Source: Solwaraspora sp. WMMD791 (lineage in GTDB: Bacteria > Actinomycetota > Actinomycetes > Mycobacteriales > Micromonosporaceae). Taken from it: a DNA stretch of 64,000 nucleotides. Shown one piece after another: positions 1 to 64,000 of this stretch. The stretch spans positions 2,542,001 to 2,606,000 of the forward strand of contig NZ_CP120737.1 of NCBI RefSeq assembly GCF_029581195.1, in the 5' to 3' direction. The stretch's first letter is position 1. The number at the start of each line of letters is the position of its first letter. The notes under the pieces are model-generated. The model saw only the letters and a list, made by a program, of their open reading frames with translations. It searched no databases and had not been told where the DNA came from. The position numbers and the translations under genes were made by a program.

Positions 1-1194
1 CGTGTAGTACGCGTGGTAGATGCCGGCCATCAGGCTGAACACCAGGCCGGTGGTGAGCAGCCATCCTCCCCAGAGGAGGAATCCGGCCCGTACCCGGTCG
101 GTGCGCGGGGCCCGTGCACGCAGCGCGAACCCGGCGACCAGCAGGATCAGCGCCGCCGGCAGCAGCCAGGCGATCTGTCCGCCGTTGTCGGCATCGAACA
201 GGCGGGTGAGGCCGGTCTGCCCCCAGCCGCCACCACCACCGACCGAACCGACCTGCTCCCCGGTGATCCGGCCGAGTCCGTTGTAGCCGAGGGTCAGCTC
301 CAGGATGCTGTCGGACTGGGATCCGCCGATGTACGGGCGGTAGCGTGCCGGGACGAGTTCGACGATCGCGATCCACCAGCCGGCGGCACCGACGATGGCG
401 ACACCGCCGAGCAGCAGGTGCACGATTCGGCGACGGACCGGGGCCGGCGCGGCGATCAGGTACACCAACGCGAAGGCCGGTACGACCAGAAGCGCCTGCA
501 GCATCTTGGTGAGGAAGGCGAACCCGATCGCGGTACCGGCCAGCAGCATCCACCGGGCGCTGGCGGTCTCCACCGCCCGGACGGTGGCGTACGCGGCGGC
601 GACCAGCAGCAGCACGAGCAGCGCGTCCGGGTTGTTGAACCGGAACATCAGTACGGCGACCGGGGTGACGGCCAGCACGAGGCCGGCGATCAGGCCGGCG
701 GCCGGGCCGTACCAGCGCCGGACGGTGGCGTGGAGCAGACCGACCGCAGCGACGCCGGCCAGCGCCTGCGGCAGCAGGACCGACCATGAGCTGAGCCCGA
801 ACACGCGTACCGACAACGCCATCAGCCACAGCGACGCCGGGGGCTTGTCGACGGTGATCGAGTTGGCGGCGTCGGAGGATCCGAAGAAGAACGCCAGCCA
901 GCTCTGTGACCCGGCCTGGGCCGCCGCCGAGTAGTAGGCGTTGGCCCAGCCGGAGACGTCCAGCCCGGTCAGGTAGAGCGCGGCGGTGGCCAGGAGGAGA
1001 CCGCCCAGTGCCGGCCGGGCCCAGCGCGGATCGCCGGGCGGACCGTGGATCAGGCGTCGCCACCGGGTGGCCGGCTGGTCGGCGTACGGCTGGTCGGCGT
1101 ACGGCGCTCCCGGCCCGGCGCCCAGGTCCGGACCGGGTGGTCCGTCCTGGCTCGGCGGTCCTGCCGGTACGGGAGCAGACAGTGTCGAGGTCAT
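1..1194 (-). CDS. ArnT-like membrane glycosyltransferase (GT39/GT83 type), 3' part outside the window
   Basis: The open frame runs from an ATG at 1194 to the left edge without a stop (398 codons), so the C-terminal part is missing. After a Pro/Gly-rich cytosolic N-terminus comes a first membrane helix. An extracytoplasmic loop follows with DKPPASLWLMAL, the conserved block of lipid-linked-sugar transferases of the ArnT/YkcB group, then alternating hydrophobic helices and the segment FRFNNPDALLVLLLVAAAY. Family members move a sugar from a polyprenyl-phosphate donor to a surface acceptor; the substrate here cannot be told. The N-terminus contains a 5-residue duplication (DQPYA twice). The gene is divergent from the ribose-type operon. 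Confidence 0.85.
   Translation of the reverse strand, partial: MTSTLSAPVPAGPPSQDGPPGPDLGAGPGAPYADQPYADQPATRWRRLIHGPPGDPRWARPALGGLLLATAALYLTGLDVSGWANAYYSAAAQAGSQSWLAFFFGSSDAANSITVDKPPASLWLMALSVRVFGLSSWSVLLPQALAGVAAVGLLHATVRRWYGPAAGLIAGLVLAVTPVAVLMFRFNNPDALLVLLLVAAAYATVRAVETASARWMLLAGTAIGFAFLTKMLQALLVVPAFALVYLIAAPAPVRRRIVHLLLGGVAIVGAAGWWIAIVELVPARYRPYIGGSQSDSILELTLGYNGLGRITGEQVGSVGGGGGWGQTGLTRLFDADNGGQIAWLLPAALILLVAGFALRARAPRTDRVRAGFLLWGGWLLTTGLVFSLMAGIYHAYYT
1075..1104. repeat. 15-bp tandem duplication inside the glycosyltransferase N-terminus
   Basis: CTGGTCGGCGTACGG occurs twice without a gap (1075-1089 and 1090-1104). It is in frame and duplicates the peptide DQPYA ahead of the first membrane helix. 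It resembles replication-slippage repeats seen in other surface genes of this window. Confidence 0.8.
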
Positions 1195-1346
1195 AGGTGA
1201 AGGTTCGGCTGGCCAGCTCGCCAGGCCGTGTGCGGCGGCTGTGCACCGGCTGTGAACCTGCGGGCCGCTTGTGGCGGATTGCCACTTGGTTTCATCACAT
1301 GTCGTCTGAATTGCGGCAATGTTACGAGAAGTCAGTGCACTCGCCC

Positions 1347-1376
1347 TTGACACTGTCGCCGGGCAGTCCCTATGGT
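1347..1376 (+). promoter_or_regulatory. Sigma-70-type promoter of the ribose-type operon
   Basis: A perfect TTGACA at 1347-1352 is followed after 18 bp by TATGGT (1371-1376), four of six matches to the -10 consensus. Transcription would start near 1383, just in front of the inverted repeat at 1385-1408 and about 35 bases before the ribokinase start. Confidence 0.6.
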
Positions 1377-1384
1377 CGGCTTAG

Positions 1385-1408
1385 TTGTACATGGTTGTCC
1401 ATGAACAA
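1385..1408. promoter_or_regulatory. Inverted-repeat operator candidate
   Basis: The arms TTGTACATGG and CCATGAACAA are inverted repeats of 10 bp with one mismatch, separated by TTGT. The element sits directly downstream of the -10 box and upstream of the ribosome site GAGGG (1409-1413), a position suited to repression. The operon's own GntR/UTRA regulator (7344-8111) is the obvious candidate ligand-responsive binder; this link is inferred. Confidence 0.55.
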
Positions 1409-1419
1409 GAGGGCCAGGG

Positions 1420-2337
1420 ATGAAGATAGCAGTGGTCGGCAGCTACGGCGCCGGACTCACCATGCGGGTGCCCCGGTTGCCGGTCGCCGGGGAGACCCTC
1501 TCCGGCGGTGAGTTCAGTTCCGGACACGGCGGCAAGGGCTCCAACCAGGCGGTCGCCGCCGCCCGGCTCGGCGCACGGGTCAGCCTGCTGAGCGCGGTCG
1601 GACCCGACCAGTTCGGCACCGCCGCCCGACAGTTGTGGGCCGAGGAGGGTGTGGACGCCACGGGGGTGCGCACCGCCGACGCCGCCACGATGGTCGGCGT
1701 CATCCTGGTCGACGCCCACGGCGAGAACCGGATCGTCATCGCTCCCGGCGCCCTCGACCAGCTCACCCCGGCCGACGTCGACAGGTTCGCCGACCGGATC
1801 ACCGACGCCGACATCGTCGTCGTGTCACTGGAGATCCCACTGCCGGTGGCGACCGCCGCGCTGCGCCTGGCGCACGCCAACGGCGTACGGACCCTGCTCA
1901 ACCCGGCACCCGCCGTCGAACTGCCGGACGAGGCCTGGGGGTGGATCGACGTACTCACCCCGAACGCCAGCGAGGCCCAGGTGCTGACCGGCCACCAGCC
2001 GGACGCCGACCCGCACCCCGACGACCTCGTCGACCTCATCCGCACCCGGTACGCCGGGGCGCTGGTGCTCACCCTCGGCGCCGCCGGTGCCGTCGTCGAC
2101 CACGACGGGCGGCGCGCCGTCGTCGACCCGGTCACCGTCCCCCGGGTCGTCGACACCACCGGTGCCGGCGACGCCTTCACCGGCGCGCTCGCCGTCGGCC
2201 TGGCCCGCGGCGACACCCTCACCGACGCGGCCCGGTACGCCGCCGCCGCTGGCGCCCACGCCGTCGGCATCGCCGAGGTCGTCCCCGCACTCGCCTACCC
2301 CGACGACGTCGTGGCCCTGCTCAGGAGACGAGAGTGA
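1420..2337 (+). CDS. rbsK: Ribokinase-family (PfkB) sugar kinase
   Basis: This 305-residue protein is a PfkB-fold sugar kinase. It has the ribokinase substrate loop GGKGSNQA at residues 37-44 and the ATP/anion-hole signature DTTGAGD at 245-251, with Asp251 as the expected catalytic base. It would phosphorylate the sugar imported by the transporter that follows, probably ribose or 2-deoxyribose at the 5-position. The ATG is preceded by GAGGG six bases upstream. The stop overlaps the permease start by one base (TGATG), so the first genes are translationally coupled. A specificity for deoxyribose rather than ribose cannot be decided from sequence alone. Confidence 0.88.
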   Translation: MKIAVVGSYGAGLTMRVPRLPVAGETLSGGEFSSGHGGKGSNQAVAAARLGARVSLLSAVGPDQFGTAARQLWAEEGVDATGVRTADAATMVGVILVDAHGENRIVIAPGALDQLTPADVDRFADRITDADIVVVSLEIPLPVATAALRLAHANGVRTLLNPAPAVELPDEAWGWIDVLTPNASEAQVLTGHQPDADPHPDDLVDLIRTRYAGALVLTLGAAGAVVDHDGRRAVVDPVTVPRVVDTTGAGDAFTGALAVGLARGDTLTDAARYAAAAGAHAVGIAEVVPALAYPDDVVALLRRRE

Positions 2338-3365
2338 TGACCCAAACGACCACCCCGGCGCCCCCGGTCGCCGTACCGGCCGCCCCACCCACCAGCCGGT
2401 CACCGCTACGCCGATTCCTGCACGCCCGCGAGGCGAGCACCTTCGGCGCGTTGATCGTCCTGTTCGCCCTCGGTGCGTTCCTGGCACCCGGGTTCCTCGG
2501 CACCAACAACTTCCTCACCGTCGGCCAGCAGATCGCCCAGATCGGCATCATGGCCGTCGGCGTCACCTTCGTCATCATCAACGCCGAGATCGACCTGTCG
2601 GTCGGCTCGATCTACGGGCTCGGCGCCATCGTCTGCGGACTACTGATGACATCGGACGTCGCCTGGCCGCTGGCCGCCCTGGGCGGGGTCGCGGCCGGGG
2701 CGCTCGCCGGCCTGCTCAACGGCCTGATGACCGTCGGGTTCGGCATCCCGTCGTTCATCGTCACCCTGGGCACCCTGAGCGTCTACCGTGGTGTCACGCT
2801 GCTGCTCAGCGGCGGCGCGCCGATCTCCCTGTCCGCCCGGGAACCGGGCGTCGCCGAGTTCAACCTGCTCGGCCAGGGCCGGTTGTTCGGGCTGCTGCCG
2901 ATGCAGCTGGTCATCTTCGCGACCGTCGCCGTCGTCTTCGCCATCGTGCTGTCGCGCTCCCGCTACGGTTTCAACACCTACGCGGTCGGCGGCAGCGTCG
3001 AAGCCGCGCGGCTCTGCGGCATCCGTACCGGCCGGGTCAAGGTCGTCGCGTTCACCATCTCCGGCACCCTGGCCGCCCTCGCCGGCGTACTCGGACTGTC
3101 GTTCCTGTCGTACGTGCAGGGCGTCACCGGCACCGGGATGGAGCTGACCGCCATCTCTGCGGTGATCATCGGTGGCGCCGCGCTGTTCGGCGGATCCGGC
3201 ACCATGCTCGGCACCGTCATCGGCGTCGCCTTCATCGGCGTCCTGCAGAACATCCTCAACCTGCGGGGCATCTCGTCGTTCTGGCAGACCGTGGCCACCG
3301 GCGCGGTCATCATCCTCGCCGTCGCCGCCGACACCGCGCTGCGCAAGCGATCCGGCCGACGCTGA
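2337..3365 (+). CDS. rbsC: Ribose-type ABC transporter permease
   Basis: This 342-residue membrane protein has about nine hydrophobic helices. It carries the family-typical segments EIDLSVGSIYGLGA (about residue 83), GIPSFIVTLGTLSVYRG and the cytoplasmic loop AVGGSVEAARLCGI, which contacts the ATPase. It matches the RbsC/BPD_transp_2 family, which imports pentoses and related sugars. The start chosen is the ATG overlapping the ribokinase stop; longer in-frame extensions would lie inside the kinase gene. It acts with the lipoprotein at 3421 and the double ATPase at 4451. Confidence 0.9.
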   Translation: MTQTTTPAPPVAVPAAPPTSRSPLRRFLHAREASTFGALIVLFALGAFLAPGFLGTNNFLTVGQQIAQIGIMAVGVTFVIINAEIDLSVGSIYGLGAIVCGLLMTSDVAWPLAALGGVAAGALAGLLNGLMTVGFGIPSFIVTLGTLSVYRGVTLLLSGGAPISLSAREPGVAEFNLLGQGRLFGLLPMQLVIFATVAVVFAIVLSRSRYGFNTYAVGGSVEAARLCGIRTGRVKVVAFTISGTLAALAGVLGLSFLSYVQGVTGTGMELTAISAVIIGGAALFGGSGTMLGTVIGVAFIGVLQNILNLRGISSFWQTVATGAVIILAVAADTALRKRSGRR

Positions 3366-3420
3366 CCCCGGTCCTGCTTCCCACCCATCCACCCCGACAC
3401 ACCAGCAAGGAGCCTTCGAC

Positions 3421-4446
3421 ATGCGGTTCTCCCTCCGGCGACGCACCGCCGTCGCCGCCGTACTCGGCGCGAGCCTGCTCGCCGCCACCGCCTGCGGTGC
3501 GGTCACCCCGGCCTCCGACTCCGACTCCGCCTCCGGCGCCGGCGGCTTCCAACTCGCCGACTACATCCAGGAGGCGGTCGACAACGGCGACCAACTGAAG
3601 ATCCGGCTCAGCTACCACGATCCCTCGCTGGCGTTCGCCGTACCGATCCGCGAGGGCATGCAGCGGGCCGCGGCCGAACTCGGCGTCGAGGCCGAGATGA
3701 TCGGACCTGCCGGAGGCAGCGCCGCCGACCAGGTCGCCGAGCTGCAGACGCTGATCAACCAGCGGCAGATCCACGGCCTGGCCGTCTCCTCGGCCAGCAA
3801 CGACGCGCTGATGCCGGTCATCGCCCAGGCCTACGACGCGGGCATCCCGATCATCTCGTTCAACACCAACAACCCCGACTCGCAGCAGATGGGCTTCGTC
3901 GGACAGGACCTGGTCGCCTCCGGCGCGGCGCTGGCCGAGGAGCTGCTCGGCGTCCTCGACGGCCAGACCGGCAAGGTCGTCGTCGTCTCCGTCGACGCCG
4001 GTGCCGGCTGGTCCAACGACCGCTTCTCCGGCTTCCAGTCGGCCCTGGAGGCATCCGGGTTGGACATCGTCGGACCGGTGAACACCGGCAACGAGCCGAG
4101 CGCGGCGTACAACACGATCGAGTCGACGATGGCGGCACAGAGCGACGCGATCGCGCTGGTCTCCCTCGACTGCTGCAGCTTCACCGCCGGTGCGACCTGG
4201 CTGCAGCAGTCCGGTAACGCCGGGAAGATCCACTCGGTCGGCTTCGACGTCCAGCCGCAGACCGTCGAGTACCTCAAGGCCGGCGTGGTCGACCTGACCA
4301 TCAGCCAGGCCCCGGCCGAGCAGGGCTACCAGGCCGTCAAGCTGCTCACCGACTTCCTCACCGACGGCACCGCGATCAGCGACGTCGACACCGGTGTGCT
4401 GGTCGTCACCCCGGACAACGTCGACGACGTTCCGGTGGAGGGCTGA
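3421..4446 (+). CDS. rbsB: Sugar ABC transporter substrate-binding lipoprotein (RbsB type)
   Basis: The 341-residue precursor begins with a basic stretch (RRR), a hydrophobic core and a lipobox ending at Cys25 (AATAC), so it is a lipid-anchored extracytoplasmic binding protein. The rest has the periplasmic-binding-protein type 1 fold (peripla_BP_4), with alternating segments such as IHGLAVSSASNDAL, GIPIISFNTNN and VVSVDAGAGWSNDRF. Asn and Asp near the ligand cleft agree with sugar binding. A pair of adjacent cysteines (DCCS) is unusual for the family. AAGGAG lies upstream of the ATG. Confidence 0.88.
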   Translation: MRFSLRRRTAVAAVLGASLLAATACGAVTPASDSDSASGAGGFQLADYIQEAVDNGDQLKIRLSYHDPSLAFAVPIREGMQRAAAELGVEAEMIGPAGGSAADQVAELQTLINQRQIHGLAVSSASNDALMPVIAQAYDAGIPIISFNTNNPDSQQMGFVGQDLVASGAALAEELLGVLDGQTGKVVVVSVDAGAGWSNDRFSGFQSALEASGLDIVGPVNTGNEPSAAYNTIESTMAAQSDAIALVSLDCCSFTAGATWLQQSGNAGKIHSVGFDVQPQTVEYLKAGVVDLTISQAPAEQGYQAVKLLTDFLTDGTAISDVDTGVLVVTPDNVDDVPVEG

Positions 4447-4450
4447 GTCG

Positions 4451-6016
4451 ATGACCGGCCCGGCCACGATCAGCACCCCGACGGCCACCGCCGTCGCGGT
4501 GACCGGTCTGTCGAAGCACTTCGGACCAGTCCGTGCGCTGCACGACGTGACGATGGACGTCGCCGCCGGAAGCCTCACCGCCGTGATGGGCGAGAACGGT
4601 GCCGGCAAGTCGACGCTCATGAAGATCCTGGCCGGGCTGGACTCCCCCACCAGCGGGACCGTGCAGGTCGCTGGCGAGCAGGTCACCCGGTTCGACCCGG
4701 CCAACCTGCTCAGCCGGCACCGGGTGGCCCTGGTACCGCAGGAACTGGCCCTGGCCACCGACCGGACCGTCGCCGAGAACATCCTGCTCGGCGCGGAACC
4801 CGGCTCCCGGGTGTTCCCGCACCGGCGCCGCATGGACGACCGGGCCGCCGCGCTGCTCGACCGGCTCGGCGTACGGCTGGATCCCCGCCGGCGCGTCGGC
4901 GACCTCGACGCGGCCACCGGTCAGCTGGTGGTCATCGCCCGGTCGTTGGCCCGCGACGCCCGTCTGGTGATCCTCGACGAGCCGACGTCGATCCTGTCGC
5001 CGGCCGAGTCCGAGCGACTGTTCGGGGTCATCCGGCAGCTGCGCGACGACGGCGTCACCATGCTGTACGTCTCACACCGGATGCCCGAGGTGTTCGCCCT
5101 GTCGCAGCACATCCACGTGCTGCGCGACGGCCGGCACGTCGGGCACTGGCCGACCGCCGATGTGACCCCCGACCAGGTGGTGGCGGCGATGGTCGGCCGG
5201 GAGCTCGCCGGCGAACTCGACCGCGGCGGGCGACGCGCCGCCGCGGCCGGCACCACAGCCCGGCTGCGGATGCGCGGCGTCACCGGCACCGGGTTCACCG
5301 ATGTCGACCTCGACGTCGCGCCCGGCGAGGTCGTCGGCATCGCCGGGCTGCCCGACAGCGGGCGGGTCGAGCTGCTGCGCGGCATCTTCGGCGCCGATCC
5401 GGTCAGCGGCGGAGACCTGCAGCTCGACGGCACGGCGTTCACCGCGCGCAGCCCTCGCGACGCGATCCGCGCCCGAGTGGCGTACCTGCCCGGCGAACGT
5501 CGCCACCAGGGCGTCCTGCCGACGATGAGCGTCGCCGACAACATCAACATCCTGACGCTCGGCCGCCGGCAACGGCTCGGCCTGCTGCCACGGCGTGCCC
5601 TGCGGCGCGACGCCGACACCCGGGTCCGCCAACTGCGGGTCAAGACCGCCGACTCCGGGCAGGGCATCATGCAGCTGTCCGGCGGCAACCAGCAGAAGGC
5701 GCTGCTCGCCCGCTGGCTGGCCATCGAACCCCGGCTGATGCTGCTCGACGAACCCACCCGGGGCGTCGACGTCGGCGCCAAGGCGGAGATCTACCGGCTG
5801 TTCCGCGACCTTGCCGCCGACGGGGTCGGCATCGTCGTCTCCTCGTCGGACCTGCCCGAACTGCTCACCGTCAGCGACCGGATCGCGGTGCTGGCCGCCG
5901 GCCGGCTCGTCGGGGTCCTCGACGCCGACGACGCCACCGAGGAGAAGGTCATGGCGCTGGCCACCGGCGCCCACACCATGCCGGAGGGCACCCACACCAA
6001 GAAGGAGAAGCCATGA
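4451..6016 (+). CDS. rbsA: Ribose-type ABC transporter double ATPase
   Basis: This 521-residue protein has two fused ATPase domains. The first has Walker A GENGAGKST (47-55) and Walker B LVILDEP. The second has the degenerate P-loop (GLPDSGRVELL) usual for RbsA/MglA and an intact signature LSGGNQQK followed by LMLLDEPTRGVD. In the first domain the LSGG signature is replaced by a divergent sequence (LDAATGQ), a little more degenerate than usual. It energizes the permease at 2337. The ATG lies 4 bases after the binding-protein stop, and its own stop overlaps rbsD by 4 bases (ATGA). Confidence 0.9.
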   Translation: MTGPATISTPTATAVAVTGLSKHFGPVRALHDVTMDVAAGSLTAVMGENGAGKSTLMKILAGLDSPTSGTVQVAGEQVTRFDPANLLSRHRVALVPQELALATDRTVAENILLGAEPGSRVFPHRRRMDDRAAALLDRLGVRLDPRRRVGDLDAATGQLVVIARSLARDARLVILDEPTSILSPAESERLFGVIRQLRDDGVTMLYVSHRMPEVFALSQHIHVLRDGRHVGHWPTADVTPDQVVAAMVGRELAGELDRGGRRAAAAGTTARLRMRGVTGTGFTDVDLDVAPGEVVGIAGLPDSGRVELLRGIFGADPVSGGDLQLDGTAFTARSPRDAIRARVAYLPGERRHQGVLPTMSVADNINILTLGRRQRLGLLPRRALRRDADTRVRQLRVKTADSGQGIMQLSGGNQQKALLARWLAIEPRLMLLDEPTRGVDVGAKAEIYRLFRDLAADGVGIVVSSSDLPELLTVSDRIAVLAAGRLVGVLDADDATEEKVMALATGAHTMPEGTHTKKEKP

Positions 6017-6468
6017 AACGTCGAGGCATCCTCAACGCCGAACTGTCCGGGGCGCTCGCCACGCTCGGTCACACCGACCTGCTGCTGGTCGTCGACGCCG
6101 GGTTCCCGGTCCCCCGGACGGCGCACCGCGTCGACCTGGCCATCGCCGAGGACCTGCCCCGGCTGACCACGGTGCTCGACCTCATCGCCGACGAACTCGT
6201 CGTCGAAGGCGTGGTGTACGCCGAGGACGTCGCCGCCCACAACGCCCCGCTGGCGGACTGGCTGGCCCGGCGCTTTCCCGGCGTACCGACGACCACCCGG
6301 GCCCATGCCGACCTGCTCGGCGAGCTCGCCCAGCAGGCAAAGGTGATCGTACGGACCGGCGCGTTCAACCCGTGGGGCAACGTCGGCCTCGTCTGCGGGG
6401 TCGACGTACCCCGCTGGTTCGACGAGCCCGGCGTCGTCGTCCCCGACTACTACCGGGACCGGATGTAG
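6013..6468 (+). CDS. rbsD: D-ribose pyranase-like protein
   Basis: The 151-residue protein belongs to the RbsD/FucU mutarotase family, which interconverts pyranose and furanose forms of imported sugar so that the kinase can use it. The catalytic His20 (LGHTD), the DAGFPVP motif and the C-terminal block RTGAFNPWGNVGLVCGV, equivalent to the usual RTGE..PYANVIL, are all present. The start overlaps the ATPase stop (ATGA). Its presence narrows the transported sugar to one with biologically relevant anomers or ring forms, such as ribose. Confidence 0.88.
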   Translation: MKRRGILNAELSGALATLGHTDLLLVVDAGFPVPRTAHRVDLAIAEDLPRLTTVLDLIADELVVEGVVYAEDVAAHNAPLADWLARRFPGVPTTTRAHADLLGELAQQAKVIVRTGAFNPWGNVGLVCGVDVPRWFDEPGVVVPDYYRDRM

Positions 6469-6544
6469 CCGCCCCACCGCGCGCAGGCGTGCCGCACCGC
6501 CCGCCGTGCTCCGCCGTCAGTCGCACCGCCGCCAGTCGCACCAG

Positions 6545-7270
6545 ATGAACCTTGGAGAGATCGTGATTCCTGCACCCCGCGCCGACATCGGGACGACCCC
6601 CGCAGCGTTGGCGCCCTACATCCAGCACACCCTGATCGAGGTCGGCACCACCCACGACCAGATCGTCGCCCACGCCGAGGAGACCGTCCGGTACGGCTTC
6701 AGCGCGGCGATGGTGGCCGGCTCGTGGGTCGCCGAAACCGCCGAGGTGCTGCGCGGCACCGGCGTCGAGGTCGCCTCGGCGTTGGACTTCCCCACCGTCG
6801 GCGTCACCACCAGCACCGGCAAGGCCGCCGAGGCGGAGAGCCTGGTCCGGGCCGGTGCCCAGCAGATCGACATCGGCGTGCAGATCGGCTGGCTGAAAAG
6901 CGGCCGGTACGACGCGTTCCGCGACGACATCGCCGGGGTGGTCCGCGCCGCCGGGGTGCCCATCAAGGTGATGCTGGAACTGCCGCTGCTCACCCCGCAG
7001 GAACGCGACATCGCGGTCGAACTCTCCATCGAGGCGGGCGCGGCCTACCTGAAGAACGCCAGTAGCGGAGCTGTCGAGGTCGCCAACCCTGACAGCGTCG
7101 CCTACCTGGTGGCCCGGGCCCCGCAGGGCGTACTGGTGAAGGCGTCCGGCGGGATCAAGTCCTACGCTCAGGCCGTGGCGCTGCTCGACGCCGGGGCGGT
7201 GCTGTTGGGCACCAGCGCCGGGGTGGCTATCGTCACTGACCAGACCACCGCCGCGACGACCAGTTACTGA
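6545..7270 (+). CDS. DeoC-like class I aldolase (deoxyribose-phosphate aldolase family), variant motifs
   Basis: This TIM-barrel aldolase is 241 residues from the ATG at 6545. A GTG at 6563, preceded by GGAGAG, is a good alternative start. The DeoC pattern is recognizable: IQHTLIE replaces the usual DHTLLK, LKNASSG carries the expected Schiff-base lysine, and KASGGIKS carries the second active-site lysine. The acidic residue in QQIDIGVQIG corresponds to the catalytic Asp. Several neighbouring residues differ from classical DeoC, so activity on deoxyribose 5-phosphate is plausible but a related substrate is possible. The 76-base spacer from rbsD contains CAGTCGCACC twice. Confidence 0.72.
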   Translation: MNLGEIVIPAPRADIGTTPAALAPYIQHTLIEVGTTHDQIVAHAEETVRYGFSAAMVAGSWVAETAEVLRGTGVEVASALDFPTVGVTTSTGKAAEAESLVRAGAQQIDIGVQIGWLKSGRYDAFRDDIAGVVRAAGVPIKVMLELPLLTPQERDIAVELSIEAGAAYLKNASSGAVEVANPDSVAYLVARAPQGVLVKASGGIKSYAQAVALLDAGAVLLGTSAGVAIVTDQTTAATTSY

Positions 7271-7284
7271 CCCGCCGATCCTGT

Positions 7285-7321
7285 GTCCTGTGCGGACTCC
7301 TGACCGGTGTCCGCACAGGAC
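7285..7321. terminator. Stem-loop between the aldolase and regulator genes
   Basis: A perfect 13-bp stem (GTCCTGTGCGGAC at 7285-7297, its complement at 7309-7321) encloses an 11-base loop. There is no T-tract, as is common in actinomycetes. It may end the transport operon or lower read-through into the regulator gene. Confidence 0.55.
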
Positions 7322-7343
7322 GGCACCATGACGATGAGGCGCC

Positions 7344-8111
7344 ATGTCCGACCAGTTCAGCACCGCCGCACCGGCGGAGCGGCTCGACCGCGACGCCCCG
7401 GCACCGCTGCACGCCCAGGTGTCGGAGCAGATCCGTGCCCGGATCGTGTCCGGCGAGTGGCCGCCGCACTACCGGCTACGCAGCGAACCGGAGCTGGCCG
7501 TCGACCTCGGCATCTCCCGTGGCACCCTGCGCCGTGCCCTCGCCACGCTGATCCGTGACGGGCTGCTGGTGCAGGTACGGGGGCGCGGCACCTACGTCAC
7601 CTCCACCGCGATCGAGCCGTCGATCGCGCAGAAACTCACCACCCTCTCCGAGGACTTCGCCCGGCAGGGGGTCACCGTCTCCACCCAGGTCCGCTCACAT
7701 CAGGTGATGGCCGCCCCGTCGCCGGTCGCCGCGCTGCTCGACCTGCGCCCCGGGCAGTCGGTGCTACGGCTGGAACGGCTACGCGCCACCGCAGACGGGC
7801 CGGTCGCCTGGCTGGTCAACTACGTACGGCTCGACCTGGCACCCGGCATCGAAGACGCCGATCTCGCCGACCAGTCACTGTTCGGGCTCCTGGAGAACGA
7901 GTACCGGTTGAAGATCAGCACTGGCCGGCGTACCTTCACCGCGACCGCAGCGGCCGGCGAGGTCGCGGGGGCGCTCGGCGTACCCGACGGGTTTCCGCTG
8001 CTCTACCTGGAGCAGATCACCTACCTTGACGACGGACGGCCGATCGAGTACTCCGATGTCTGGATTCACAGCGAGCGGATGCGGGTCACCTCGCTGCTGT
8101 CCCGACGCTGA
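7344..8111 (+). CDS. GntR-family regulator with UTRA ligand domain
   Basis: The 255-residue protein has an N-terminal winged helix (about 20-90) with the GntR pattern PLHAQVSEQIRARIVSGEWP, LRSEPELAVDLGISRGTLRRAL and GRGTYV. A UTRA effector-binding domain of the HutC subfamily follows (about 100-250). Such proteins bind a sugar or sugar phosphate and release their operator. It lies at the end of the ribose-type operon and most likely controls it through the inverted repeat at 1385-1408. The ligand is unknown. Confidence 0.88.
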   Translation: MSDQFSTAAPAERLDRDAPAPLHAQVSEQIRARIVSGEWPPHYRLRSEPELAVDLGISRGTLRRALATLIRDGLLVQVRGRGTYVTSTAIEPSIAQKLTTLSEDFARQGVTVSTQVRSHQVMAAPSPVAALLDLRPGQSVLRLERLRATADGPVAWLVNYVRLDLAPGIEDADLADQSLFGLLENEYRLKISTGRRTFTATAAAGEVAGALGVPDGFPLLYLEQITYLDDGRPIEYSDVWIHSERMRVTSLLSRR

Positions 8112-8288
8112 CCCTCGGATTCTCGCGCCGACCGGTCGTCGGTTCCCCGAATCCGACCACCCACACCGGTTATCTGACCACCGTCGCGGAGACTCTCTTC
8201 CTGTCCGACGATGCTCCGCCCACCGCCCCTGGCAGCGCAGCCCGGACCGGATGGGACGCCGAGCGCACCGAGAGTCAGGAGTGACGCC

Positions 8289-9110
8289 ATGGGATACCTC
8301 ACCATGTCCGACGGCACCCAGCTCTACTACAAGGACTGGGGCTCCGGCCCGGCAGTCGTCTTCTCCCACGGGTGGCCGCTGAACGCCGACGCCTGGGACG
8401 GACAGCTGCTCTTCCTCGCCCAACAGGGGTTCCGGGTCATCGCCCACGACCGGCGCGGCCACGGCCGGTCCAGCCAGTCGCCGGACGGCAACGAGATGAA
8501 CACGTACGCCGACGACCTGGCCACCCTCATCGAGGCACTCGGCATCACCGACGCGACCCTGGTGGGCCACTCCACCGGCGGCGGCGAGGTCGCACGCTAC
8601 ATCGGCCGCTACGGCACCGACCGGATCTCCAAGGCGGTGCTGATCTCCGCCGTACCGCCGATCATGGCGCAGACGCCGGACAACCCGGATGGGCTGCCAC
8701 TGGCGGTGTTCGAGGAGATGCGGGCCGCGTTGGCCGCCGACCGTTCGCAGTTCTATCAGGACCTGGCGGTGAAGTTCTTCGGCGCAGACCGGTCCGGGGC
8801 GACGGTGTCCAAGGGCGTGCTGGACCAGTTCTGGGCCTGGAGCATGCAGGCCGGCCTGTGGAACGTGTACCAGTGCGTCGCGGCCTTCTCGGAAACGGAC
8901 TTCCGTGACGATCTGGCCGCCTTCGACATTCCCACGCTGGTGATCCAGGGCGACGACGACCAGATCGTGCCGATCCGCAACGCGTCGATGAAGACCGCCC
9001 AGATGGTGCCGGGCGCGCAGGAGGCGTACTACCCGGGTGCCCCGCACGGCATCACCGCCACCCACCAGGAACAGGTCAACCAGGATCTGCTCACCTTCCT
9101 GAAGAGCTGA
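8289..9110 (+). CDS. Alpha/beta hydrolase (non-heme chloroperoxidase / arylesterase type)
   Basis: The 273-residue single-domain hydrolase has the nucleophile elbow GHSTGG (Ser95), an acidic residue in QGDDDQIVP near 225 and His253 in GAPHGI. It has an oxyanion segment [11 protein letters not shown] typical of the cofactor-free haloperoxidase and perhydrolase group. No signal peptide is seen, so it is cytosolic. AGGAGTGA lies before the ATG, which favours this start over upstream in-frame codons. It follows the GntR gene after 177 bases and ends in a strong hairpin, so it is probably a separate unit. The natural substrate is unknown. Confidence 0.85.
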
Positions 9111-9151
9111 TCCGCGGCGGCGCGCCGGGGACGAACGGTCGGCTCCGGCAG

Positions 9152-9186
9152 GTACGGGTGGTCCGTCGGCGACGGACCACCCGTAC
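9152..9186. terminator. Strong hairpin terminator after the hydrolase
   Basis: A perfect 16-bp stem (GTACGGGTGGTCCGTC and its complement) with a GGC loop lies 41 bases after the hydrolase stop. It is a clear intrinsic-type terminator without a T-tract. Confidence 0.75.
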
Positions 9187-9286
9187 TTCCGTGAATCGCC
9201 GCGTCCGCAGGCGCGCCAGTCGCGCTCGCGGACGCGATCGATGCGGTACGCCCGACAGAGCGGGCACCGGATAGGATTTCTCCGCC

Positions 9287-9363
9287 GGGGCGGTAGCTCA
9301 GCCGGTCAGAGCAGGGGACTCATAATCCCTCGGTCGCGGGTTCGAGCCCCGCCCGCCCCACCA
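9287..9363 (+). tRNA. tRNA-Met (anticodon CAT), CCA encoded
   Basis: The cloverleaf is complete: acceptor GGGGCGG pairs with CCGCCCC, the D stem is GCTC/GAGC, and the anticodon stem GGGGA/TCCCT holds loop CTCATAA with anticodon CAT. The T arm is GCGGG-TTCGAGC-CCCGC. The discriminator is A, followed by genomic CCA at 9361-9363. The fully paired acceptor and the anticodon stem without three consecutive G:C pairs next to the loop argue against an initiator tRNA. An Ile tRNA with a lysidine-modified CAT anticodon cannot be excluded. Confidence 0.9.
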
Positions 9364-9515
9364 CCAGGCAAAAGCGATACCACCGCTGCCGATAGTGTCG
9401 CAGGCGAGAGCACCGGCCCACTCGAGCAACAGGGGTCAGGCGGTGCGGAAGTCGGAGGCGACCGTCCCGCCGGCCGTCGAGCGCCGGGGCGGACGCCGCA
9501 GCCGGGGGGCACCGG

Positions 9516-10361
9516 CTAGACCGCGCTCCGCGCTGCCCGTTGCCGGGGTGAGGTCGTCGGGGTGATCACCTTGACGTCGTTCGCGGCGAGGGCGTCGCGC
9601 AGGTCGGCGGAGGGCGCGCTGTCGGTGATCAGGTAGTCCGCGCTGCTCAGCTCCGAAACCTGGGCGAACAGCCGGCGGCCGAACTTGGAGGAGTCGGCGA
9701 GGATCGCCACCCGCCCCGCTCGCGAAATCATCTCCTGCATCATCGCGGCTTCGGCGAGGTTGCTCGTCGTGAAGCCGGCGTCCGCGTCGACGGCACCGAC
9801 CCCGATCAGCGCCAGGTCACAGCTGATGTCCAGTTCGGCGCCGCCGTTGGACCGGAAGCTGACCGGCCCGATGGTGGCGAGCGTGAGGGTGCGCACCGCG
9901 CCACCGAAGACATAGATGTCACGGATCGCGGTGGGTGGCAGTGCGCCGGGAACCAGCAGGTTGTTCGTCGCCACCGTGAGGTCGCGGTGCTGACCCAGGT
10001 TGCGGGCGACCGCCAGGGTGGTGGTGCCACCGTTGATCATGATGGTCGAGCTGTCCTGAACCAGAGCCGCGGCCAGGACCGCGATCTTCTCCTTCTCCTG
10101 CTCCTGCAGGGCGAGTCGCTGGTCGACGGCGCGATCGGTACGGGACACCGTGGAGAGACTGACGGCTCCACCGTAGGTACGTACGAGTACTCCGTCGGCG
10201 CTGAGCTGGTCGAGGTCGCGCCGGACGGTGTCGATCGAGACGCCGAAGCGTTCGGCCAGTTCAGCCACTGTCACCTGGCCGGTGTCGGCGACGTACGCGG
10301 CCAGCTGAGCCTTGCGCCCGGCGGGCAGGTGGCGCTGCCGCTCGTCCCTGTCGACGTTCAT
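9516..10361 (-). CDS. DeoR-family sugar-operon regulator
   Basis: The 281-residue protein has the DeoR helix-turn-helix (about 18-75: QVTVAELAERFGVSIDTVRR followed by DLDQL and YGGAV). Its C-terminal DeoRC sensor domain contains INGGTTT and the phosphosugar-site patterns ATNN and LIGVGAVDADAGF. Family members repress sugar catabolic operons and are released by phosphorylated intermediates. It is transcribed away from the adjacent sugar operon at 10656, which it probably controls through the repeats at 10539-10605. The ATG is preceded on the minus strand by GGGG-rich sequence. Confidence 0.88.
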   Translation of the reverse strand: MNVDRDERQRHLPAGRKAQLAAYVADTGQVTVAELAERFGVSIDTVRRDLDQLSADGVLVRTYGGAVSLSTVSRTDRAVDQRLALQEQEKEKIAVLAAALVQDSSTIMINGGTTTLAVARNLGQHRDLTVATNNLLVPGALPPTAIRDIYVFGGAVRTLTLATIGPVSFRSNGGAELDISCDLALIGVGAVDADAGFTTSNLAEAAMMQEMISRAGRVAILADSSKFGRRLFAQVSELSSADYLITDSAPSADLRDALAANDVKVITPTTSPRQRAARSAV

Positions 10362-10538
10362 GCTTCCCCCTTGTCAATGCGGCAGTATGCCACAACCGCG
10401 CGTCGGTCGCGCACCTAGGCGCAACGAGCAGCACTGACCTGCAGCCTGCCGCAAGGCCAACCGCAGAACACCGCACATCGCCCCGACCAGCCGCAAGGAG
10501 CATCGCGGAGCTGACCTGCACCCCACCCAGACGCAGCG

Positions 10539-10572
10539 TTCTGCCGTGCTACGCGTTTTTCTGCCGTTCTAC
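10539..10572. promoter_or_regulatory. Two helically phased direct repeats, probable DeoR-type operator
   Basis: TTCTGCCGTGCTAC (10539-10552) and TTCTGCCGTTCTAC (10559-10572) match at 13 of 14 positions and start exactly 20 bp apart, about two helical turns. Direct-repeat operators are known for DeoR-family proteins. They lie just upstream of the -35-like sequence. Confidence 0.6.
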
Positions 10573-10590
10573 TCTTGTCCTTGCCCGTAA

Positions 10591-10605
10591 CACGTTGCTA
10601 ACGTG
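10591..10605. promoter_or_regulatory. 15-bp palindrome CACGTT-GCT-AACGTG
   Basis: A perfect 6-3-6 inverted repeat overlaps the presumed -10 region of the second sugar operon. It could be the site of a second regulator of LacI or another dimeric type; no regulator other than DeoR is encoded nearby. Confidence 0.45.
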
Positions 10606-10655
10606 ACGCCAACCTGGCAGGTGATCGAGAGCCTTGGATATAGAAGGAGTTCGCC

Positions 10656-11939
10656 ATGTTGTTTCGGGCTACCCGACTGAGACGAGTGATTGGGACGGTC
10701 ACGGCGGCGGCGACGGTCGCGTTCGTGGCGGCGTGCGGCACGGACGATGCTGCGGCTGACGGCACGGTGACGCTCGAGTTCGCCCAGTGGTGGGGCGCCG
10801 AACTGCCGGCCGGGGAATTCGACAAGATCATCAACGACTTCACCGCACAGAACCCGAACATCAAGATCGAACTGCTGAGTGCGCCGTACGCCTCGACCAA
10901 GCAGCAGTTGCTCACCGGCGCGGCCTCGAAGACCCTGCCCGACGTGGTCGGCCTCGACGGCGCCTGGGTCAACGACTTCGCCCGCCAGGGCGCGATCACC
11001 GACCTGTCCCAGCTGATGGCCGACGCCGACTACGACGACAGCCAGCTCGCCAGCCAGATCCAGATCGACGGTAAGACCTACATGATCCCGGTGGTCAACT
11101 TCGTCTACCCGCTCTTCGTCAACAAGGACCTGCTCGCCAAGGCCGGCGTCGCCAGCGTGCCGACCACCCGCACCGAGTTCCTCGAAGCAGCCGAGAAGAT
11201 CAGCGCCAGCGGCGGCGACGTCAAGGGCTGGGCACTGCCGCTCGACACCGCCGTGCCGAACGGGGTCCAGAACGACGTGATGTCCTGGCTCTGGGCGTCC
11301 GGCGGCAGCATGCTCACCGACGACGGCAAGCCGAACCTGACCAGTCCGCAGGTGAAGAGCACGGTCGAGTTCGTCAAGAGCCTCAACGACGCCGACGCCA
11401 TCGCCCCCGGTGCGCTCACCATGAAGGAGCAGGACAAGGTCGAGAAGTTCAGCAACGGCCAGATCGGGATGATGATCGACTCGCTCGCGCACATCAACCT
11501 GATCAGGGAGAACCAGCCGGACCTGGACTTCGAGGTGGTGGCGCTGCCCGCTGAGGACGGCTACACCGGCGAGCGGGGGATCCCCTACGCGTCCTGGGGA
11601 ATCGGGATCTCCGAGTCCACCGAGCACAAGGCCGAGGCGTTCAAGTTCGTGTCGTACCTGATGAGCCAGGAGACCAACGCCTCGCTCAGCACGATCGCGA
11701 ACGGCTTCCCGGGCAACAAGGATGCCGAACCCGACTTCAGCAACAGCGACCCGCTGTTCCGGGCCGCCTTCGACATCTACCAGCAGGGCTACCCGGCGAA
11801 CGAGTTCGTCGGCCTGCCGAAGTCCGAGGACCTGATGCGCAGCTTCGCCGAGCAGCTGCAGCTTGTGTTGACCGACCAGTCGAGCGTCGACGACGCCCTG
11901 ACCGCAGCACAGGAGAACTGGTCCTCGGTCATCGAGTAG
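10656..11939 (+). CDS. Extracellular sugar-binding lipoprotein (family 1 solute-binding protein)
   Basis: The 427-residue precursor has a basic N-terminus, a hydrophobic stretch and a lipobox VAACG, so it is a lipoprotein. The mature part has the SBP_bac_1 fold: LEFAQWWG, the clamp region KTLPDVVGLDGAWV and the helical hinge SMLTDDGKPNLTSP. Tryptophans and acidic residues of the cleft suit an oligosaccharide or hexose. It is the first gene of a transporter with permeases at 11996 and 12937. The operon encodes no ATPase, so it must share one elsewhere, as MsiK does in streptomycetes. Confidence 0.88.
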   Translation: MLFRATRLRRVIGTVTAAATVAFVAACGTDDAAADGTVTLEFAQWWGAELPAGEFDKIINDFTAQNPNIKIELLSAPYASTKQQLLTGAASKTLPDVVGLDGAWVNDFARQGAITDLSQLMADADYDDSQLASQIQIDGKTYMIPVVNFVYPLFVNKDLLAKAGVASVPTTRTEFLEAAEKISASGGDVKGWALPLDTAVPNGVQNDVMSWLWASGGSMLTDDGKPNLTSPQVKSTVEFVKSLNDADAIAPGALTMKEQDKVEKFSNGQIGMMIDSLAHINLIRENQPDLDFEVVALPAEDGYTGERGIPYASWGIGISESTEHKAEAFKFVSYLMSQETNASLSTIANGFPGNKDAEPDFSNSDPLFRAAFDIYQQGYPANEFVGLPKSEDLMRSFAEQLQLVLTDQSSVDDALTAAQENWSSVIE

Positions 11940-11995
11940 CCGTCCGGGCGCCGCGCCGGCAGGACCGGCGCGGCGCCCCACCAAGGAGACAGCCC

Positions 11996-12931
11996 ATGAC
12001 TCTGACCGCACCGCGGACCTCGACGCGCGCCGCGCCGGCCACCGCCGGCAGGTCCCGATCCGGCCTGGCGCGGCGCCTGGTCCCGTACGGCTATCTGTCC
12101 CCCACGGTGGCGCTGATCGTGGTCCTGATGGTGGTCCCCATCGTCATGGTGGTCAGCTACTCGTTACAGGACAACGTGATCGTCCAGGAGAACTCGGTCT
12201 TCGTCGGGTTCGCCAACTACACCACGGTGCTCACCGACCCGAACTTCCTGGCCGCGCTGCGTAACACCGCGGTCTTCATCTCCGTCAGCACCATGGCCCA
12301 CCTGGTTCTCGGCCTCGCCTTCGCGATGATGCTCAACACGCAGTTGCTCAGCGGGGTCACCAAGGCGATCTTCCGGATCATCTACATCCTGCCGTGGCTG
12401 TTCACCATCGCGGTGATCGCCGTGATCTGGCGGCTGCTGCTGGACCCGGCCGGCGTGGTCAACTACATGCTGCAGACCCTGGGGCTCGTCCAGCAGGGCC
12501 TGAACTGGTTCGGCGACCCGACCATCGCGCTGTGGGCGGTGACCTTCGTCAACATCTGGTCCGGCTACCCGTTCTTCATGATCAGTCTGCTCGCCGCGCT
12601 GCAGGGCATCCCCGCCGACCTCTACGAGGCCGCCGCCGTCGACGGCACGACCTGGTGGCAGCGGTTCGTCCACGTCACGCTGCCCCAGCTCCGGCCGGTG
12701 ATCATCAGCATGGCGGTGCTCGATCTGATCTGGACCTCGCACCAGTTCGCGCTGATCTGGATGACCACCGGCGGCGGGCCGCTGAACTCCACCGAGATGC
12801 TCAGCACCTTCACCTACAAGCAGGCCTTCAGCGAGTACGAGTTCGCGACGGCCGCCGCAGCCGCCGTCATCGTCCTACTGCTCACAACCGTGCTGGCCTT
12901 CTTCTACGTACGCTCACAGAGGGAACGGTGA
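11996..12931 (+). CDS. Sugar ABC transporter permease (MalF/UgpA type)
   Basis: The 311-residue protein has six predicted helices. It carries the EAA loop that docks the ATPase, here YEAAAVDGTTWWQRFVHVTL. It is the first of two permeases of a carbohydrate-uptake-1 transporter. AAGGAG precedes the ATG. Its stop overlaps a possible GTG start of the next permease (GTGA). Confidence 0.9.
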   Translation: MTLTAPRTSTRAAPATAGRSRSGLARRLVPYGYLSPTVALIVVLMVVPIVMVVSYSLQDNVIVQENSVFVGFANYTTVLTDPNFLAALRNTAVFISVSTMAHLVLGLAFAMMLNTQLLSGVTKAIFRIIYILPWLFTIAVIAVIWRLLLDPAGVVNYMLQTLGLVQQGLNWFGDPTIALWAVTFVNIWSGYPFFMISLLAALQGIPADLYEAAAVDGTTWWQRFVHVTLPQLRPVIISMAVLDLIWTSHQFALIWMTTGGGPLNSTEMLSTFTYKQAFSEYEFATAAAAAVIVLLLTTVLAFFYVRSQRER

Positions 12932-12936
12932 GGCGC

Positions 12937-13779
12937 ATGGCCACCGTCAGGACCCGACGCCTCCTCGCGAAGGTCGGCGTCGTCACCGGGCTGGTCGTCG
13001 GCGGGCTCTTCGCCGGCCTGCCGGTCCTGTGGATGCTGTCCACCTCGTTCAAGCGCAACGGCGAGGTCTTCGCAAGCCCTCCGCGGCTTCTCACCGAGGG
13101 CTTCTCGCTCGACGCCTACCGCGCGATCCTGGGCAACGGCGCCCAACTGCGGTTCTTTCTCAACAGCTACGTCGTCGCCTTCGCGGTGACCATCCTGACG
13201 CTGCTGGTGGCCGTGCTCGCCGGGTACGCCTTCAGCCGCTTCCGGTTCCCGTTCCAGAAGACCATCAACGCCGTGATCATCAGCGTCCAGGCGGTGCCGC
13301 CGATCACGCTCGTCATCCCGTACTTCGGGCTCATCGTCGCGCTCGGCCTGTACGACACCTACGCCGGCCTGATCCTCACCCACATGGTGTTCACCCTGCC
13401 GTACGCGATCATCATGATCACCGCGTACCTGAACACGCTGCCGAAGGAACTGGACGAGTCCGTCAAGGTCGACGGGGGCAGCGGCTGGACCGCGCTGTGG
13501 CGAATCCTCGTGCCGGTCTCGGTGCCCGGCCTGATCGCGGTCGGCGTCTACACCTTCATGATCTCGTGGAACGAGTACCTGTTCGCACTCACGCTGACCC
13601 GCACCGACGACATGCGCACCGTCCCCATCGGCATCCAACTGCTCATGGGCCAGCACTCGTACGAGTGGAACCAGATGATGGCGATGAGCATCCTCGGGTC
13701 CATTCCCGTTCTCATCCTCTTCCTTGTCTTCCAGCGGCGGTTCATCGGTGGGCTCACCGCCGGCGCCGTGAAGACCTGA
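12937..13779 (+). CDS. Sugar ABC transporter permease (MalG/UgpE type)
   Basis: The 280-residue partner permease has about six helices and the EAA loop LDESVKVDGGSGWTALWRI, close to its C-terminus as in MalG. The ATG at 12937 is used. A GTG at 12928, preceded by AGAGGGA and overlapping the previous stop, would add three residues and is equally possible. The pair forms the channel for the binding protein at 10656. Confidence 0.88.
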   Translation: MATVRTRRLLAKVGVVTGLVVGGLFAGLPVLWMLSTSFKRNGEVFASPPRLLTEGFSLDAYRAILGNGAQLRFFLNSYVVAFAVTILTLLVAVLAGYAFSRFRFPFQKTINAVIISVQAVPPITLVIPYFGLIVALGLYDTYAGLILTHMVFTLPYAIIMITAYLNTLPKELDESVKVDGGSGWTALWRILVPVSVPGLIAVGVYTFMISWNEYLFALTLTRTDDMRTVPIGIQLLMGQHSYEWNQMMAMSILGSIPVLILFLVFQRRFIGGLTAGAVKT

Positions 13780-13817
13780 CCCCCGGCAACCAACATCCAC
13801 TAAGGAGAAAGTCGGAC

Positions 13818-14681
13818 ATGCTGACGACCGGCAAGGCGATTCTCGACGTCGCCAACGCGCACAGCTTCGCCGTGCCAGCCTTCAACATCAGCGACTGGGC
13901 GATGTTCAAGGGCATCGTGGAGATCAGTGAGGAGATGAACGCCCCGCTGATCGTGGGGATCCACCCGGACGAGGTCCGGCACATCGGCCGCGAGATGATC
14001 ACCGGCATCGCCGAGCGGTCACACCACTCGAGCGTCCCGATCGCCATCCACTGGGACCATGGCGCCACCTACGAGCAGATTCTCCAGGCGATCCAGTACG
14101 GATTCACCTCCGTGATGATCGACGGGTCGCTGCTGCCGTTCGAGGAGAACATCGCGATCACCCGGAAGGTCACCGACTCCGCGCACGTTCTCGGGGTGTC
14201 CGTGGAGGGCGAGCTCGGCACGATCGGTGGGAACGACAGCTACGCCGAGGCAGGCGCCGCCGAGATCATCTACACGGATCCCGACGACGCTGTCACGTTC
14301 GTCGAGCAGACCGGGGTGGACAGCCTCGCCGTCGCGATCGGCACCTTCCACGGGCTCTACCCGGCCCATCTCAAGCCCGAACTGAAGCTCGACCTGCTCA
14401 AGGAGATCAAGAGTCGGGTGCAGATCCCACTGGTGCTGCACGGTGGATCCGGCAATCCGGACGACGAGATCCGCGAGGCGTCCCGGATAGGCATCAACAA
14501 AATCAACATCTCCACCGACATCAAGGTCGCCTACCACAGCAAGATGCGTGAGGTGCTGGGCAACGACCCCAAGACCCGCGAGCCCAACGCCATCCAGCCC
14601 GCCTGCATCGAAGCCATGAAGGTGGTCGCCGCCCAGAAGATCGAACTGTTCGGCGCGGCCGGTAGGGCCTCGCTCTACTGA
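13818..14681 (+). CDS. Class II ketose-bisphosphate aldolase (GatY/KbaY/FbaA family)
   Basis: The 287-residue zinc aldolase retains the catalytic and metal motifs: WDHGAT with Asp and the first metal His, the VEGELG block, TFHG and HGGSG with metal His residues, and the phosphate site NISTD. It would cleave a ketose 1,6-bisphosphate to dihydroxyacetone phosphate and an aldehyde phosphate. The gene is preceded by AAGGAG. The kinase downstream starts two bases after its stop and could supply its substrate. Tagatose, fructose or another ketose cannot be separated from sequence. It is not tied to core glycolysis because it sits inside a transporter operon. Confidence 0.85.
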   Translation: MLTTGKAILDVANAHSFAVPAFNISDWAMFKGIVEISEEMNAPLIVGIHPDEVRHIGREMITGIAERSHHSSVPIAIHWDHGATYEQILQAIQYGFTSVMIDGSLLPFEENIAITRKVTDSAHVLGVSVEGELGTIGGNDSYAEAGAAEIIYTDPDDAVTFVEQTGVDSLAVAIGTFHGLYPAHLKPELKLDLLKEIKSRVQIPLVLHGGSGNPDDEIREASRIGINKINISTDIKVAYHSKMREVLGNDPKTREPNAIQPACIEAMKVVAAQKIELFGAAGRASLY

Positions 14682-14682
14682 C

Positions 14683-15930
14683 ATGACGGACGCGTCCCGT
14701 ATCGTCCTCGGCCTCGGCGGTTGCGTCGACTACGAGGTGAAACTGACCGCCGAGGTCATGCAGCAGTTGGTCAGCACGTACGGCATCGCCGCCGCGGAGC
14801 TCGCGTCGCCGGCGACCGTCGCCAACGAGCGGGACCTGGTGGTGTCGATTCTCGGCTACGTAGCCCGTGGGGGTGGCGGCGAGCACTACGTCGCCGCCGC
14901 CCCGGCGTTGGAGAGCTTCGCCAGCCGTCTGCCGCGCCGGGTGGCGCTGGGCGGTACCTCCGTACGGGCCGGGATCCTGATGAGCCGGCTGGGCGTGCCG
15001 TCGACGCTGCACCTGGTCACCGTCAACGACACCGTACGCCGGCTGTTGCCGCCCGACAGCGACCACTTCGCCGCCGACGGCGAGGACACCCTCTATCCGC
15101 ACCTGATCGTCCAGTACGACCAGGGGCTACGGATCCGCGCCGGCGACATCGACATCACCGCGCCGTTTCCGAACCGGCTGATCTACGTCAACGACCCCGC
15201 CAACGGCGCCATGGCGCTCAGCGATGAGCTCGGTGACCGGCTCAGCCGGGCCGACCTGTTCCTGATCTCAGGCTTCAACGCCATGCGCTCGGCGGCGCAA
15301 CTCGACCTGCGGCTCACCGAACTGCGCGGGCACCTACGGCGGCGACCACCTGGTGCGGTGACCTACTTCGAGGACGCCGCCTACCACGAGCCCGCGTTCA
15401 GCCGCCGGGTCCTGGCCGCGCTGCGGGACACGATCGACGTGTACGGATTGAACGAAGACGAGTTGCAGTCGTACCTCGGACACCCCGTCGATCTGCTCTC
15501 GGCGACGGAGGTCGCCGACGCGCTCACGACGGTCCACGCGCTCGTGCCCGCACCGACGGTGGTCCTGCACACGAAGTACTGGGCCATCGCCCTCGGCCCG
15601 TGCGCGTCGAGGTACGCCGACGCCCTCGACACCGGCACCGTGATGGCCGCCGTCCGCTACCGCCACGGCGACGACTTCACCGACTCCGACATCGGCCGTC
15701 TGCGTCGGCGACCGCGCCGGCCCGAGTCCGTGGAGTTCGCCGCCGCACTGCGTGCCCGACTGGGCGAGACGGTGCACTGCGTACCCGCCTTCGCGCTCGA
15801 CGTGGCGCACCCCACCACGGTCGGGCTGGGCGACACGTTCGTCGGCGGTTTCCTTGCCGCGCTCGCCTGGCAGCGGATCCGACCGGCCGGCGACGCGACT
15901 CCCTTCCTCGACCAGATTGTCGATCCATGA
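14683..15930 (+). CDS. ADP-dependent phosphofructokinase/glucokinase-family kinase
   Basis: The 415-residue protein is a ribokinase-superfamily kinase of the ADP-dependent branch rather than PfkB. It ends with TVGLGDTFVGGF, where PfkB kinases have DTTGAGDAF. It has the metal motif NxxE in YGLNEDEL and segments such as RVALGGTSVRAGILMSRLG and LFLISGFNAM. The Asp in GLGD would be the catalytic base. Bacterial members are uncommon compared with archaeal ones. Placed between a class II aldolase and a phosphomannose isomerase, it probably makes the ketose bisphosphate. Nucleotide preference (ADP or ATP) needs testing. The ATG starts two bases after the aldolase stop. Confidence 0.72.
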   Translation: MTDASRIVLGLGGCVDYEVKLTAEVMQQLVSTYGIAAAELASPATVANERDLVVSILGYVARGGGGEHYVAAAPALESFASRLPRRVALGGTSVRAGILMSRLGVPSTLHLVTVNDTVRRLLPPDSDHFAADGEDTLYPHLIVQYDQGLRIRAGDIDITAPFPNRLIYVNDPANGAMALSDELGDRLSRADLFLISGFNAMRSAAQLDLRLTELRGHLRRRPPGAVTYFEDAAYHEPAFSRRVLAALRDTIDVYGLNEDELQSYLGHPVDLLSATEVADALTTVHALVPAPTVVLHTKYWAIALGPCASRYADALDTGTVMAAVRYRHGDDFTDSDIGRLRRRPRRPESVEFAAALRARLGETVHCVPAFALDVAHPTTVGLGDTFVGGFLAALAWQRIRPAGDATPFLDQIVDP

Positions 15931-16877
15931 CCCTTCAGGTGCTGCCGGCCAACCAGCCGGAGACGTTCTACCGGGGTGCTGGCCGGATCGCCGGTTTCCG
16001 CAACGTGCCCGCCATGCCCGACCGCCCGGAGGACTGGGTGGGCTCGGTGACCACCCGGTTCGGGCTGGGCCCGTCCGGCCTGTCCACGCTGTCCGACGGC
16101 CGGCTGCTCGCCGACGCGATCGCCGCCGACCCGCACTGGTGGCTCGGCCCGCAGCGCACCGACCCCGGCGTACTCGTGAAACTGCTCGACGCGGGCCAGC
16201 GTCTGCCGCTGCACGTCCACCCCGACCGCCGCTTCGCCACCACACACCTGGCGTCACCGTACGGCAAGACCGAGGCCTGGGTGATCGTGTCGGCCCGCCC
16301 CGACGCGTACGTCCACCTCGGCTTCGCCCGTGACGTGTCGGCCGATGAACTTGCCGGCTGGGTGACGGGCCAGCAGACCGGGCAGATGCTGGCCGCGACC
16401 AACCGGATTCCGGTGTCGGCCGGCGACGCGATCCTCTGCCCCGCCGGCCTTCCGCACGCGATCGGCGACGGCATCCTGCTGGTCGAGGTTCAGGAGCCGA
16501 CCGATTTCTCGGTACTGCTCGAGTACGAGGAGTTCGGCCTGGCCGACGGTCATCTGGGCCTCGGCTACGACCTGGCACTGCGGTGCGTGGATCGGAGCAG
16601 GTGGACGCCGCAGCGTCTGGACCAGCTACGGGGCGGCCGACAACTGCTGCCCGAGGCTGCCGACGAGTTCTTCACCGCGCACCGGCTGTCCGGCGGCGAC
16701 CGCCTGAGGCAGGGATTCAGCGTCCTGGTCGCGGTGGCCGGCGAGGGCAGCATCGCCGGCGAGTGGGACGACCTGCCGCTACGGCGGGGAGACACCCTGC
16801 TGGTTCCGTACGCCGCCGGACCGCTCCGGCTGGACGGTACGGTCGGGGTGATCCGCCTGGCACCGCCCGAGCGTTGA
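15927..16877 (+). CDS. manA: Class I mannose-6-phosphate isomerase (cupin)
   Basis: The 316-residue cupin protein has the zinc ligands of type I phosphomannose isomerase: HVHPD, the Glu in GKTEAWV and the His in GLPHAIG. The conserved segment LVKLLDAGQRLPLHVHPD lies just before. It would interconvert an aldose 6-phosphate such as mannose 6-phosphate with fructose 6-phosphate. The start overlaps the kinase stop (ATGA). At 316 residues it is shorter than E. coli ManA but normal for the Bacillus-like branch. It ends the sugar operon. Confidence 0.82.
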   Translation: MTLQVLPANQPETFYRGAGRIAGFRNVPAMPDRPEDWVGSVTTRFGLGPSGLSTLSDGRLLADAIAADPHWWLGPQRTDPGVLVKLLDAGQRLPLHVHPDRRFATTHLASPYGKTEAWVIVSARPDAYVHLGFARDVSADELAGWVTGQQTGQMLAATNRIPVSAGDAILCPAGLPHAIGDGILLVEVQEPTDFSVLLEYEEFGLADGHLGLGYDLALRCVDRSRWTPQRLDQLRGGRQLLPEAADEFFTAHRLSGGDRLRQGFSVLVAVAGEGSIAGEWDDLPLRRGDTLLVPYAAGPLRLDGTVGVIRLAPPER

Positions 16878-16962
16878 CCGATCTGCCCGACCCCGCTACC
16901 CGCCGCGTTTCCAGCGCCGGTGACGGCACCTGCCAGTCCTGAGTGCACCAGGTGATGCGTCG

Positions 16963-17010
16963 CGTGGGTGGGTGATCCTGAGACAGCTGTCTCAGGATCA
17001 CCCACCCACG
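16963..17010. terminator. 48-bp perfect palindrome, probable terminator of the sugar operon
   Basis: The 24 bases at 16963-16986 are the exact reverse complement of 16987-17010, with no central loop. The centre reads GAGACAGCTGTCTC. It lies 85 bases after the isomerase stop and before the small gene at 17128. An intrinsic terminator is the simplest reading, but perfect symmetry without a spacer is unusual. Confidence 0.6.
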
Positions 17011-17127
17011 TGACGGACCGGGCGTGGACAGGGTCAAATGTCTGGGCCACCAGCGCAACGGCACGACCGACGCCGCACCACGGGTGCCGCCAGCGTCGGC
17101 CGGACCCAGCGCGACCAAGGAGACGAC

Positions 17128-17355
17128 ATGCCGCTGATCGGACACGGCCCGGCGGTACCGATCGACAACCGCCTCCGGGTGCCACCGGACACCCGTTGGC
17201 GCGACGCCGGCTGGCTGGCCGCGGCAGCAGACGTCGAGCAGCACCGGATCGAGGGGCGCTGCCCGGCGTGCGACCTCGACGGCTGCGAGGTGCTCACCGC
17301 CGCCGAACTGATCGTGGCGACGGCCGCCGACCCGGCGATGCTTCCCCACCACTGA
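17128..17355 (+). CDS. Small cysteine-containing protein of unknown function
   Basis: The 75-residue product starts at an ATG behind CAAGGAGACGAC, a good ribosome site. It has no signal or membrane segment. The centre contains CPACDLDGC, three cysteines in a spacing that could bind zinc or iron. Tryptophans and acidic residues flank it. The family is not recognized. The gene stands alone between the 48-bp palindrome and the hydrolase control region, and codon usage looks native. Confidence 0.55.
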   Translation: MPLIGHGPAVPIDNRLRVPPDTRWRDAGWLAAAADVEQHRIEGRCPACDLDGCEVLTAAELIVATAADPAMLPHH

Positions 17356-17667
17356 ATCCGTCACATTCCGCAATCTCTTATTGACGATTCGCAGTCGATT
17401 TCGGTTTACCTTTTTCCCGGCCTCGACGAGCCTGCGACGGCCGTCTCACGATCAACGTCGTCCCTGGTCAACGGCCCACAAGCGCGGATAACGTCGGATT
17501 CACCTGAGGGCACCTCAGGATCTCCACCATCACCGGGGGCCACGTTTCGGCACCGCCGAAATGACAACGGCACAGGTTCCCTGACCGCTGCGGCCAATTC
17601 GCCGGCCCGCGGCCAATTCGCCGAGCTGTGACCAACGGTACGAACGACCCACCAATGAGGAGGACAG
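17356..17667. promoter_or_regulatory. Control region upstream of the secreted cutinase-like enzyme
   Basis: These 312 bases hold no gene. The first part is less G+C-rich than the surroundings and has TTGACG at 17381-17386. A perfect 7-3-7 palindrome CCTGAGG-GCA-CCTCAGG lies at 17503-17519 and a smaller one (TTTCGG-CACCG-CCGAAA) at 17545-17561. GCGGCCAATTCGCCG occurs twice, 19 bases apart (17590-17604 and 17609-17623). Such density of symmetric elements suggests regulated expression. Confidence 0.5.
17590..17623. repeat. 15-bp direct repeats upstream of the cutinase-like gene
   Basis: GCGGCCAATTCGCCG is repeated exactly at 17590-17604 and 17609-17623, 45 bases before the start codon. The repeats may be regulator binding sites or a slippage duplication. 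Confidence 0.6.
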
Positions 17668-18630
17668 GTGTATCCGTCGTCGGCCACACCCCGCTCGATT
17701 CCACCACGAACAGCCCGGCGATCCGCCGGTGGCACAGTCCGGCCGGACCGCGCTCGGCGCCGGATCCGTGCCCTGCTCGTCACCGCCGCAGCCGGAGCCC
17801 TCGCGGTGGCCGGGCTCACCGCGATCCCGAACGCCAGCGCCGCGGACAATCCCTTCGAACGGGGTCCGGCCCCCAGCGCGGCCAGCATCGCCGCAGCCCG
17901 GGGTCCGTTCGCCACCTCCCAGGTCACCGTGTCGTCGCGCAGCGCCGACGGCTTCGGCGGCGGCACGATCTACTTCCCCACCAGCACCAGCAGCGGCACC
18001 TTCGGTGCCGTGGCGATCGCTCCCGGATTCACGGCCAGCCGTTCCAGCATGGCGTGGCTCGGACCGAGGCTCGCCTCGCAGGGGTTCGTCGTCTTCAACA
18101 TCGACACGATCACCCGTTCCGACCAGCCCGCAAGTCGGGGGCGGCAGCTCCTGGCGGCACTGGACTTCCTGGTGGAGCGCAGCACCGTCCGCGACCGGGT
18201 GGACCCGGACAGGCTGGCTGTGATCGGCCACTCCATGGGCGGCGGTGGCGCGCTCGAGGCGGCTCAGGCCCGCCCGACGTTGCAAGCGGCGATCCCGATG
18301 ACTCCGTGGAATCTCACCAAGAACTGGTCCGAACTCCAGGTGCCCACACTGATCATCGGGGCCGAGAACGACAGCATCGCATCAGTACGTACCCATTCGA
18401 AGCCGTTCTTCGACAGCTTTCCGTCGGACCTCGACAAGGCGTACCTCGAATTGAACAACGCGAGCCACTTCGCACCCAACATCTCCAACACCACCATCGC
18501 GTCGTTCAGCATCTCGTGGCTGAAGCGCTTCGTGGACGACGACCTGCGGTACGAGCAGTTCCTGTGCCCGTCACCACAGCCGAACCGACAGATCTCCGAG
18601 TACCGGGACAGCTGCCCGCACTCGGCCTGA
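17668..18630 (+). CDS. Secreted cutinase / polyester hydrolase (PET-hydrolase family)
   Basis: The 320-residue precursor has a long basic leader and a signal peptide ending near residue 58 (NASA). The mature sequence closely follows the Thermobifida cutinase family: NPFERGP, GFGGGTIYFPT, SRGRQLLAALDFLVE. The triad is Ser189 (GHSMGG), Asp235 (AENDS) and His267 (ASHFAP). Trp214 (TPW) and Met190 line the cleft, and Cys300/Cys316 would form the C-terminal disulfide. Phe121 stands where thermophilic cutinases usually have the oxyanion-hole Tyr. The GTG start follows GAGGAGGA. It is likely to cleave cutin or other polyesters; PET activity is possible but untested. Confidence 0.9.
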   Translation: MYPSSATPRSIPPRTARRSAGGTVRPDRARRRIRALLVTAAAGALAVAGLTAIPNASAADNPFERGPAPSAASIAAARGPFATSQVTVSSRSADGFGGGTIYFPTSTSSGTFGAVAIAPGFTASRSSMAWLGPRLASQGFVVFNIDTITRSDQPASRGRQLLAALDFLVERSTVRDRVDPDRLAVIGHSMGGGGALEAAQARPTLQAAIPMTPWNLTKNWSELQVPTLIIGAENDSIASVRTHSKPFFDSFPSDLDKAYLELNNASHFAPNISNTTIASFSISWLKRFVDDDLRYEQFLCPSPQPNRQISEYRDSCPHSA

Positions 18631-18639
18631 ACCTCGGCA

Positions 18640-18667
18640 CCGGCCGGCGGTGGGAACCGCCGGCCGG
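18640..18667. terminator. Bidirectional hairpin between convergent genes
   Basis: A perfect 12-bp stem (CCGGCCGGCGGT and complement) with a GGGA loop lies between the cutinase-like gene and the convergent regulator gene. Confidence 0.7.
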
Positions 18668-18688
18668 CACCGGCTGCCGTCGGACTGT

Positions 18689-19396
18689 TCAGGTCACCGG
18701 GGTGAACAGTGCCCGCAGTGCCTGTTCCATCCGGTCGAGGTCGGCCGGTTGGCTGGTGAGCAGCTCGGCGTAGACCGCGGACTCCACGATGCCGATGTAG
18801 AGGTATGCCAGCGCCTGCGGGTCGGCGACGACCCGGTCGAGCTCGGGCCCGAGCACCTCCTCGAAGACCTCGACCTGGGCGTGGATGAAGCGCTGGTGGA
18901 CGCCACCAGGTTCGGCGAAGAAGACCCGGGCCGCCGTCTCCGGCTCGGCGATGACGAAACGCCGCAACGGAGAAGAGTGCCGCACACCGCTGACGTAGTG
19001 CCGGGTCACCTCGACCACCCCGTCGACGCCCGATTGTCGTCGCGCGCGGCGGGAATCCGTCAGCCGCCGGCTGCCGAGCTGCCACAGCACCTCGCCGATC
19101 AACTGGTCCCGGCTGCCGGCAACCCGGTAGAGAGTCGCCCGGCTGACGGCCAGCGCACCGGCGAGCGCGTCCATGTCCACCGTGCCATGGTCGAGGAAGT
19201 ACTCGATAGCGCCGCAGACGACCGCGGTTTCGCTGATCACCCGGCGAGGAGCGGGGATCGTCGGAGTGGCGGGCGCGCTCGTCCGGTCACCGCCAATGCC
19301 CGATCCGGCAGCCGCCGGCACCTGGAATGTCATCGACCCCATGACTGGTTCACGGTCGGCGACGGCCACCGGTTCATTGTAGTGCGCGTTCGTCAC
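18689..19396 (-). CDS. TetR-family regulator, QsdR-like
   Basis: The 235-residue protein has a TetR N-terminal helix-turn-helix (about 53-100), with MDALAGALAVSRATLYRVAG as recognition region. Its C-terminal domain resembles the QsdR branch (HYVSGVRHSSPLRRFVIAEP). The GTG start gives about 50 unstructured residues before the DNA-binding domain, so an internal ATG (19339 or 19330) may be the true start. It lies 12 bases after the FAD oxidoreductase gene and is probably cotranscribed. In Rhodococcus, QsdR controls lactone degradation; the ligand here is unknown. Confidence 0.8.
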   Translation of the reverse strand: MTNAHYNEPVAVADREPVMGSMTFQVPAAAGSGIGGDRTSAPATPTIPAPRRVISETAVVCGAIEYFLDHGTVDMDALAGALAVSRATLYRVAGSRDQLIGEVLWQLGSRRLTDSRRARRQSGVDGVVEVTRHYVSGVRHSSPLRRFVIAEPETAARVFFAEPGGVHQRFIHAQVEVFEEVLGPELDRVVADPQALAYLYIGIVESAVYAELLTSQPADLDRMEQALRALFTPVT

Positions 19397-19408
19397 TCCC
19401 CGGTACGG

Positions 19409-20650
19409 TCAGGCATGCCGGGGCCGGCTGCGCAGGGCCGCTCCGGCGACCCGCCAGCCGCTGGCCAGAGCACCTTGGATCGAGGGGCTGTCCCGGTGGT
19501 CGCCGGCGACGAAGACACCCTCGTCGATCCGGGCGGGATCCCGTAGTCGGCCGCGCGGGGGCAGTGCCACCGGCAGAGCGTCCGGCACCGCGACGGTACG
19601 CAGGTGACGCCAGTCCCGGGTCGGGGTCCGGTACAGCCATTCCAGCTCCGCGCGGACCACCGACTCGGGCACCGGGTCCGGCCCGACGACCGAGGTGGCA
19701 ACCAGGTGCTGCCCCGGCGGGGCGTACCCGCTCGCCGCCTGGCTGATCACCACGCTGTTGGCGACCACACCACGACGGTCACCGTCGAGCAGCAGAACGG
19801 GCTCATCCGACGGAGGCAGCGCCGTCGAATGGTAGTACGTGGTCAGTTGGCGCATCACGACCCGACGCATCGTCGGCAGCAGCCGCGCGGCGGCGGGCGG
19901 GTCGGCCGCGACGATGACACTGCCACAGCGCAGCTCGCCGTCGACGGTGCGCACCACACCCGGTGCGACGGCGGTGACGTGGACACCGAGCCGAATCCGG
20001 TCTGCGGGCAGCGGTGCGGCGACCGCCAGCGGCAGCGCCGCCATGCCGTCGGCGGGCACCGCGATCCGGCCGCGGGCGAACGAGCGGAGAATCATCGCCA
20101 GCACGTGGCTGGAGGTCTCCAGGGTCGGGTCCGCGAGCACCCCGGACAGGAACGGCAGCAGCACCTCGTCGACGATGCGTGGCGACAGACCCGCCCGACG
20201 CAGCTCGTCCAGGGCGCTGGTCTCCGGGCGGGCGAGCAGACGCGCTGGATCCATGACGGCGTAGCGGGCGAGCAGCAGACCGAGTTGGACCCGATCGGAC
20301 AGGCTCCCGACGCCGGCGAACAGCGTCGCTGGCGCGGCGGTGGGCATCCGCAGCGGATGCGCCAGCCGGACGGTGCCCGCACCCCGGCGCACCCGCACGG
20401 CCGGGGTGAAGTACCGCAGGTCGAGCCGGTCCAGGTCGACCAGGTCGACCAAGCGGGGGTACGCGGTGTTCAGCACCTGAAAGCCACGGTCGAGCCGGAA
20501 CCCGTCGACGACATCCGTGGCGACCCGGCCGCCGATCCGGTCGGACCGTTCGATGAGCAGATAGTCGGCACCGGCTGAGTGCAGCCGGCGGGCAGCGGCC
20601 AGACCGGCCAGCCCGGCACCGACGACGATGAACTCCCGATCGGTAGCCAT
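19409..20650 (-). CDS. FAD-dependent oxidoreductase (amine oxidase / desaturase fold)
   Basis: The 413-residue flavoprotein begins with the Rossmann FAD site VVGAGLAGLAAARRL and the DRIGGRV motif. It ends with the second FAD block FVAGDHRDSPSIQGALASGWR typical of phytoene desaturase and amine oxidase relatives. No membrane anchor is seen. The ATG at 20650 is chosen because in-frame codons upstream lie in the tRNA-Asn gene, which starts only 10 bases away. The substrate is unknown. The regulator gene downstream suggests inducible expression. Confidence 0.82.
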   Translation of the reverse strand: MATDREFIVVGAGLAGLAAARRLHSAGADYLLIERSDRIGGRVATDVVDGFRLDRGFQVLNTAYPRLVDLVDLDRLDLRYFTPAVRVRRGAGTVRLAHPLRMPTAAPATLFAGVGSLSDRVQLGLLLARYAVMDPARLLARPETSALDELRRAGLSPRIVDEVLLPFLSGVLADPTLETSSHVLAMILRSFARGRIAVPADGMAALPLAVAAPLPADRIRLGVHVTAVAPGVVRTVDGELRCGSVIVAADPPAAARLLPTMRRVVMRQLTTYYHSTALPPSDEPVLLLDGDRRGVVANSVVISQAASGYAPPGQHLVATSVVGPDPVPESVVRAELEWLYRTPTRDWRHLRTVAVPDALPVALPPRGRLRDPARIDEGVFVAGDHRDSPSIQGALASGWRVAGAALRSRPRHA

Positions 20651-20659
20651 GTGTGGGAG

Positions 20660-20732
20660 CTCCCCCGTTTGGACTCGAACCAAAAACCTGCCGGTTAACA
20701 GCCGGCTGCTCTGCCAATTGAGCTACGGGGGA
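20660..20732 (-). tRNA. tRNA-Asn (anticodon GTT)
   Basis: On the minus strand the acceptor TCCCCCG pairs perfectly with CGGGGGA. The D arm is GCTC/GAGC, the anticodon stem GCCGG/CCGGC holds loop CTGTTAA with anticodon GTT, and the T arm contains GGTTCGAGTCC. The discriminator is G, as expected for Asn. CCA is not encoded. The oxidoreductase gene begins directly downstream. Confidence 0.92.
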
Positions 20733-21052
20733 CTGCCAGATCGCGATGGCCCGGATCGCTCCGGCCGCCGGCGACGGGACAAGAGTACAGGACATCGCCG
20801 CCCGATGGGTGACCGGGTCGGGTCGAACTCGCCAGTGGGATCTCGCCCCGACGGCAGCACCCGCGCGGCCGGCAGAACCGGACAAATACTGGAGTTGTCT
20901 GCGCTGACGCGTAGACGGGTAGCAGGATGGGTAGACAGCACCGGACAGACGACACAGGCACGACCGGGTCGATTCATCGGGCGGCCGGCACGGACCTCGA
21001 GTCCGGCACCGGCCCCGGTGATCGCCCGGGTCAGGTACGGAGGGGAGCCGCC
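20733..21052. other. Intergenic region between tRNA-Asn and the YtxH-like gene
   Basis: These 320 bases carry no convincing gene. They must hold the promoter of the tRNA (minus strand) and of the small membrane protein (plus strand). GGGTAG motifs and related GTAGAC words are repeated around 20915-20935, but no promoter could be fixed with confidence. Confidence 0.4.
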
Positions 21053-21454
21053 ATGCGCGGAAAGCTTTGGTTCATCGGCGGGGTGGCCGTGGGTTTCGTC
21101 CTGGGCGCCCGCGCCGGCCGTGAGAAGTACGACGAACTGGTGCTCAACGCCCGCAAAGTGATGGACCATCCGACGGTGCAGGAGGCCGCCGGAGTGGCCC
21201 AGGCCCAGGCGAACCGCCTGTACGCCGAGGGCCGGGAACGACTCAGCCACACCCGGCTGGGCGAGAAGCTCAACGGCCACGACCACACCGCCGACCCGTC
21301 CGCCCACACCGACAGCCTCAGCAGCGCCGGGGTGACCAGCGGCACGGCGGCGAGCGGCAGCACGACCGGCGGCGGCACGACGCCCCGCCCCGGCGGCGCG
21401 AACAAGGCCGACGGCACCAGCAAGGCCACGGGTACGGGCGGCACCGGCAGCTGA
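21053..21454 (+). CDS. YtxH-like small membrane-anchored protein
   Basis: The 133-residue protein starts with a short hydrophobic segment carrying the conserved actinobacterial motif LWFIGGVAVGFVLGARAGRE. A helical stretch (to about 80) follows, then a low-complexity Ser/Thr/Gly tail. The ATG is preceded by GGAGGGGAG. It resembles the YtxH-like family, whose role is poorly defined (stress or envelope related). The tail is variable in such proteins. Confidence 0.75.
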   Translation: MRGKLWFIGGVAVGFVLGARAGREKYDELVLNARKVMDHPTVQEAAGVAQAQANRLYAEGRERLSHTRLGEKLNGHDHTADPSAHTDSLSSAGVTSGTAASGSTTGGGTTPRPGGANKADGTSKATGTGGTGS

Positions 21455-21469
21455 GCCGGGCTGACCTCG

Positions 21470-21516
21470 GACAGGTCCGGGCCGGTCACCAAGTGGGTGA
21501 CCGGCCCGGACCTGTC
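21470..21516. terminator. Strong bidirectional hairpin between convergent genes
   Basis: A perfect 21-bp stem (21470-21490 with 21496-21516) and a 5-base loop AAGTG separate the YtxH-like gene from the convergent isomerase gene. Confidence 0.8.
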
Positions 21517-21558
21517 AGCGGCAGTCGTCGCCGCGGCGTCGCAGCCTCCGCTGGAGCG

Positions 21559-22566
21559 TCAGTCGCCGCTGGAGAACGCCGCGTCGAAGGCCGCCGACGG
21601 GGCGTCGAACGCGAGCCGCCGGACGAACTGCAACGCCTCCGGGGCACCGACCAGCCGGTCCATGCCGGCGTCCTCCCACTCGACCGAGATCGGGCCGTCG
21701 TACCCGATCGCGTTCAGCGCGCGGAAGCAGTCCTCCCACGGCACGTCGCCGTGCCCGGTCGAAACGAAGTCCCAGCCACGACGCAGGTCCGCCCAGGGCA
21801 GATGCGAGGCGAGCCGACCACGCCGGCCGTCGCCGGTGCGTACCTTGGCGTCCTTGCAGTCGACGTGGTAGATCCGGTCGGCGAACTCCAGGATGAAGTT
21901 GACCGGGTCCAGTTCCTGCCAGACGAAGTGCGACGGGTCCCAGTTGAGCCCGAACGCGGGCCGGTGGCCGATCGCGTCGAGGGTGCGGCGGGTCGTCCAG
22001 TAGTCGTAGGCGATCTCGCTCGGATGCACCTCGTGGGCGAACCGGACCCCGACCTCGTCGAACACGTCGAGGATCGGGTTCCACCGGTCGGCGAAGTCCT
22101 GGTAGCCGCGTTCGATCATCGACGGCGGCACCGGCGGGAACATGGCCAGGGTGTGCCAGATCGACGATCCGGTGAAGCCGATCACGGTCGAGACGCCGAG
22201 CTTCGCGGCGGCCCGGGCGGTGTCCTTGATCTCCTCGGCGGCCCGCTGCCGGACGCCTTCGGGCTCGCCGTCCCCCCAGATCCGGGCCGGCAGAATGCCC
22301 TGGTGGCGCTCGTCGATCGGGTGGTCGCAGACCGCCTGACCGACCAGGTGGTTGGAGATCGCGTACACCTTGAGGTTGTACTTGGCCAAGGTCTGCAGCT
22401 TGCGCTCGACGTAGTCGTCCTCGGCGAGGGCCCGGTCCACCTCGAAGTGGTCGCCCCAGCAGGCGATCTCCAGGCCGTCGTAGCCCCACTCCGAGGTCAG
22501 CCGGCACACTTCCTCGAACGGCAGGTCGGCCCACTGGCCGGTGAAGAGGGTGATGGGTCGCGCCAT
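21559..22566 (-). CDS. Sugar phosphate isomerase/epimerase-type TIM-barrel protein
   Basis: The 335-residue protein has the AP-endonuclease-2/xylose-isomerase-like barrel: [60 protein letters not shown] and [12 protein letters not shown]. The Glu, Asp and His residues in these segments would bind a divalent metal. Such enzymes isomerize or epimerize sugars, or process keto-sugars next to Gfo/Idh dehydrogenases. The ATG follows GAGAAGGACC. No partner gene is adjacent, so the substrate is open. Confidence 0.82.
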
Positions 22567-22755
22567 GGTCCTTCTCCCGTTGTCGTTACTGGGATTCCGA
22601 CCCACGCCGCCGGTGCGGCGTCTGGTGGTGGACCGGTGCGAGGTGACGGCCCGGTGGAACTTTCCGGTGGTACGGCCGGGCCGAGGGTCGACCGGTGGGG
22701 CGGTCACGGACACGCCAGGGCACGCCGACCAGGTCGGCGGTGGACACACCGTGAC

Positions 22756-22781
22756 CCGGGCGGGTTGCGCCTCCCGCCCGG
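22756..22781. terminator. Hairpin after the first sulfotransferase gene
   Basis: A perfect 9-bp GC stem (CCGGGCGGG and complement) with an 8-base loop lies 68 bases downstream of the minus-strand sulfotransferase stop. It would end the 26113-22849 operon. The rest of 22567-22848 shows no gene. Confidence 0.55.
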
Positions 22782-22848
22782 CCACCGGCCCACGCAGGGC
22801 CAGCCAGCCTCACTCTAGGCCGGTGTCGGCGACAACGGTAGGGCCGAC

Positions 22849-23754
22849 TCAGTACCCCCACTCGGCGAGCGGCTTCTCCAGCACCCGGTCGATCGCCGCC
22901 AACTGCTGCGGGCTCAACTCCCGCTGGTACGCCGCCCCCCGGTTGCCGTGGAACTCGTACCGCCGGAAGCCCCGGTCGAACGCGGGCGACCAGTCCAGGC
23001 CGAGGAAATCCAGCATCCGGGCCGTCTCCTCGCGGGGGGCGACCAGCAGATCCTCGTAGCGCACGTCGAGCCACTGCCCGACGGGGTGCGCGGCGCGGGC
23101 CTCGACGAAGGCCGCCATCAGCATCTTCCAGCCCAGCGCGGCGAGGACGGGGAAGGACCGGTCGGCCTCCTCCCATTCGGCGCGCAGGTCGGACGGCAGC
23201 GGGCCGAGGAACCAGTTGTCCGGCCCGCGCCAGCCGTCCCACCAGCCCATCTGCAGCCATGAGTTGGCCACCGCGCGGCCGTCGCGGACCACGTTGACCA
23301 CCCGCAGATCCGGGTACGCGGCGTGCAGCCACCCGGTCCGGGGCCAGCCGGTCACGTGCTGCAGCAGTACCTGGCAGCCCTGCTGCCGTACCCGCCGGTC
23401 GAAGAAGGCCCGCAGCCGCTGCTCGACGTACGGGGTGAGATCGTCGGCCCGCAGGTCCCGGCACGGCCTGGAATAGCCGGCCATCACCTGCCGGTCGATC
23501 AGCTGGTACGCCTCGGACGGGGCGACCCGCAGCCGACCCCGTTCGAGCAGCCGGCGGCTGTGACTCAACGAGGTCATCCCGGCCGGCCGGGGCGCCGAGC
23601 GCCGGTAGAGCCGGCCGTTGCGCCGCCCGGCCAGGTTGAGCCGGGGCAGTTTGTCGTCCAGTCCGGAGACGAAGCCGACGGCGGGGTGCCGGGCCAGGAT
23701 CTCCTGCACCAGGGTCGAGCCGCACCGTCCGGTGCCCACGACGACGGACAGCAT
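22849..23754 (-). CDS. PAPS-dependent sulfotransferase (1)
   Basis: The 301-residue protein starts with the PAPS 5'-phosphosulfate loop VGTGRCGSTLVQ (residues 6-17). It has the 3'-phosphate motif VVRDGRAVANSWLQ and a C-terminal helix set (YEDLLVAPREETARMLDFLG) typical of Sulfotransfer_1/3 enzymes. It would transfer sulfate from PAPS to a hydroxyl or amine, here probably of a glycan precursor. It is the last gene of the operon GT4, sulfotransferase 2, sulfotransferase 1, and starts two bases after the preceding stop behind AAGGAGGG. No signal peptide is seen, so it acts in the cytosol. Confidence 0.85.
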   Translation of the reverse strand: MLSVVVGTGRCGSTLVQEILARHPAVGFVSGLDDKLPRLNLAGRRNGRLYRRSAPRPAGMTSLSHSRRLLERGRLRVAPSEAYQLIDRQVMAGYSRPCRDLRADDLTPYVEQRLRAFFDRRVRQQGCQVLLQHVTGWPRTGWLHAAYPDLRVVNVVRDGRAVANSWLQMGWWDGWRGPDNWFLGPLPSDLRAEWEEADRSFPVLAALGWKMLMAAFVEARAAHPVGQWLDVRYEDLLVAPREETARMLDFLGLDWSPAFDRGFRRYEFHGNRGAAYQRELSPQQLAAIDRVLEKPLAEWGY

Positions 23755-23756
23755 GG

Positions 23757-24866
23757 TCAACCCTCCTTGGTCGGGGCCGCGACGGAGACCGGCTGCGACG
23801 GCACCACCGACGCGGACTCCGGCGGCGCGGGCGGCACCGGCGCGGGCGGCACCGGCCGGCGTACCGGGTAGCCGAAGCGGCGCAGCAGTGGCAGGGTCAC
23901 CGCGGTCACCACCGCGTACGACCGGCCCGGCAGCGCGCGGAGCCATTCGGCGTCGTCGGTGATCGGCACCGCGCCGGTACGGTGTCGCGACGGGTTGCCG
24001 GCGACCGAGTGCGTCGGTGCCAGGGTGACCCTGCCGGCGGCGTCGACCGGCAGACCGGCCGGGTCGAGCCCCGCGAAGGTGGCGATCCGCCGCAGCTGCC
24101 CGGCCGGGTCGGCGACCACGTCCTCGTACCGGATCCGCAGGTAGCGGTCCGGGCCGTCGCCACCGAACAGTCGGACGGTGGCGGCGTTCCAGACCCGCCA
24201 CAGCAGCGCCGCCTTCCACACCGGTGGCCGGCTCATCAGCTTCTGGTCGCCGGCACCGTCGAGGCCGCGTCGGCGTCGCCAGGAGAAGGCGGTGCCACGG
24301 GGATCCCGGACCAGGTGCAGCACCCGCAGGTCGATCCCGGGCAGGTCACGCAGCAGCGCCCCGTACGGCGGCAGTTTCGACGAGTCGACGATCACCACCG
24401 GGCCCTCGCCGGGCGGAGCGACCTGGCGGGCGATCGCCGGGTACAGCGCGGCGATCACGGCGTCGTCCGGGTGCGGCGGTACGGCACGGCGGCCGGCCGC
24501 GGCCCGGCGCAGCAGTGCCGGCAGGTCCCGCATCCGCAGCCGGGTCCGCAGCCGCGCGGCGATCCCGCCGGCGTCAGGCGCACCGCCGGCGTCAGGCGCA
24601 CCGCCGGCGTCAGGCGCACCGCCGCCGTCAGGGGTGCCGAGGGCCCGGCGGACCGTCTGCCAGGTGGGGCAGCTGTCGAACGGTTCGCCGCAGCCGCACG
24701 GACGGTTGTCGAGGATGCCCCGCTGCCACAGGTAGCGCAGCTCGCCGGCGGCGAAACAGCCGTCCAGCTGGCCGAGGACGGTGGTGATCAGAGTGCTGCC
24801 GCTGCGTCCACTGCCGGCCAGGTAGAGCACCCGTACCGGGGTCGATTCACCAGCCGGGTCGGTCAT
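23757..24866 (-). CDS. PAPS-dependent sulfotransferase (2)
   Basis: The 369-residue protein has the PAPS loop LAGSGRSGSTLI (about 16-27), the 3'-phosphate motif LVRDPRGTAFSW and the closing block RYEDVVADPAGQLRRIATFAG. Cysteines in PCGCGEPFDSCPTW are characteristic of a bacterial subgroup. An Asp/Ala/Gly/Pro linker (about 80-100) is built from three copies of GGAPDA encoded by 18-bp tandem repeats. The tail is Pro/Ala-rich. It overlaps the glycosyltransferase gene by 4 bases and is coupled to sulfotransferase 1. Confidence 0.85.
   Translation of the reverse strand: MTDPAGESTPVRVLYLAGSGRSGSTLITTVLGQLDGCFAAGELRYLWQRGILDNRPCGCGEPFDSCPTWQTVRRALGTPDGGGAPDAGGAPDAGGAPDAGGIAARLRTRLRMRDLPALLRRAAAGRRAVPPHPDDAVIAALYPAIARQVAPPGEGPVVIVDSSKLPPYGALLRDLPGIDLRVLHLVRDPRGTAFSWRRRRGLDGAGDQKLMSRPPVWKAALLWRVWNAATVRLFGGDGPDRYLRIRYEDVVADPAGQLRRIATFAGLDPAGLPVDAAGRVTLAPTHSVAGNPSRHRTGAVPITDDAEWLRALPGRSYAVVTAVTLPLLRRFGYPVRRPVPPAPVPPAPPESASVVPSQPVSVAAPTKEG
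24565..24634. repeat. 18-bp tandem repeat inside sulfotransferase 2
   Basis: CCGCCGGCGTCAGGCGCA occurs three times in a row (24565-24618) with a degenerate fourth copy to 24634. It stays in frame and encodes a flexible GGAPDA linker, so copy number could vary without frameshift. Confidence 0.85.
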
Positions 24867-26113
24867 CGCCGGCCTCCGGCGGGGGCGGTCGTCGCGGCGG
24901 TCCGGTAGGCCTCCCGCAGCCGGGACAGGTGCAACTGCGGGGTGAAGTCGCGGTCGATCTTCGCGCGGGCCTGCATCCCCATCGCGTACGCCCGGTCGGG
25001 GTCGGCGACCAGCTTGCCGACAGCCTCGCCGAGCGCCGCCGGGTCGTCGGCCGGGACCACCTCGCCGTCGGCGCCCGGGGTGATCAGCTCCGGCAGCCCG
25101 CCGAGGTCGGTGCCGACCACCGGTACGCCGCAGGCGAACGCCTCCAGCACCGCCATCGGCTGGTTCTCGTGCCAGCGCGACGGCACCACGGCCACCGCCG
25201 CCGACCTGATCAGCTCGTGCAGTCGGGCCTTGTCGAGCCGGCCGTGGAACCGCACCCGGCCGGGTGCCACCCGGTCGGCGAGAGCCCGTACCTCGGGAAG
25301 CGCCGGCCCGTCGCCGGCCACGTGCACCGGCACCTGGCGAGGCAGCCGGGTCACCGCTTCGACCAGCACGTCCACTCCCTTCTCCGGGGCGATCCGGCCG
25401 GCGAGGACCACTCCCCCGCCCGGCGAATCCTTCACCGCCACGGCACCGGTGTCCACGAAGTGGTTGATCACCTGCAGCCGGTCCGGGTAGACCCCGGCCC
25501 GCCGCATCACGTCGGCGAGGAACCGGCTGGGGCTGACGAACACCCCGACCGGGTCGTACGCCCGTAACTGTCGGTGCAACCAGGTCTCTACGGCGAGTAG
25601 CGTACTGGCGGATGCCGATCCGTCCTTGCACCTGCGCCGCGCGGCGTGTAGCGGACCGCCCGCAACGCATGCCTGGCAGACCTTGCCGTGGTCGAGCAGC
25701 TGGTAGCTGGGGCAGGCGAGCTTGTAGTCGTGCATGGTCAACACGCACGGCACCCCCGCGTCGCGGGCGGCGGCCAGCACCGACGGGGAAAGCTGGTGGT
25801 AGATGTTGTGCAGGTGGATCACATCCGGACCGAAGTCCTCGATCACCCGGGTCAGACCTCGGCGACTCGCCGGTGACCAGACCATCCGACCGGCGGCGAC
25901 CAGCCGGGGCGCCAGGCCACGCGGGGCCGGCTCCAGTTCGACGTACGGCGGAAAATGCTCCGCGTAGCGCAACGGCCGGTCGTTGTCCGGGTGGGTCATC
26001 CCGAAGTACGCCACCTCGTCTCCGGCGGCGCGCTGCAGATCCGCGAGGTCCAGCAGGTAGCCCTCCGCACCACCACGCCGATAGAGAAACTTGTTCACAT
26101 GGAGGACACGCAT
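24863..26113 (-). CDS. GT4-family glycosyltransferase
   Basis: The 416-residue protein has the GT-B fold. The N-terminal acceptor domain has VNKFLYRRGGAEGYLLDLA and VIHLHNIYHQLSP. The C-terminal donor domain has VVLAGRIAPEKGVDVLVEA and the E-x7-E type motif ENQPMAVLEAFACGVPVVGT. The ATG at 26113 is chosen because homologous sequence begins there. Cysteines in the acceptor domain (ACPSY, CQACVAGG) are typical of a surface-glycan subgroup. It would add a sugar to a lipid-linked glycan that the cotranscribed sulfotransferases could modify. Confidence 0.87.
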   Translation of the reverse strand: MRVLHVNKFLYRRGGAEGYLLDLADLQRAAGDEVAYFGMTHPDNDRPLRYAEHFPPYVELEPAPRGLAPRLVAAGRMVWSPASRRGLTRVIEDFGPDVIHLHNIYHQLSPSVLAAARDAGVPCVLTMHDYKLACPSYQLLDHGKVCQACVAGGPLHAARRRCKDGSASASTLLAVETWLHRQLRAYDPVGVFVSPSRFLADVMRRAGVYPDRLQVINHFVDTGAVAVKDSPGGGVVLAGRIAPEKGVDVLVEAVTRLPRQVPVHVAGDGPALPEVRALADRVAPGRVRFHGRLDKARLHELIRSAAVAVVPSRWHENQPMAVLEAFACGVPVVGTDLGGLPELITPGADGEVVPADDPAALGEAVGKLVADPDRAYAMGMQARAKIDRDFTPQLHLSRLREAYRTAATTAPAGGRR

Positions 26114-26375
26114 CTCATCCGGCCCGCTCGCTCGACACCGGGGTGCGTCCACCCGGTTATGGTGGCTCAGGACTCCCGCCCTGAGCTGCTGCCTCACGCT
26201 ATGCATCGGCGTCGGGTTAGTCCAGTACCGAATCGCCAACTAGCTGATCGGATGATCTCGTGTGGCTGACCAGCCTTCGTTCTGGCGTTTCGCCCCGATC
26301 GGTGGGTAGCCTGGCCCCGGCCCGACCTCGCCCCAGCCTGGCCACGACGGCTGGTGACGTGCCCGAGGAGGACCG
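26114..26375. promoter_or_regulatory. Divergent intergenic region of two glycan operons
   Basis: The 262 bases separate the GT4/sulfotransferase operon (minus) from the sulfotransferase/glycosidase operon (plus) and must hold both promoters. No clear consensus boxes or operator were recognized. Confidence 0.4.
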
Positions 26376-27362
26376 GTGAGCAACGACGACGAGCCCTCCA
26401 CCCTCGCCTGGACCACGCGGCGGATCGCCCGGCACGCCCGGTGGATCCGCACCGAGGGCCTGCGCCGGCTCGTCGAGGAGGACCGGCTCAATCCGATCGA
26501 CCGCGCCGGCACCGCCTGGACAAAACTGCGCTGGCGGCGACGCCACGGCGTACCGCCCGGGCAGGCCATGCCGGTGTACCTGGTCGGCCTGCAACGGTCC
26601 GGCACGAACATGCTGGTCCGGGGTCTGGAGAACGCCGGCGAGTTCGAGGTCCACAACGAGAACGACCGTCGGGTGTTCCACCGGTTCCAGCTGCGCGACG
26701 ACGCGGTGCTCACCGCCGTCGTGCGCCGCAGCCGGCACGCGTACGTCCTGATCAAGCCGCTGTGCGACAGCCACCGGGTGGACGAACTGCTCGCTCTGCC
26801 CGGCACGGCACCGGGCCGGGCGATCTGGGCCTGGCGTGACGTCGACGACCGGGCCCGCTCCGAGGTCGCCAAGTTCGGCGACGCCAACCTGCGGGCCCTG
26901 GCCACCATCGCCGACGGCACCATCGGCCGGCGCTGGCAGGGCCAGCGCCTCGACGCCGACACCTACGAACTCATCCACGGCTTCGACTACCGCACGATGG
27001 ACCGGTACACCGCCGCCGCGTTGTTCTGGTACGTCCGTAACAGCCTGTACTTCCGGCTCGGTCTGGACCGCCGTGACGACGTCCTGCTCAGCTCCTACGA
27101 CGCGCTGATCGCCGACCCGGCCGGGCAGGTCCGCCGGCTCTGCGACTTCCTCGGGCTGGCGTACCGGCCGGAACTGTCCGCGCACATCGCCCCCCGGGCG
27201 CCGCGCCGCCAGCCGCTGCCGATCGACCCGGCGGTCCGTACGCTCTGCGACGACCTCACCGTCCGCCTCACCGGCAGCGCGCCGGTCCCCGCCACCCCGC
27301 CCCGCCAAGCCGACACCGACCGGTGTGCCCCGGTGCCCGTGGAAAGGACCGACAATGGCTGA
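26376..27362 (+). CDS. PAPS-dependent sulfotransferase (3)
   Basis: The 328-residue protein has a basic, helical N-terminal extension of about 60 residues before the PAPS loop YLVGLQRSGTNML (68-80). The 3'-phosphate region is divergent: AIWAWRDVDDRARSEVAKFG replaces the common RDGR pattern. The block SSYDALIADPAGQVRRLCDFLG is well conserved. The GTG start follows GAGGACC. Its stop overlaps the next sulfotransferase start region by 8 bases. Confidence 0.8.
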   Translation: MSNDDEPSTLAWTTRRIARHARWIRTEGLRRLVEEDRLNPIDRAGTAWTKLRWRRRHGVPPGQAMPVYLVGLQRSGTNMLVRGLENAGEFEVHNENDRRVFHRFQLRDDAVLTAVVRRSRHAYVLIKPLCDSHRVDELLALPGTAPGRAIWAWRDVDDRARSEVAKFGDANLRALATIADGTIGRRWQGQRLDADTYELIHGFDYRTMDRYTAAALFWYVRNSLYFRLGLDRRDDVLLSSYDALIADPAGQVRRLCDFLGLAYRPELSAHIAPRAPRRQPLPIDPAVRTLCDDLTVRLTGSAPVPATPPRQADTDRCAPVPVERTDNG

Positions 27363-28167
27363 GACCACCGCGCAGCCCACCACCACCGCCGAAGCGGTCC
27401 CGGCACCGACGGCCCCCATCTTCCTGGTCGGCTGCCAGCGCTCCGGCACCACGTTCCTGCGGCTGGTGCTCGACTCGCACTCGCGGATCTCCTGCGGACC
27501 GGAGACCCGGTTCCTGCCGGACCTGCGGCGCATCGTCGGGTCCGACTGGGAGCGGCTGGCCCGGTTCGGGTTCCCCCGCGAGGACTGGCTGCGCCGCATC
27601 GCCGACTTCTTCGGCGGCGTGCACGCCGACTACGCCCAGGGTCGGGGCAAGGCCCGGTGGGCCGACAAGACCCCGCTGTACGCGATCTCGCTGGACTTCG
27701 TCACCGAGGTCTTCCCCGACGCGCAGATCGTGCACGTCATCCGGGACGGCCGCGACGTGGTGGTCTCGCACCGCAAACGGTTCGGCTACTGGTCGGCGGT
27801 GAAGTGCGTGGTCAAATGGCCGCGCTACATCCGTACCGCCCGGGCGATGGCGGCCGGCCTGCCCGCCGAGCGGTACTACGAGCTGCGCTACGAGGACGCG
27901 GTACGCGAGCCGGAGAAGTCGATGCGGGCACTGTTCGAGTTCCTCGGCGAACCCTGGGAGAACGGCGTGCTCGACTACGTCGACAAGCCACACGACGTGG
28001 CCGGCAAGTACACCACCGAGGCCGACCGTCGGCGGGCGGCCGCCGGCACCGACTCGGCGATCTACGGCTCGCGGGTCGGCAGCTACCGTCGCGAACTGGA
28101 CCCGTTCCTGCGGCTGCTCGTCGCCGTCTTCTCCGGCCGGATGCTGCGCGAACTGGGCTACCGGTGA
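27355..28167 (+). CDS. PAPS-dependent sulfotransferase (4)
   Basis: The 270-residue protein has the canonical PAPS loop LVGCQRSGTTFL (24-35), the 3'-phosphate motif VIRDGRDVVVSH, the substrate-side motif WADKTPLY and the closing block RYEDAVREPEKSMRALFEFLG. The ATG at 27355 follows GGAAAGGACC and overlaps the end of sulfotransferase 3. The following lipoprotein glycosidase overlaps its stop by 4 bases. It belongs to the Sulfotransfer_3 group common in bacterial exopolysaccharide loci. Confidence 0.86.
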   Translation: MAETTAQPTTTAEAVPAPTAPIFLVGCQRSGTTFLRLVLDSHSRISCGPETRFLPDLRRIVGSDWERLARFGFPREDWLRRIADFFGGVHADYAQGRGKARWADKTPLYAISLDFVTEVFPDAQIVHVIRDGRDVVVSHRKRFGYWSAVKCVVKWPRYIRTARAMAAGLPAERYYELRYEDAVREPEKSMRALFEFLGEPWENGVLDYVDKPHDVAGKYTTEADRRRAAAGTDSAIYGSRVGSYRRELDPFLRLLVAVFSGRMLRELGYR

Positions 28168-29660
28168 CTGTCGTGGCCCGGCGCAACGCTGCGGGCCGGC
28201 GCAACGCTGCGGGCCGGCGCGCCGTCGCGGCGGCGCTCGGCGTACTGCTGCTGCTCGCCGGCTGCACCAGCGGCGACTCCGACGTCGGCCCCACTCCACC
28301 GCCGCCGACCGGTGCACCGCTGCCGAGCCTGCCGCCGTACCCCGAGGACACCCACCCGTTCGGCGCCCACTGGGACTGGAACCGCTACGACGAGTTCCTG
28401 CCGTACCTGCGCAAACTGTCCGGCTCCGCGACGTACCACGAGATCAGCTGGTGCAGCATCGAGCGAACCCCCGGTCAGCCGGACTGGTCGGCGCTGGACC
28501 GTATCGCGCAGCGCAGCCGGGAGCTCGGCATCGCGCTCAACATCAAGATCCGGACCGAGATGTGCTGGGCCACCGGCGGCACGCCGGAGTTCCCGCGCGG
28601 CGAGGCGAACAAGACCGAGTCGACGATGCCGCTGGACATGGCTGCCTACCAGCGGTTCGTCGGTGAGGTGGTGCGCCGCTACGCGCCCTACGGCGTGCGG
28701 CAGTACGCCATCGAGAACGAGGTCAACGCCCAGCAGTACTGGCGCGGCACCCCCGAGGAGTACGTCACCCTGGTCACCGCGGCCGCCGAGGCGGTCCACG
28801 CCGCCGACCCGGACGCCGTGGTGGTCGACTCCGGCATCAGCAGCGTGGCGTACGGCTTCGGGGTGGTCGACCGGCTGGTCCGCGCCGGACGCGACGACGA
28901 GGCGGTCGCCGCGTACAACGCCTACTTCCAGCGCCGCATCGGCACCCGTGGCCGCAAGATCCCGCAGGTCGACACGATCGACACGCTGCGCACCGCGCTG
29001 GCCGACGAAACCAACGTCCGCAACGTCGCCTTCCTGGCCGCCACCGAGCAGCTGATCGACGACGGCGTCGTGCAGCTGCGCCAGGTGCACTACTACGAAC
29101 ACTTCGACGGCGTACCGGCGCTGCTGGACTACCTGGCGGCGGAGAACCCGGCAGACGTACCGATCGAGGCGTGGGAGGTCGGACAGTTCTGGCGCGACGG
29201 CGACGGCGACGACATCAGCCGGGCCGAGGAGGTCGTCAAGGTCTCCACGATGCTGCTGGCCGGCGGGATCCGGCAGGTGATGTGGCTGCCGCTGGGCTAC
29301 AACCCGAACAACCGGGCCGGCAGCGAGGTCCGCTACGGGCTGCTGGAACCCGACGGTACGGAGCGGGAGGCCGGCCGGATGTTCGAGAGCCTGGCGGTGG
29401 CGGCACGCGGTGCCACCGTCTCCCCCGTCGACCGGGACGGGCTGACCGGGGTGGCCTTCCAGCGGGGTGAGGAGAGCACCCTGGTCGTCTGGTCCAGCAA
29501 GATCAACGACGCGGTACGGGTCTCGCCGGTGCCAAGTTTGCACGCCGGGCCGGCCGGCGCCGCGCCGACCAAGGCGGCGGCCGAGGTGACCATCTCGAAC
29601 CGCCCGATGTTGCTGCGCGCCACCGGCACCCCCGACTCGATCCTCGCCGACGTCGACTGA
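28164..29660 (+). CDS. Lipoprotein glycoside hydrolase (clan GH-A, GH39-like)
   Basis: The 498-residue precursor starts at a GTG overlapping the preceding stop. It has a signal with lipobox LLAGC (Cys34) and a Pro/Gly-rich linker. A TIM-barrel glycosidase domain follows, with HPFGAHWDWNRYDEF, the acid/base motif ENEVN (Glu186) and a probable nucleophile Glu in IEAWEVGQFW (near 338). A small C-terminal beta domain closes it. It is anchored outside the membrane and probably trims or degrades the polysaccharide made by this locus. The family assignment to GH39 is by pattern only. An 18-bp duplication (RRNAAG twice) lies in the leader. Confidence 0.78.
   Translation: MTVVARRNAAGRRNAAGRRAVAAALGVLLLLAGCTSGDSDVGPTPPPPTGAPLPSLPPYPEDTHPFGAHWDWNRYDEFLPYLRKLSGSATYHEISWCSIERTPGQPDWSALDRIAQRSRELGIALNIKIRTEMCWATGGTPEFPRGEANKTESTMPLDMAAYQRFVGEVVRRYAPYGVRQYAIENEVNAQQYWRGTPEEYVTLVTAAAEAVHAADPDAVVVDSGISSVAYGFGVVDRLVRAGRDDEAVAAYNAYFQRRIGTRGRKIPQVDTIDTLRTALADETNVRNVAFLAATEQLIDDGVVQLRQVHYYEHFDGVPALLDYLAAENPADVPIEAWEVGQFWRDGDGDDISRAEEVVKVSTMLLAGGIRQVMWLPLGYNPNNRAGSEVRYGLLEPDGTEREAGRMFESLAVAARGATVSPVDRDGLTGVAFQRGEESTLVVWSSKINDAVRVSPVPSLHAGPAGAAPTKAAAEVTISNRPMLLRATGTPDSILADVD
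28179..28214. repeat. 18-bp tandem duplication in the glycosidase leader
   Basis: CGGCGCAACGCTGCGGGC is present twice in tandem (28179-28196, 28197-28214). It duplicates RRNAAG in the positive part of the signal peptide and adds two arginines. Confidence 0.85.
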
Positions 29661-29706
29661 CCACCTGCCGCAGTTAGCCGCCGGCCGCACCTGCCGCAGC
29701 CGGCCA

Positions 29707-29754
29707 CCGGCTGCACCAGGCACAGCGGGTCGCCGGCTGCACCAGGCACAGCGG
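29707..29754. repeat. 22-bp direct repeats downstream of the glycosidase
   Basis: CCGGCTGCACCAGGCACAGCGG occurs at 29707-29728 and exactly again at 29733-29754, just before the convergent nuclease-like gene. Two copies of CACCTGCCGCAG lie slightly upstream. No hairpin is formed, so a role as terminator is doubtful. Confidence 0.7.
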
Positions 29755-29755
29755 A

Positions 29756-30739
29756 TCACTGGTTGCGGCGTCGGTCCAGGATCGTCAGAACCTCGCGGCG
29801 GACCTGCTCCGGTTCGTACACCAGACGACGGTGCGCGAACCGCACCACCTGGATGCCGGCGGTCGCGAGCAGCGCGTCGCGCCGCAGATCTACCTCACGC
29901 TGGGCGGGGCTGCCGTGCGATGCCGCCCCGTCGAGCTCGAAGTCGACCCGTTCCCGTTCGGCGTACACGTCCAGGTAGATGGTGCGGCCCTCGACCCGGA
30001 CCATCTGCTGGCGTCGGAACGCGGGCATGCCGGCGCCGGCGAAGACGTGATCGTGTCCCCAGATCTCCAACTGGCTGCGGCAGCCGGCGGCCAGCTTCGT
30101 CAGCAGTGTCCGCACCGCGGGCCGGTCGGTGAGTCGCGGCAGCTCGTCGAGGGCTGCGGTGATCCGGTCCGCGTTCGTCCACCTGTCGTTGACGGCCCGG
30201 ATCAGCGGAGCCGGCCGGTCGGTGGCCGGCAGCAGCGGCCAGGACTCGACAAGACTCCGCTCCAGCCGTACCACCGGTTCTCCGCCCCGCACCACCACCT
30301 GCGGCGGACCGACGGTGAACCCCCGCCGGTGGTGCACCGTCAGGCCGGCCCGGCTGCGCATGCCGGCACCGAACGGCACCGTCAGGTGCAGTGCCTCGTC
30401 GGCGGGTTGCCGGCGCAGCCCCCAGAGCTCGAGTGCGGTGGTGTGGCTGAACGCGGCCCTACCGGCGGCGTAGGCCACTACCGCACGTCGTCGCGACTGC
30501 GGTCCAAGGTCGCTCAGTTGCGGAGCTCCGGAACGGTCGTCGTCGATCAGGTCGGCCGCGACGTAGACGGTTGGCAGCACGTGGCGGAGCCGGCCGGTGG
30601 CGACCGCGTTCTCCAGTGCCCAGCGGGGCAGCACCTGGGACACCTGGCTGCGGGTCACCACTCCCCCGGTACGGCGCAGGAGTGCGTCGAGCAATACGTC
30701 CATGGCCGTCGACGATGCCTCAGCAGCGGTCCGTGGCAC
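29756..30739 (-). CDS. DUF559-type restriction-endonuclease-like protein with N-terminal winged helix
   Basis: The 327-residue protein (or 315 from an ATG at 30703) has an AbiEi-like N-terminal helix-turn-helix region (GGVVTRSQVSQVLPRWALEN). Its C-terminal Vsr/DUF559 nuclease-like domain has the motif YLDVYAERERVDFELDGAASH, then RRDALLATAGIQVVRFAHRR, with Asp/Glu/Asp positions that fit a PD-(D/E)xK-like site. Such proteins are frequent in actinomycetes; DNA cleavage has not been shown for most. It has no functional link to the glycan genes around it. Confidence 0.72.
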   Translation of the reverse strand: MPRTAAEASSTAMDVLLDALLRRTGGVVTRSQVSQVLPRWALENAVATGRLRHVLPTVYVAADLIDDDRSGAPQLSDLGPQSRRRAVVAYAAGRAAFSHTTALELWGLRRQPADEALHLTVPFGAGMRSRAGLTVHHRRGFTVGPPQVVVRGGEPVVRLERSLVESWPLLPATDRPAPLIRAVNDRWTNADRITAALDELPRLTDRPAVRTLLTKLAAGCRSQLEIWGHDHVFAGAGMPAFRRQQMVRVEGRTIYLDVYAERERVDFELDGAASHGSPAQREVDLRRDALLATAGIQVVRFAHRRLVYEPEQVRREVLTILDRRRNQ

Positions 30740-30820
30740 GACCGGATGCGTGTTGGTTGTGGACAGACGCTCGGCTGTGGAGCGGGCGGCGTCGGCCTCG
30801 GTGATGTGCTACCGGTCCGT

Positions 30821-30887
30821 CATGATCAGTTGTCGTATTTACGGGCTCGCAACGGCGTGTCGGCCGTAGATACGACAACTGATCATG
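30821..30887. terminator. Long inverted repeat after the XRE-type gene
   Basis: A 24-base arm at 30821-30844 is the reverse complement of 30864-30887 with a single mismatch, around a 19-base loop. The right arm includes the stop codon of the XRE-type gene. It is unusually A+T-rich for this window. A terminator is likely. Confidence 0.6.
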
Positions 30888-31668
30888 AGGCAGCGGTCGG
30901 CTGCTCCGGCGCGGGGCGGCGGTCGTAGGCCGCCAGGGTCGCCTTGTTCGTACTGGCGTCCTGGAAGATCAGCTCCCACGGGCCGGTGTTGACGTCCATC
31001 TCCTTGCCGAATCCGATCCACTTGCCGCTCAGCCGGCGCCCGGTCGGCTCGGCCAGGAGCTGAATCGCACCGTGGTAGCGGGCACCCCGGTAGTAGCCCT
31101 GTGGCGCGGTCTGCTCGACCCAGGTCCCGGTGACCACGTTGCCGTCGACGGTGAGGTCCATGGTGAGTGGCGCGTCGGAGGACCCGGGCAGACTGCGTAC
31201 GGTGAGCCGGTCGCCGTGCTGCAGCAGCACCACGTAGTGCTGACCGGTGAACATGGCACCACGACCTGAGCTGTGGTACTCGTACCGGGACAGCCACACC
31301 CCGGAGTAGTTGCCGGTCGGCGCGGTACGCGCGGCCGGCCCGCCGCTAGGCACCGACGGAGTGACGGTCTCCGGAGTAGCCAGGTCACGGCTGCTCTGGC
31401 CGTCGTCCGCAGCGCGGGCGTGCGGTACGGCCACGGTGAAGCCGAGCGAGCCGATCGGCAGGCCGGTGACGGACTCCAATGCACGCGCGTACGCCGGTCG
31501 GGGTGACGTGATGGCCCCAGCCTCCCAACGTTGCACGAGGCGCTTGTTGGCATCGTTGGGCACTCCGGCGCGATCGCCGGCCTGGCGCAACGCCCGGGCG
31601 AAATCATCCTGGCTCATGAGTAGACCAATTCGCACGGCCCGCAGCGTCGCGTTCGGCGTGATCGTCAT
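30883..31668 (-). CDS. XRE-type helix-turn-helix protein with C-terminal sensor-like domain
   Basis: The 261-residue protein has an N-terminal XRE domain (about 8-75: LRAVRIGLLMSQDDFARALR, then KRLVQRWEAGAITSPRPAYA) that should bind DNA. A linker of about 40 residues follows, then a beta-rich domain (GNYSGVWLSRYEYHSSGRG, TGTWVEQTAPQGYYRGARYHG) of unknown type, possibly ligand binding. It is divergent from a 63-residue gene at 31830; direct and inverted copies of TGTCGCC between them are candidate operators. Target genes are unknown. Confidence 0.78.
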   Translation of the reverse strand: MTITPNATLRAVRIGLLMSQDDFARALRQAGDRAGVPNDANKRLVQRWEAGAITSPRPAYARALESVTGLPIGSLGFTVAVPHARAADDGQSSRDLATPETVTPSVPSGGPAARTAPTGNYSGVWLSRYEYHSSGRGAMFTGQHYVVLLQHGDRLTVRSLPGSSDAPLTMDLTVDGNVVTGTWVEQTAPQGYYRGARYHGAIQLLAEPTGRRLSGKWIGFGKEMDVNTGPWELIFQDASTNKATLAAYDRRPAPEQPTAAS

Positions 31669-31697
31669 TGGACGATCCTAGCGCCTGTGACGCCGAA

Positions 31698-31753
31698 ATG
31701 TCGCCCCACATGTCGCCGGAACGTCGTCCCGAACGCCGTCGCGCGAGGCGACA
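31698..31753. promoter_or_regulatory. Repeated TGTCGCC elements between divergent genes
   Basis: ATGTCGCC lies at 31698-31705 and again at 31710-31717, exactly 12 bp apart. The inverse GGCGACA lies at 31747-31753. The arrangement suits binding of the adjacent XRE-type protein to its own control region. Confidence 0.4.
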
Positions 31754-31829
31754 CTTCGACGACATCATCGAGCTGTCCTCATGGCGGCCGGCAGAGCATC
31801 ACCGGCGCGAAGCAAACAGGAGACGCGTT

Positions 31830-32021
31830 ATGGCAGGTGGTCAGGTTCTGGTGGTAGGTCCACGGGAGCTACCGGCGAGCGGGACGGTCGAGGTGTGGGC
31901 CGACGCCGGCAGCGGCGGGGTCGGGCAGCGGTTCGCCGTACCGGTCACCGATCTACAGATAGCCGAAGTGGACAATGGAACCGGCAGGTACGCGGTCTAC
32001 GCGCTCCGCTCCCGCCGCTGA
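31830..32021 (+). CDS. Small hypothetical protein
   Basis: A 63-residue product starts at an ATG behind ACAGGAGACGCGTT. It begins MAGGQVLVVGPRELPASGTV and is beta-rich without signal or membrane segment. The family is not recognized. Divergent placement next to the XRE-type regulator suggests it is that regulator's target. Confidence 0.5.
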   Translation: MAGGQVLVVGPRELPASGTVEVWADAGSGGVGQRFAVPVTDLQIAEVDNGTGRYAVYALRSRR

Positions 32022-32066
32022 AGCGACGTCACTCGAGTGGGCGGCTACCGGGTATGGACGAGGTCG

Positions 32067-32534
32067 CTACGGGCAGGACACCGCCTTCGTCGTGATGTCC
32101 GAGTAGACGGTGGACTTCCGGTCGACGTCCCACCTGACGCACACGGTCACCTCGCCGGCCTCGGAGAACCAGCCGCCGCCGGACGACACGTCCTCGGTGA
32201 AGGTCGCCTCCACCCGGCCATGGTCGCCGGACACGTCGACCAGGTAGACCCGGCCGGTGAGCCCGAGGTGCGTCCGTTCGCGGCCCTCGACGGCGGCGAC
32301 GATCCGGTCGACGTGCCCGGCCGGTGGATCATCCGCCGGCAACAGGCTCACCTCCCGGCTGAGCCGCTGCGCCCGATCGGTGAACACCCGCTCCCCTGTC
32401 TGCTGCAGCGGATCCTTGCGGAGCTCCAGCACCACGCCCGTCAGACACAGGGTGCCGGAGACCGCCACCACCCCGCAGAGCACGAGCAGCAGGGAGGCAA
32501 CGGCACCCAGCGGCTTACGGGGTCGCGTCGGCAC
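32067..32534 (-). CDS. Single-pass membrane protein of unknown function
   Basis: The 155-residue protein has a basic N-terminus, one hydrophobic helix (about 10-33) and an extracytoplasmic domain of about 120 residues with a possible disulfide pair (VCVRW and the C-terminal SCP). The GTG at 32534 lies six bases after GGAGG and is preferred to a TTG at 32540. No known domain is recognized. It lies at the edge of the glycan locus, convergent to the small gene before it. Confidence 0.65.
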   Translation of the reverse strand: MPTRPRKPLGAVASLLLVLCGVVAVSGTLCLTGVVLELRKDPLQQTGERVFTDRAQRLSREVSLLPADDPPAGHVDRIVAAVEGRERTHLGLTGRVYLVDVSGDHGRVEATFTEDVSSGGGWFSEAGEVTVCVRWDVDRKSTVYSDITTKAVSCP

Positions 32535-32622
32535 CGACAACCTCCACTCTGGCCGGAGACACCCAGTGTCTCAGCCAGCGGCAAGCCCGGCCGACATCGG
32601 TGAACCCGCGACCGCACGCCGG

Positions 32623-33474
32623 TCAGCTCCGGGGCGACCAGGTGTGCGGCCAGCCGAGCAGGTCGGCGAGGTCGGCGTTGTGCGGGGCGAAGTAGTCGCC
32701 GAGCTGGGCGCGTAGCGCGTCGGTCAACTCCCCCGGGCCCCGGTCGGTCCGCCGGGTGTGCTGGGCGAACGCCGCCGGGGTGAACGGATCCAGGTCGAGG
32801 AAGCGCAGCACCCGGTCGTAGACCCCGGCCGGGTCGACGTACATGTCCTCGCTGCGCAGCACCAGCAACTGGTCGCCCGGCAGTACGGCGTACCAGCGCC
32901 GCAGCTGCTCGGCGTAGCGCCCCCGGGCCAGGTACGAATAGTTGCGCAGGGCGGCGTGCGCGGTCGGGCTGTCCGGTCCGTCGCGCAGCGCGTCGGCCAG
33001 CCGCCGATCCTCGGCGGCGACCGCGTCGGCGAACGACAACGGCTCGGCACCGTACGAGCGGGTGTGCAGGTAATGCGAGTAGGCCCGTTCGACCGGATCC
33101 CGCAGCAGGGCGATACACCGGGCCTGCGGCAGGCCGGCGGCGACCCGGGCCGGCACGCTCGGGTGGAACAGGTAGTACGGGCTGGCCTCGAAGCTGCGCA
33201 CGCCGGTCGGGCGGACCGGGAAGTGCGCCCGGTACCAGCGTTCGCCACGTCCATGATGGATGCTGAAGTACTGCAACTCCTTGCCGGTGGCCGGGCGCAC
33301 CTGCGGATGCGCGGCCAGGTAGTGGTGCAGCGAGGTGGTGCCGCAACGTTGCCCACCGATGATCAGGAACTCCGGCGGTGCGCCGAGCTGGCCGGGCACC
33401 ACCGACCGCGCCCAGGCCCGCGCACCACGTACGGTGCGGCGCAGCCGGTCGGTCGTCGTCCGGTTGGCGGTCAC
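32623..33474 (-). CDS. PAPS-dependent sulfotransferase (5), heparan-sulfotransferase-like
   Basis: The 283-residue protein has the PAPS loop LIIGGQRCGTTSLHHYL (about 37-53), the 3'-phosphate motif LLRDPVERAYSHYLH and a segment NYSYLARGRYAEQLRRWY. Together these mark the subgroup related to animal heparan-sulfate N- and O-sulfotransferases. The substrate is therefore likely a polysaccharide or lipid-linked saccharide. The GTG start overlaps the flippase stop by 4 bases (GTGA). It is the last gene of the long minus-strand series 47469-32623. Confidence 0.87.
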   Translation of the reverse strand: MTANRTTTDRLRRTVRGARAWARSVVPGQLGAPPEFLIIGGQRCGTTSLHHYLAAHPQVRPATGKELQYFSIHHGRGERWYRAHFPVRPTGVRSFEASPYYLFHPSVPARVAAGLPQARCIALLRDPVERAYSHYLHTRSYGAEPLSFADAVAAEDRRLADALRDGPDSPTAHAALRNYSYLARGRYAEQLRRWYAVLPGDQLLVLRSEDMYVDPAGVYDRVLRFLDLDPFTPAAFAQHTRRTDRGPGELTDALRAQLGDYFAPHNADLADLLGWPHTWSPRS

Positions 33475-35111
33475 CTCGGCACCTCCTGCAGGGTCGCGGC
33501 GGCCGTGGCGCGGCCACCGCCGGGTCCCGGGCCGCCGTTTGCGCCACCGCCGTTTGCGCCACCGCCGCCGCGCCGGCCGCCCCGGCGCAGGGTACGCAGG
33601 ACCATGATGTCCTCCCGGCTCAGGCCCAGCGCGAGCACCACCCCGACGTAGGTCGTCACCACCACCGGCAGCCCGACCAGCAGCTGCTCCGGCCAGCCGG
33701 GCAGCAGCAGCCGGACGACCAGGCCGGCGGCGAACGCGGCCAGCCCGGCGGCGAACCCCTTGAGCATGCCGACGGTGACCGGCACCGCGTGGATCAGGGC
33801 CCGTACCTGCAGCACCCGGGCGATGTTGACCACCGCCAGCGAGATCGCCCACGAGATCGCCGCGCCGATGATCCCGTACGCCGGAATCAGCCAGAGGTTG
33901 AGCAGGATGTTCAGCAGCAGGGCGGCGATGTTGTCGTACATGTTGATCGCCACCCGGCCGGACATGTTGAGCACCGTGCCGCACGGTCCGGTGGCCGCGT
34001 TGACCAGCTGCCCGACCGCGAGGATCAGGGTGACCGCCGCCCCGGCGGCGAACCCGCCGCCGAAGACCGTCAGCAGGCTCTCCGGGAAGACCAGCAAGGC
34101 CACGAACGCCGGCAGCGACAGCCGTACCACCCAGCCGGTGGCGGCACCGTAGATTCGCCGTACCTCGTCGGCCCGCCCCTGGTGGTGCAGGTACGCCAGG
34201 TACGGCCCGAACGCGGCGTTGATCGGGGCGAGGACGAATATCGCGACGGTGACCAGCCGGGTGGCGACGTTGTAGACGCCGATCTCGTCGTTGGCGAAGA
34301 AGCCCAGCATCAGGGTGTCGACCCAGATCAGCCCGGTCGACGACAGCGACGACACCCAGCTGACCGTGGAGAAGCTGAACAGTTGCCGGGGCCGGTACAC
34401 GACCGGACTCGGTGCGACCTTGCGCATCAGCCGGGCCAGCGCGCCGAGGGCCAGCAGCGCCGCCGACCAGCCGGCGATGACCAACGCCCAGTAACTGCCG
34501 GTGACGCCGACGCCGGCGATCAGGGCCAGCGCGGTCAGTACGAGCCGGGTACCCGGTTCGTAGATCTGCCCGATCAGGGTGAACGGACGCTGGGTGCGCC
34601 AGCCCCGGGTGGCGGCGAGCGCCGCTTCGCAGACGGTCAGCGCCGGCAAAGTCAGCGCCACCAGGCGCAGCCCGGTGACCAGGCCGGGGTCGTTGAGCGC
34701 GGCGGCCAACGCCGGTGCGGCCAGGGCCAGCGCGACCGCGATCGCGGTCGCCGAACCGGCGGAGATGGCCAGGCCGAGCCGGATGGTGCCGCGGATCGCC
34801 GCCGGGTCGTCGTCGGCCAGGTGTACGGCGACGAACCGGGTCAGCCCGGCCCGGAACCCGGACAGCGACAGCAGGCTGAGCAGGGCCAGCACCGCGTAAC
34901 ACTGGGCGTACTGGCCGACCTCGCTGATCCCGAGGAAACGGGCCAGCAGCAGCATGACCAGGAAGACCGCGCCCTGGTTGAGGACGGCCCCGACCAGGTT
35001 CAGTCCGCCGCCGCGGGCCATGCCCCGGATGTGCTGGTCACCGGACTCGGCGGCAGCGGTCGGCGGCGGGTCCGTCGGCGTTGGAGTTGGCGGCGTCACC
35101 CCGGCGGGCAC
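33471..35111 (-). CDS. Polysaccharide flippase (Wzx / MATE-like)
   Basis: The 546-residue membrane protein has about 14 hydrophobic helices in the MVF/MATE arrangement, with GGGLNLVGAVLNQGAVFLVM at the first helix and TVSWVSSLSSTGLIWVDTL in the middle. It would flip a lipid-linked oligosaccharide to the outer face of the membrane. The GTG at 35111 follows the Wzz stop by one base; an internal ATG at 35021 just before the first helix is possible. The C-terminus carries a Gly/Asn-rich tail with a 15-bp duplication. Confidence 0.86.
   Translation of the reverse strand: MPAGVTPPTPTPTDPPPTAAAESGDQHIRGMARGGGLNLVGAVLNQGAVFLVMLLLARFLGISEVGQYAQCYAVLALLSLLSLSGFRAGLTRFVAVHLADDDPAAIRGTIRLGLAISAGSATAIAVALALAAPALAAALNDPGLVTGLRLVALTLPALTVCEAALAATRGWRTQRPFTLIGQIYEPGTRLVLTALALIAGVGVTGSYWALVIAGWSAALLALGALARLMRKVAPSPVVYRPRQLFSFSTVSWVSSLSSTGLIWVDTLMLGFFANDEIGVYNVATRLVTVAIFVLAPINAAFGPYLAYLHHQGRADEVRRIYGAATGWVVRLSLPAFVALLVFPESLLTVFGGGFAAGAAVTLILAVGQLVNAATGPCGTVLNMSGRVAINMYDNIAALLLNILLNLWLIPAYGIIGAAISWAISLAVVNIARVLQVRALIHAVPVTVGMLKGFAAGLAAFAAGLVVRLLLPGWPEQLLVGLPVVVTTYVGVVLALGLSREDIMVLRTLRRGGRRGGGGANGGGANGGPGPGGGRATAAATLQEVPR
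33537..33566. repeat. 15-bp tandem duplication in the flippase tail
   Basis: GTTTGCGCCACCGCC occurs twice in tandem (33537-33551, 33552-33566). On the coding strand it duplicates GGGAN in the cytoplasmic C-terminal tail. Confidence 0.8.
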
Positions 35112-35112
35112 G

Positions 35113-36234
35113 TCACCGCCCCGTCTGCGGTTCGAGCGCGCCACCTGACTCGTACACCCGGCCGCCGCCGCGCGAGAGCTGCCCCGCCGGCGTCGCCCGA
35201 CCGACCCGGGCCACCGGGATCTCCCGGGTTTCGTCACCGCCGGTGGGGCGCGGCCCCGGCGGCGGCACCGGAGTGTCGGTGGCCGACGTCGGCGGGTCCC
35301 CGGCCCGGTTGCGGGCCAGCAGTTCCAGCATCGCGACCAGGACCACGGCGAGCAGCAGTCCGGCTCCGGCGACCGGCACGGTGGCGTTGATCAGACTGCT
35401 GGTCCGGGAGACCGCGCGAACCGCGCCGACGCTGGCGACCTCAGCCGGGTCGGCGGCCTGCACCTGCGCCCGCGCCGCCTGCAGACCCTGCCGGGCCGAG
35501 GAGAGCGCGCTGGTGGCGGCGTCGCGTTGGGCGAGCAGCGCCTGGTAATCAGGCAGTTTCGGGCCGATCGTGTCGAGCTGCTTCTGGCCGGCCTCGATGG
35601 CGGCGGTGGCGGCGTCGGCGCCCCGGCCGTTGCCGACCGCCTGCATCTGCAGCCGCTGCTGCCGCAGGCTGGCCATCTCGTTGAGGGTCGCCTGGTAGAT
35701 CTTGTCCGGCTGGGTGACCTTGTTCTCCTTCTCCCAGGCGGTGATCGCGGCGGTCGCTTCGGCCACGTCGGTGCTGGCGGCGGTGACCTGTTCGGTGGCG
35801 ATCGCGACCTGCGAGGAGAAGAGGAAGGCCAGCGCGCGTTCGGTGGTCGCGGCGAGCACCGGGGCGACCGACGCGCGGTCCGGCGAAGTGAAGGTGACCT
35901 CCATCTGGCTGCTCGCCCCGACCTGGCTGACCGCCAGCCCGGACCGTAACCGGTTGGCGGCCACTCCGGTGTCGGCGGCGACCTCGTCGACCACCCGGGG
36001 TGAGGTGGCGGCGGCGCTGAACGCGGCCGCGAACTGGTTGGCGGCCTGGTTACCGGTGTACTGCTGCGCGGCGGCACCGCCCACCAGGGCCGGGGCGGCC
36101 ACGTAGGCGGTGGCGGTGTACTGCTGCGGGGCGATCAGCACCAGCGTCGCGGCCGCTCCGGCGGCCAGGACCGGCACACCGACCAGCAGCCACAGCCGCC
36201 GGCGCGCGATGCGCAGGTAGTCGACGATCTCCAC
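35113..36234 (-). CDS. Wzz-type chain-length / polysaccharide co-polymerase protein
   Basis: The 373-residue protein has an N-terminal membrane helix after EIVDYLRIARRRLWLLVG. A long, mostly helical extracytoplasmic domain (about 45-300) follows, and a second helix near 300-325 (VAGAGLLLAVVLVAMLELLA). This is the layout of Wzz proteins that set polymer length. A cytoplasmic Pro/Thr-rich tail follows, without a kinase domain. The GTG at 36234 lies 14 bases after the O-antigen ligase stop. It acts with the flippase and ligase in one operon. Confidence 0.8.
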   Translation of the reverse strand: MEIVDYLRIARRRLWLLVGVPVLAAGAAATLVLIAPQQYTATAYVAAPALVGGAAAQQYTGNQAANQFAAAFSAAATSPRVVDEVAADTGVAANRLRSGLAVSQVGASSQMEVTFTSPDRASVAPVLAATTERALAFLFSSQVAIATEQVTAASTDVAEATAAITAWEKENKVTQPDKIYQATLNEMASLRQQRLQMQAVGNGRGADAATAAIEAGQKQLDTIGPKLPDYQALLAQRDAATSALSSARQGLQAARAQVQAADPAEVASVGAVRAVSRTSSLINATVPVAGAGLLLAVVLVAMLELLARNRAGDPPTSATDTPVPPPGPRPTGGDETREIPVARVGRATPAGQLSRGGGRVYESGGALEPQTGR

Positions 36235-36248
36235 GCTATGGGCTCCTA

Positions 36249-37760
36249 CTACTCGTACCGGACTGGTGGGGCCGGGGCGGCCACCGGCGCAGTGGCGGCC
36301 CGGCCGTGGGCGATGGCGCTGGCGGCGGCGGCGAAGGCGACGAAGTACCAGAGTGTCACCACGTTGGAGATGACGTTGGAGCCGAGGCTGACCGCGATGA
36401 ACGATACGGCGCAGCCGGCGAAGCCGACGGCGACGCCCTGTTCCAGGCTGCCCGGCGGGGCGCGACGCAGGGCGGTCCGGGCGGTGTGCAGCAGCAACAG
36501 CAGCATCGCCAGGTAGGCGAGCAGGCCGGCGAGGCCGGTTTCCACGTACGCCCGGAGCAGGTCGTTGTGCGGCTTCTTGGCCTGCGGTGTCTCGTGCTGG
36601 GTCATGTTCGGCCCGATGCCGGTGACCGGGTTGCGGTTGGCCAGCGGGATGATCTCCGCCCAGTAGCCCACCCGCCACTGCAGGGTGTTGCCGGTCGGTC
36701 CGCCGCCGGTCGGCCGGTCCTGGGCCAGCTGGGCGAACCGGTCACCCACCGACGGCAGCAGGCTGACCCCGGCGACCGCGACGACCAGCAGGGTCGCCAG
36801 CATCCGGCCGCTGCGGTGCAGCACCGCGACGACGATCAGGCCGAGCGCCGCGCCGAGGATCGCCGACCGGGTGTTGGTGAGCATCAGGAAGACCAGGGAG
36901 AGCCCGAGCAGTACGCCGAGCGCCAGCTGGGCCCGCCGCGCCAGGAACCGGTAGATCGCGAACCCGAAGATCACCAGGAACATCAGGTACCGACCGAAGG
37001 TGGTGGACTGGCTGAACGGCCCGCTGACCCGGATGAACTCACCTTTGACCTCGGACGGCACCTGCCCGAAGGCACTGGTCAGCACGGTGTAGAGCAGAGC
37101 CAGGGCCAGCGAGGCGTAGCAGGCGATCAGGATCCGCCGGATCGCCGCCCGGTCGGGCATCAACTGTTCGAGAACGACGAACATGACCACGACGGTCATG
37201 ATCCGGAGGGCTTCCAGCAGGCTCGGCGTCGGCCGGTGCGCGCCGACCGCGCTGACCAGTGCGGTCGCCCCGACGAGCAGCATCGCCCAGCCCAGCGGGG
37301 AGCCGTGCAGCCGGCCCCGGCGGCGCAGCTGGGCGGCGAGCCAGAGTCCGGCGGCGAGCAGGAACAGCACCGCCACCATCGTCGACGGGTCGGTCAGCCG
37401 GGATGCCTGCTCCGTGTCGGCCCGCCCGGCGGTGGGGCCGCTGAGCTTGACCACGTCCAGCAGGGGCCGTACGGCGAGCATCAGGATCACGTACCCGGAG
37501 AACCGGGTCATGGCCAGCACCCCGACGGCGACGCCGGCGGTGAGCGCCAGCGGCAGGACCACCCCGCGCCGGTCCCCGGCGGCGAGCGCCAGACCGGCGG
37601 CGACCGCGACGGCGGCGGCGGCCACCGCGGCGAGCAGGCTGAGCAGCCGGCCGGCCGGCCGCGCGGGCCGGCCATCATTGGGTACGGCGGAGCCGCCGGA
37701 CGCCATGGCGTCGTCCGGCGCCCGACCCGCTGGCCGGGGCTCGTGTCGTGTTGTGGTCAC
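36249..37760 (-). CDS. O-antigen ligase / Wzy-type polymerase family membrane protein
   Basis: The 503-residue protein has about 12 membrane helices and the large extracytoplasmic loop expected of Wzy_C / O-antigen ligase proteins, with NRNPVTGIGPNMT and HNDLLRAYVETGLAGLLAYL. Members polymerize repeat units or ligate glycans to an acceptor. As no other polymerase is seen, it is the likely polymerase of this locus. The GTG start follows a 109-base gap after the GT4 gene, the only sizeable gap in the series. Confidence 0.85.
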   Translation of the reverse strand: MTTTRHEPRPAGRAPDDAMASGGSAVPNDGRPARPAGRLLSLLAAVAAAAVAVAAGLALAAGDRRGVVLPLALTAGVAVGVLAMTRFSGYVILMLAVRPLLDVVKLSGPTAGRADTEQASRLTDPSTMVAVLFLLAAGLWLAAQLRRRGRLHGSPLGWAMLLVGATALVSAVGAHRPTPSLLEALRIMTVVVMFVVLEQLMPDRAAIRRILIACYASLALALLYTVLTSAFGQVPSEVKGEFIRVSGPFSQSTTFGRYLMFLVIFGFAIYRFLARRAQLALGVLLGLSLVFLMLTNTRSAILGAALGLIVVAVLHRSGRMLATLLVVAVAGVSLLPSVGDRFAQLAQDRPTGGGPTGNTLQWRVGYWAEIIPLANRNPVTGIGPNMTQHETPQAKKPHNDLLRAYVETGLAGLLAYLAMLLLLLHTARTALRRAPPGSLEQGVAVGFAGCAVSFIAVSLGSNVISNVVTLWYFVAFAAAASAIAHGRAATAPVAAPAPPVRYE

Positions 37761-37869
37761 CGCACGCCGATCCGCTGTTCCGTCGCCTGGAAACGCCCCC
37801 GTCAGGGTCGCCTGAAATCTAGTCGGATCCCCGATGAGGGAGTATGGGCCGACACGCCGGGTGTGCGCA

Positions 37870-39123
37870 TCAGCCGTCTGGTTCCGACCGAACCTTACGG
37901 CGGGGCCGGATCAGCGGTGTCCGACGCGGTTGCAGCAATTCGTGGTAGAGCGTCTCGAGTTCGGCGGCGGCGGCGTCCCAGGTGTACTCGCTGGTGACCC
38001 GGTCGCGCAGCGCCTGGGCTCCGGCCCGCTCGCCGGCCGGGTCGGCGACCAGTTGGCGCAGCGCCCGGACCAGGTCGTCGGGGTCGCCGTCGCGGAAGAT
38101 CCGGTGACCGGGACCGTCGGCGGTGAGCACCTCGACGTGCGGGGTGATGTCGCTGGCGATCACCGGCAGGCCGTACGAGGCGGCTTCCAGCAGGGTCAAC
38201 GGCAGCCCTTCCAGCCGGGACGGCTGGACGAACCCGGCGGCGTGCGAGTAGAGCTCGGCGAGCAGGTCACCGTAGGCGAACCCGGTGAACACGATCCGCG
38301 GGTCGTCGACCGCTTCGGCACGGACCCGGGCGACGAAGTCGTCGCTGAACGACGACCCGCCGACGATGGCCAGCCGGATGTCGGTGTCGACCTCGCGGAA
38401 CGCCCGGACCAGCAGGTCCGCCGACTTCTCCGGAACGAGCCGGCCGACCATCAGCAGGTACCGCCCGGGGGTGAGGCCGAACCGGGCACCGATGTGCCGG
38501 GCCGGCACCTGCCGGGGGGCGCTGACCCCGTTGGGGATGTAGTTGGCCAGGCTGCCGAACCGGGTCTGGTAGTGGCTGGCCAGCCCCCGGGAGACGGCGA
38601 CCCGGGCGTCGGGTACGTAGCCGGAGAGCCAGTGGGCGGTGCCGAGGACGGTCTGGGCGAGCCGGCTCCACTTGGCCCGCTGCTGGTCGAGACCGTGCAC
38701 GGTGAGGACGACCTTGCTGCGGGCGAGGTATCGCGGCAGCGGGGCGACCAGGCCGGGGCCGAGTCCGTGGTAGTGCACGATGTCGGGCCGTTCGCGCATG
38801 GCGGCGAGGGTGGAGGTGGTGGAGTGCACGATGGCGTCGAGGTGTTTGCTGGCCACCGTCCGTACCTGACGCAGCCGTACGCCCCGGTAGCGGTCCATCG
38901 GCACCGAGCCGTAGCTGGGCCGGCAGTAGACCGTGACGTCGTGCCCTCGGCCGGCCAGCCGGCTGGCGAGTTCTTCGACGTGCCGCTCGATCCCGCCGTA
39001 GGTCGCAGGCATCCCCTTCTGGCCGATCATGGCGATGCGCAGGGGCCGGTACCCCGTGCCGGTCTCGGCACCTTCCTGGTCGACCGGGTGGGAGTTCCCA
39101 GTCACCTGATGGGGGATGGCCAC
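37870..39123 (-). CDS. GT4-family glycosyltransferase (2)
   Basis: The 417-residue GT-B enzyme has RIAMIGQKGMPATYGGIERHV near residue 30, a pattern of rhamnosyl- and related transferases. IVHYHGLGPGLV follows, then the donor-site sequences LLMVGRLVPEKSADLLVRAF and PSRLEGLPLTLLEAASYGLPVI. The GTG start follows AGGAGG. It begins only 24 bases after the polyprenyl synthase stop, so it is probably cotranscribed with the Ebo-type genes. The sugar donor and acceptor are unknown. Confidence 0.87.
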   Translation of the reverse strand: MAIPHQVTGNSHPVDQEGAETGTGYRPLRIAMIGQKGMPATYGGIERHVEELASRLAGRGHDVTVYCRPSYGSVPMDRYRGVRLRQVRTVASKHLDAIVHSTTSTLAAMRERPDIVHYHGLGPGLVAPLPRYLARSKVVLTVHGLDQQRAKWSRLAQTVLGTAHWLSGYVPDARVAVSRGLASHYQTRFGSLANYIPNGVSAPRQVPARHIGARFGLTPGRYLLMVGRLVPEKSADLLVRAFREVDTDIRLAIVGGSSFSDDFVARVRAEAVDDPRIVFTGFAYGDLLAELYSHAAGFVQPSRLEGLPLTLLEAASYGLPVIASDITPHVEVLTADGPGHRIFRDGDPDDLVRALRQLVADPAGERAGAQALRDRVTSEYTWDAAAAELETLYHELLQPRRTPLIRPRRKVRSEPDG

Positions 39124-39147
39124 GATGCCTCCTATGGGATCTGCTGG

Positions 39148-40284
39148 TCAGCGCTGCCGCTCAGCCACCGACTCAGCCAGGGCGGTCAATTCCGTACGCG
39201 TCTCGGGGGTCAACGACGCATCGACGAGAATGGTGACCGCTTCCTGGGTACGAATCCGGATCATCTGCTCGATCGCCTCGAGTGCTCCGGTGTCGACGAT
39301 GATCGTGCGCAGTTCGTCGGCCCCGGCGGCGTCCAGCTCCGGGTTGCCGAACAGTTCTCGCAGCCGCACGGTCTGACCACGGTCCGCCATGTTGCGGGCC
39401 AGCGCCATCATCACCGTCGACTTGCCCTCTCGCAGATCGTCGAGCACCGACTTGCCGGTGACCGTGGGATCGCCGAACACCCCGAGTACGTCGTCGCGGA
39501 GCTGAAAGGCATCGCCCAGTGGATCACCGAAGGCAGCGTACGCGGCCAGCAGCTCAGGTCCAGCCCCAGCCAGGGCAGCACCGATCTGCAATGGTCGGGT
39601 AACCGTGTATCTGGCGGCTTTCATCCGGATTACCGTCAGCGCACTGGCCACCGAACCGTCGCCGACACCGGAGACCAGGTCCAGGTACTGACCGGCGATC
39701 ACCTCGGTACGCATCCCGGCGAAGACCCCGTAGCCGCGCCGGATCTGCTCAGCGTCGAGGCCACACTCGTGGAACATCTGGTCCGCCCACGCGGCGCACA
39801 GGTCACCGCAGAGCAGCGCGGCACTGTGCCCGTACCGGCCGGAGTCGCCCCGCCAGGCCGACCGGGTGTGCAGGTCGGCGAAGACCCGGTGCACCGAGGG
39901 CTCGCCCCGACGGCGGTCACTGCCGTCCATGATGTCGTCGTGGATCAGCGCGAACGCGTGGAAGATCTCCAGCGCGGCGGCGGCCGCGACGATCTCCCGG
40001 CAGTCCGCGCCGCCGGCACCGCGCCATCCCCAGTAGCAGAACGTGGGCCGCAGTCGCTTACCGCCGACCAGGACGAACCGGCGCAGAATGTCGTACACCC
40101 CGCGCGGCGCCCCGTCCGGCCAGTGCGGGTCCTGCCGGTCCAGGAACGCCGTCAACTCCGCGTCGCACCGGGCCCGCAGCGAGCCGTCGACCACGGCCGG
40201 ACCCGGGCCGGCACTGTCAGCGGCGGCCGGACCCGGGCCGGCACCGTCAGCGGCGGCACCGGGGCGGGCCGGCGCGACGGTCAC
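39148..40284 (-). CDS. Polyprenyl diphosphate synthase
   Basis: The 378-residue all-helical isoprenyl synthase has GGKRLRPTF, the first aspartate-rich motif DDIMD and the second region LRDDVLGVFGD, which bind Mg2+ and the diphosphates. Small residues before the first motif (FALIHDDIMD) do not fix the chain length; C15 to C20 or longer is possible. The N-terminus has a repeated Gly/Pro/Ala stretch. The GTG overlaps the preceding phosphodiesterase stop by 4 bases (GTGA). It probably supplies the prenyl donor of the UbiA enzyme at 45353. Confidence 0.88.
   Translation of the reverse strand: MTVAPARPGAAADGAGPGPAAADSAGPGPAVVDGSLRARCDAELTAFLDRQDPHWPDGAPRGVYDILRRFVLVGGKRLRPTFCYWGWRGAGGADCREIVAAAAALEIFHAFALIHDDIMDGSDRRRGEPSVHRVFADLHTRSAWRGDSGRYGHSAALLCGDLCAAWADQMFHECGLDAEQIRRGYGVFAGMRTEVIAGQYLDLVSGVGDGSVASALTVIRMKAARYTVTRPLQIGAALAGAGPELLAAYAAFGDPLGDAFQLRDDVLGVFGDPTVTGKSVLDDLREGKSTVMMALARNMADRGQTVRLRELFGNPELDAAGADELRTIIVDTGALEAIEQMIRIRTQEAVTILVDASLTPETRTELTALAESVAERQR
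40195..40254. repeat. 30-bp tandem duplication in the polyprenyl synthase N-terminus
   Basis: Two 30-bp units (40195-40224, 40225-40254) differ at one base. They encode a doubled Ala/Gly/Pro-rich stretch ahead of the catalytic domain, probably by replication slippage. Confidence 0.8.
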
Positions 40285-41696
40285 CGGGCCACCTCCGTGG
40301 CCGGGGCACGCACCGCGTCGCCGAGGCCGGCCAACTCCAGCAGCAACGACTTGACCTCGGTGGCGGCGACACGGTCGCGGGCCGCCGCCGGTGACGAGCA
40401 GAGCAGCACCGGTCCGTCGGCGGGGTCGGCCGGCAGCCGGCCGTGCGAGCCACGGACCGCCCGCGCGCCGGCGTCCAGTCCGACCACGTTCATCGTGTAC
40501 CGCAGGCCGACCTTCTTGCGGGCCAGGGCGATCGCCGCCCGGGCCTTCGCCGCGCCCGGATTGGCCGGGTCGAACAGCAGCTCCGCCGGGTCGTAGCCGG
40601 GTTTGCGGTGGATCTCCACCAACCGGGCGAAGTCCGGAGCGGCCGCGTCGTCGCGCCAGTAGTAGTAGGTGAACCAGGCCTGCGGCTCGGCGACCAGCAC
40701 CAGTTCGCCGGAGCGCGGATGGTCCAGCCCGGCCGCCGCCTTGCCGTCGGCGTCGAGGACCTGCGCCACCCCGGGCAGGCCGGCGCAGAGCGCGGCCACC
40801 GCCGGCACGTCGGCCGGATCCCGGACGTACACGTGGGCGATCTGGTGGTCCGCGACGGCGAACGCCCGCGACGTCCACGGGTCGAGGTACTCCATGCCGG
40901 CCTGGGTGTAGACCCGCAGCAGACCTTCGGCACGCAGCAGCCGGTTGACGTGCACCGGCTGCGACACGTCGGTGATGCCGTACTCGGACAACGCCACCAC
41001 GGTCGTACCGCGCGCCGCCGCCGCGTCCAGCAGCGGGGCGAGCACCGCGTCGAGCTCGGCCGCCGCCCGCTGCGCGTGCGGACCGTCGCCGCCGTAACGT
41101 TGCAGGTCGTAGTCGAGATGCGGCAGGTACGCCAGAGTCAGGTCCGGCGAATGGTCGACCATGATCTGCCGGGTCGCCTTCGCGATCCACTCCGACGACA
41201 CCAGGCCGGCCCCGGCACCCCAGTAGGAGAACAGCGGAAAGGTGCCGAGCCGGCCGGTCAGCTCGTCGTGCAGCTCCGGCGGATCGGTGTAGCAGTCCGG
41301 ATCCTTGCGGCCGTCGGCGTGGTAGACCGGCCGGGGCGTGACCGTCCAGTTGACGTCCGCACCCATCGCGTACCACCAGCAGATGTTCGCCACCGTGTAG
41401 TCGGGGCGGACCCGGCGGGCGGCGTGCCACAGTTTCTCCCCGCCGACCAGCGCGTTGTGCTGGCGCCAGAGGAACACCTCGCCGAGGTCGCGGAAGTACC
41501 AGCCGTTGCCGACGATACCGTGCCCGGCCGGCGTCTCACCGGTGAGGAACGTCGACTGCACCGAGCAGGTGACCGCCGGCAGGACGGTGCCGAGTTCGGC
41601 CTGGAAACCGGTGTCGGCCAGCGCCGCCAGCCGGGGCATGTGGCGCAGCAGCCGGGGGGTCAGCCCGACCACGTCGAGCACGAGCAGCGGGTTCAT
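40281..41696 (-). CDS. eboF: EboF-like nucleotide pyrophosphatase/phosphodiesterase
   Basis: The 471-residue protein has the alkaline-phosphatase-fold phosphodiesterase pattern: VLDVVGLTPRLL with the metal Asp, the nucleophile region TCSVQSTFLTGETPAGHGI, HLDYDLQRYG with Asp/His ligands, SEYGITD and a late His (ADHQIAH). In Ebo clusters this gene is the type I phosphodiesterase. No signal peptide is visible, so the enzyme is cytosolic. The ATG overlaps the EboE-like stop by 4 bases. The substrate is unknown. Confidence 0.8.
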   Translation of the reverse strand: MNPLLVLDVVGLTPRLLRHMPRLAALADTGFQAELGTVLPAVTCSVQSTFLTGETPAGHGIVGNGWYFRDLGEVFLWRQHNALVGGEKLWHAARRVRPDYTVANICWWYAMGADVNWTVTPRPVYHADGRKDPDCYTDPPELHDELTGRLGTFPLFSYWGAGAGLVSSEWIAKATRQIMVDHSPDLTLAYLPHLDYDLQRYGGDGPHAQRAAAELDAVLAPLLDAAAARGTTVVALSEYGITDVSQPVHVNRLLRAEGLLRVYTQAGMEYLDPWTSRAFAVADHQIAHVYVRDPADVPAVAALCAGLPGVAQVLDADGKAAAGLDHPRSGELVLVAEPQAWFTYYYWRDDAAAPDFARLVEIHRKPGYDPAELLFDPANPGAAKARAAIALARKKVGLRYTMNVVGLDAGARAVRGSHGRLPADPADGPVLLCSSPAAARDRVAATEVKSLLLELAGLGDAVRAPATEVAR

Positions 41697-42859
41697 GCGG
41701 CCTCCGATCCGGCGGCGGTACGGGTGCGGGCGCTCAGGCCGAGCGCGACCAGTTCGTCGTGGGCCTGCGCGAGCTCGGCGGCGATCCCGGCGGCGAGCTG
41801 CGCCGGCCCGGTGGGGCGTTGCCCTTCCGGCAGCACCCCCCAGGTGTAGGTCTCCACGTCGAAGTGGTCGCAGTCGGTGCCGTCGACGATCGCGGCGAGA
41901 CCGGCCCGCAGCTGCGGCATCGTCGAGGTCAACGGCGCGACCGGGGCGGCGTGCAGCGGTACGTGGTAGTGGACCCGCCACGGGCCGGGCAGCCCGGCGT
42001 CGAGCGCCGCGTCGAGGTCGTCGGTCGCCCCGGCGGTACCCGACCGGGTCTGGTGCAGGAACCGTGGTTCGACGTACCCGGCGATCGCGGACCGGTCACG
42101 GACCGGGTCGGTGACCTCCAACGCGGCCGACACCTGGACCTTGACCACCGGCAGCCCGGCGGCCCGCAGCCGGCCGATCGCGGCGACCGGCTCCTCCCAG
42201 GCGCAGGCCAGGTGGGCCAGGTCGACGCAGACACCGAGCCGGTCGGTGTCGACGCCGGCCAGCAGCTGCGCGGCCTGGGCGGTGGTCTCCACGGCGCAGC
42301 CCGGTTCGGGTTCGAAGCCGACCCGGACGGTCCGGCCGGTGTCCCGTTCGACGTCGGCCAGGCCGGCGGCCAGCCGGTCCAGCATCCGGGCGCAGGCGTC
42401 GGCCCGGTCGCTGTCCCACGGCTCGCGCCAGGCCAACGGCAGGGTGGAGATGGAGCCACGCTCGGCGTCGTCGGGCATCAGGTCGGCGAGGATCCGGGCC
42501 AGCGCCAGGGTGTAGTCGAGCCGACGCGGGTCGGCCCAGTCCGGGTGGTAGACGGCGTGTTTGACCACCGGTGCCTGGAACGCCTCGTACGGGAATCCGT
42601 TGAGGGTGACCACTTCCAGGCCACGATCGGTGAGCGCGGCCCGCAGCCGGCGACGGGCGGCCGGGTCGGCGGCCAGCGCGGCGGCGGCCGGCGCGGCCAG
42701 CCACAGCCCGAGGCCGAGCGGGTCGGCGGCCAGCTGCGCGCGGACCGGCACCGCGTACGTGTCGAGCTGGCCGAGCACCCCGTCGAGGTCCTCGGCCGGG
42801 TGCACGTTGGTGCAGTAGCTGAGGTGGACCGTACGGCGGTGCCGGTCGGACAGCCGCAT
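41693..42859 (-). CDS. eboE: EboE-like TIM-barrel protein
   Basis: The 388-residue protein has the EboE hallmark LSYCTNVHPAEDLDGVL near the N-terminus. A xylose-isomerase-like barrel follows, with VTLNGFPYEAFQ, VGFEPEPGCAVE, VCVDLAHLACAWE and HYHVPLH, whose Glu, Asp and His residues would bind metal. EboE is required with its partners for the transport or maturation of certain metabolites in cyanobacteria and bacteroidetes; the reaction is unknown. The ATG overlaps the TatD-like gene's stop by one base. Confidence 0.82.
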   Translation of the reverse strand: MRLSDRHRRTVHLSYCTNVHPAEDLDGVLGQLDTYAVPVRAQLAADPLGLGLWLAAPAAAALAADPAARRRLRAALTDRGLEVVTLNGFPYEAFQAPVVKHAVYHPDWADPRRLDYTLALARILADLMPDDAERGSISTLPLAWREPWDSDRADACARMLDRLAAGLADVERDTGRTVRVGFEPEPGCAVETTAQAAQLLAGVDTDRLGVCVDLAHLACAWEEPVAAIGRLRAAGLPVVKVQVSAALEVTDPVRDRSAIAGYVEPRFLHQTRSGTAGATDDLDAALDAGLPGPWRVHYHVPLHAAPVAPLTSTMPQLRAGLAAIVDGTDCDHFDVETYTWGVLPEGQRPTGPAQLAAGIAAELAQAHDELVALGLSARTRTAAGSEAA

Positions 42860-43710
42860 CAGCCACCACCGCGCATGATCGAGCTGCCCTCGAAGGTCGG
42901 TGCGGGGGCCGCGACGTCGCTCAGGTCCAGCCGACCGGACTGTCCGTAGAACTCGACCGGGTTACGCCACAGCACCCGGTCGACGTCGTCGTCGCTGAAG
43001 CCGGCGGCCAGCATCGCCTCGCCGGTTCTCCGGGTCAGCAGCGGGTCGGACCGGCCCCAGTCGGCGGCCGAGTTGACCAGGATCCGCTCCGGGCCGTACT
43101 GCTTGAGGATCTCGACCATGCGCGGCGGGGACATCTTGGTCTCCGGATAGATCGAGAAGCCCATCCAGCAGCCGGACTCCTTGACCAGCCCGACCGTCAC
43201 CTCGTTGAGGTGGTCGACGACCACTCGGCCGGGGTCGATGCCGGACTCGGCGACCACCGCCAGGGTCCGTTCGGTGCCCCGGGCCTTGTCCCGGTGCGGG
43301 GTGTGCACCAGGGCCGGCAGCTCGTGCGCGCGGGCCAGCGCCAACTGGGCGGCGAACGCCTCGTCCTCGGCCGGCGTCATCGAGTCGTAGCCGATCTCGC
43401 CGACCGCCACCACCCCGTCCTTGACCAGGTAGCGGGGCAGGACGTCGAGCACGCCGGTGCAGCGGGGGTCGTTGGCCTCCTTGGGGTTCAACGCCAGCGT
43501 GGCGAAGTGCCGGATGCCGAACTGACTGGCCCGGTACGGTTCCCAGCCCAGCAGGGAGTCGAAGTAGTCGACGAAGGAGCCGACGTTGGTGCGCGGCTGG
43601 CCGAGCCAGAACGCCGGTTCGACCAGGGCACGGACCCCGGCGTCGGCCATCGCCTGGTAGTCGTCGGTGGTCCGCGAGGTCATGTGGATGTGCGGGTCGA
43701 AGATGCGCAC
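42859..43710 (-). CDS. eboB: EboB-like TatD-family metal hydrolase
   Basis: The 283-residue amidohydrolase-fold protein starts with the metal motif FDPHIHMTS and has GEIGYD, HTPHRDKARG, VVDHLNE and NSAADWGRSDP, which supply the His and Asp ligands of a TatD-like site. It corresponds to the TatD-family member of Ebo clusters. The GTG or ATG start directly abuts the EboA-like stop. It is cytosolic by lack of signal. The substrate is unknown. Confidence 0.82.
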   Translation of the reverse strand: MRIFDPHIHMTSRTTDDYQAMADAGVRALVEPAFWLGQPRTNVGSFVDYFDSLLGWEPYRASQFGIRHFATLALNPKEANDPRCTGVLDVLPRYLVKDGVVAVGEIGYDSMTPAEDEAFAAQLALARAHELPALVHTPHRDKARGTERTLAVVAESGIDPGRVVVDHLNEVTVGLVKESGCWMGFSIYPETKMSPPRMVEILKQYGPERILVNSAADWGRSDPLLTRRTGEAMLAAGFSDDDVDRVLWRNPVEFYGQSGRLDLSDVAAPAPTFEGSSIMRGGG

Positions 43711-44424
43711 TCACCCCTCCTGTCGGGTCGTGGTGGACACGGGTCCGGTGGTGGTGACGTCCGCCGGGTCGGCGGCGGTCGGCGTCGCCGCGCGCAGCCG
43801 CCGCAGCAGGGCGAGCGCGTCGTCGGGCAGGGTCCGGCCGGCGGCCACCCGCTCGTCGTGCAGCCCGGTCAGCATGATCAGCAACTCGTCGTCGGCGCGG
43901 GTGTCGAGGTCGTGCACGGCGGCCAGCGGCACCCCGGTGAAGACGCACTTGAGCACCGCCTGCCGCCACGCCGGCTGGTCCAGGTGGCGGGCGTAGTCGC
44001 CGAGCGCGGCGGCCAGCAGCCGGGTGTCGTTGGTGCGGATCGCGTCGTGCAGCAGCGGCACCGCCCGGTCACCGATCGGCAGCAACGGCAGCGCGGTGAG
44101 CACCGCGCGGCGTTCGGCGGCGTCTCCGTACTGGTAGCAGTCGGTCACCGCGGCCGCCAGCGTCCCCGCGTCGGTGACGGTGGCCAGATCGGCGAGCAGC
44201 ACCGCCCGGGCGGCGACGTCGGCGCTCCAGCCGGGCGCGTCGGCCAGGTCGGCACGCCCACAGCGACGACCGACTGCGGCGAACAGCGTCGGCAGGGCGG
44301 CCGGGTCGGCGACGATCCGGGTCCGCGCCTGCGCGAGCCAGTCCGGATCGGGTACGTCGTGCAGCGCGGCGACGAGTCGCGCCACGACGGCGGTGGGGTC
44401 GGCGGTCGCGGTGGGCTGGTTCAC
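43711..44424 (-). CDS. eboA: EboA-domain protein
   Basis: The 237-residue helical protein has the EboA core: GRADLADAPGWSADVAARAV, CYQYGDAAERRAVLTALPLL, DAIRTNDTRLLAAALGDYAR and the strongly conserved WRQAVLKCVFTGVPLAAVHD. Its biochemical role is unknown. The GTG start overlaps the previous gene's stop by 4 bases. The Ala/Thr-rich C-terminus is not conserved. Confidence 0.82.
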   Translation of the reverse strand: MNQPTATADPTAVVARLVAALHDVPDPDWLAQARTRIVADPAALPTLFAAVGRRCGRADLADAPGWSADVAARAVLLADLATVTDAGTLAAAVTDCYQYGDAAERRAVLTALPLLPIGDRAVPLLHDAIRTNDTRLLAAALGDYARHLDQPAWRQAVLKCVFTGVPLAAVHDLDTRADDELLIMLTGLHDERVAAGRTLPDDALALLRRLRAATPTAADPADVTTTGPVSTTTRQEG

Positions 44425-45356
44425 GACTTGCCTCCTTCGTCACGGGTGCCGGTGCCGGCTTCTCCGGCGGTGCCGCCTGCCGCGCGGGTGCCGGTGTCGG
44501 CAAGGGCGCGGCGCTGCGCGGCACGGAGAAATTCGATGGAGTGGGCGGCGACCGCCGGGGCGGCGTGTGAGTGCCGGGGCAGCTCGACGGCGACCAGGCC
44601 GCGGTAGCCGGCCGCGCCGAGGGCGGCCAGTACCGGCGGAAAGTCGATCTCCCCGGTGCCGAACTCGAGATGCTCGTGTACGCCCCGGCGCATGTCGTCG
44701 ATCTGGACGTTGACCAGGTGTGCGGCCACCTCGGTGACGCACTGCGGCACCGGCAGCGGCTCCAGGCAGCGGCAGTGCCCGATGTCGAGGGTGATGCCGA
44801 ACCGGTCCGGGTCGCCGAGTGCCGTACGCAGCCGCCGCCAGTCGGCGATGTCGGCCACCAGCATGCCGGGTTCGGGCTCGAATCCGAGGGTGACACCGGC
44901 GGTGTCGGCGGCGTCGACCACGGTGGCGCAGCCGTCGACCAGCCGTTGCCAGGCGGTGGCGTCGTCGACCTCGGCCGGGCGCACCCCGGACCAGAAGGAG
45001 ACCGCCTCCGCGCCGAGGTCGGCGCCGATCGCCACGGCCCGGCGCAGAAAGTCGATCCGGTGCGCGGCCGCGTCGTGCAGCAGGGTCGGGGCGTGCTTGT
45101 GCCACGGGTCGAGCAGGTACCGCGCGCCGGTCTCGATCACCACCGCGAGGCCCAGGTCACGCAGCCGGTCGGCGACCCGGATCACCGTGGCGGGCAGGTC
45201 GGCGGCGTACGGGTCGAGGTGGTCGTGGTCGAGGGTGAGGGCAACTCCCTGGTAGCCGAGATCGGCGAGCAGGGCCAACGCGTCGGTGAGCCGGTGGTTG
45301 GCGAAACCGTTGGTGCCGTAACCGAAGCGCAGCCCGGCCAGCGTGTCGGCGCTCAT
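44421..45356 (-). CDS. Sugar phosphate isomerase/epimerase-type TIM-barrel protein
   Basis: The 311-residue protein has the barrel motifs GYQGVALTLDHDHLDP, LAVVIETGARYLLDPW, AEAVSFWSGV, LGFEPEPGMLVAD, GITLDIGHCRC, HLVNVQIDDMRRG and LVAVELPRHSH, with a likely Glu/Asp/His/Glu metal site. It is distinct from the EboE-like protein three genes downstream. Next to an inositol-phosphate synthase it could act on an inositol or sugar phosphate derivative. The ATG overlaps the UbiA stop by 4 bases. Confidence 0.82.
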   Translation of the reverse strand: MSADTLAGLRFGYGTNGFANHRLTDALALLADLGYQGVALTLDHDHLDPYAADLPATVIRVADRLRDLGLAVVIETGARYLLDPWHKHAPTLLHDAAAHRIDFLRRAVAIGADLGAEAVSFWSGVRPAEVDDATAWQRLVDGCATVVDAADTAGVTLGFEPEPGMLVADIADWRRLRTALGDPDRFGITLDIGHCRCLEPLPVPQCVTEVAAHLVNVQIDDMRRGVHEHLEFGTGEIDFPPVLAALGAAGYRGLVAVELPRHSHAAPAVAAHSIEFLRAAQRRALADTGTRAAGGTAGEAGTGTRDEGGKS

Positions 45357-46306
45357 GTCGGCGACACCAGGCGGGCCAGCCGCCGGCCCAACGGCGCGGC
45401 GGCGGCCACGGCGAGCCCGACCAGAGTCGCGGCGCCGGTGGCGGTCGCCGGCGACCGGGCGGTGAGCGCGCCCTGCAGCGCGGGCAGCCCGACGATGCCG
45501 GCGCCGACGGCGGCCTGCACCTGATGCGGTGCGGGATCGCGGGCCACCGCCACCTGCGCGGCACCGTAACGGGCCGCGTACCAGCCGGCGAGGCCGGCGG
45601 TGACCGCCGCCCGCCACCAGCGGCCGGCGCCGGCCGATGCGGACCCTGCCGACGTGGACCCTGGCGCTGCGGACCCTGGCGCTGCGGGTCGCCGGGCCGC
45701 CGGTGCGGCGGCGGCCACGGCGATCGCGGCGGTGCCGGCCAGGGTCGCCGCCGGCAACCGGGGGTCGGCCCCGCTGACCTCGCTGCGGGACAGCTCGGTG
45801 ACGGTGTAGGTGTGCGCGGCGACCGCCAGCGCGGCGGGCAGCGCCGGCCGCAGTCGGCCGGACCCGGCGGCCCCCAGCAGCACGTCCAGGCCCCGGCAGG
45901 TCGCCATCACCGCCGGCCCGGCAGCGGTGTTCTTGGCCCACAGGTCGTACGCCCAGACGGCGGCGGTCAACGGCACCCCGACGGCGAGTGCCCGACGGCC
46001 GCCGACGGCGGCGGTCACCGCGAGGCTGGCGGTGGTGAGCCCGGCCGCGACGGCGAGCGCGGTGCCCGGGGCGACCCGGCCGGACGGGATCGGCCGGGTC
46101 GGCCGTTCGACCGCGTCGAGCTCCCGGTCGGCCCAGTCGTTGGCGGCCATGCCCGCCCAGTAGAGGCAGACCGACGCGCCGGCCAGGCCGGCGGTACGCG
46201 GGCCGAGTCCACCGGCGGCGGCCGCGCCGGCCACCACGTCGCCCGGTACGGACAGCGCCGCCGGCGCCCGGACCAGCTCGGCGAGGTCGCGCCACCGTAC
46301 GGACAT
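45353..46306 (-). CDS. eboC: UbiA-family prenyltransferase (EboC-like)
   Basis: The 317-residue membrane protein has about eight helices. It has the first aspartate-rich motif NDWADRELDAVERPTRPIPS, which binds the prenyl diphosphate through Mg2+. The second motif region is less clear (YDLWAKNT). UbiA enzymes attach a prenyl chain to an aromatic or polar acceptor in the membrane. The loop near residues 225-245 contains a 15-bp tandem duplication. The ATG overlaps the inositol-phosphate synthase stop (TGATG), so the two are tightly coupled. Confidence 0.82.
   Translation of the reverse strand: MSVRWRDLAELVRAPAALSVPGDVVAGAAAAGGLGPRTAGLAGASVCLYWAGMAANDWADRELDAVERPTRPIPSGRVAPGTALAVAAGLTTASLAVTAAVGGRRALAVGVPLTAAVWAYDLWAKNTAAGPAVMATCRGLDVLLGAAGSGRLRPALPAALAVAAHTYTVTELSRSEVSGADPRLPAATLAGTAAIAVAAAAPAARRPAAPGSAAPGSTSAGSASAGAGRWWRAAVTAGLAGWYAARYGAAQVAVARDPAPHQVQAAVGAGIVGLPALQGALTARSPATATGAATLVGLAVAAAAPLGRRLARLVSPT
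45656..45685. repeat. 15-bp tandem duplication in the UbiA gene
   Basis: GGACCCTGGCGCTGC is present twice in tandem (45656-45670 and 45671-45685). It lies in the segment for an Ala/Ser/Gly/Pro-rich loop between helices. Confidence 0.8.
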
Positions 46307-47469
46307 CAGCGTGCCCCGCCGGCGTCGGTCGCCCGGTCCTGCAGGCCGGCGACGAACTCGACGAGCACCCGCCACTGATCGCCCAGAGCGTGCGGGCCGT
46401 CGCCGATCGGATCCTTGAAGAAGAAGCCCAGCTCGGGCAGGGGTCCGCTGCGGCCGGCATGCTGCGCCGCAGCGGTCAGCCGGGCCAGGTCCAACACCAG
46501 TGGGGCCGCCAGCGCCGAGTCACAACCGTGCCAGGTGAACTCCATCCGCATGGCGGTGCCGAGGAAACCGGAGAAGGTGATCAGGTCCCAGGCGGTCTTG
46601 AAGTCGCCGATGTCGTCGACGTACTCGATGCGGGTGTGGCCCTGCGGCTGGTAGCCGAGGATTTCGGCGAGCACCCGCTGCTTGCTGGCCGACTTGGCCG
46701 CGTTGGCCGCCGGCTCAGCCAGGTTGGCGCCGTCGCCGCCGCCGAGCAGGTTGCTGCCGGACCAGCTGCGTACCTGCAGGTTGCGCAGCGCGAACATCGG
46801 CGCGAGCACCGCCTTGACCAGGGTCTCGCCGGTCTTGCCGTCGTGTCCGGCGTACGGTGCCGACCGTTGCCGGGCCAGTTCGTCGAGGGCGGGCAACCGG
46901 GCCCCGGTCGACGGGGTGAAGTCGACGTAGCCGCAGCCGGCCTGCAGGGCCGCGTACGCGGCGAGCGCGCTCGGCGGCAGCACCGGTTGCGACCCGGCCA
47001 GCGCCTCGACCAGTGCGGCGAGGCGCTGGTGTGCCGGGTGCGGTGGCGGTGCCGGTTCGGTGGTGGATACGTTGACGACGACGACTTGGTCGAGCTGGTG
47101 CCGGTCACGGAAGGCGGCCAGGTCGGCGGTGATGGCCGCCGCCGTCTCGGCCTGGGTGGCCAGCGCCGGCAGCGGTCGGATCTGTGGTTCGATCCCGGCC
47201 AGTTCGGCGTGCAGCGCGGTGACCAGCCGGCTCGGGACGACTCCGGCGCTGGCCAGCGCGTCGGCCTTCTTGACCAGTGGCGTCGCGGCGATGTCGTGGC
47301 CGCCGAAGACGAGGTCGGCGAAGCCCGGCAGGGCCGGGCCGCGCAGTGGCGGCAACTCGGTGACGCACCCGGTGGCGTCCGCCAGCCCGGCGCGCAGTGC
47401 CAACGCGCCGACGATGCTGGTGACCGCGACCGAGCCGCGGGCTCCGATCAGCCAGACTCCGGTTCGCAT
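46306..47469 (-). CDS. myo-Inositol-phosphate synthase-type sugar-phosphate cyclase
   Basis: The 387-residue protein begins with the NAD site GVWLIGARGSVAVTS. Its core has SNLLGGGDGANLAEP, the equivalent of the GNNDGxNL block of eukaryote-type synthases, then KSASKQRVLAEILGY, IEYVDDIGDFKTAWDLI and FTWHGCDSALAAPLVLDLAR. It would cyclize glucose 6-phosphate, or another sugar phosphate, to an inositol phosphate. GGAGG lies before the ATG; an upstream TTG (47481) is less likely. It heads the Ebo-type operon, where the EboD dehydroquinate-synthase-like cyclase is otherwise expected. Confidence 0.85.
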   Translation of the reverse strand: MRTGVWLIGARGSVAVTSIVGALALRAGLADATGCVTELPPLRGPALPGFADLVFGGHDIAATPLVKKADALASAGVVPSRLVTALHAELAGIEPQIRPLPALATQAETAAAITADLAAFRDRHQLDQVVVVNVSTTEPAPPPHPAHQRLAALVEALAGSQPVLPPSALAAYAALQAGCGYVDFTPSTGARLPALDELARQRSAPYAGHDGKTGETLVKAVLAPMFALRNLQVRSWSGSNLLGGGDGANLAEPAANAAKSASKQRVLAEILGYQPQGHTRIEYVDDIGDFKTAWDLITFSGFLGTAMRMEFTWHGCDSALAAPLVLDLARLTAAAQHAGRSGPLPELGFFFKDPIGDGPHALGDQWRVLVEFVAGLQDRATDAGGAR

Positions 47470-47838
47470 TCCTGCCTCCAAACCCCCGCCACCGGCGGTT
47501 CGTCCTGCGATGGGTCAGCTGACCCCGCCGATTCAGGTGAGGCCCCGTCCGTCCGGGCGCGCCAGGGTGGCACCACCGTCGACGGCACCGAAGTCGGCGT
47601 CAACGACGCCGTCGCCGGGCCCGGTCGACCGGACGGACGGGGCAGTGGCAGACAGGGACGTTCGGCGTTCGGCCCTGTCTCCCCCGCTTTCCGTGCGTGC
47701 GGGCCGGCAGGTACGTCGGTCCGCGGTCGTGCTGGTGGTCCCTGGCCGGGGGCGGCTGGTGCGCCCGCCCCCGGCAGTTACCGGGGTTGTCGCCCGTGCC
47801 GCCGGGATCCGTTCGGGTCCCGGCGGCGCGGGCCGGGG
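47470..47838. other. Intergenic region with terminators and the presumed Ebo-operon promoter
   Basis: These 369 bases have no convincing gene. The right half carries two GC hairpins (47798-47827 and 47745-47775) behind the secreted dehydrogenase gene. The left part must hold the minus-strand promoter of the 47469-39148 operon, but no clear -35/-10 pair was found. Confidence 0.5.
47745..47827 (-). terminator. Two tandem hairpins after the secreted dehydrogenase gene
   Basis: The first hairpin in the transcription direction is a 10-bp stem (47798-47807 with 47818-47827, 10-base loop). The second is an 11-bp stem (47745-47755 with 47765-47775, 9-base loop). Both are perfect and lie 11-94 bases after the stop. 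Confidence 0.7.
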
Positions 47839-50800
47839 TCAGCTCGCCGGAACGAACTGCACCCAGTTGAGGTTGAACATGTTGAACGTCGGTCCACCTT
47901 CGACCGAACGGAACACCAGGTAGAGACGGTGTGTCCCGGCCGGGTGGTCGACTGCCACGTCGGTGCTGGCCCAGGCGTTGGTGCCGGTGGTGGCGTTCAG
48001 CGTGGTGCTGGCCACCAGCGGTCCGTCCGGTGCGTCGACGCGCAGTTCGACGACCGCCCGCGGGGTGCCCGCGGTCGCCGTCGAGCCGCCGGCGTGGCGC
48101 AGCGTCACCGTGTCGATCCCACCGAGGTTGATCGGGTCGAACGCGATGTGGCCGCCGTTGGTGATTCCGGATACCTGCTGGCCGCCACCGGTGTCGGAGG
48201 TGTTGGACACCGAGACGCCCTGCTTGACCGGGGCGAACTCGGCCTGCTGCTGGTACAGCTGGATGGTGGCCTGGCCGACCGCGGTCAGCGCCGGTTGGCC
48301 ACCCGCGCCCAGGTCGGTGTAGCTGGCACTGATCCCGCCGAACAGGTAGCTGCCGGCGTGGTCGGCACCGTCGGCCGGGGTGGGCAGGTTACCGGTGCAG
48401 CCCGTGGTGGTGGTCTGCGGGTGACCGTGCTCGTCGTGGCCGAGGACGAAGGTGACCTCGAGCCGGCTGCAGTCGATGGTGCCGTCCTCGGGGTCGGTCA
48501 CGGTGACGGTGTACGGCACCGTGTCGCCCCAGTTGAAGAAGGAACCGGACAGCGGAGTGTTCACCACGACCGTCGGCGCGGTGTTGCCGACCGTGATGGT
48601 CCGGCTCAACGTCGCCTGCTTGCCGTTGGTGTCGGTCACCGTCAGCTGGGCGTAGTACACGCCGTTGCTGGTGTAGGTGTACGACGCGTCCGGGTCGGTG
48701 GAGTCGGTCGTGCCGTCCCCGTTGAAGTCCCAGGCGTAGCTGATGCTGGCGCCGACCTCGGGGGTACGCGAGCCCTCGCTGGAGAACTGCACGGTCAGCG
48801 GGGCCTGGCCGGAGGTGGCCGACGCGGTGAGTTCGGCGACCGGGCCGCGGGTGCCCTTGACGTAGCGGATCTGGTAGAGCGACGCGTCCGGGTTGGCCCG
48901 GAAGAAGCCGTCACCGTAGTCCAGCACGTAGAGGGTGCCGTCCGGGCCGATCTCCATGTCCATCGGGTTGTCGAAGACGAACGTGCTGGGCAGGAAGCGC
49001 TCGACGCCGAAGAACTTGCCGCTGCCGTTGGTCCGCATGGTGAACATCCGGTCCCGGCTGAACTCGCCGAAGAAGACGGCGTCGTTGTAGTACTCCGGCA
49101 GCTTGTACTCGGAGTCGAGTGAGTCGTCGAACTTGTAGATCGGGCCGCCCATCGGGCCGACGCCGCCGGTGCCGATCGCGGGCCACTGGAAGTCGCAGGT
49201 GCCGGCCGGGTCGACCAGGTAGCTGTCCCGACAGGTGGTGGTCGCGTTGAAGGTGTACCAGAACTGTGGCTGCTCGACCGGCGGCAACAGGCTGCGGCCG
49301 GTGTTGCGGGGCGAGTCGTTGATCGGCGCCGCGCAGTTGAACGGCTCACCGGAGGTCTGGGTGGTGAAGTCGTAGTCGATGTACGGCAGGGTCGGCGAGT
49401 AGCAGTACGGCCAGCCGTAGTTGCCCGCCTTGTTGGTGGCGAACCATCGACCGGTGCCCTCCGGGCCCCGGGTGGCGCTCGGGTTACGCGAGTCCGGCGA
49501 GTAGTCACCGATGTAGACGAAGCCGCGTGAGTCAACGTCGAACCGGAACGGGTTGCGCAGACCCATCAGGAAGATCTCCGGGCGGGTCTTGTCGTCCAGG
49601 TCCTCCGACTCCGGGAACAGGTTGCCAGCGGGGATGCTGTAGCTGCCGTCCGCCTTGAGCTTGATCCGCAGCACCTTGCCACGCAGGTCGTTGGTGTTGG
49701 CCGAGGAGCGGGCGGCGTCGTACGCCGGCCCGCGGCTCGGTGACCGGTTGATCGGCGTGTAGCCGTCCGAGCCGCTGGCGTTGGTGTCGTCACCGGTGAC
49801 GAGGTAGAGCAGGCCCTTTCCGTCGAACTTGACCTCGCCGGCGACGTGGCAGCAGGCGCCCCGGTCGGTGTCGACCTTGAGGATCTCCTGCTCGGTCGAC
49901 AGGTCCAGGTGCGGCGTCGGTTCTTCGACGAACTTGACCCGCGACAGCAGGTTGTAGCCCTTGAATGCGTCCCAGACGCTCGGGTCGTCGCTGTTGGCCG
50001 GCGCGTCGCCCTCGTTGACCCCGGGGGTGGCCGGGTTGTCGACGGGGGTGTCCAGCGGCGGCGCGTAGTAGAGGTAGACCCACTTGTTCTCGGCGAAGTT
50101 CGGGTCCAGGGTGACCGACTGCAGGCCGTCCTCGTCGTGCTGGTAGACGGGGACGGTGGTGATCACCGGGCTGGCGCCGGAGGCGGGGTCGTAGAGGCGG
50201 ATCTCGCCAGCGCGGGTGTTGTGCAGCACCCGGCCGTCGGGCAGCACCGCGAGGCTCATCGGCTCACCGGGCTGGTCGTTGAGGACGACCCGCTCGTAGT
50301 TGGACTCGACGGTGGCGCCGCAGTCGCCTTCGGCCGCGCCAGCGGCCCACTGGATGCCGCCGAGCAGGTGCTTGCGGACGGCACCGAGGGTGAAGGTGTC
50401 CGGCGACGAGCCGAGACCGGTGTACCAGGACCGGCCGCCCTGGTAGTCCTGACACCAGGAGACCGGGTGGTCGTAGCCCATGCTGCTGCCGCTGATCGTG
50501 TCGGTGTTCACGGTGGCGAGCACGTGCTGGATGCCCCGAACGTTCTCGGTGAAGTTCAGGTAGTTCTCGTCGATGGTCAGCTCGCGCGAGATGGTGCTGG
50601 TCGACGGGTGGTAACGGTCCGCTACGTCGATCACGCCGGCGCCGCTGGCGGTGGTGCCGGTCGAGGTGGTGCCGACCAGGCCGCGGTAGAACGCCCAGTC
50701 GGGTTCGGCGTCGACGGCGGCGTGTACGCCGATGTAGCCGTTACCGGCCTTGACGTAGTCCTCGAAGGCTTCCTGCTGGTGGTCGTCGAGCACGTCACCG

Positions 50801-51096
50801 GTGTTGTTCAGGAAGACCACGGCGCGGTAGTTCGCCAGGTTCTCCGGAGTGAACACGGTGCTGTTGCGCGACACGTCGATGGTGAAGCCGTTGTTGTTGC
50901 CGAGGGTGCGGATGGCGTTGACGCCCTTGGCGGTGGACGGGTGGGCGACCCCTTCGGTGTTGGTGAACACCAGCACCTGGTAGCCCTCGTCGTGGTCGTG
51001 GCCGTCGTGTGCGACCGCTGGCGCGGTGGCGATCATGGGCGCGGTGAGTGCCGCGCCCGCGGCGACGGCAAGCCATCGCCGGGTGGATCTGTTCAT
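47839..51096 (-). CDS. Secreted ThuA / PQQ-type sugar dehydrogenase / PKD multidomain protein
   Basis: The 1085-residue precursor has a signal peptide ending near APAVA (about residue 30). A ThuA domain follows (about 40-260: VLVFTNTEGVAHPST, YIGVHAAVDAEPDW). Next is a glucose/sorbosone dehydrogenase-like beta-propeller (about 265-760: SLAVLPDGRVL, HDEDGLQSVTLDPNF, FLMGLRNPFRFDVDSRG, YVLDYGDGFF). A PKD domain (about 770-860: PLTVQFSSEGSRTP) and a C-terminal carbohydrate-binding-like module (about 960-1085) close it. The start follows CGGAGGAACGACAG. It probably binds and oxidizes a polysaccharide-derived sugar outside the cell. Confidence 0.84.
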   Translation of the reverse strand: MNRSTRRWLAVAAGAALTAPMIATAPAVAHDGHDHDEGYQVLVFTNTEGVAHPSTAKGVNAIRTLGNNNGFTIDVSRNSTVFTPENLANYRAVVFLNNTGDVLDDHQQEAFEDYVKAGNGYIGVHAAVDAEPDWAFYRGLVGTTSTGTTASGAGVIDVADRYHPSTSTISRELTIDENYLNFTENVRGIQHVLATVNTDTISGSSMGYDHPVSWCQDYQGGRSWYTGLGSSPDTFTLGAVRKHLLGGIQWAAGAAEGDCGATVESNYERVVLNDQPGEPMSLAVLPDGRVLHNTRAGEIRLYDPASGASPVITTVPVYQHDEDGLQSVTLDPNFAENKWVYLYYAPPLDTPVDNPATPGVNEGDAPANSDDPSVWDAFKGYNLLSRVKFVEEPTPHLDLSTEQEILKVDTDRGACCHVAGEVKFDGKGLLYLVTGDDTNASGSDGYTPINRSPSRGPAYDAARSSANTNDLRGKVLRIKLKADGSYSIPAGNLFPESEDLDDKTRPEIFLMGLRNPFRFDVDSRGFVYIGDYSPDSRNPSATRGPEGTGRWFATNKAGNYGWPYCYSPTLPYIDYDFTTQTSGEPFNCAAPINDSPRNTGRSLLPPVEQPQFWYTFNATTTCRDSYLVDPAGTCDFQWPAIGTGGVGPMGGPIYKFDDSLDSEYKLPEYYNDAVFFGEFSRDRMFTMRTNGSGKFFGVERFLPSTFVFDNPMDMEIGPDGTLYVLDYGDGFFRANPDASLYQIRYVKGTRGPVAELTASATSGQAPLTVQFSSEGSRTPEVGASISYAWDFNGDGTTDSTDPDASYTYTSNGVYYAQLTVTDTNGKQATLSRTITVGNTAPTVVVNTPLSGSFFNWGDTVPYTVTVTDPEDGTIDCSRLEVTFVLGHDEHGHPQTTTTGCTGNLPTPADGADHAGSYLFGGISASYTDLGAGGQPALTAVGQATIQLYQQQAEFAPVKQGVSVSNTSDTGGGQQVSGITNGGHIAFDPINLGGIDTVTLRHAGGSTATAGTPRAVVELRVDAPDGPLVASTTLNATTGTNAWASTDVAVDHPAGTHRLYLVFRSVEGGPTFNMFNLNWVQFVPAS

Positions 51097-51234
51097 CTGT
51101 CGTTCCTCCGGGGGTTCGGGAGGCAAGGCCTCACCGGGGGGCACTAATTCCGTTGTGGACGGACAGTTACGGTTGGTGCCTCACCCCTGGCGCGGTGCCA
51201 CGTCCGCCAGAGTCTGTTGCGTACGCCGTGCTGG

Positions 51235-51279
51235 CCGTCCGGCGTGACCGGGGAATCCCGATCCGGTCACGCCGGACGG
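51235..51279. terminator. Strong hairpin between the Gfo/Idh gene and the secreted dehydrogenase gene
   Basis: A perfect 17-bp stem (51235-51251 with 51263-51279) encloses an 11-base loop. It follows the minus-strand operon ending at 51383. The rest of 51097-51382 holds the upstream region of the secreted protein gene. Confidence 0.75.
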
Positions 51280-51382
51280 ACCGTCCTCGTACCCGCGGAT
51301 CACCCGACGCGGGGCGCAACCGCGCCGGGTGACCCTCGCCCACGGGACGAGGAGCTTGGTGCTCAGGCCGCTTCGATCCCGC

Positions 51383-52600
51383 TCAGGAGGGGGCCGTGGA
51401 GAAAGCCGACTCCACGGCGACCCATTCGCCGAGACCGGCGGAGCGTTCCACCGCGTCCAGCACCTGCTGGACCTGCAGTGCGTCGGTGAACGACGGTGCC
51501 GGGTCGTCCCCGGCGGCCACCGCCTCGACGAAGTCGCGAGCCTGGTGGGTGAAGGAGTGCTCGTACCCGATGCCGTGGCCGGGCGGCCACCAGGCGGACA
51601 GGTACGGGTGCTCCGGTTCGGTCACGATGATCCGGTTGAAGCCCTGCTCGGCGGAGGGCCGCGTGGCGTCGTAGAACTCCAGCTCGTTCATCCGCTCGAA
51701 GTCGAACGCGACCGACCCGAGCGAGCCGTTGATCTCGATCCGCAGCCCGTTCTTACGTCCGGTGGCGAACCGCGTCGCCTCGTAGCTGGCGATCGCACCA
51801 CCGTCGAGCCGGGCCATGAACAGCGCGGCGTCGTCGACGGTGACCGCGCCGGTGGCCGGTGCGGCACCGTCGGCGCCGCCGCCGGCCGCAGCGGTCAGCC
51901 CGCTGGAGCCGGCCGGCAGCGGCCGCTCGGTGACGAACGTCTCGGTCAGCCCGTTCAGCCGGGTGATCCGCTGACCGGTGACGAACTGGGTGGCGTCGAT
52001 GATGTGCGCCCCGATGTCGCCCAGTGCCCCGGAACCCGCCTTGTCCTTGCGCAACCGCCAGACCAGCGGGAAGTCCGGGTCGACGATCCAGTCCTGCAGG
52101 TACACGGCGCGCACGTGGCGGATCGTGCCGATCCGGCCGGCGGCGACGAGTTGGCGCATCAGCGCCACCGCCGGAACCCGCCGGTAGTTGAACCCGCACA
52201 TCGACCGGACACCGTCGGCCTGGGCCGCCCGGGCGGCCTCGGCCATCTGCTGCGCCTCCGCCACCGTGTTGGCCAGCGGCTTCTCACACAGCACGTGCTT
52301 GCCCGCGGCCAGGGCGGCGATCGCGATCTCGGCGTGGCTGTCCCCGGGCGTACAGATGTCGATGACGTCGATGTCGTCCCGGGCGACCAGCTCCCGCCAG
52401 TCGGTGGTGTGCGACTGCCAGCCGAGCCGGTCGGCGGCAGCGGCCACCTGGGACTCGTCGCGGCCGCACACCGCGGCCATCCGGACCCGCAGCGGCAGGT
52501 CGTAGACGCGGTTCACGGTTCGCCAGGCCTGTGAGTGCGCGGCACCCATGAACGCGTAGCCGACCATACCGACCCGCAGTTCGTTGTGTTGAGCGGACAA
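51383..52600 (-). CDS. Gfo/Idh/MocA-family dehydrogenase
   Basis: The 405-residue NAD(P)-dependent oxidoreductase has the Rossmann site VGMVGYAFMGAAHSQAW, ICTPGDSHAEIAIAALAAGK followed by HVLCEKPLA with the catalytic Lys, and GFNYRRVPA. Its C-terminal domain has GDIGAHIIDATQFVTGQ with the conserved Asp and His. The TTG start lies six bases behind GGGGAGG. It would oxidize a ring hydroxyl of a sugar or inositol taken up by the ABC system of the same operon; the 20-base gap to the binding-protein gene supports cotranscription. Confidence 0.88.
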   Translation of the reverse strand: MSAQHNELRVGMVGYAFMGAAHSQAWRTVNRVYDLPLRVRMAAVCGRDESQVAAAADRLGWQSHTTDWRELVARDDIDVIDICTPGDSHAEIAIAALAAGKHVLCEKPLANTVAEAQQMAEAARAAQADGVRSMCGFNYRRVPAVALMRQLVAAGRIGTIRHVRAVYLQDWIVDPDFPLVWRLRKDKAGSGALGDIGAHIIDATQFVTGQRITRLNGLTETFVTERPLPAGSSGLTAAAGGGADGAAPATGAVTVDDAALFMARLDGGAIASYEATRFATGRKNGLRIEINGSLGSVAFDFERMNELEFYDATRPSAEQGFNRIIVTEPEHPYLSAWWPPGHGIGYEHSFTHQARDFVEAVAAGDDPAPSFTDALQVQQVLDAVERSAGLGEWVAVESAFSTAPS

Positions 52601-52620
52601 GGTAAGCCTCCCCGAAAAGG

Positions 52621-53706
52621 TCAGAACCCGAGCGGCAGGTACTCGCTCGCGTTCTCCTTGGTGATGGTCTCCGAGGCCAGGATGATCTCCTTGGGCACCT
52701 GCAGTTCGACCAGGTCGGACATGCCCTTGCCCTGCGCGATGAGCCGGGCCAGGGAGATCGCCGAGGAAGCCATCGACGGGCTGTAGGTGACGGTCGCCTT
52801 CAGCACGGTGTTGTCCGCCTGGATCGCCTCCATGGCGGCCCGCGAGCCGGCACCACCGACCATGATGAACTCCGACCGGTTCGCCTGGCTGATCGCGGCC
52901 AGCACGCCGATGCCCTGGTCGTCGTCGTGGTTCCAGATGGCGTCGATCTTCGGCAGCGCCTGCAGCAGGTTGGCCGCCTCACGCTGGCCGGAGTCGGCGG
53001 TGAACTCGGCCGCCCGCCGGTTGGCGATGGTGAACCCGTGCACCTCGAGGGCCTCCCGGAAACCGGTCGAGCGCTCCTGGGTCAGCTCCAGCGAGTCGAT
53101 GCCGGCGATCTCCGCGATCACCGGGTTCGAGATCCCCTTTGCCTGCATCTGCGCGGCGATGTAGTTGCCGGCCGAGACACCCATGCCGTAGTTGTCGCCC
53201 TTGATCTGGGTGCGGTAGGCCAGCGCCTGGGTGAACGCCCGGTCCAGGTTGACCACCGGGATACCGGCCTCCATGGCCTGCAGACCACTCGCGGTGAGTT
53301 CGGCACCGTCGTGCGGCAGCATGACGATGACGTCGGGGCTCTGCGAGATGAGGGTGTCCAGCGCGGCCCGCTGCGCGGCGGCGTCGGCGCCGGCTTCGAC
53401 CGTGAGGAACTCCACGTCGGAGTACGCCTCGGCCTGGGCCCGGGCGTTGTTGGTGATCGCCGCGAGCCAGCCGTGGTCGGCCGCTGGCGCGGAGAAGCCG
53501 ATGGTGACCGTCTCACCGGGTTCGGAGTTGGGGTTGCCCTGGTTGGCGGCCTGGGTCTGGGTGTTGGTCGGCGCGGCCTCGTTGCTGGTGCACGCGGTCA
53601 GCAGCACGCCGGCGCCGACGGCGGCACCGCCGATGAGCAGCCGGCGACGTGACGCGTCGGCGGCGCCGCGGGCGCCGAACAGTGCCCGGCGGGACAGAGC
53701 GGTCAT
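52621..53706 (-). CDS. Sugar-binding lipoprotein of a ribose-type ABC transporter
   Basis: The 361-residue precursor has a twin-arginine-like leader (SRRRLLIGG) and a lipobox ending in LLTAC (about residue 39). The mature domain has the peripla_BP_4 fold: TIGFSAPAADHGWLAAI, SPDVIVMLPHDGAELT, GIPVVNLDRAF, IWNHDDDQGIGVLAA. Asp and Asn residues fit sugar or inositol binding. The ATG follows AGGAGGTCGTC. A folded-state export by Tat is unusual for these proteins but seen in actinomycetes. Confidence 0.87.
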   Translation of the reverse strand: MTALSRRALFGARGAADASRRRLLIGGAAVGAGVLLTACTSNEAAPTNTQTQAANQGNPNSEPGETVTIGFSAPAADHGWLAAITNNARAQAEAYSDVEFLTVEAGADAAAQRAALDTLISQSPDVIVMLPHDGAELTASGLQAMEAGIPVVNLDRAFTQALAYRTQIKGDNYGMGVSAGNYIAAQMQAKGISNPVIAEIAGIDSLELTQERSTGFREALEVHGFTIANRRAAEFTADSGQREAANLLQALPKIDAIWNHDDDQGIGVLAAISQANRSEFIMVGGAGSRAAMEAIQADNTVLKATVTYSPSMASSAISLARLIAQGKGMSDLVELQVPKEIILASETITKENASEYLPLGF

Positions 53707-53825
53707 GACGACCTCCTGGATCGGAAGGTGGAGGGGTTATCGGGGTGTGCGGATCCCGGCGGCCGTCACAGGCGACGGTCACCGTGTTCGGTGGTGGATC
53801 GGAAGGTGGCGTTACCCGGGCAGGG

Positions 53826-54905
53826 TCAGGCCACTTTTCGGGTCAACAACTGACTGAGCGAGTTGAACCGGAACTGCTGGATGAGCACGGCCGCCACGAT
53901 GATCCCGCCCTTGATCATGTTCTGGGATTCGGTGGAGAGGCCGTTGATGGCGAACAGGTTGGTGATGGTGGAGAAGACCAGCACCCCGAACAGGGCGCCG
54001 ATGATGGTGCCGCGGCCACCGCTGAGCAGCGTGCCGCCGATGATCGCCGCGGCGATCGCGTCGAGCTCGTACAGGTTGGCCATCGCGGCCTGGGCCGAGT
54101 TGGCCTGAGCGGTCAGCATGATCGCCCCGATGCCGCAGCACAGCCCGGACAGCCCGTAGATCATCAGCGTGTGCAGGCGGACGTTGATCCCGGCGAGCCG
54201 CGCCGCCTCGGGGTTGCCGCCGACGGCGACCGTCCGGCGACCGAAGGTGGTGCGGTTGAGTAGCACCCAGCCGGCGGCGACCACTGCCGCGAGGATGATC
54301 ACCAGCAGTGGGATGCCGAGAATCCGCTCGGTGGCCATGCCGTTGATCACCGTCGAGGTGGAGACCTGCGTCTGCTTGCCGGAGATGAGTGCGGCCAGAC
54401 CTCGGGCGGCGACCATCATGGCCAGGGTGGCGATGAAGGCCACCAGCCGGCCGTACGAGATCAGGATCCCGTTGACCAGGCCGACGCAGAGTCCGACGGT
54501 CACGGCGGTGAATATCATCCCGCCGGGCCCGTAGCTCTGGGTGGCGACGGTGGTGGCCCACACGCCGGCCAACGCCATGATCGCCCCGACCGACAGATCG
54601 ATACCGCCGGAGATGATCACGAACGTCATGCCGACGGTGACCACGCCGATCGCGGAGGCCTGCTGCAGGATGGTGAAGACGTTGTTGCGGACCCAGGTCG
54701 GGTCGCTGTAAAGATCGGGTCGTGTGACGGCACCGATGACGACCAGCACGACGAGGACTCCGACCAGCCAAAGGTTGCGTCGGGCGTACTCGCTGGCGTC
54801 CGAGCGCCACCAGCTCTGCCGGGGTGGCGCGTCCGTGCCGTGCGCCGGCGACGCTGCCGGCTTCTCCTTACCGGGTACGGTTGCCGTGGCCTCGTCCGCG
54901 GTCAC
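53826..54905 (-). CDS. Ribose-type ABC transporter permease
   Basis: The 359-residue membrane protein has about nine helices and the RbsC-typical segments GGIDLSVGAIMALAGVWA, RLVAFIATLAMMVAARGLA and the coupling loop AVGGNPEAARLAGI. The GTG start follows AGGAGTAGGACT. The cytoplasmic N-terminus of about 35 residues is Pro/Ala-rich. It is the channel for the binding protein at 52621. Confidence 0.88.
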   Translation of the reverse strand: MTADEATATVPGKEKPAASPAHGTDAPPRQSWWRSDASEYARRNLWLVGVLVVLVVIGAVTRPDLYSDPTWVRNNVFTILQQASAIGVVTVGMTFVIISGGIDLSVGAIMALAGVWATTVATQSYGPGGMIFTAVTVGLCVGLVNGILISYGRLVAFIATLAMMVAARGLAALISGKQTQVSTSTVINGMATERILGIPLLVIILAAVVAAGWVLLNRTTFGRRTVAVGGNPEAARLAGINVRLHTLMIYGLSGLCCGIGAIMLTAQANSAQAAMANLYELDAIAAAIIGGTLLSGGRGTIIGALFGVLVFSTITNLFAINGLSTESQNMIKGGIIVAAVLIQQFRFNSLSQLLTRKVA

Positions 54906-54960
54906 AGTCCTACTCCTTCGCTCACCGGCTGGCCGCTGGCCAACTGGTCGGGTCGCCCGG

Positions 54961-56568
54961 TCACGCCGCGGCGCCTTCCATCAACGACCCCGCCATGACG
55001 AGGTCGAGCACGGTCTCTTCATCGATCTCGCCGGCCGGTGCCTCGCGGATGACGCGACCTTCCCGCATCACCAGCACCCGATCGGCCAGCCCGAGCACCT
55101 CCGGTACCTCACTGGAGACCAGCAGTACCCCGACACCACGCGCGGCCAGGTCGTGGATGACCTGGTACAGCTCGGCGCGGGCACCGACGTCGACGCCCCG
55201 GGTCGGCTCGTCGAGCAGCAGCAGCCGGGTGTCGCCGAGCAGCCACCGGCCGACCACCACTTTCTGCTGGTTGCCGCCGGAGAGTTGCCGCACCGGCCGG
55301 TGCACCCCCGGGGGCCGCAGTTCCAGCGACGCGGCGATCCGCTCGGCCTCGGCGACCTCCCGCCCGGAGTCGGTGAAACCGACCCGGGACAGCTGCGCGA
55401 ACGTCGCCAGGGTCATGTTGCGGAAGATCGGTTCACCGAGCAGCAGCGCCTGACTCTTGCGCTCCTCCGGTGCCATGCCCATGCCGGCCCGTACGGCCGC
55501 GCCGACGCTGCCGGGCCGGACCGCCCGGCCGGCCATCCGGACGGTCCCGGCCTGTGCGGTACGCGCTCCGAAGATCGTTTCGAGCAGCTCGGACCGACCG
55601 GAACCGACCAGCCCCGCGATACCGACGATCTCACCGCGCCGGACGGTCAGCGACACGTCCTGGAACTCCCCCGCCCGGCTCAGGCCGGTGACCTCCAGCA
55701 GCTGCTCACCGTGTGAGTTGGGCTCGCGCTGCGGGAAGACGTACTCGATGGACCGGCCGGTCATCCGGCTGACCAGCTCACGGGTCGGGGTGCTCTGCGC
55801 CGGGAGGTTCTGCGCGGTGGTCCGGCCGTCCTTGAGGACGGTGACCCGATCGCCGATCTCGCGGATCTCCTCCAGCCGGTGCGAGATGTAGATGACCGCG
55901 ATCCCCTGGGCGGTGAGTTCCCGGATGATCCGGAACAGGTTGTCGACCTCGTCGTGGGCCAGTACCGCGCTCGGCTCGTCCATGATGATCAACTTGGCCT
56001 CGTGCGACAGCGCCCGTGCCATGCTGACCACCTGTTTGCCGGCGGCCGGCAGCGACCGGACCATCCGCCGGGGCGGAATCTCGCCGTGCCCGAGCCGGTC
56101 GAGGATCTCCCGGGTACGCCGGACCATCTGACCACGGCGGACGAACCCGGCGGTCCGCGGCTCGTGGCCGAGGAAGACGTTCTCCGCCACCGACAGGTCG
56201 TCGACCAGGTCGAGTTCCTGGTAGATGGTGGCGATCCCGGCCCGCATCGCCGCCTGCGGGTTGGCGAAGCGGACCGGCTGGCCCTGCCACTCGACCCGAC
56301 CGGAATCGGGGCGGTGCACCCCCGCCAGGACCTTGATCAGAGTGGACTTGCCGGCACCGTTCTGGCCGAGCAGGCAGTGCACCTCGCCGGCCCGGACCTC
56401 CAGTTGGACCCCGTCGAGGGCCCGTACGCCCGGGAAGGTCTTCACGACGTCGGTCAGCCGCAGGACCACCTCGCCGCCGGCCTGGACCGCCGGGGTGGCG
56501 ACGGTGGCGTCCGAGGTGTCCGGTGCGGCGTCGGTCGGCTGCCCGTCGACGGGCTCGACGGCGCTCAC
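54961..56568 (-). CDS. Ribose-type ABC transporter double ATPase
   Basis: The 535-residue protein has two ATPase domains. The first has an intact Walker A GQNGAGKST (about 73-81), Walker B LIIMDEPS and a degenerate signature (LPAAGKQ). The second has the usual degenerate P-loop (GLVGSGRSELL), LSGGNQQK and LLLLDEPTRGVD. The GTG at 56568 overlaps the ROK stop by 4 bases (GTGA). It carries an N-terminal extension of about 35 residues. It energizes the permease at 53826. Confidence 0.89.
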   Translation of the reverse strand: MSAVEPVDGQPTDAAPDTSDATVATPAVQAGGEVVLRLTDVVKTFPGVRALDGVQLEVRAGEVHCLLGQNGAGKSTLIKVLAGVHRPDSGRVEWQGQPVRFANPQAAMRAGIATIYQELDLVDDLSVAENVFLGHEPRTAGFVRRGQMVRRTREILDRLGHGEIPPRRMVRSLPAAGKQVVSMARALSHEAKLIIMDEPSAVLAHDEVDNLFRIIRELTAQGIAVIYISHRLEEIREIGDRVTVLKDGRTTAQNLPAQSTPTRELVSRMTGRSIEYVFPQREPNSHGEQLLEVTGLSRAGEFQDVSLTVRRGEIVGIAGLVGSGRSELLETIFGARTAQAGTVRMAGRAVRPGSVGAAVRAGMGMAPEERKSQALLLGEPIFRNMTLATFAQLSRVGFTDSGREVAEAERIAASLELRPPGVHRPVRQLSGGNQQKVVVGRWLLGDTRLLLLDEPTRGVDVGARAELYQVIHDLAARGVGVLLVSSEVPEVLGLADRVLVMREGRVIREAPAGEIDEETVLDLVMAGSLMEGAAA

Positions 56569-57743
56569 GACGCCTGCTCGAAGGCGACGTTGCTGGCGAG
56601 TACGGCGGCACCGGTGACCCCGGCGCGCGCACCCAGCTCGGACAGGACCACCGGCAGGTTGCCGGTGGCCAGCGGCAGCGACCGCCGGTAGACGACGCTG
56701 CGGATCTCGGCGAGCAGGATGTGCCCGAGGTGGGCCAGCCCGCCGCCGATCACGATCATCGACGGGTTGGCGAAACTGACCAGGCCGGCGAGGACGCCGC
56801 CGAGGCGCCGTCCCCCGTCGCGGATCAGACGGATGCAGGTCACGTCGCCCTCCATTGCGCACTCCGCTACGTCGCGGGCGGTGAGTTCGGACCGCTGGGT
56901 GAGCCGTTCGGCCAGCGCCGGCGAGGTGCCGGCGCGGGCGGCGACCGCCGCCTCCTTGCCCAGCGCGGCGCCACTGAACAGCGCCTCCAGACAGCCGACG
57001 TTGCCGCAGGTGCACATCGGCCCCTGCGGGTCGACCTGGATGTGGCCGATGTCGCCGGCGCAGCCGTCGATGCCCCGGTAGACCTCGCCGGAGAGGTAGA
57101 TGCCGCACCCGACGCCGGTGCCCAGCTTGACGAAGAGGAAGTCGTCGACCGAGTGGGCGACACCGCCGTGCCGCTCCCCGATCGCCATGATGTTGACGTC
57201 GTTGTCGACCACCGCCGGGCAGCCGTGCTCCCGGGTGAGCAGCTCGCGGACCGGGAAGCGGTCCCAACCCGGCATGATCGGTGGGGACACCGGGACGCCG
57301 TCGCGGTAGCTGACCGGCCCGGGCACCCCGATGCCGATCGCGTCGAGTCGATCGTGGACGCCTTCGACACGGGCCTTGGCCAGCAGCTCGTTGATCCGGT
57401 GCAGGATCACCTTCGGGCCCTGGCGAATGTCGGCCGCCTCGGTGTACGCCGCGACCGGTTCCAGCCGTCCGTTGGTGATCTCCACGTCGACCGAGCTGGC
57501 GCCCAGGTCGACGGCGGCGAAGCGCAGGTTCGGGTTGAGTTCCACCAGGGTCGAGCGGCGGCCGCCCCGCGAGGCAGCCATCCCGGCCTCGGTGACGAAG
57601 CCGGTGGCGACCAGCCGCTCCAGCTCGGACAGCAGACGCGGGCGGGGAATCTGCAGCTGGTCGGCGAGTTCGGCACGGGAGACCGGGCCGTTGTCCCGCA
57701 ACAGGCGCAACAGCTGGAGGTGCAGGGGATCCGCCGTACGCAA
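56565..57743 (-). CDS. ROK-family transcriptional regulator
   Basis: The 392-residue protein has an N-terminal winged helix (about 1-65: SRAELADQLQIPRPRLLSEL). The ROK fold follows, with VDLGASSVDVEI, IGVPGPV, DNDVNIMAIGE, GTGVGCGIYL, the GDIGHI motif and the zinc site CTCGNVGCLEA. Such proteins are NagC/XylR-type repressors of sugar operons. TTG at 57743 is preferred: it lies 8 bases behind GGAGG and matches usual family starts (RTADPLHLQLLRLL). A GTG at 57755 abuts the same ribosome site. It heads the ABC operon and probably regulates it. Confidence 0.86.
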   Translation of the reverse strand: MRTADPLHLQLLRLLRDNGPVSRAELADQLQIPRPRLLSELERLVATGFVTEAGMAASRGGRRSTLVELNPNLRFAAVDLGASSVDVEITNGRLEPVAAYTEAADIRQGPKVILHRINELLAKARVEGVHDRLDAIGIGVPGPVSYRDGVPVSPPIMPGWDRFPVRELLTREHGCPAVVDNDVNIMAIGERHGGVAHSVDDFLFVKLGTGVGCGIYLSGEVYRGIDGCAGDIGHIQVDPQGPMCTCGNVGCLEALFSGAALGKEAAVAARAGTSPALAERLTQRSELTARDVAECAMEGDVTCIRLIRDGGRRLGGVLAGLVSFANPSMIVIGGGLAHLGHILLAEIRSVVYRRSLPLATGNLPVVLSELGARAGVTGAAVLASNVAFEQAS

Positions 57744-58206
57744 GGGGTCCACCTCCGACAGTGGGTTAACGCCGATGCGACCTCGGCGTGTCGTGCTCGA
57801 AACACTAAGAGTCTTCTCACCCTCGTGTCCAGAGCTTTGATCTACCGATGCAGAACTTTTTCTGATCGTGACAGAAGTTCGTGGCAGCGGCACGAAAAAG
57901 TGGCCTGAGCTGGGACAACCCACCCAGAACCGGGCACGAAAAGAGCCCGGACAGCGGGTGGCAGCACCGTTGGTGCCGTCGTCTGCGGGCAGACCGGCAC
58001 CGGGCACGGTGTGGCGTCCGGGACGGGACAGGGGGCGAATCCGCCCGCGTCCCACCACCACAGACGCGGAAGCGGGGGCCGAGCGGAAGCGGGGGCCGGC
58101 CGCCGCCGTCGGAAACGGCGGCGGCCGGATCGCGGCCGTACGGCGCCGTGATGCCGTACGGACCGACTGGCGGGCACCGGGGCGAGCGGCCCCGGCACCC
58201 GCCGGA
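57744..58206. promoter_or_regulatory. Control region upstream of the ROK operon, with terminators of the neighbouring gene
   Basis: These 463 bases hold no convincing gene. The part near the ROK gene (57785-57900) is comparatively A+T-rich and contains GAACTT and AAGTTC in inverted orientation around 57850-57885, a candidate ROK operator. Two GC hairpins at 58096-58161 and a tandem GCGGAAGCGGGGGCCG (58066-58081 and 58083-58098) fill the other half. Confidence 0.5.
58096..58161 (-). terminator. Tandem hairpins after the Tat-exported isomerase gene
   Basis: A 9-bp stem (58136-58144 with 58153-58161, 8-base loop) is followed in the direction of transcription by a 14-bp stem (58096-58109 with 58115-58128, 5-base loop). 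Both are perfect. Confidence 0.7.
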
Positions 58207-59325
58207 TCACTCTGCGGTCTGGCTGTAGACGGTCAGTTCCGCCATGTGCTGGTAGCTACGCTCCGCGAAGGCCAGCGACTGGCCCGGGTTCGCGGAACCG
58301 CCGGGAGCGGTGTCCTGCTCCCAGTTGGCGTGGTGGAAGTCGTAGTGCCCGATGGTCTGGAAGAACTGCTGGAAGTTGATGTCGCCGTCGCCCAGCGGCG
58401 TCATCTCGTACCCGTTGGCCAGGTCGACGTTCTTGTTGCCGTCCTTGGCGTGGAACAGCGGGAACCGCCGGGGGCGGCGGGCGACGGTCAGCAGCGGGTC
58501 GAAGACCCGGGTGCGCTGCTGCCCGGCCGAGTTGGTGAAGGTGTGGTGCTTGTGCCGGGCGACGTAGCCCCAGTAGATGTCCATCTCGAAGTAGACGTAC
58601 TGGGCCTCGGTCTTGGCCATGAAGTACTCGAGCTTGCGGGTACCCGAGGAGCGGGTCGGCCGGCCCTGGTCGTCCAGCGGCCCGGAGTCGAGCAGGAAGT
58701 TGTACGCGGAGTCGTGGTTGTGCGTGTAGAGCCGCATCTTGCGTTCCTTGGCCTGCCGGCCAAGCTCGTTCCACACCTCGGCGGCCGCGTCCCAGTCTGC
58801 CTGGTACGGGCTGTTGGTCGGGTCGCTGCCGGTGCCGATGTTCTTCATGCCGAGCTCTTCGGCGATGTCCAACTGCTGCTGGAACGTGTCCGGCCGGATC
58901 TGGACGTGGCAGCCGTTGGCGACCAGGCCGTTGTCGTCCAGGATCTTGCGGATCTCGGTCGGCGTGATCTGCCGGCCGAGGATCGAGGTGTGCTGGTTGT
59001 AGCCGGCGAACTCGATCTCCTTGTAGCCCATCTCGGCCAGTCGGGCCAGGACCCGCTCGAAGCCGTACGGCACACCGCTGTCGTCCGGTGCGGCGCCGAT
59101 CCGGTCGCGCACCGCGTACAGGATGATGCCGCGGTTCTGCTCCGGGATCAGCGGGTCGACGGACCAGCCACCGGCGGCCCGGGCCGGCCGGTTGGTCTGC
59201 AGTACGGGCAGGCCCGCCGCGCCGAGCACCGCCGCCGCGCCGGCCGAGGCGGCCAGGATCTTGCGACGGGTGAGTGCGGGGTTGGGGGCGGTGAGTTCAC
59301 CGTTACGGCGTAGCACCTCGTCCAT
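58207..59325 (-). CDS. Tat-exported sugar phosphate isomerase/epimerase-type protein
   Basis: The 372-residue precursor has a twin-arginine leader (TRRKILAASAGAAAV) and cleavage near ARAAG (about 50). The mature TIM barrel shows YKEIEFAGYNQHTS, ANGCHVQIRPDTF, MRLYTHNHDSAY, VYFEMDIYWGYVA and FPLFHAKDGNKN, whose Glu, His, Asp and Lys residues form the usual site. Proteins of this group occur beside Gfo/Idh and ThuA genes in keto-sugar pathways. Export means it acts on a free sugar outside the membrane. The ATG follows AGGTGGACAAGA. Confidence 0.85.
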   Translation of the reverse strand: MDEVLRRNGELTAPNPALTRRKILAASAGAAAVLGAAGLPVLQTNRPARAAGGWSVDPLIPEQNRGIILYAVRDRIGAAPDDSGVPYGFERVLARLAEMGYKEIEFAGYNQHTSILGRQITPTEIRKILDDNGLVANGCHVQIRPDTFQQQLDIAEELGMKNIGTGSDPTNSPYQADWDAAAEVWNELGRQAKERKMRLYTHNHDSAYNFLLDSGPLDDQGRPTRSSGTRKLEYFMAKTEAQYVYFEMDIYWGYVARHKHHTFTNSAGQQRTRVFDPLLTVARRPRRFPLFHAKDGNKNVDLANGYEMTPLGDGDINFQQFFQTIGHYDFHHANWEQDTAPGGSANPGQSLAFAERSYQHMAELTVYSQTAE

Positions 59326-59751
59326 TCTTGTCCACCTTTCTGGGGCGGCTCACTGAGCCACCTGATGACGAGTAAGGAGGGTCGGGGTGTACGGAGCCGT
59401 ACGCCGCCGAAACGTTCGACCCCGGGGCGGGATGGTTGGGGGTTGGTGGTGGGGGTCGATGCCGCTGACGCGACGCCGACCCCCACCACAGCTGCCTCCG
59501 CCACGCCCCTGGCGAAGCAGCCTGGGTCCGATGGACCCCTGGTCGCGACCTGGCGTTTACGGCGCTGTGTCGCTGGTGTTACGTCTGGGGCAGACAGTAA
59601 CCCCAGAGGCCAGCGGAAAGAAAGACCCCGACGAACCAAACTTTCCGATGAACTGGCGATGTCTTTGTCCTCGACCAGCCAGAAGTATGCGCACCTCAGG
59701 GCAGTTGATCGACAGCTGTCAGCATAAGGGTGCGACCCTGTCCGACGGCTC
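59326..59751. other. Intergenic region between the Tat-exported isomerase and the ABC-2 genes
   Basis: These 426 bases hold no supported gene. A 13-bp perfect stem-loop (59446-59458 with 59477-59489) probably terminates the ABC-2 operon. A less G+C-rich part near 59620-59730 includes the palindrome GACAGCTGTC (59711-59720), the same ten bases as the centre of the 48-bp palindrome at 16963-17010. Confidence 0.5.
59446..59489. terminator. Hairpin after the ABC-2 operon
   Basis: GTGGTGGGGGTCG (59446-59458) pairs perfectly with 59477-59489 around an 18-base loop. The loop is large, so strength is uncertain. Confidence 0.55.
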
Positions 59752-60564
59752 CTATGCGCAGAGCAACCGGCCGACCCGGCGGCCGGCGATGGTCAGTCCG
59801 ATAACGGTCACCACGACGAGGTAGCCGACATCGAGCAGTTGCACCCAGCCGACGGTGTCGACGGTGATCGCCCGGATCAGGTCGACCGACCGGTACAGCG
59901 GGGTCAGCTCGATCAGCCAGCGCAGCACCGCCGGATACGACTCGGCCGGCACGAACGTCCCCGAGAAGAGAAAGACCGCGAACTGGGCCGACCCCATCAG
60001 GTCGAAGTCCTGCCAGGACCGCATGTACGTGGACAACGCCATGCCCAGGCCACCGAAGGCGAACCCGACCAGGATCGCGGCGGGGAAGGCCAGCAGCGCC
60101 CGGGGCACCGTCGTCAGACCCATCGTGGTCATCACCACCAGGAAGGCCGCCGAATAGATGCTGCCCCGGGCCATCGCCCAGCCCAGCTCGCCGAACGCCA
60201 GCTCGGTCGGGCGCACCGGCGTGGCCAGGATGCCGTCGTAGAGCTTGACGTACTTCATCTTGCCGTAGAAGTTGAAGGTGGTCTCCGACAGCGCGCCGGA
60301 CATCGCCGAGGCGGCGAGCATCGCCGGCGCGACGAACGCGGCGTACTCCACCACGAGACCGCTGCCCGGCACGGTGATGTCGCCGATCAGCCGGCCGACC
60401 CCGACGCCGATGGAGAACAGGTACAACACCGGCTCCAGCAGCCCGGAGACCATCACCACCCAGTACGCCGACTTCAGCGCCGCCGCGTTGCGCTCCATCA
60501 CCGACGCGGCCCGACGGGCGGAGTCGCCGACGCCGAGCAACCGCGGCAGGACGAGGGTCACCAC
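59752..60564 (-). CDS. ABC-2 type transporter permease (1)
   Basis: The 270-residue protein has six membrane helices and the NodJ/DrrB-like pattern: LLEPVLYLFSIGVGVG, FVAPAMLAASAMSGA, FYGKMKYVKLYDGILATPVR and FLFSGTFVPAESYPA. The GTG start follows GGGAGG. It is paired with permease 2, whose stop lies 12 bases upstream. Together with the ATPase at 63219 they would export a drug, lipid or glycan. Confidence 0.87.
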   Translation of the reverse strand: MVTLVLPRLLGVGDSARRAASVMERNAAALKSAYWVVMVSGLLEPVLYLFSIGVGVGRLIGDITVPGSGLVVEYAAFVAPAMLAASAMSGALSETTFNFYGKMKYVKLYDGILATPVRPTELAFGELGWAMARGSIYSAAFLVVMTTMGLTTVPRALLAFPAAILVGFAFGGLGMALSTYMRSWQDFDLMGSAQFAVFLFSGTFVPAESYPAVLRWLIELTPLYRSVDLIRAITVDTVGWVQLLDVGYLVVVTVIGLTIAGRRVGRLLCA

Positions 60565-60576
60565 CGTTGCCTCCCG

Positions 60577-61401
60577 CTAATGGATCAGACGCTTACGGAA
60601 CCGGCTGGTGGCCAGCCACCAGCCGACCGCCACCCAGAGCGCGAGGTACGCCAGGTGACCCGACACCGACCAGGCGGGCGCGACACCCAACGACGCCGCA
60701 CGGCACAGGTCCACGCCGTGCCACAACGGCGACAGGTACGCCAGTGGGCGCACCACCGCCGGCAGCGACTCCACCGGGAAGAACACCCCGGCGAACAGGG
60801 TCATCGGGATGACGGCGAACCGGAACAGGATCGCCAGGTAGCTGTCGCTGGTGATGCTCGCCGCGAAGGCGACCACCGGCAGGGACACCCCGGCGGCCAG
60901 CAGCAGCGCGACCGGCAGCGTCGCGATCGCCCAGCCCGAGTGCAGCGCGCCGAAGGCCCCGGCGACGATCAGGAACGCCACGCTGCTGGCCAGTGCCCGC
61001 AGCAGCACGAAGGCGAGCAGGCCGCCGACCATGTCGCCGATCCGCAGCGGCGCGGCGATCTGCGAGAAGTAGATCTTGTGCCAGGTGAAGCCGCCGAGCA
61101 CCGGCCAGGACGACTCGCCGATCGCCACCTGCAGCGCGGTGGAGGCGATCAGCCCCGGCACCATCCAGTCGAGGTAGCTGAACCCGTTGACGCCGCCGTC
61201 GACGTAGGCCCCGACGCCGACGCCGAAACTGAGCACCGTCAGCAGCGGCAGCAGGAACGACGAGAAGACCGACGACCGCCAGGTCCGGCGGTAGCCGGTC
61301 AGGTGGAACTCCAGCACGGTCATCGCCGGGCCGAGGCCACGGGGCGCCCGCGAGAGGGCCGTCGGCACGACGTCGCCGTGGTCGGCACCGCTCGACGACA
61401 T
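60577..61401 (-). CDS. ABC-2 type transporter permease (2)
   Basis: The 274-residue protein has six helices and the same fold: LLPLLTVLSFGVGVGAYVDG, WMVPGLIASTALQVA, FTWHKIYFSQIAAPLRIGDM and TLFAGVFFPVESLPA. It probably forms a heterodimer with permease 1. It follows the nitroreductase-like gene after 136 bases, which could contain a promoter. Confidence 0.87.
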   Translation of the reverse strand: MSSSGADHGDVVPTALSRAPRGLGPAMTVLEFHLTGYRRTWRSSVFSSFLLPLLTVLSFGVGVGAYVDGGVNGFSYLDWMVPGLIASTALQVAIGESSWPVLGGFTWHKIYFSQIAAPLRIGDMVGGLLAFVLLRALASSVAFLIVAGAFGALHSGWAIATLPVALLLAAGVSLPVVAFAASITSDSYLAILFRFAVIPMTLFAGVFFPVESLPAVVRPLAYLSPLWHGVDLCRAASLGVAPAWSVSGHLAYLALWVAVGWWLATSRFRKRLIH

Positions 61402-61537
61402 CCCGCACTCCCCCCGGCCGGCGATCCGTCACGGTTCTATCAGCCGCGTACGACAAAGCCGTCTGACTGTACTGCGCGCCCCGCCGGTGGTTCACCCGAT
61501 TTTGCGCCCGCGCGCCGGCCAGCCACGGACCCGGCGG

Positions 61538-62539
61538 TCAGTCGCGGACCAGCATCTGCGCCACCGGCCGGCGGGGAGTCGCCGCAGCCGGCGGACCGTA
61601 ACCCACCCGTACGATCAGCTGCGCCACCTTGCCGCGTCGGCGGTCGGCCAGCAGCTCGCGGATGGCGGGGATCTCCAGCGGTTGGCTGATCGGGGTGGTC
61701 GCCAGATGGTGGACGGTGGCCAGCAGCAGGACCCGCTGCAACGCCTGGCCGGCGGCGACCCAGTGCCGGGGGGTGTCGCCGTCGGTGCTGAGCACCAGGA
61801 TGGTGGGGAACGGCTCGAACCGTTCGGCGGGCCGGTTCCAACGCGGCGTGACCAGCCCGAAATCACGCATCGGCAGCGTCTCCAACGCGTCCCAGGGGCC
61901 GATCGCGGCACGCGGTACGCCTTCCCGGCGGCCCCGACGCGGCGCGGTCCACTGGGCGAGTTCGGCCAGGTAGGCCCCGTCCTCGCGGTGGCGCTGCTGC
62001 GCCGACCGGGCCAGGCTGACGATGGCGTTGCGGGCGACGGCGGAGGCGACCGCGAGCTCGGCGCCCTCGTGCCCGGCCGCCTGGCACAACGACTCGAGGA
62101 CGTCCTTCGGCACAGCCGCCGAGGTGAACGGCCACCGGTTGGTGTGCCGCCGGCCGACCGCCTCGGCCAGCGCCACGACCCCGGCGGTCGGGACACCGGC
62201 GGTGCCGGGGGTCACCCGGGCGACCAGGTCCGGCTGTTGCGGATCGGGGAACAGGTCGGTGTGCGGCAGCCAGCCACGGTGCCGCAGGGCGATCCGCAGG
62301 TTGAACAGCGCGGCCCCGACGCTGATCAGCAGTTCCCGACCGCTGGGGTCGATCACCTCGAGTTGTCGGTGACGGTCGGCGAACAGGTCGACACCACCAG
62401 CGTGGTCGATGAGCCGGAATCGCCACGGCTGGCTGTTGTGCAGCGACGGGGCCGCGACGGCGGCGCCGACACAGGCCAGCAGGTCGTCGTCGGTCGGCGT
62501 CGCGCCGGTGGAGTCGTCCGGTACGCCGTTGGTGCTCAT
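61538..62539 (-). CDS. Acg-like nitroreductase-fold protein
   Basis: The 333-residue protein resembles the mycobacterial Acg group: PSLHNSQPWRFRL near residue 31, GAALFNLRIALRHRGW, RRHTNRWPF, and in the C-terminal half PTILVLSTDGDTPRHWVAAGQALQRVLLLAT. These proteins bind FMN weakly or not at all and may sequester it; they are often linked with dormancy or stress. The ATG is 42 bases after the acetyltransferase stop. Its place inside an ABC-2 module may be chance. Confidence 0.82.
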   Translation of the reverse strand: MSTNGVPDDSTGATPTDDDLLACVGAAVAAPSLHNSQPWRFRLIDHAGGVDLFADRHRQLEVIDPSGRELLISVGAALFNLRIALRHRGWLPHTDLFPDPQQPDLVARVTPGTAGVPTAGVVALAEAVGRRHTNRWPFTSAAVPKDVLESLCQAAGHEGAELAVASAVARNAIVSLARSAQQRHREDGAYLAELAQWTAPRRGRREGVPRAAIGPWDALETLPMRDFGLVTPRWNRPAERFEPFPTILVLSTDGDTPRHWVAAGQALQRVLLLATVHHLATTPISQPLEIPAIRELLADRRRGKVAQLIVRVGYGPPAAATPRRPVAQMLVRD

Positions 62540-62581
62540 GTCCTCAGCCTCGCTGGAGGCGTGGCCCCGGCACCAGTGGCG

Positions 62582-63205
62582 TCATGCCTGCCGGGGCGGG
62601 TCCAACGGCCGGGTGGCGCGTAGGGCGGCGGGCCAGTCGGCGCGGCGCATCTCGTACTCGACCTCGCCGTGCTCGGTGCCGTCGATCGGATCGTCCCACT
62701 GCAGGTGCAGGCACCGGGCCAGGCGCATCCCGACGGCCTCCATCACCCGCCGGGACGCGATGTTGACCGCCATCGTCTGTGCGAACACCCGCTCGACGGT
62801 GGGTTGCGCGAAGGCCAGCCGGAGCAGTTCCCGGGCCCCTTCCGAGCCGTATCCGCGACCCCAGTACGCCCGACGCAGCCGGTAGCCGAGCTCGACCTCG
62901 ACGACCGGCAGCGGCAGCGACCGGGTGCCGACCGCGGCGGTGCCGGTGCCGACCGGTTTCAACGCGAACCAGCCGACGAAGGCGCCGCTGGCCCGCTCGG
63001 TGGCGGCCCACTTACCGAAGTCGGGAAAGCGCAAATAGTCGCGGAGGATCGCCGGCAGGACCTCACGGCGGACGGTCTCCGCCGGGGTGGGTTTGCCTCC
63101 GGTGAGGTAGCGCATCACCGCCGGGTCGCTGTCCAGCTCGACGAGGAGCGGCAGATCCTCGGCGGTGAACCGGCGGAGCGCGAGTCGCTCGGTCTGCGTG
63201 ATCAT
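62582..63205 (-). CDS. GNAT-family N-acetyltransferase (RimJ-like)
   Basis: The 207-residue protein has the GNAT fold with TERLALRRFTAEDLPLLVEL, the beta-strand VEVELGYRLRRAYWGRGYGS, whose RRAYWGRGYG is the acetyl-CoA pyrophosphate loop, and the segment NIASRRVMEAVGMRLAR. It would acetylate a protein N-terminus or a small amine. The ATG lies 13 bases after the ATPase stop, so it is probably cotranscribed. Confidence 0.87.
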   Translation of the reverse strand: MITQTERLALRRFTAEDLPLLVELDSDPAVMRYLTGGKPTPAETVRREVLPAILRDYLRFPDFGKWAATERASGAFVGWFALKPVGTGTAAVGTRSLPLPVVEVELGYRLRRAYWGRGYGSEGARELLRLAFAQPTVERVFAQTMAVNIASRRVMEAVGMRLARCLHLQWDDPIDGTEHGEVEYEMRRADWPAALRATRPLDPPRQA

Positions 63206-63218
63206 GCGAACGTGGAGT

Positions 63219-64000
<782 letters not shown>

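Follow-up and report, generated by a model that had tools for sequence, protein, structure and literature searches.

An Ebo-like gene cluster of Solwaraspora sp. WMMD791 with a MIPS-type cyclase in the place of EboD

Solwaraspora sp. WMMD791 carries an Ebo-like gene cluster of conserved content in which EboD is absent and the operon is headed by a MIPS-type cyclase that belongs to a lineage shared with other clusters of this kind and is accompanied by a second TIM barrel, TIM2. Judging from the protein families involved, we consider it rather probable that the MIPS-type cyclase and TIM2 fill the EboD slot and make a cyclitol, or cyclitol phosphate, that the UbiA prenyltransferase of the cluster would prenylate.

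Architecture of the cluster and absence of EboD

In the 64-kb window, i.e., the whole stretch of 64,000 nucleotides that was analyzed, eight minus-strand genes run from position 47469 down to 39148, abutting or overlapping, in the order MIPS-type cyclase, UbiA, TIM2, EboA, EboB, EboE, EboF, and prenyl diphosphate synthase (PPS) (Table 1). The junctions measure -1 nt (MIPS/UbiA), -4 nt (UbiA/TIM2), -4 nt (TIM2/EboA), 0 nt (EboA/EboB), -1 nt (EboB/EboE), -4 nt (EboE/EboF), and -4 nt (EboF/PPS). The genes and coordinates of the eight-gene, minus-strand Ebo-like cluster described in the original prediction were thus reproduced by domain and family models and by the junctions. Both gene content and gene order recur at 16 of 18 loci from 17 other Actinomycetota genomes (one of the 16, L027, lacks a UbiA match), which places the arrangement beyond chance.

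Table 1. Genes of the Ebo-like cluster and its flanks in the window
Feature	Coordinates	Strand	Evidence and remarks
MIPS-type cyclase (inositol-3-phosphate synthase family)	46306..47469	-	ATG start, operon head; PF07994 160 bits, PF01658 107 bits
UbiA-superfamily prenyltransferase, SCO3242 family, EboC position	45353..46306	-	NF045897 361 bits (cut-off 260)
TIM2, xylose-isomerase-like TIM barrel accompanying MIPS	44421..45356	-	PF01261 127 bits
EboA domain protein	43711..44424	-	NF035938 152 bits (cut-off 50)
EboB, TatD-like metal-dependent hydrolase	42859..43710	-	PF01026 over cut-off; EboB tree
EboE TIM barrel	41693..42859	-	NF035939 412 bits (cut-off 250)
EboF, type I phosphodiesterase/nucleotide pyrophosphatase family	40281..41696	-	PF01663 214 bits; EboF trees
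Short-chain prenyl diphosphate synthase, probably C15-C20	39148..40284	-	PF00348 155 bits; family-level addition
GT4 glycosyltransferase	37870..39123	-	24 nt after PPS; possible transcript tail, non-core
ThuA + glucose/sorbosone-dehydrogenase + PKD + CBM6 protein	47839..51144	-	non-core; start signal-peptide-like by eye

The classical EboABCDEF operon, as described in the available text of Yurchenko et al. 2016 (PMC5133447) and Klicki et al. 2018 (PMC6282210), shares with this cluster the EboA domain, EboB, EboE, EboF, and UbiA, as well as its tight organization and a predicted logic of cyclitol plus isoprenoid. In contrast, the Solwaraspora cluster has MIPS and TIM2 instead of EboD, its UbiA passes the SCO3242-family cut-off and not that of EboC, and a prenyl synthase is attached in Solwaraspora's family. 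The EboA protein passes the domain model and scores 71 bits against the narrower EboA-family model, under the cut-off of 320, and EboB falls in its tree with EboB of EboD-type clusters. A comparison of the EboE profile with solved structures returned nothing up to E 0.01.

Four EboD queries gave no tblastn match (E up to 1e-3) in the window. The two DHQ-synthase-family genes of the genome lie about 1.0 and 1.7 Mb from the cluster and score 176 and 215 bits against the EboD model, below the cut-off of 333, which two EboD proteins pass at 545 and 571 bits. Neither a linked EboD homologue, which would have spoken against the original prediction, nor an EboD elsewhere in the genome is therefore supported. 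EboD over cut-off was likewise found in none of 296 Actinomycetota genomes (283 have weaker matches) and in none of 80 further EboE genomes of the order. The threshold applied to these 80 was strict, and control genomes gave no match there; hence a separate positive control was used, in which 6 of 6 genomes scored above 550 bits. A weak, 35-bit EboD match inside eboE of locus L024 was taken as spurious. Since an ebo operon comprises EboA-F (PMC5133447) and EboD is lacking here, the cluster is an Ebo-like variant rather than a strictly defined ebo operon.

The head cyclase and its TIM-barrel partner

The cluster cyclase fails the actinomycete Ino1 equivalog TIGR03450 (22 bits, cut-off 638), and a canonical Ino1 encoded at a separate place in the same genome reaches 653 bits. 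Comparison with the PDB identified the archaeal-type myo-inositol-1-phosphate synthase of Archaeoglobus fulgidus (Ino1, 1u1i) as the nearest solved relative, at 236 bits. Positions matching Archaeoglobus K274, K278, K306, K367, N255, D225, D261, and D332 are invariant in a 14-row MIPS alignment. We take these residues to be catalytic in Archaeoglobus Ino1, and by this alignment those checked are kept in the cluster cyclase, so that the two enzymes have them in common; the cluster cyclase differs in forming a separate, ebo-tied lineage that coexists with a canonical Ino1 in one genome.

The presence of that separate Ino1 makes the cluster cyclase look dedicated. A single MIPS in the genome had been considered and was rejected: PF07994 matched once, but the Ino1-specific model revealed a second. 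The MIPS protein matches at a second place in 16 of the 17 Ebo-MIPS genomes (E up to 0.001; locations are given for five among the matches listed), and in G237 the cluster MIPS is the sole match. The latter genome, together with the family itself, an inositol-phosphate synthase, would fit a cyclase that serves only the bulk inositol demand of phosphatidylinositol and mycothiol synthesis and whose link to ebo is incidental, an outcome that the original prediction named as refuting it. This is very improbable, considering the canonical Ino1 elsewhere in the Solwaraspora genome, the second matches, and the location of MIPS beside EboE in 17 of 17 genomes; bulk supply is largely rejected on the strength of the separate Ino1.

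It is also conceivable, though rather unlikely, that the MIPS-like enzyme makes another cyclitol, for instance a five-membered ring or a C7 ring derived from sedoheptulose 7-phosphate, in which case the chemistry would stay near that of classical Ebo and the fold alone would have changed. The slot belongs to an enzyme for which sedoheptulose 7-phosphate has been proposed as the substrate (PMC5133447), the MIPS fold includes the five-membered-cyclitol-phosphate synthase 6k96, and Ebo MIPS form their own lineage in the tree; however, Archaeoglobus Ino1 is by far the nearer relative of the cyclase (236 bits, against 51 bits for 6k96), and none of the 14 rows departs from the Ino1 catalytic lysines, a residue comparison made with Ino1.

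TIM2 is a core component of the variant, as it accompanies MIPS, has no match in the 61 ebo clusters of an EboE scan of GTDB genomes, and in some loci lies in one reading frame with EboA, as in the single ORF of L039. On Actinobacteria, the available text of Yurchenko et al. notes only that EboA homologues may occur as fusions with a xylose-isomerase-like protein (PMC5133447). Solved relatives of TIM2 include MJ1311, UlaE, Art22, IolI, and IolE. The pair MIPS and TIM2 also occurs without ebo genes, adjacent in L145 and a few genes apart in L143 and L144. Alongside the EboD-type cluster of Ketogulonicigenium (L042) lies a sugar-phosphate isomerase/epimerase gene, but it gave no TIM2 match.

Distribution of the variant and probable recurrent exchange of the head enzyme

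EboE is encoded in 18 of the 296 Actinomycetota genomes, including that of Solwaraspora, and exceeds the cut-off in 17. MIPS of the Ebo type, scoring at least 300 bits, is found in 17 of the 296, each time 4.3-5.2 kb from EboE, and the next score down is 226 bits. A co-occurrence search of the kind suggested in the original prediction, based on EboE, therefore recovered EboE with a MIPS-type cyclase and no EboD over cut-off in 17 of 18 EboE genomes, and the claim that a MIPS-type cyclase has conservedly taken the head of an operon lacking EboD holds. One of the 18 genomes (G244) has an eroded cluster with no linked MIPS, and G123 carries a second ebo copy without MIPS, near which an inositol-monophosphatase-family gene is located. 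Across the 80 further EboE genomes of the order, MIPS lies within 4.2-5.3 kb in 73 and on another contig in 5; the remaining 2, without MIPS at E 1e-20, have solo EboE genes and no cluster. The one MIPS of G498 is on a different contig from its ebo cluster. In five genomes of the order (G320, G337, G345, G375, G464) an additional MIPS, scoring 233-409 bits, lies apart from EboE, so the type also exists outside ebo loci.

The 61 clusters of the GTDB scan, defined by at least two of EboA, EboB, UbiA, and EboF and mostly from phyla other than Actinomycetota, include EboD in 57 and MIPS in none. The variant nevertheless extends beyond actinomycetes: MIPS, TIM2, UbiA, EboB, and EboF occur together in Gemmatirosa, with EboE, and on three haloarchaeal plasmids, whose clusters returned no match to EboA and no TIM barrel scoring above the EboE cut-off; the EboD search in these Gemmatirosa and haloarchaeal cases covered plasmid records only. 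A 100/100 branch of the MIPS tree has on one side the MIPS of ebo-bearing genomes or plasmids (27 from actinomycetes, 3 from haloarchaea, and 1 from Gemmatirosa) and, in addition, one haloarchaeal MIPS that has no ebo genes around it; this tree was built without two short MIPS fragments from L167, canonical Ino1, and Archaeoglobus Ino1.

EboE and EboF of Gemmatirosa nest among EboD-type rows, with starred branches forcing two changes, which makes it probable from the trees that the swap between EboD and MIPS happened more than once. A single MIPS-type clade appeared in 0% of 200 bootstrap trees for EboF and EboE alike; the grade is kept at probable since the AU test against one such clade gave p 0.038 for EboF (borderline) and p 0.17 for EboE (not significant), in a chosen subset of 41 rows each. 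The EboF tree kept 98 of 102 rows by length and the EboB tree 97 of 97, the latter with a warning that long branches meet. In both, L025 and L041, which have no linked MIPS, were labelled MIPS-type alongside other actinomycetes, and rows without any cyclase (7 for EboB, 6 for EboF) were left uncounted.

Predicted prenyl transfer, proposed pathway, and significance

The UbiA protein fails the classical EboC equivalog NF035940 (109 bits, cut-off 250) and aligns with EboC of EboD-type clusters at 27-32% identity; EboC of the EboD-type cluster L042 is itself under both the SCO3242-family and the EboC cut-offs. The motif NDxxDxxxD is invariant in a 13-row UbiA alignment that includes EboD-type EboC. 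The top solved structure for the UbiA set is archaeal DGGGP synthase (6m31; 60 bits over 132 profile positions), yet overall similarity is low; chlorophyll synthase (41 bits) and 4-hydroxybenzoate octaprenyltransferase (26 bits) follow. DGGGP synthase transfers a prenyl group onto a polyol-phosphate lipid. In Streptomyces coelicolor, SCO3242, after which NF045897 is named, and SCO3243 are annotated as a putative transferase and a myo-inositol phosphate synthase, and both are among the CDA cluster genes in a transcriptome table (PMC3610822). This likeness consists of annotation and model name, and the available text of that paper gives no ebo link.

Ubi-297, the EboC of an EboD-type cluster, is reported to farnesylate 8-hydroxyquinoline-2-carboxylic acid (8-HQA) and quinaldic acid (PMC9235831), a reaction that requires no cyclitol and counts against the cyclitol reading. 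Together with an Orf2-type aromatic prenyltransferase gene adjoining the S. camelliae cluster, it suggests that UbiA could prenylate an aromatic or quinoline acceptor, the cyclitol being a separate block or aromatic precursor and the product a prenylated aromatic. We regard this as improbable, given that the UbiA set is nearest to DGGGP synthase, above chlorophyll synthase and 4-hydroxybenzoate octaprenyltransferase in score, and that no aromatic-acceptor gene is among the genes common to the compared loci.

The prenyl synthase scores almost alike against FPP synthase (8f8f, 240 bits) and GGPP synthase (3lk5, 239 bits). The original prediction regarded it as built into the variant; it does stand at the operon end here, but it is a family-level addition outside the core, with a close relative near EboE in 35 of 40 ebo genomes of the same family and in 0 of 40 others of the order (a count drawn from the best 37 matches, at least 418 bits). 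On this order-wide count it was dropped as a defining trait; more distant prenyl synthases adjoin the clusters L024 and L040. Among the loci checked for it, the GT4 glycosyltransferase occurs in L172 only. ThuA and GSDH relatives are often near MIPS-type clusters and are non-core: both are matched in the sequence fetched around 13 of 30 actinomycete loci (two each from G123, G498, and G395; of the eight loci with solo EboE, three also belong to the 84).

In the favoured cyclitol pathway, MIPS would convert glucose 6-phosphate into a myo-inositol phosphate, as its family and intact catalytic residues suggest. MIPS enzymes keep the phosphate on their product. EboD-type cyclases release it (PMC5133447), so that the two heads are chemically non-equivalent without further steps. 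TIM2, together with EboE and EboB, would act on the cyclitol, putatively by rearranging or trimming it; the membrane-bound, DGGGP synthase-like UbiA would then place a C15-C20 prenyl chain, in Solwaraspora's family from the local prenyl synthase, on a hydroxyl of the cyclitol or cyclitol phosphate, and EboF may remove the phosphate. By analogy with the proposal for cyanobacterial Ebo, the resulting amphiphilic cyclitol lipid might help to move a metabolite across the membrane. It is from Nostoc deletion mutants that such a role, the transfer of a metabolite from the cytoplasm to the outside, is known; a cyanobacterium requires ebo genes to export scytonemin, and in Pseudomonas a region containing ebo has been linked to protection from nematodes (all PMC6282210). 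The literature library searched yielded no paper that brings ebo and MIPS together; PMC13209277, considered as an ebo source, does not contain the word 'ebo' in its main text.

More tentatively, EboD (sedoheptulose-phosphate type) and MIPS plus TIM2 (glucose-phosphate type) could be two ring-making heads, each able to stand in for the other, of a single cross-domain Ebo pathway that leads to a cyclitol-prenyl membrane cofactor and serves metabolite export. On this view the heads would have replaced one another on more than one occasion, in Actinomycetota, in a Gemmatimonadota lineage, and perhaps in haloarchaea, and the compound exported by actinomycetes may be a substrate for a secreted ThuA/PQQ-type dehydrogenase. 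The exchange of one type of cyclase for another is an argument that the pathway's requirement is for a cyclitol head, and it lends independent support to the isoprenoid-cyclitol proposal of 2016 (PMC5133447). A MIPS-type head in the place of EboD points to inositol-type chemistry for the Ebo product, and a ring maker from a well-understood biochemical family offers a concrete handle on this compound.

Gene content of the operon and identity of its cyclase

The eight genes at the core of the locus follow one another so tightly that each of their seven junctions either overlaps by 1-4 nt or abuts, which makes transcription as a single unit very likely. The original prediction of eight minus-strand genes, overlapping or nearly so, is borne out by these junctions and by family models, and the upper end of the interval that it proposed coincides with the start codon of the cyclase.

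Genes of the Ebo-type operon in window coordinates, with family assignments and model scores
Gene	Position	Strand	Family evidence
MIPS-type (inositol-phosphate-synthase-type) cyclase	46306-47469, ATG start at 47469; head of eight-gene run	-	PF07994/PF01658
UbiA prenyltransferase	2nd of eight	-	SCO3242 family 361 bits (cut-off 260); classical EboC 109 (cut-off 250)
TIM2 (xylose-isomerase-like TIM barrel)	3rd of eight, between UbiA and EboA	-	
EboA	4th of eight	-	EboA domain 152 (cut-off 50)
EboB	5th of eight	-	TatD-like PF01026
EboE	6th of eight	-	EboE model 412 (cut-off 250)
EboF	7th of eight	-	PF01663
Prenyl diphosphate synthase (PPS)	8th of eight, run ends 39148	-	PF00348

EboD, the DHQ-synthase-type sugar-phosphate cyclase of classical clusters, is missing, as originally claimed: four EboD queries (from Ketogulonicigenium, Deinococcus, Azospirillum and Roseivivax plasmids) found no match in the 64-kb window. 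The genome's two DHQ-synthase-family genes, 1.7 Mb and 1.0 Mb away, score 215 and 176 with the EboD model NF004852, under its cut-off of 333, which is passed by 6/6 EboD-type genomes serving as positive control and by the two of the four queries that were scored with it (545 and 571 bits).

By its sequence, the window cyclase is distinct from the housekeeping inositol-phosphate synthase, Ino1. The actinomycete Ino1 model gives it 22 bits (cut-off 638) and another gene of the same genome 653. Its closest solved relative is the Archaeoglobus Ino1 (236 bits), and the equivalents of Archaeoglobus K274, K278, K306, K367, N255, D225, D261 and D332, residues with catalytic roles in that enzyme, are invariant in a 14-row alignment of Ebo-linked relatives. 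In the alignments with 3qvw and 3qvx, alanine stands at the lysines counted as 278 and 367.

Distribution within Actinomycetota

EboE was detected in 18 of 296 Actinomycetota genomes, the window genome included (17 over the cut-off), and an Ebo-type MIPS, defined by a score of 300 bits or more against the window protein (the next best MIPS in the sample reaching 226), in 17, each time 4.3-5.2 kb from EboE. NF004852 was over its cut-off in none of the 296, 283 of which gave weaker, AroB-like matches. The expectation that MIPS would accompany ebo genes across actinomycetes, with EboD lacking, thus holds for 17 of the 18 EboE genomes; the eighteenth, G244, carries an eroded cluster (L041) with an internal gap in EboE and a UbiA fragment. 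A second MIPS match (E up to 0.001) occurs in 16 of the 17 Ebo-MIPS genomes, with positions listed for five. On another contig of G244 (L145), a MIPS-TIM2 pair of a non-ebo lineage lies near a PIG-L family gene.

The order MIPS-UbiA-TIM2-EboA-EboB-EboE-EboF is kept in 16 of 18 wide loci from the 17 other genomes, L027 being among them with no UbiA match; only the G244 locus and an additional ebo copy in G123 depart from it. The latter (L025 13912-16808) has no MIPS, and an FAD oxidoreductase and an inositol-monophosphatase-family gene occupy its expected place.

Within the order, 81 of 298 genomes carry EboE over the cut-off. Among the 80 other than the window genome, 73 have MIPS at 4.2-5.3 kb from EboE and five have it on a different contig, and the other two give no MIPS match at E 1e-20 and show only a lone EboE across the 19.5 kb retrieved; extra MIPS genes (233-409 bits) lie away from EboE in five, and EboD is over its cut-off in 0/80. 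The MIPS-type set is also found on four Streptomyces or Nonomuraea plasmid records (L044, L045, L049 and L051). In L045 (1-17161, Streptomyces), the cluster adjoins FAD monooxygenase, methyltransferase, amidase, glutamine synthetase and purB genes, a neighbourhood reminiscent of diazo or aromatic natural-product clusters. In Streptomyces sp. NBC_01244, a solo eboE (L050 7974-9152) lies within what looks like a type II polyketide cluster, and further solo EboE genes occur in L162, L163, L168 and L169.

Occurrence in other phyla and probable exchanges of the cyclase

Genomes were scanned with a mixed EboE alignment that had Gemmatirosa at its head, and the 80 best loci, a biased sample, were analysed; 61 of them contain two or more of EboA, EboB, UbiA and EboF. 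EboD is present in 57 of these 61, and neither MIPS nor TIM2 was found in any of them (tblastn, E up to 1e-6); the remaining 19 loci are truncated or near-solo EboE, six with EboD. A plasmid of Gemmatirosa kalamazoonensis carries EboE, EboB, EboF, UbiA, MIPS and TIM2, and EboD is absent from the whole plasmid record, the replicon searched. Three haloarchaeal plasmids (Halobaculum, Natronococcus and Halocatena; L139, L140 and L141) carry EboB, UbiA, MIPS, EboF and two TIM2-like barrels, with no EboA match and no EboD in those records; no TIM barrel exceeds the EboE cut-off in L139 and L141, the haloarchaeal loci scanned.

TIM2 tracks MIPS rather than ebo genes as such, because it gives no match in the 61 scan clusters yet occurs in the clusters of actinomycetes, Gemmatirosa and haloarchaea, and near MIPS where ebo genes are lacking: it adjoins MIPS in L145 and lies a few genes off in L143 and L144, loci devoid of other ebo genes. 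The latter two, from Hymenobacter and Roseomonas plasmids (L143 5797-12423, L144 5638-12825), encode MIPS, Gfo/Idh/MocA, YcaO and TIM2-like isomerase proteins and no ebo genes. Counter to a strict rule, a sugar-phosphate isomerase/epimerase gene, with no TIM2 match, adjoins the EboD-type Ketogulonicigenium cluster. Solved relatives of TIM2 include UlaE, IolI and IolE, and its E160/E162, D191, H194, H227, H229 and E258, presumably metal-binding as in the superfamily, are invariant. TIM2 and EboA share one ORF in L039, and ORFs of 442-491 aa suggest the same fusion in L049, L164, L170 and L173. Such EboA hybrids in Actinobacteria had already been noted by Yurchenko et al. (PMC5133447).

In a 48-row MIPS tree, a 100/100 branch has on one of its sides 31 proteins whose genomes or plasmids bear ebo genes (for one, from G498, the ebo cluster is on a different contig), along with one haloarchaeal MIPS that has no ebo neighbours; the 27 actinomycete proteins form one side of a 100/99 branch. 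Quick trees of EboB (97 rows, with a long-branch warning) and EboF (98 rows), in which two actinomycete rows lacking a linked MIPS were labelled MIPS-type, require three changes of the MIPS-versus-EboD label each; two of these are forced by starred branches for EboB and all three for EboF. In careful 41-row trees, Gemmatirosa EboF groups with three EboD-type rows in a starred four-row set (99/95), its nearest rows being from Gemmatimonadota, Rokubacteria and Myxococcota, and Gemmatirosa EboE joins two EboD-type rows in a starred three-row set (99/92). Starred branches of these trees force two changes, and a single MIPS-type clade appears in 0/200 bootstrap trees, whereas the AU test gives p 0.038 for EboF, a borderline value, and p 0.17 for EboE, which falls short of significance; the head cyclase was therefore likely, though not provenly, exchanged more than once.

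Proposed prenyl chemistry, neighbouring genes and implications

The best solved relatives of PPS, an FPP synthase (8f8f) and a GGPP synthase (3lk5), score equally, so that the length of its product likely lies within C15-C20. Counted over the best 37 matches, 35 of 40 same-family ebo genomes have a close relative at a distance of 2.5-2.8 kb from EboE, whereas none is within 10 kb of EboE in 40 other genomes of the order; more distant prenyl synthases adjoin the cluster in two other Actinomycetota loci, L024 (35% identity) and L040 (41%). PPS, originally regarded as built into the variant, is an addition backing the prenyl chemistry and not a defining part. The observation behind the original prediction is confirmed and its interpretation supported in part. 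We propose a mechanism combining a cyclitol with a prenyl chain, since the cyclase slot is occupied by an inositol-phosphate-making family, DGGGP synthase is the closest to the UbiA set among solved structures (60 bits), and one lineage adds PPS.

Upstream of MIPS, a ThuA/GSDH gene (47839-51144), GSDH being a PQQ-type sugar dehydrogenase, hints at action outside the cell. Of 30 actinomycete MIPS-type loci, 13 match both domains within the fetched stretch and two more match GSDH only (together L027, L029-L036, L038, L040, L165, L166, L170 and L172), the matches in L035 and L036 being weak and far apart. Across 84 loci, taken from the EboE scan and four EboD plasmids, ThuA has no match and GSDH nine weak ones (48-71 bits); the counts are also 0/17 for loci of other MIPS and 0/8 for solo-EboE loci. 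In some loci the gene lies elsewhere than on the MIPS side, and stretch length and taxonomy vary between the sets, so the link is a lead only. In S. camelliae, a gene annotated as ScyD/ScyE-family lies upstream of MIPS, with a weak NHL repeat as its sole Pfam match; PMC6282210 proposes that ScyE of Nostoc acts on scytonemin monomer once this has been exported.

Directly downstream of the cluster, Wzx-like, Wzy/O-antigen-ligase-like and GT4 genes (33471-39123), kept in L172, suggest an adjoining exopolysaccharide locus. Upstream, 51383-59325 holds Gfo/Idh/MocA, sugar-binding protein, permease, ROK and TIM-barrel genes, some with close relatives in L034, L158, L166 and L172.

Within open-licence PubMed Central, the scope of the search, no paper linking ebo genes to an inositol-phosphate synthase was found, and the word inositol is absent from the main text of PMC5133447, PMC6282210 and PMC9235831, the last of which counts Saccharomonospora clusters under ebo. 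Single genes of MIPS-type clusters are already named in NCBI annotation. The MIPS-type Ebo variant is conserved and probably cross-domain, and it offers a direct way of testing what the Ebo product is.
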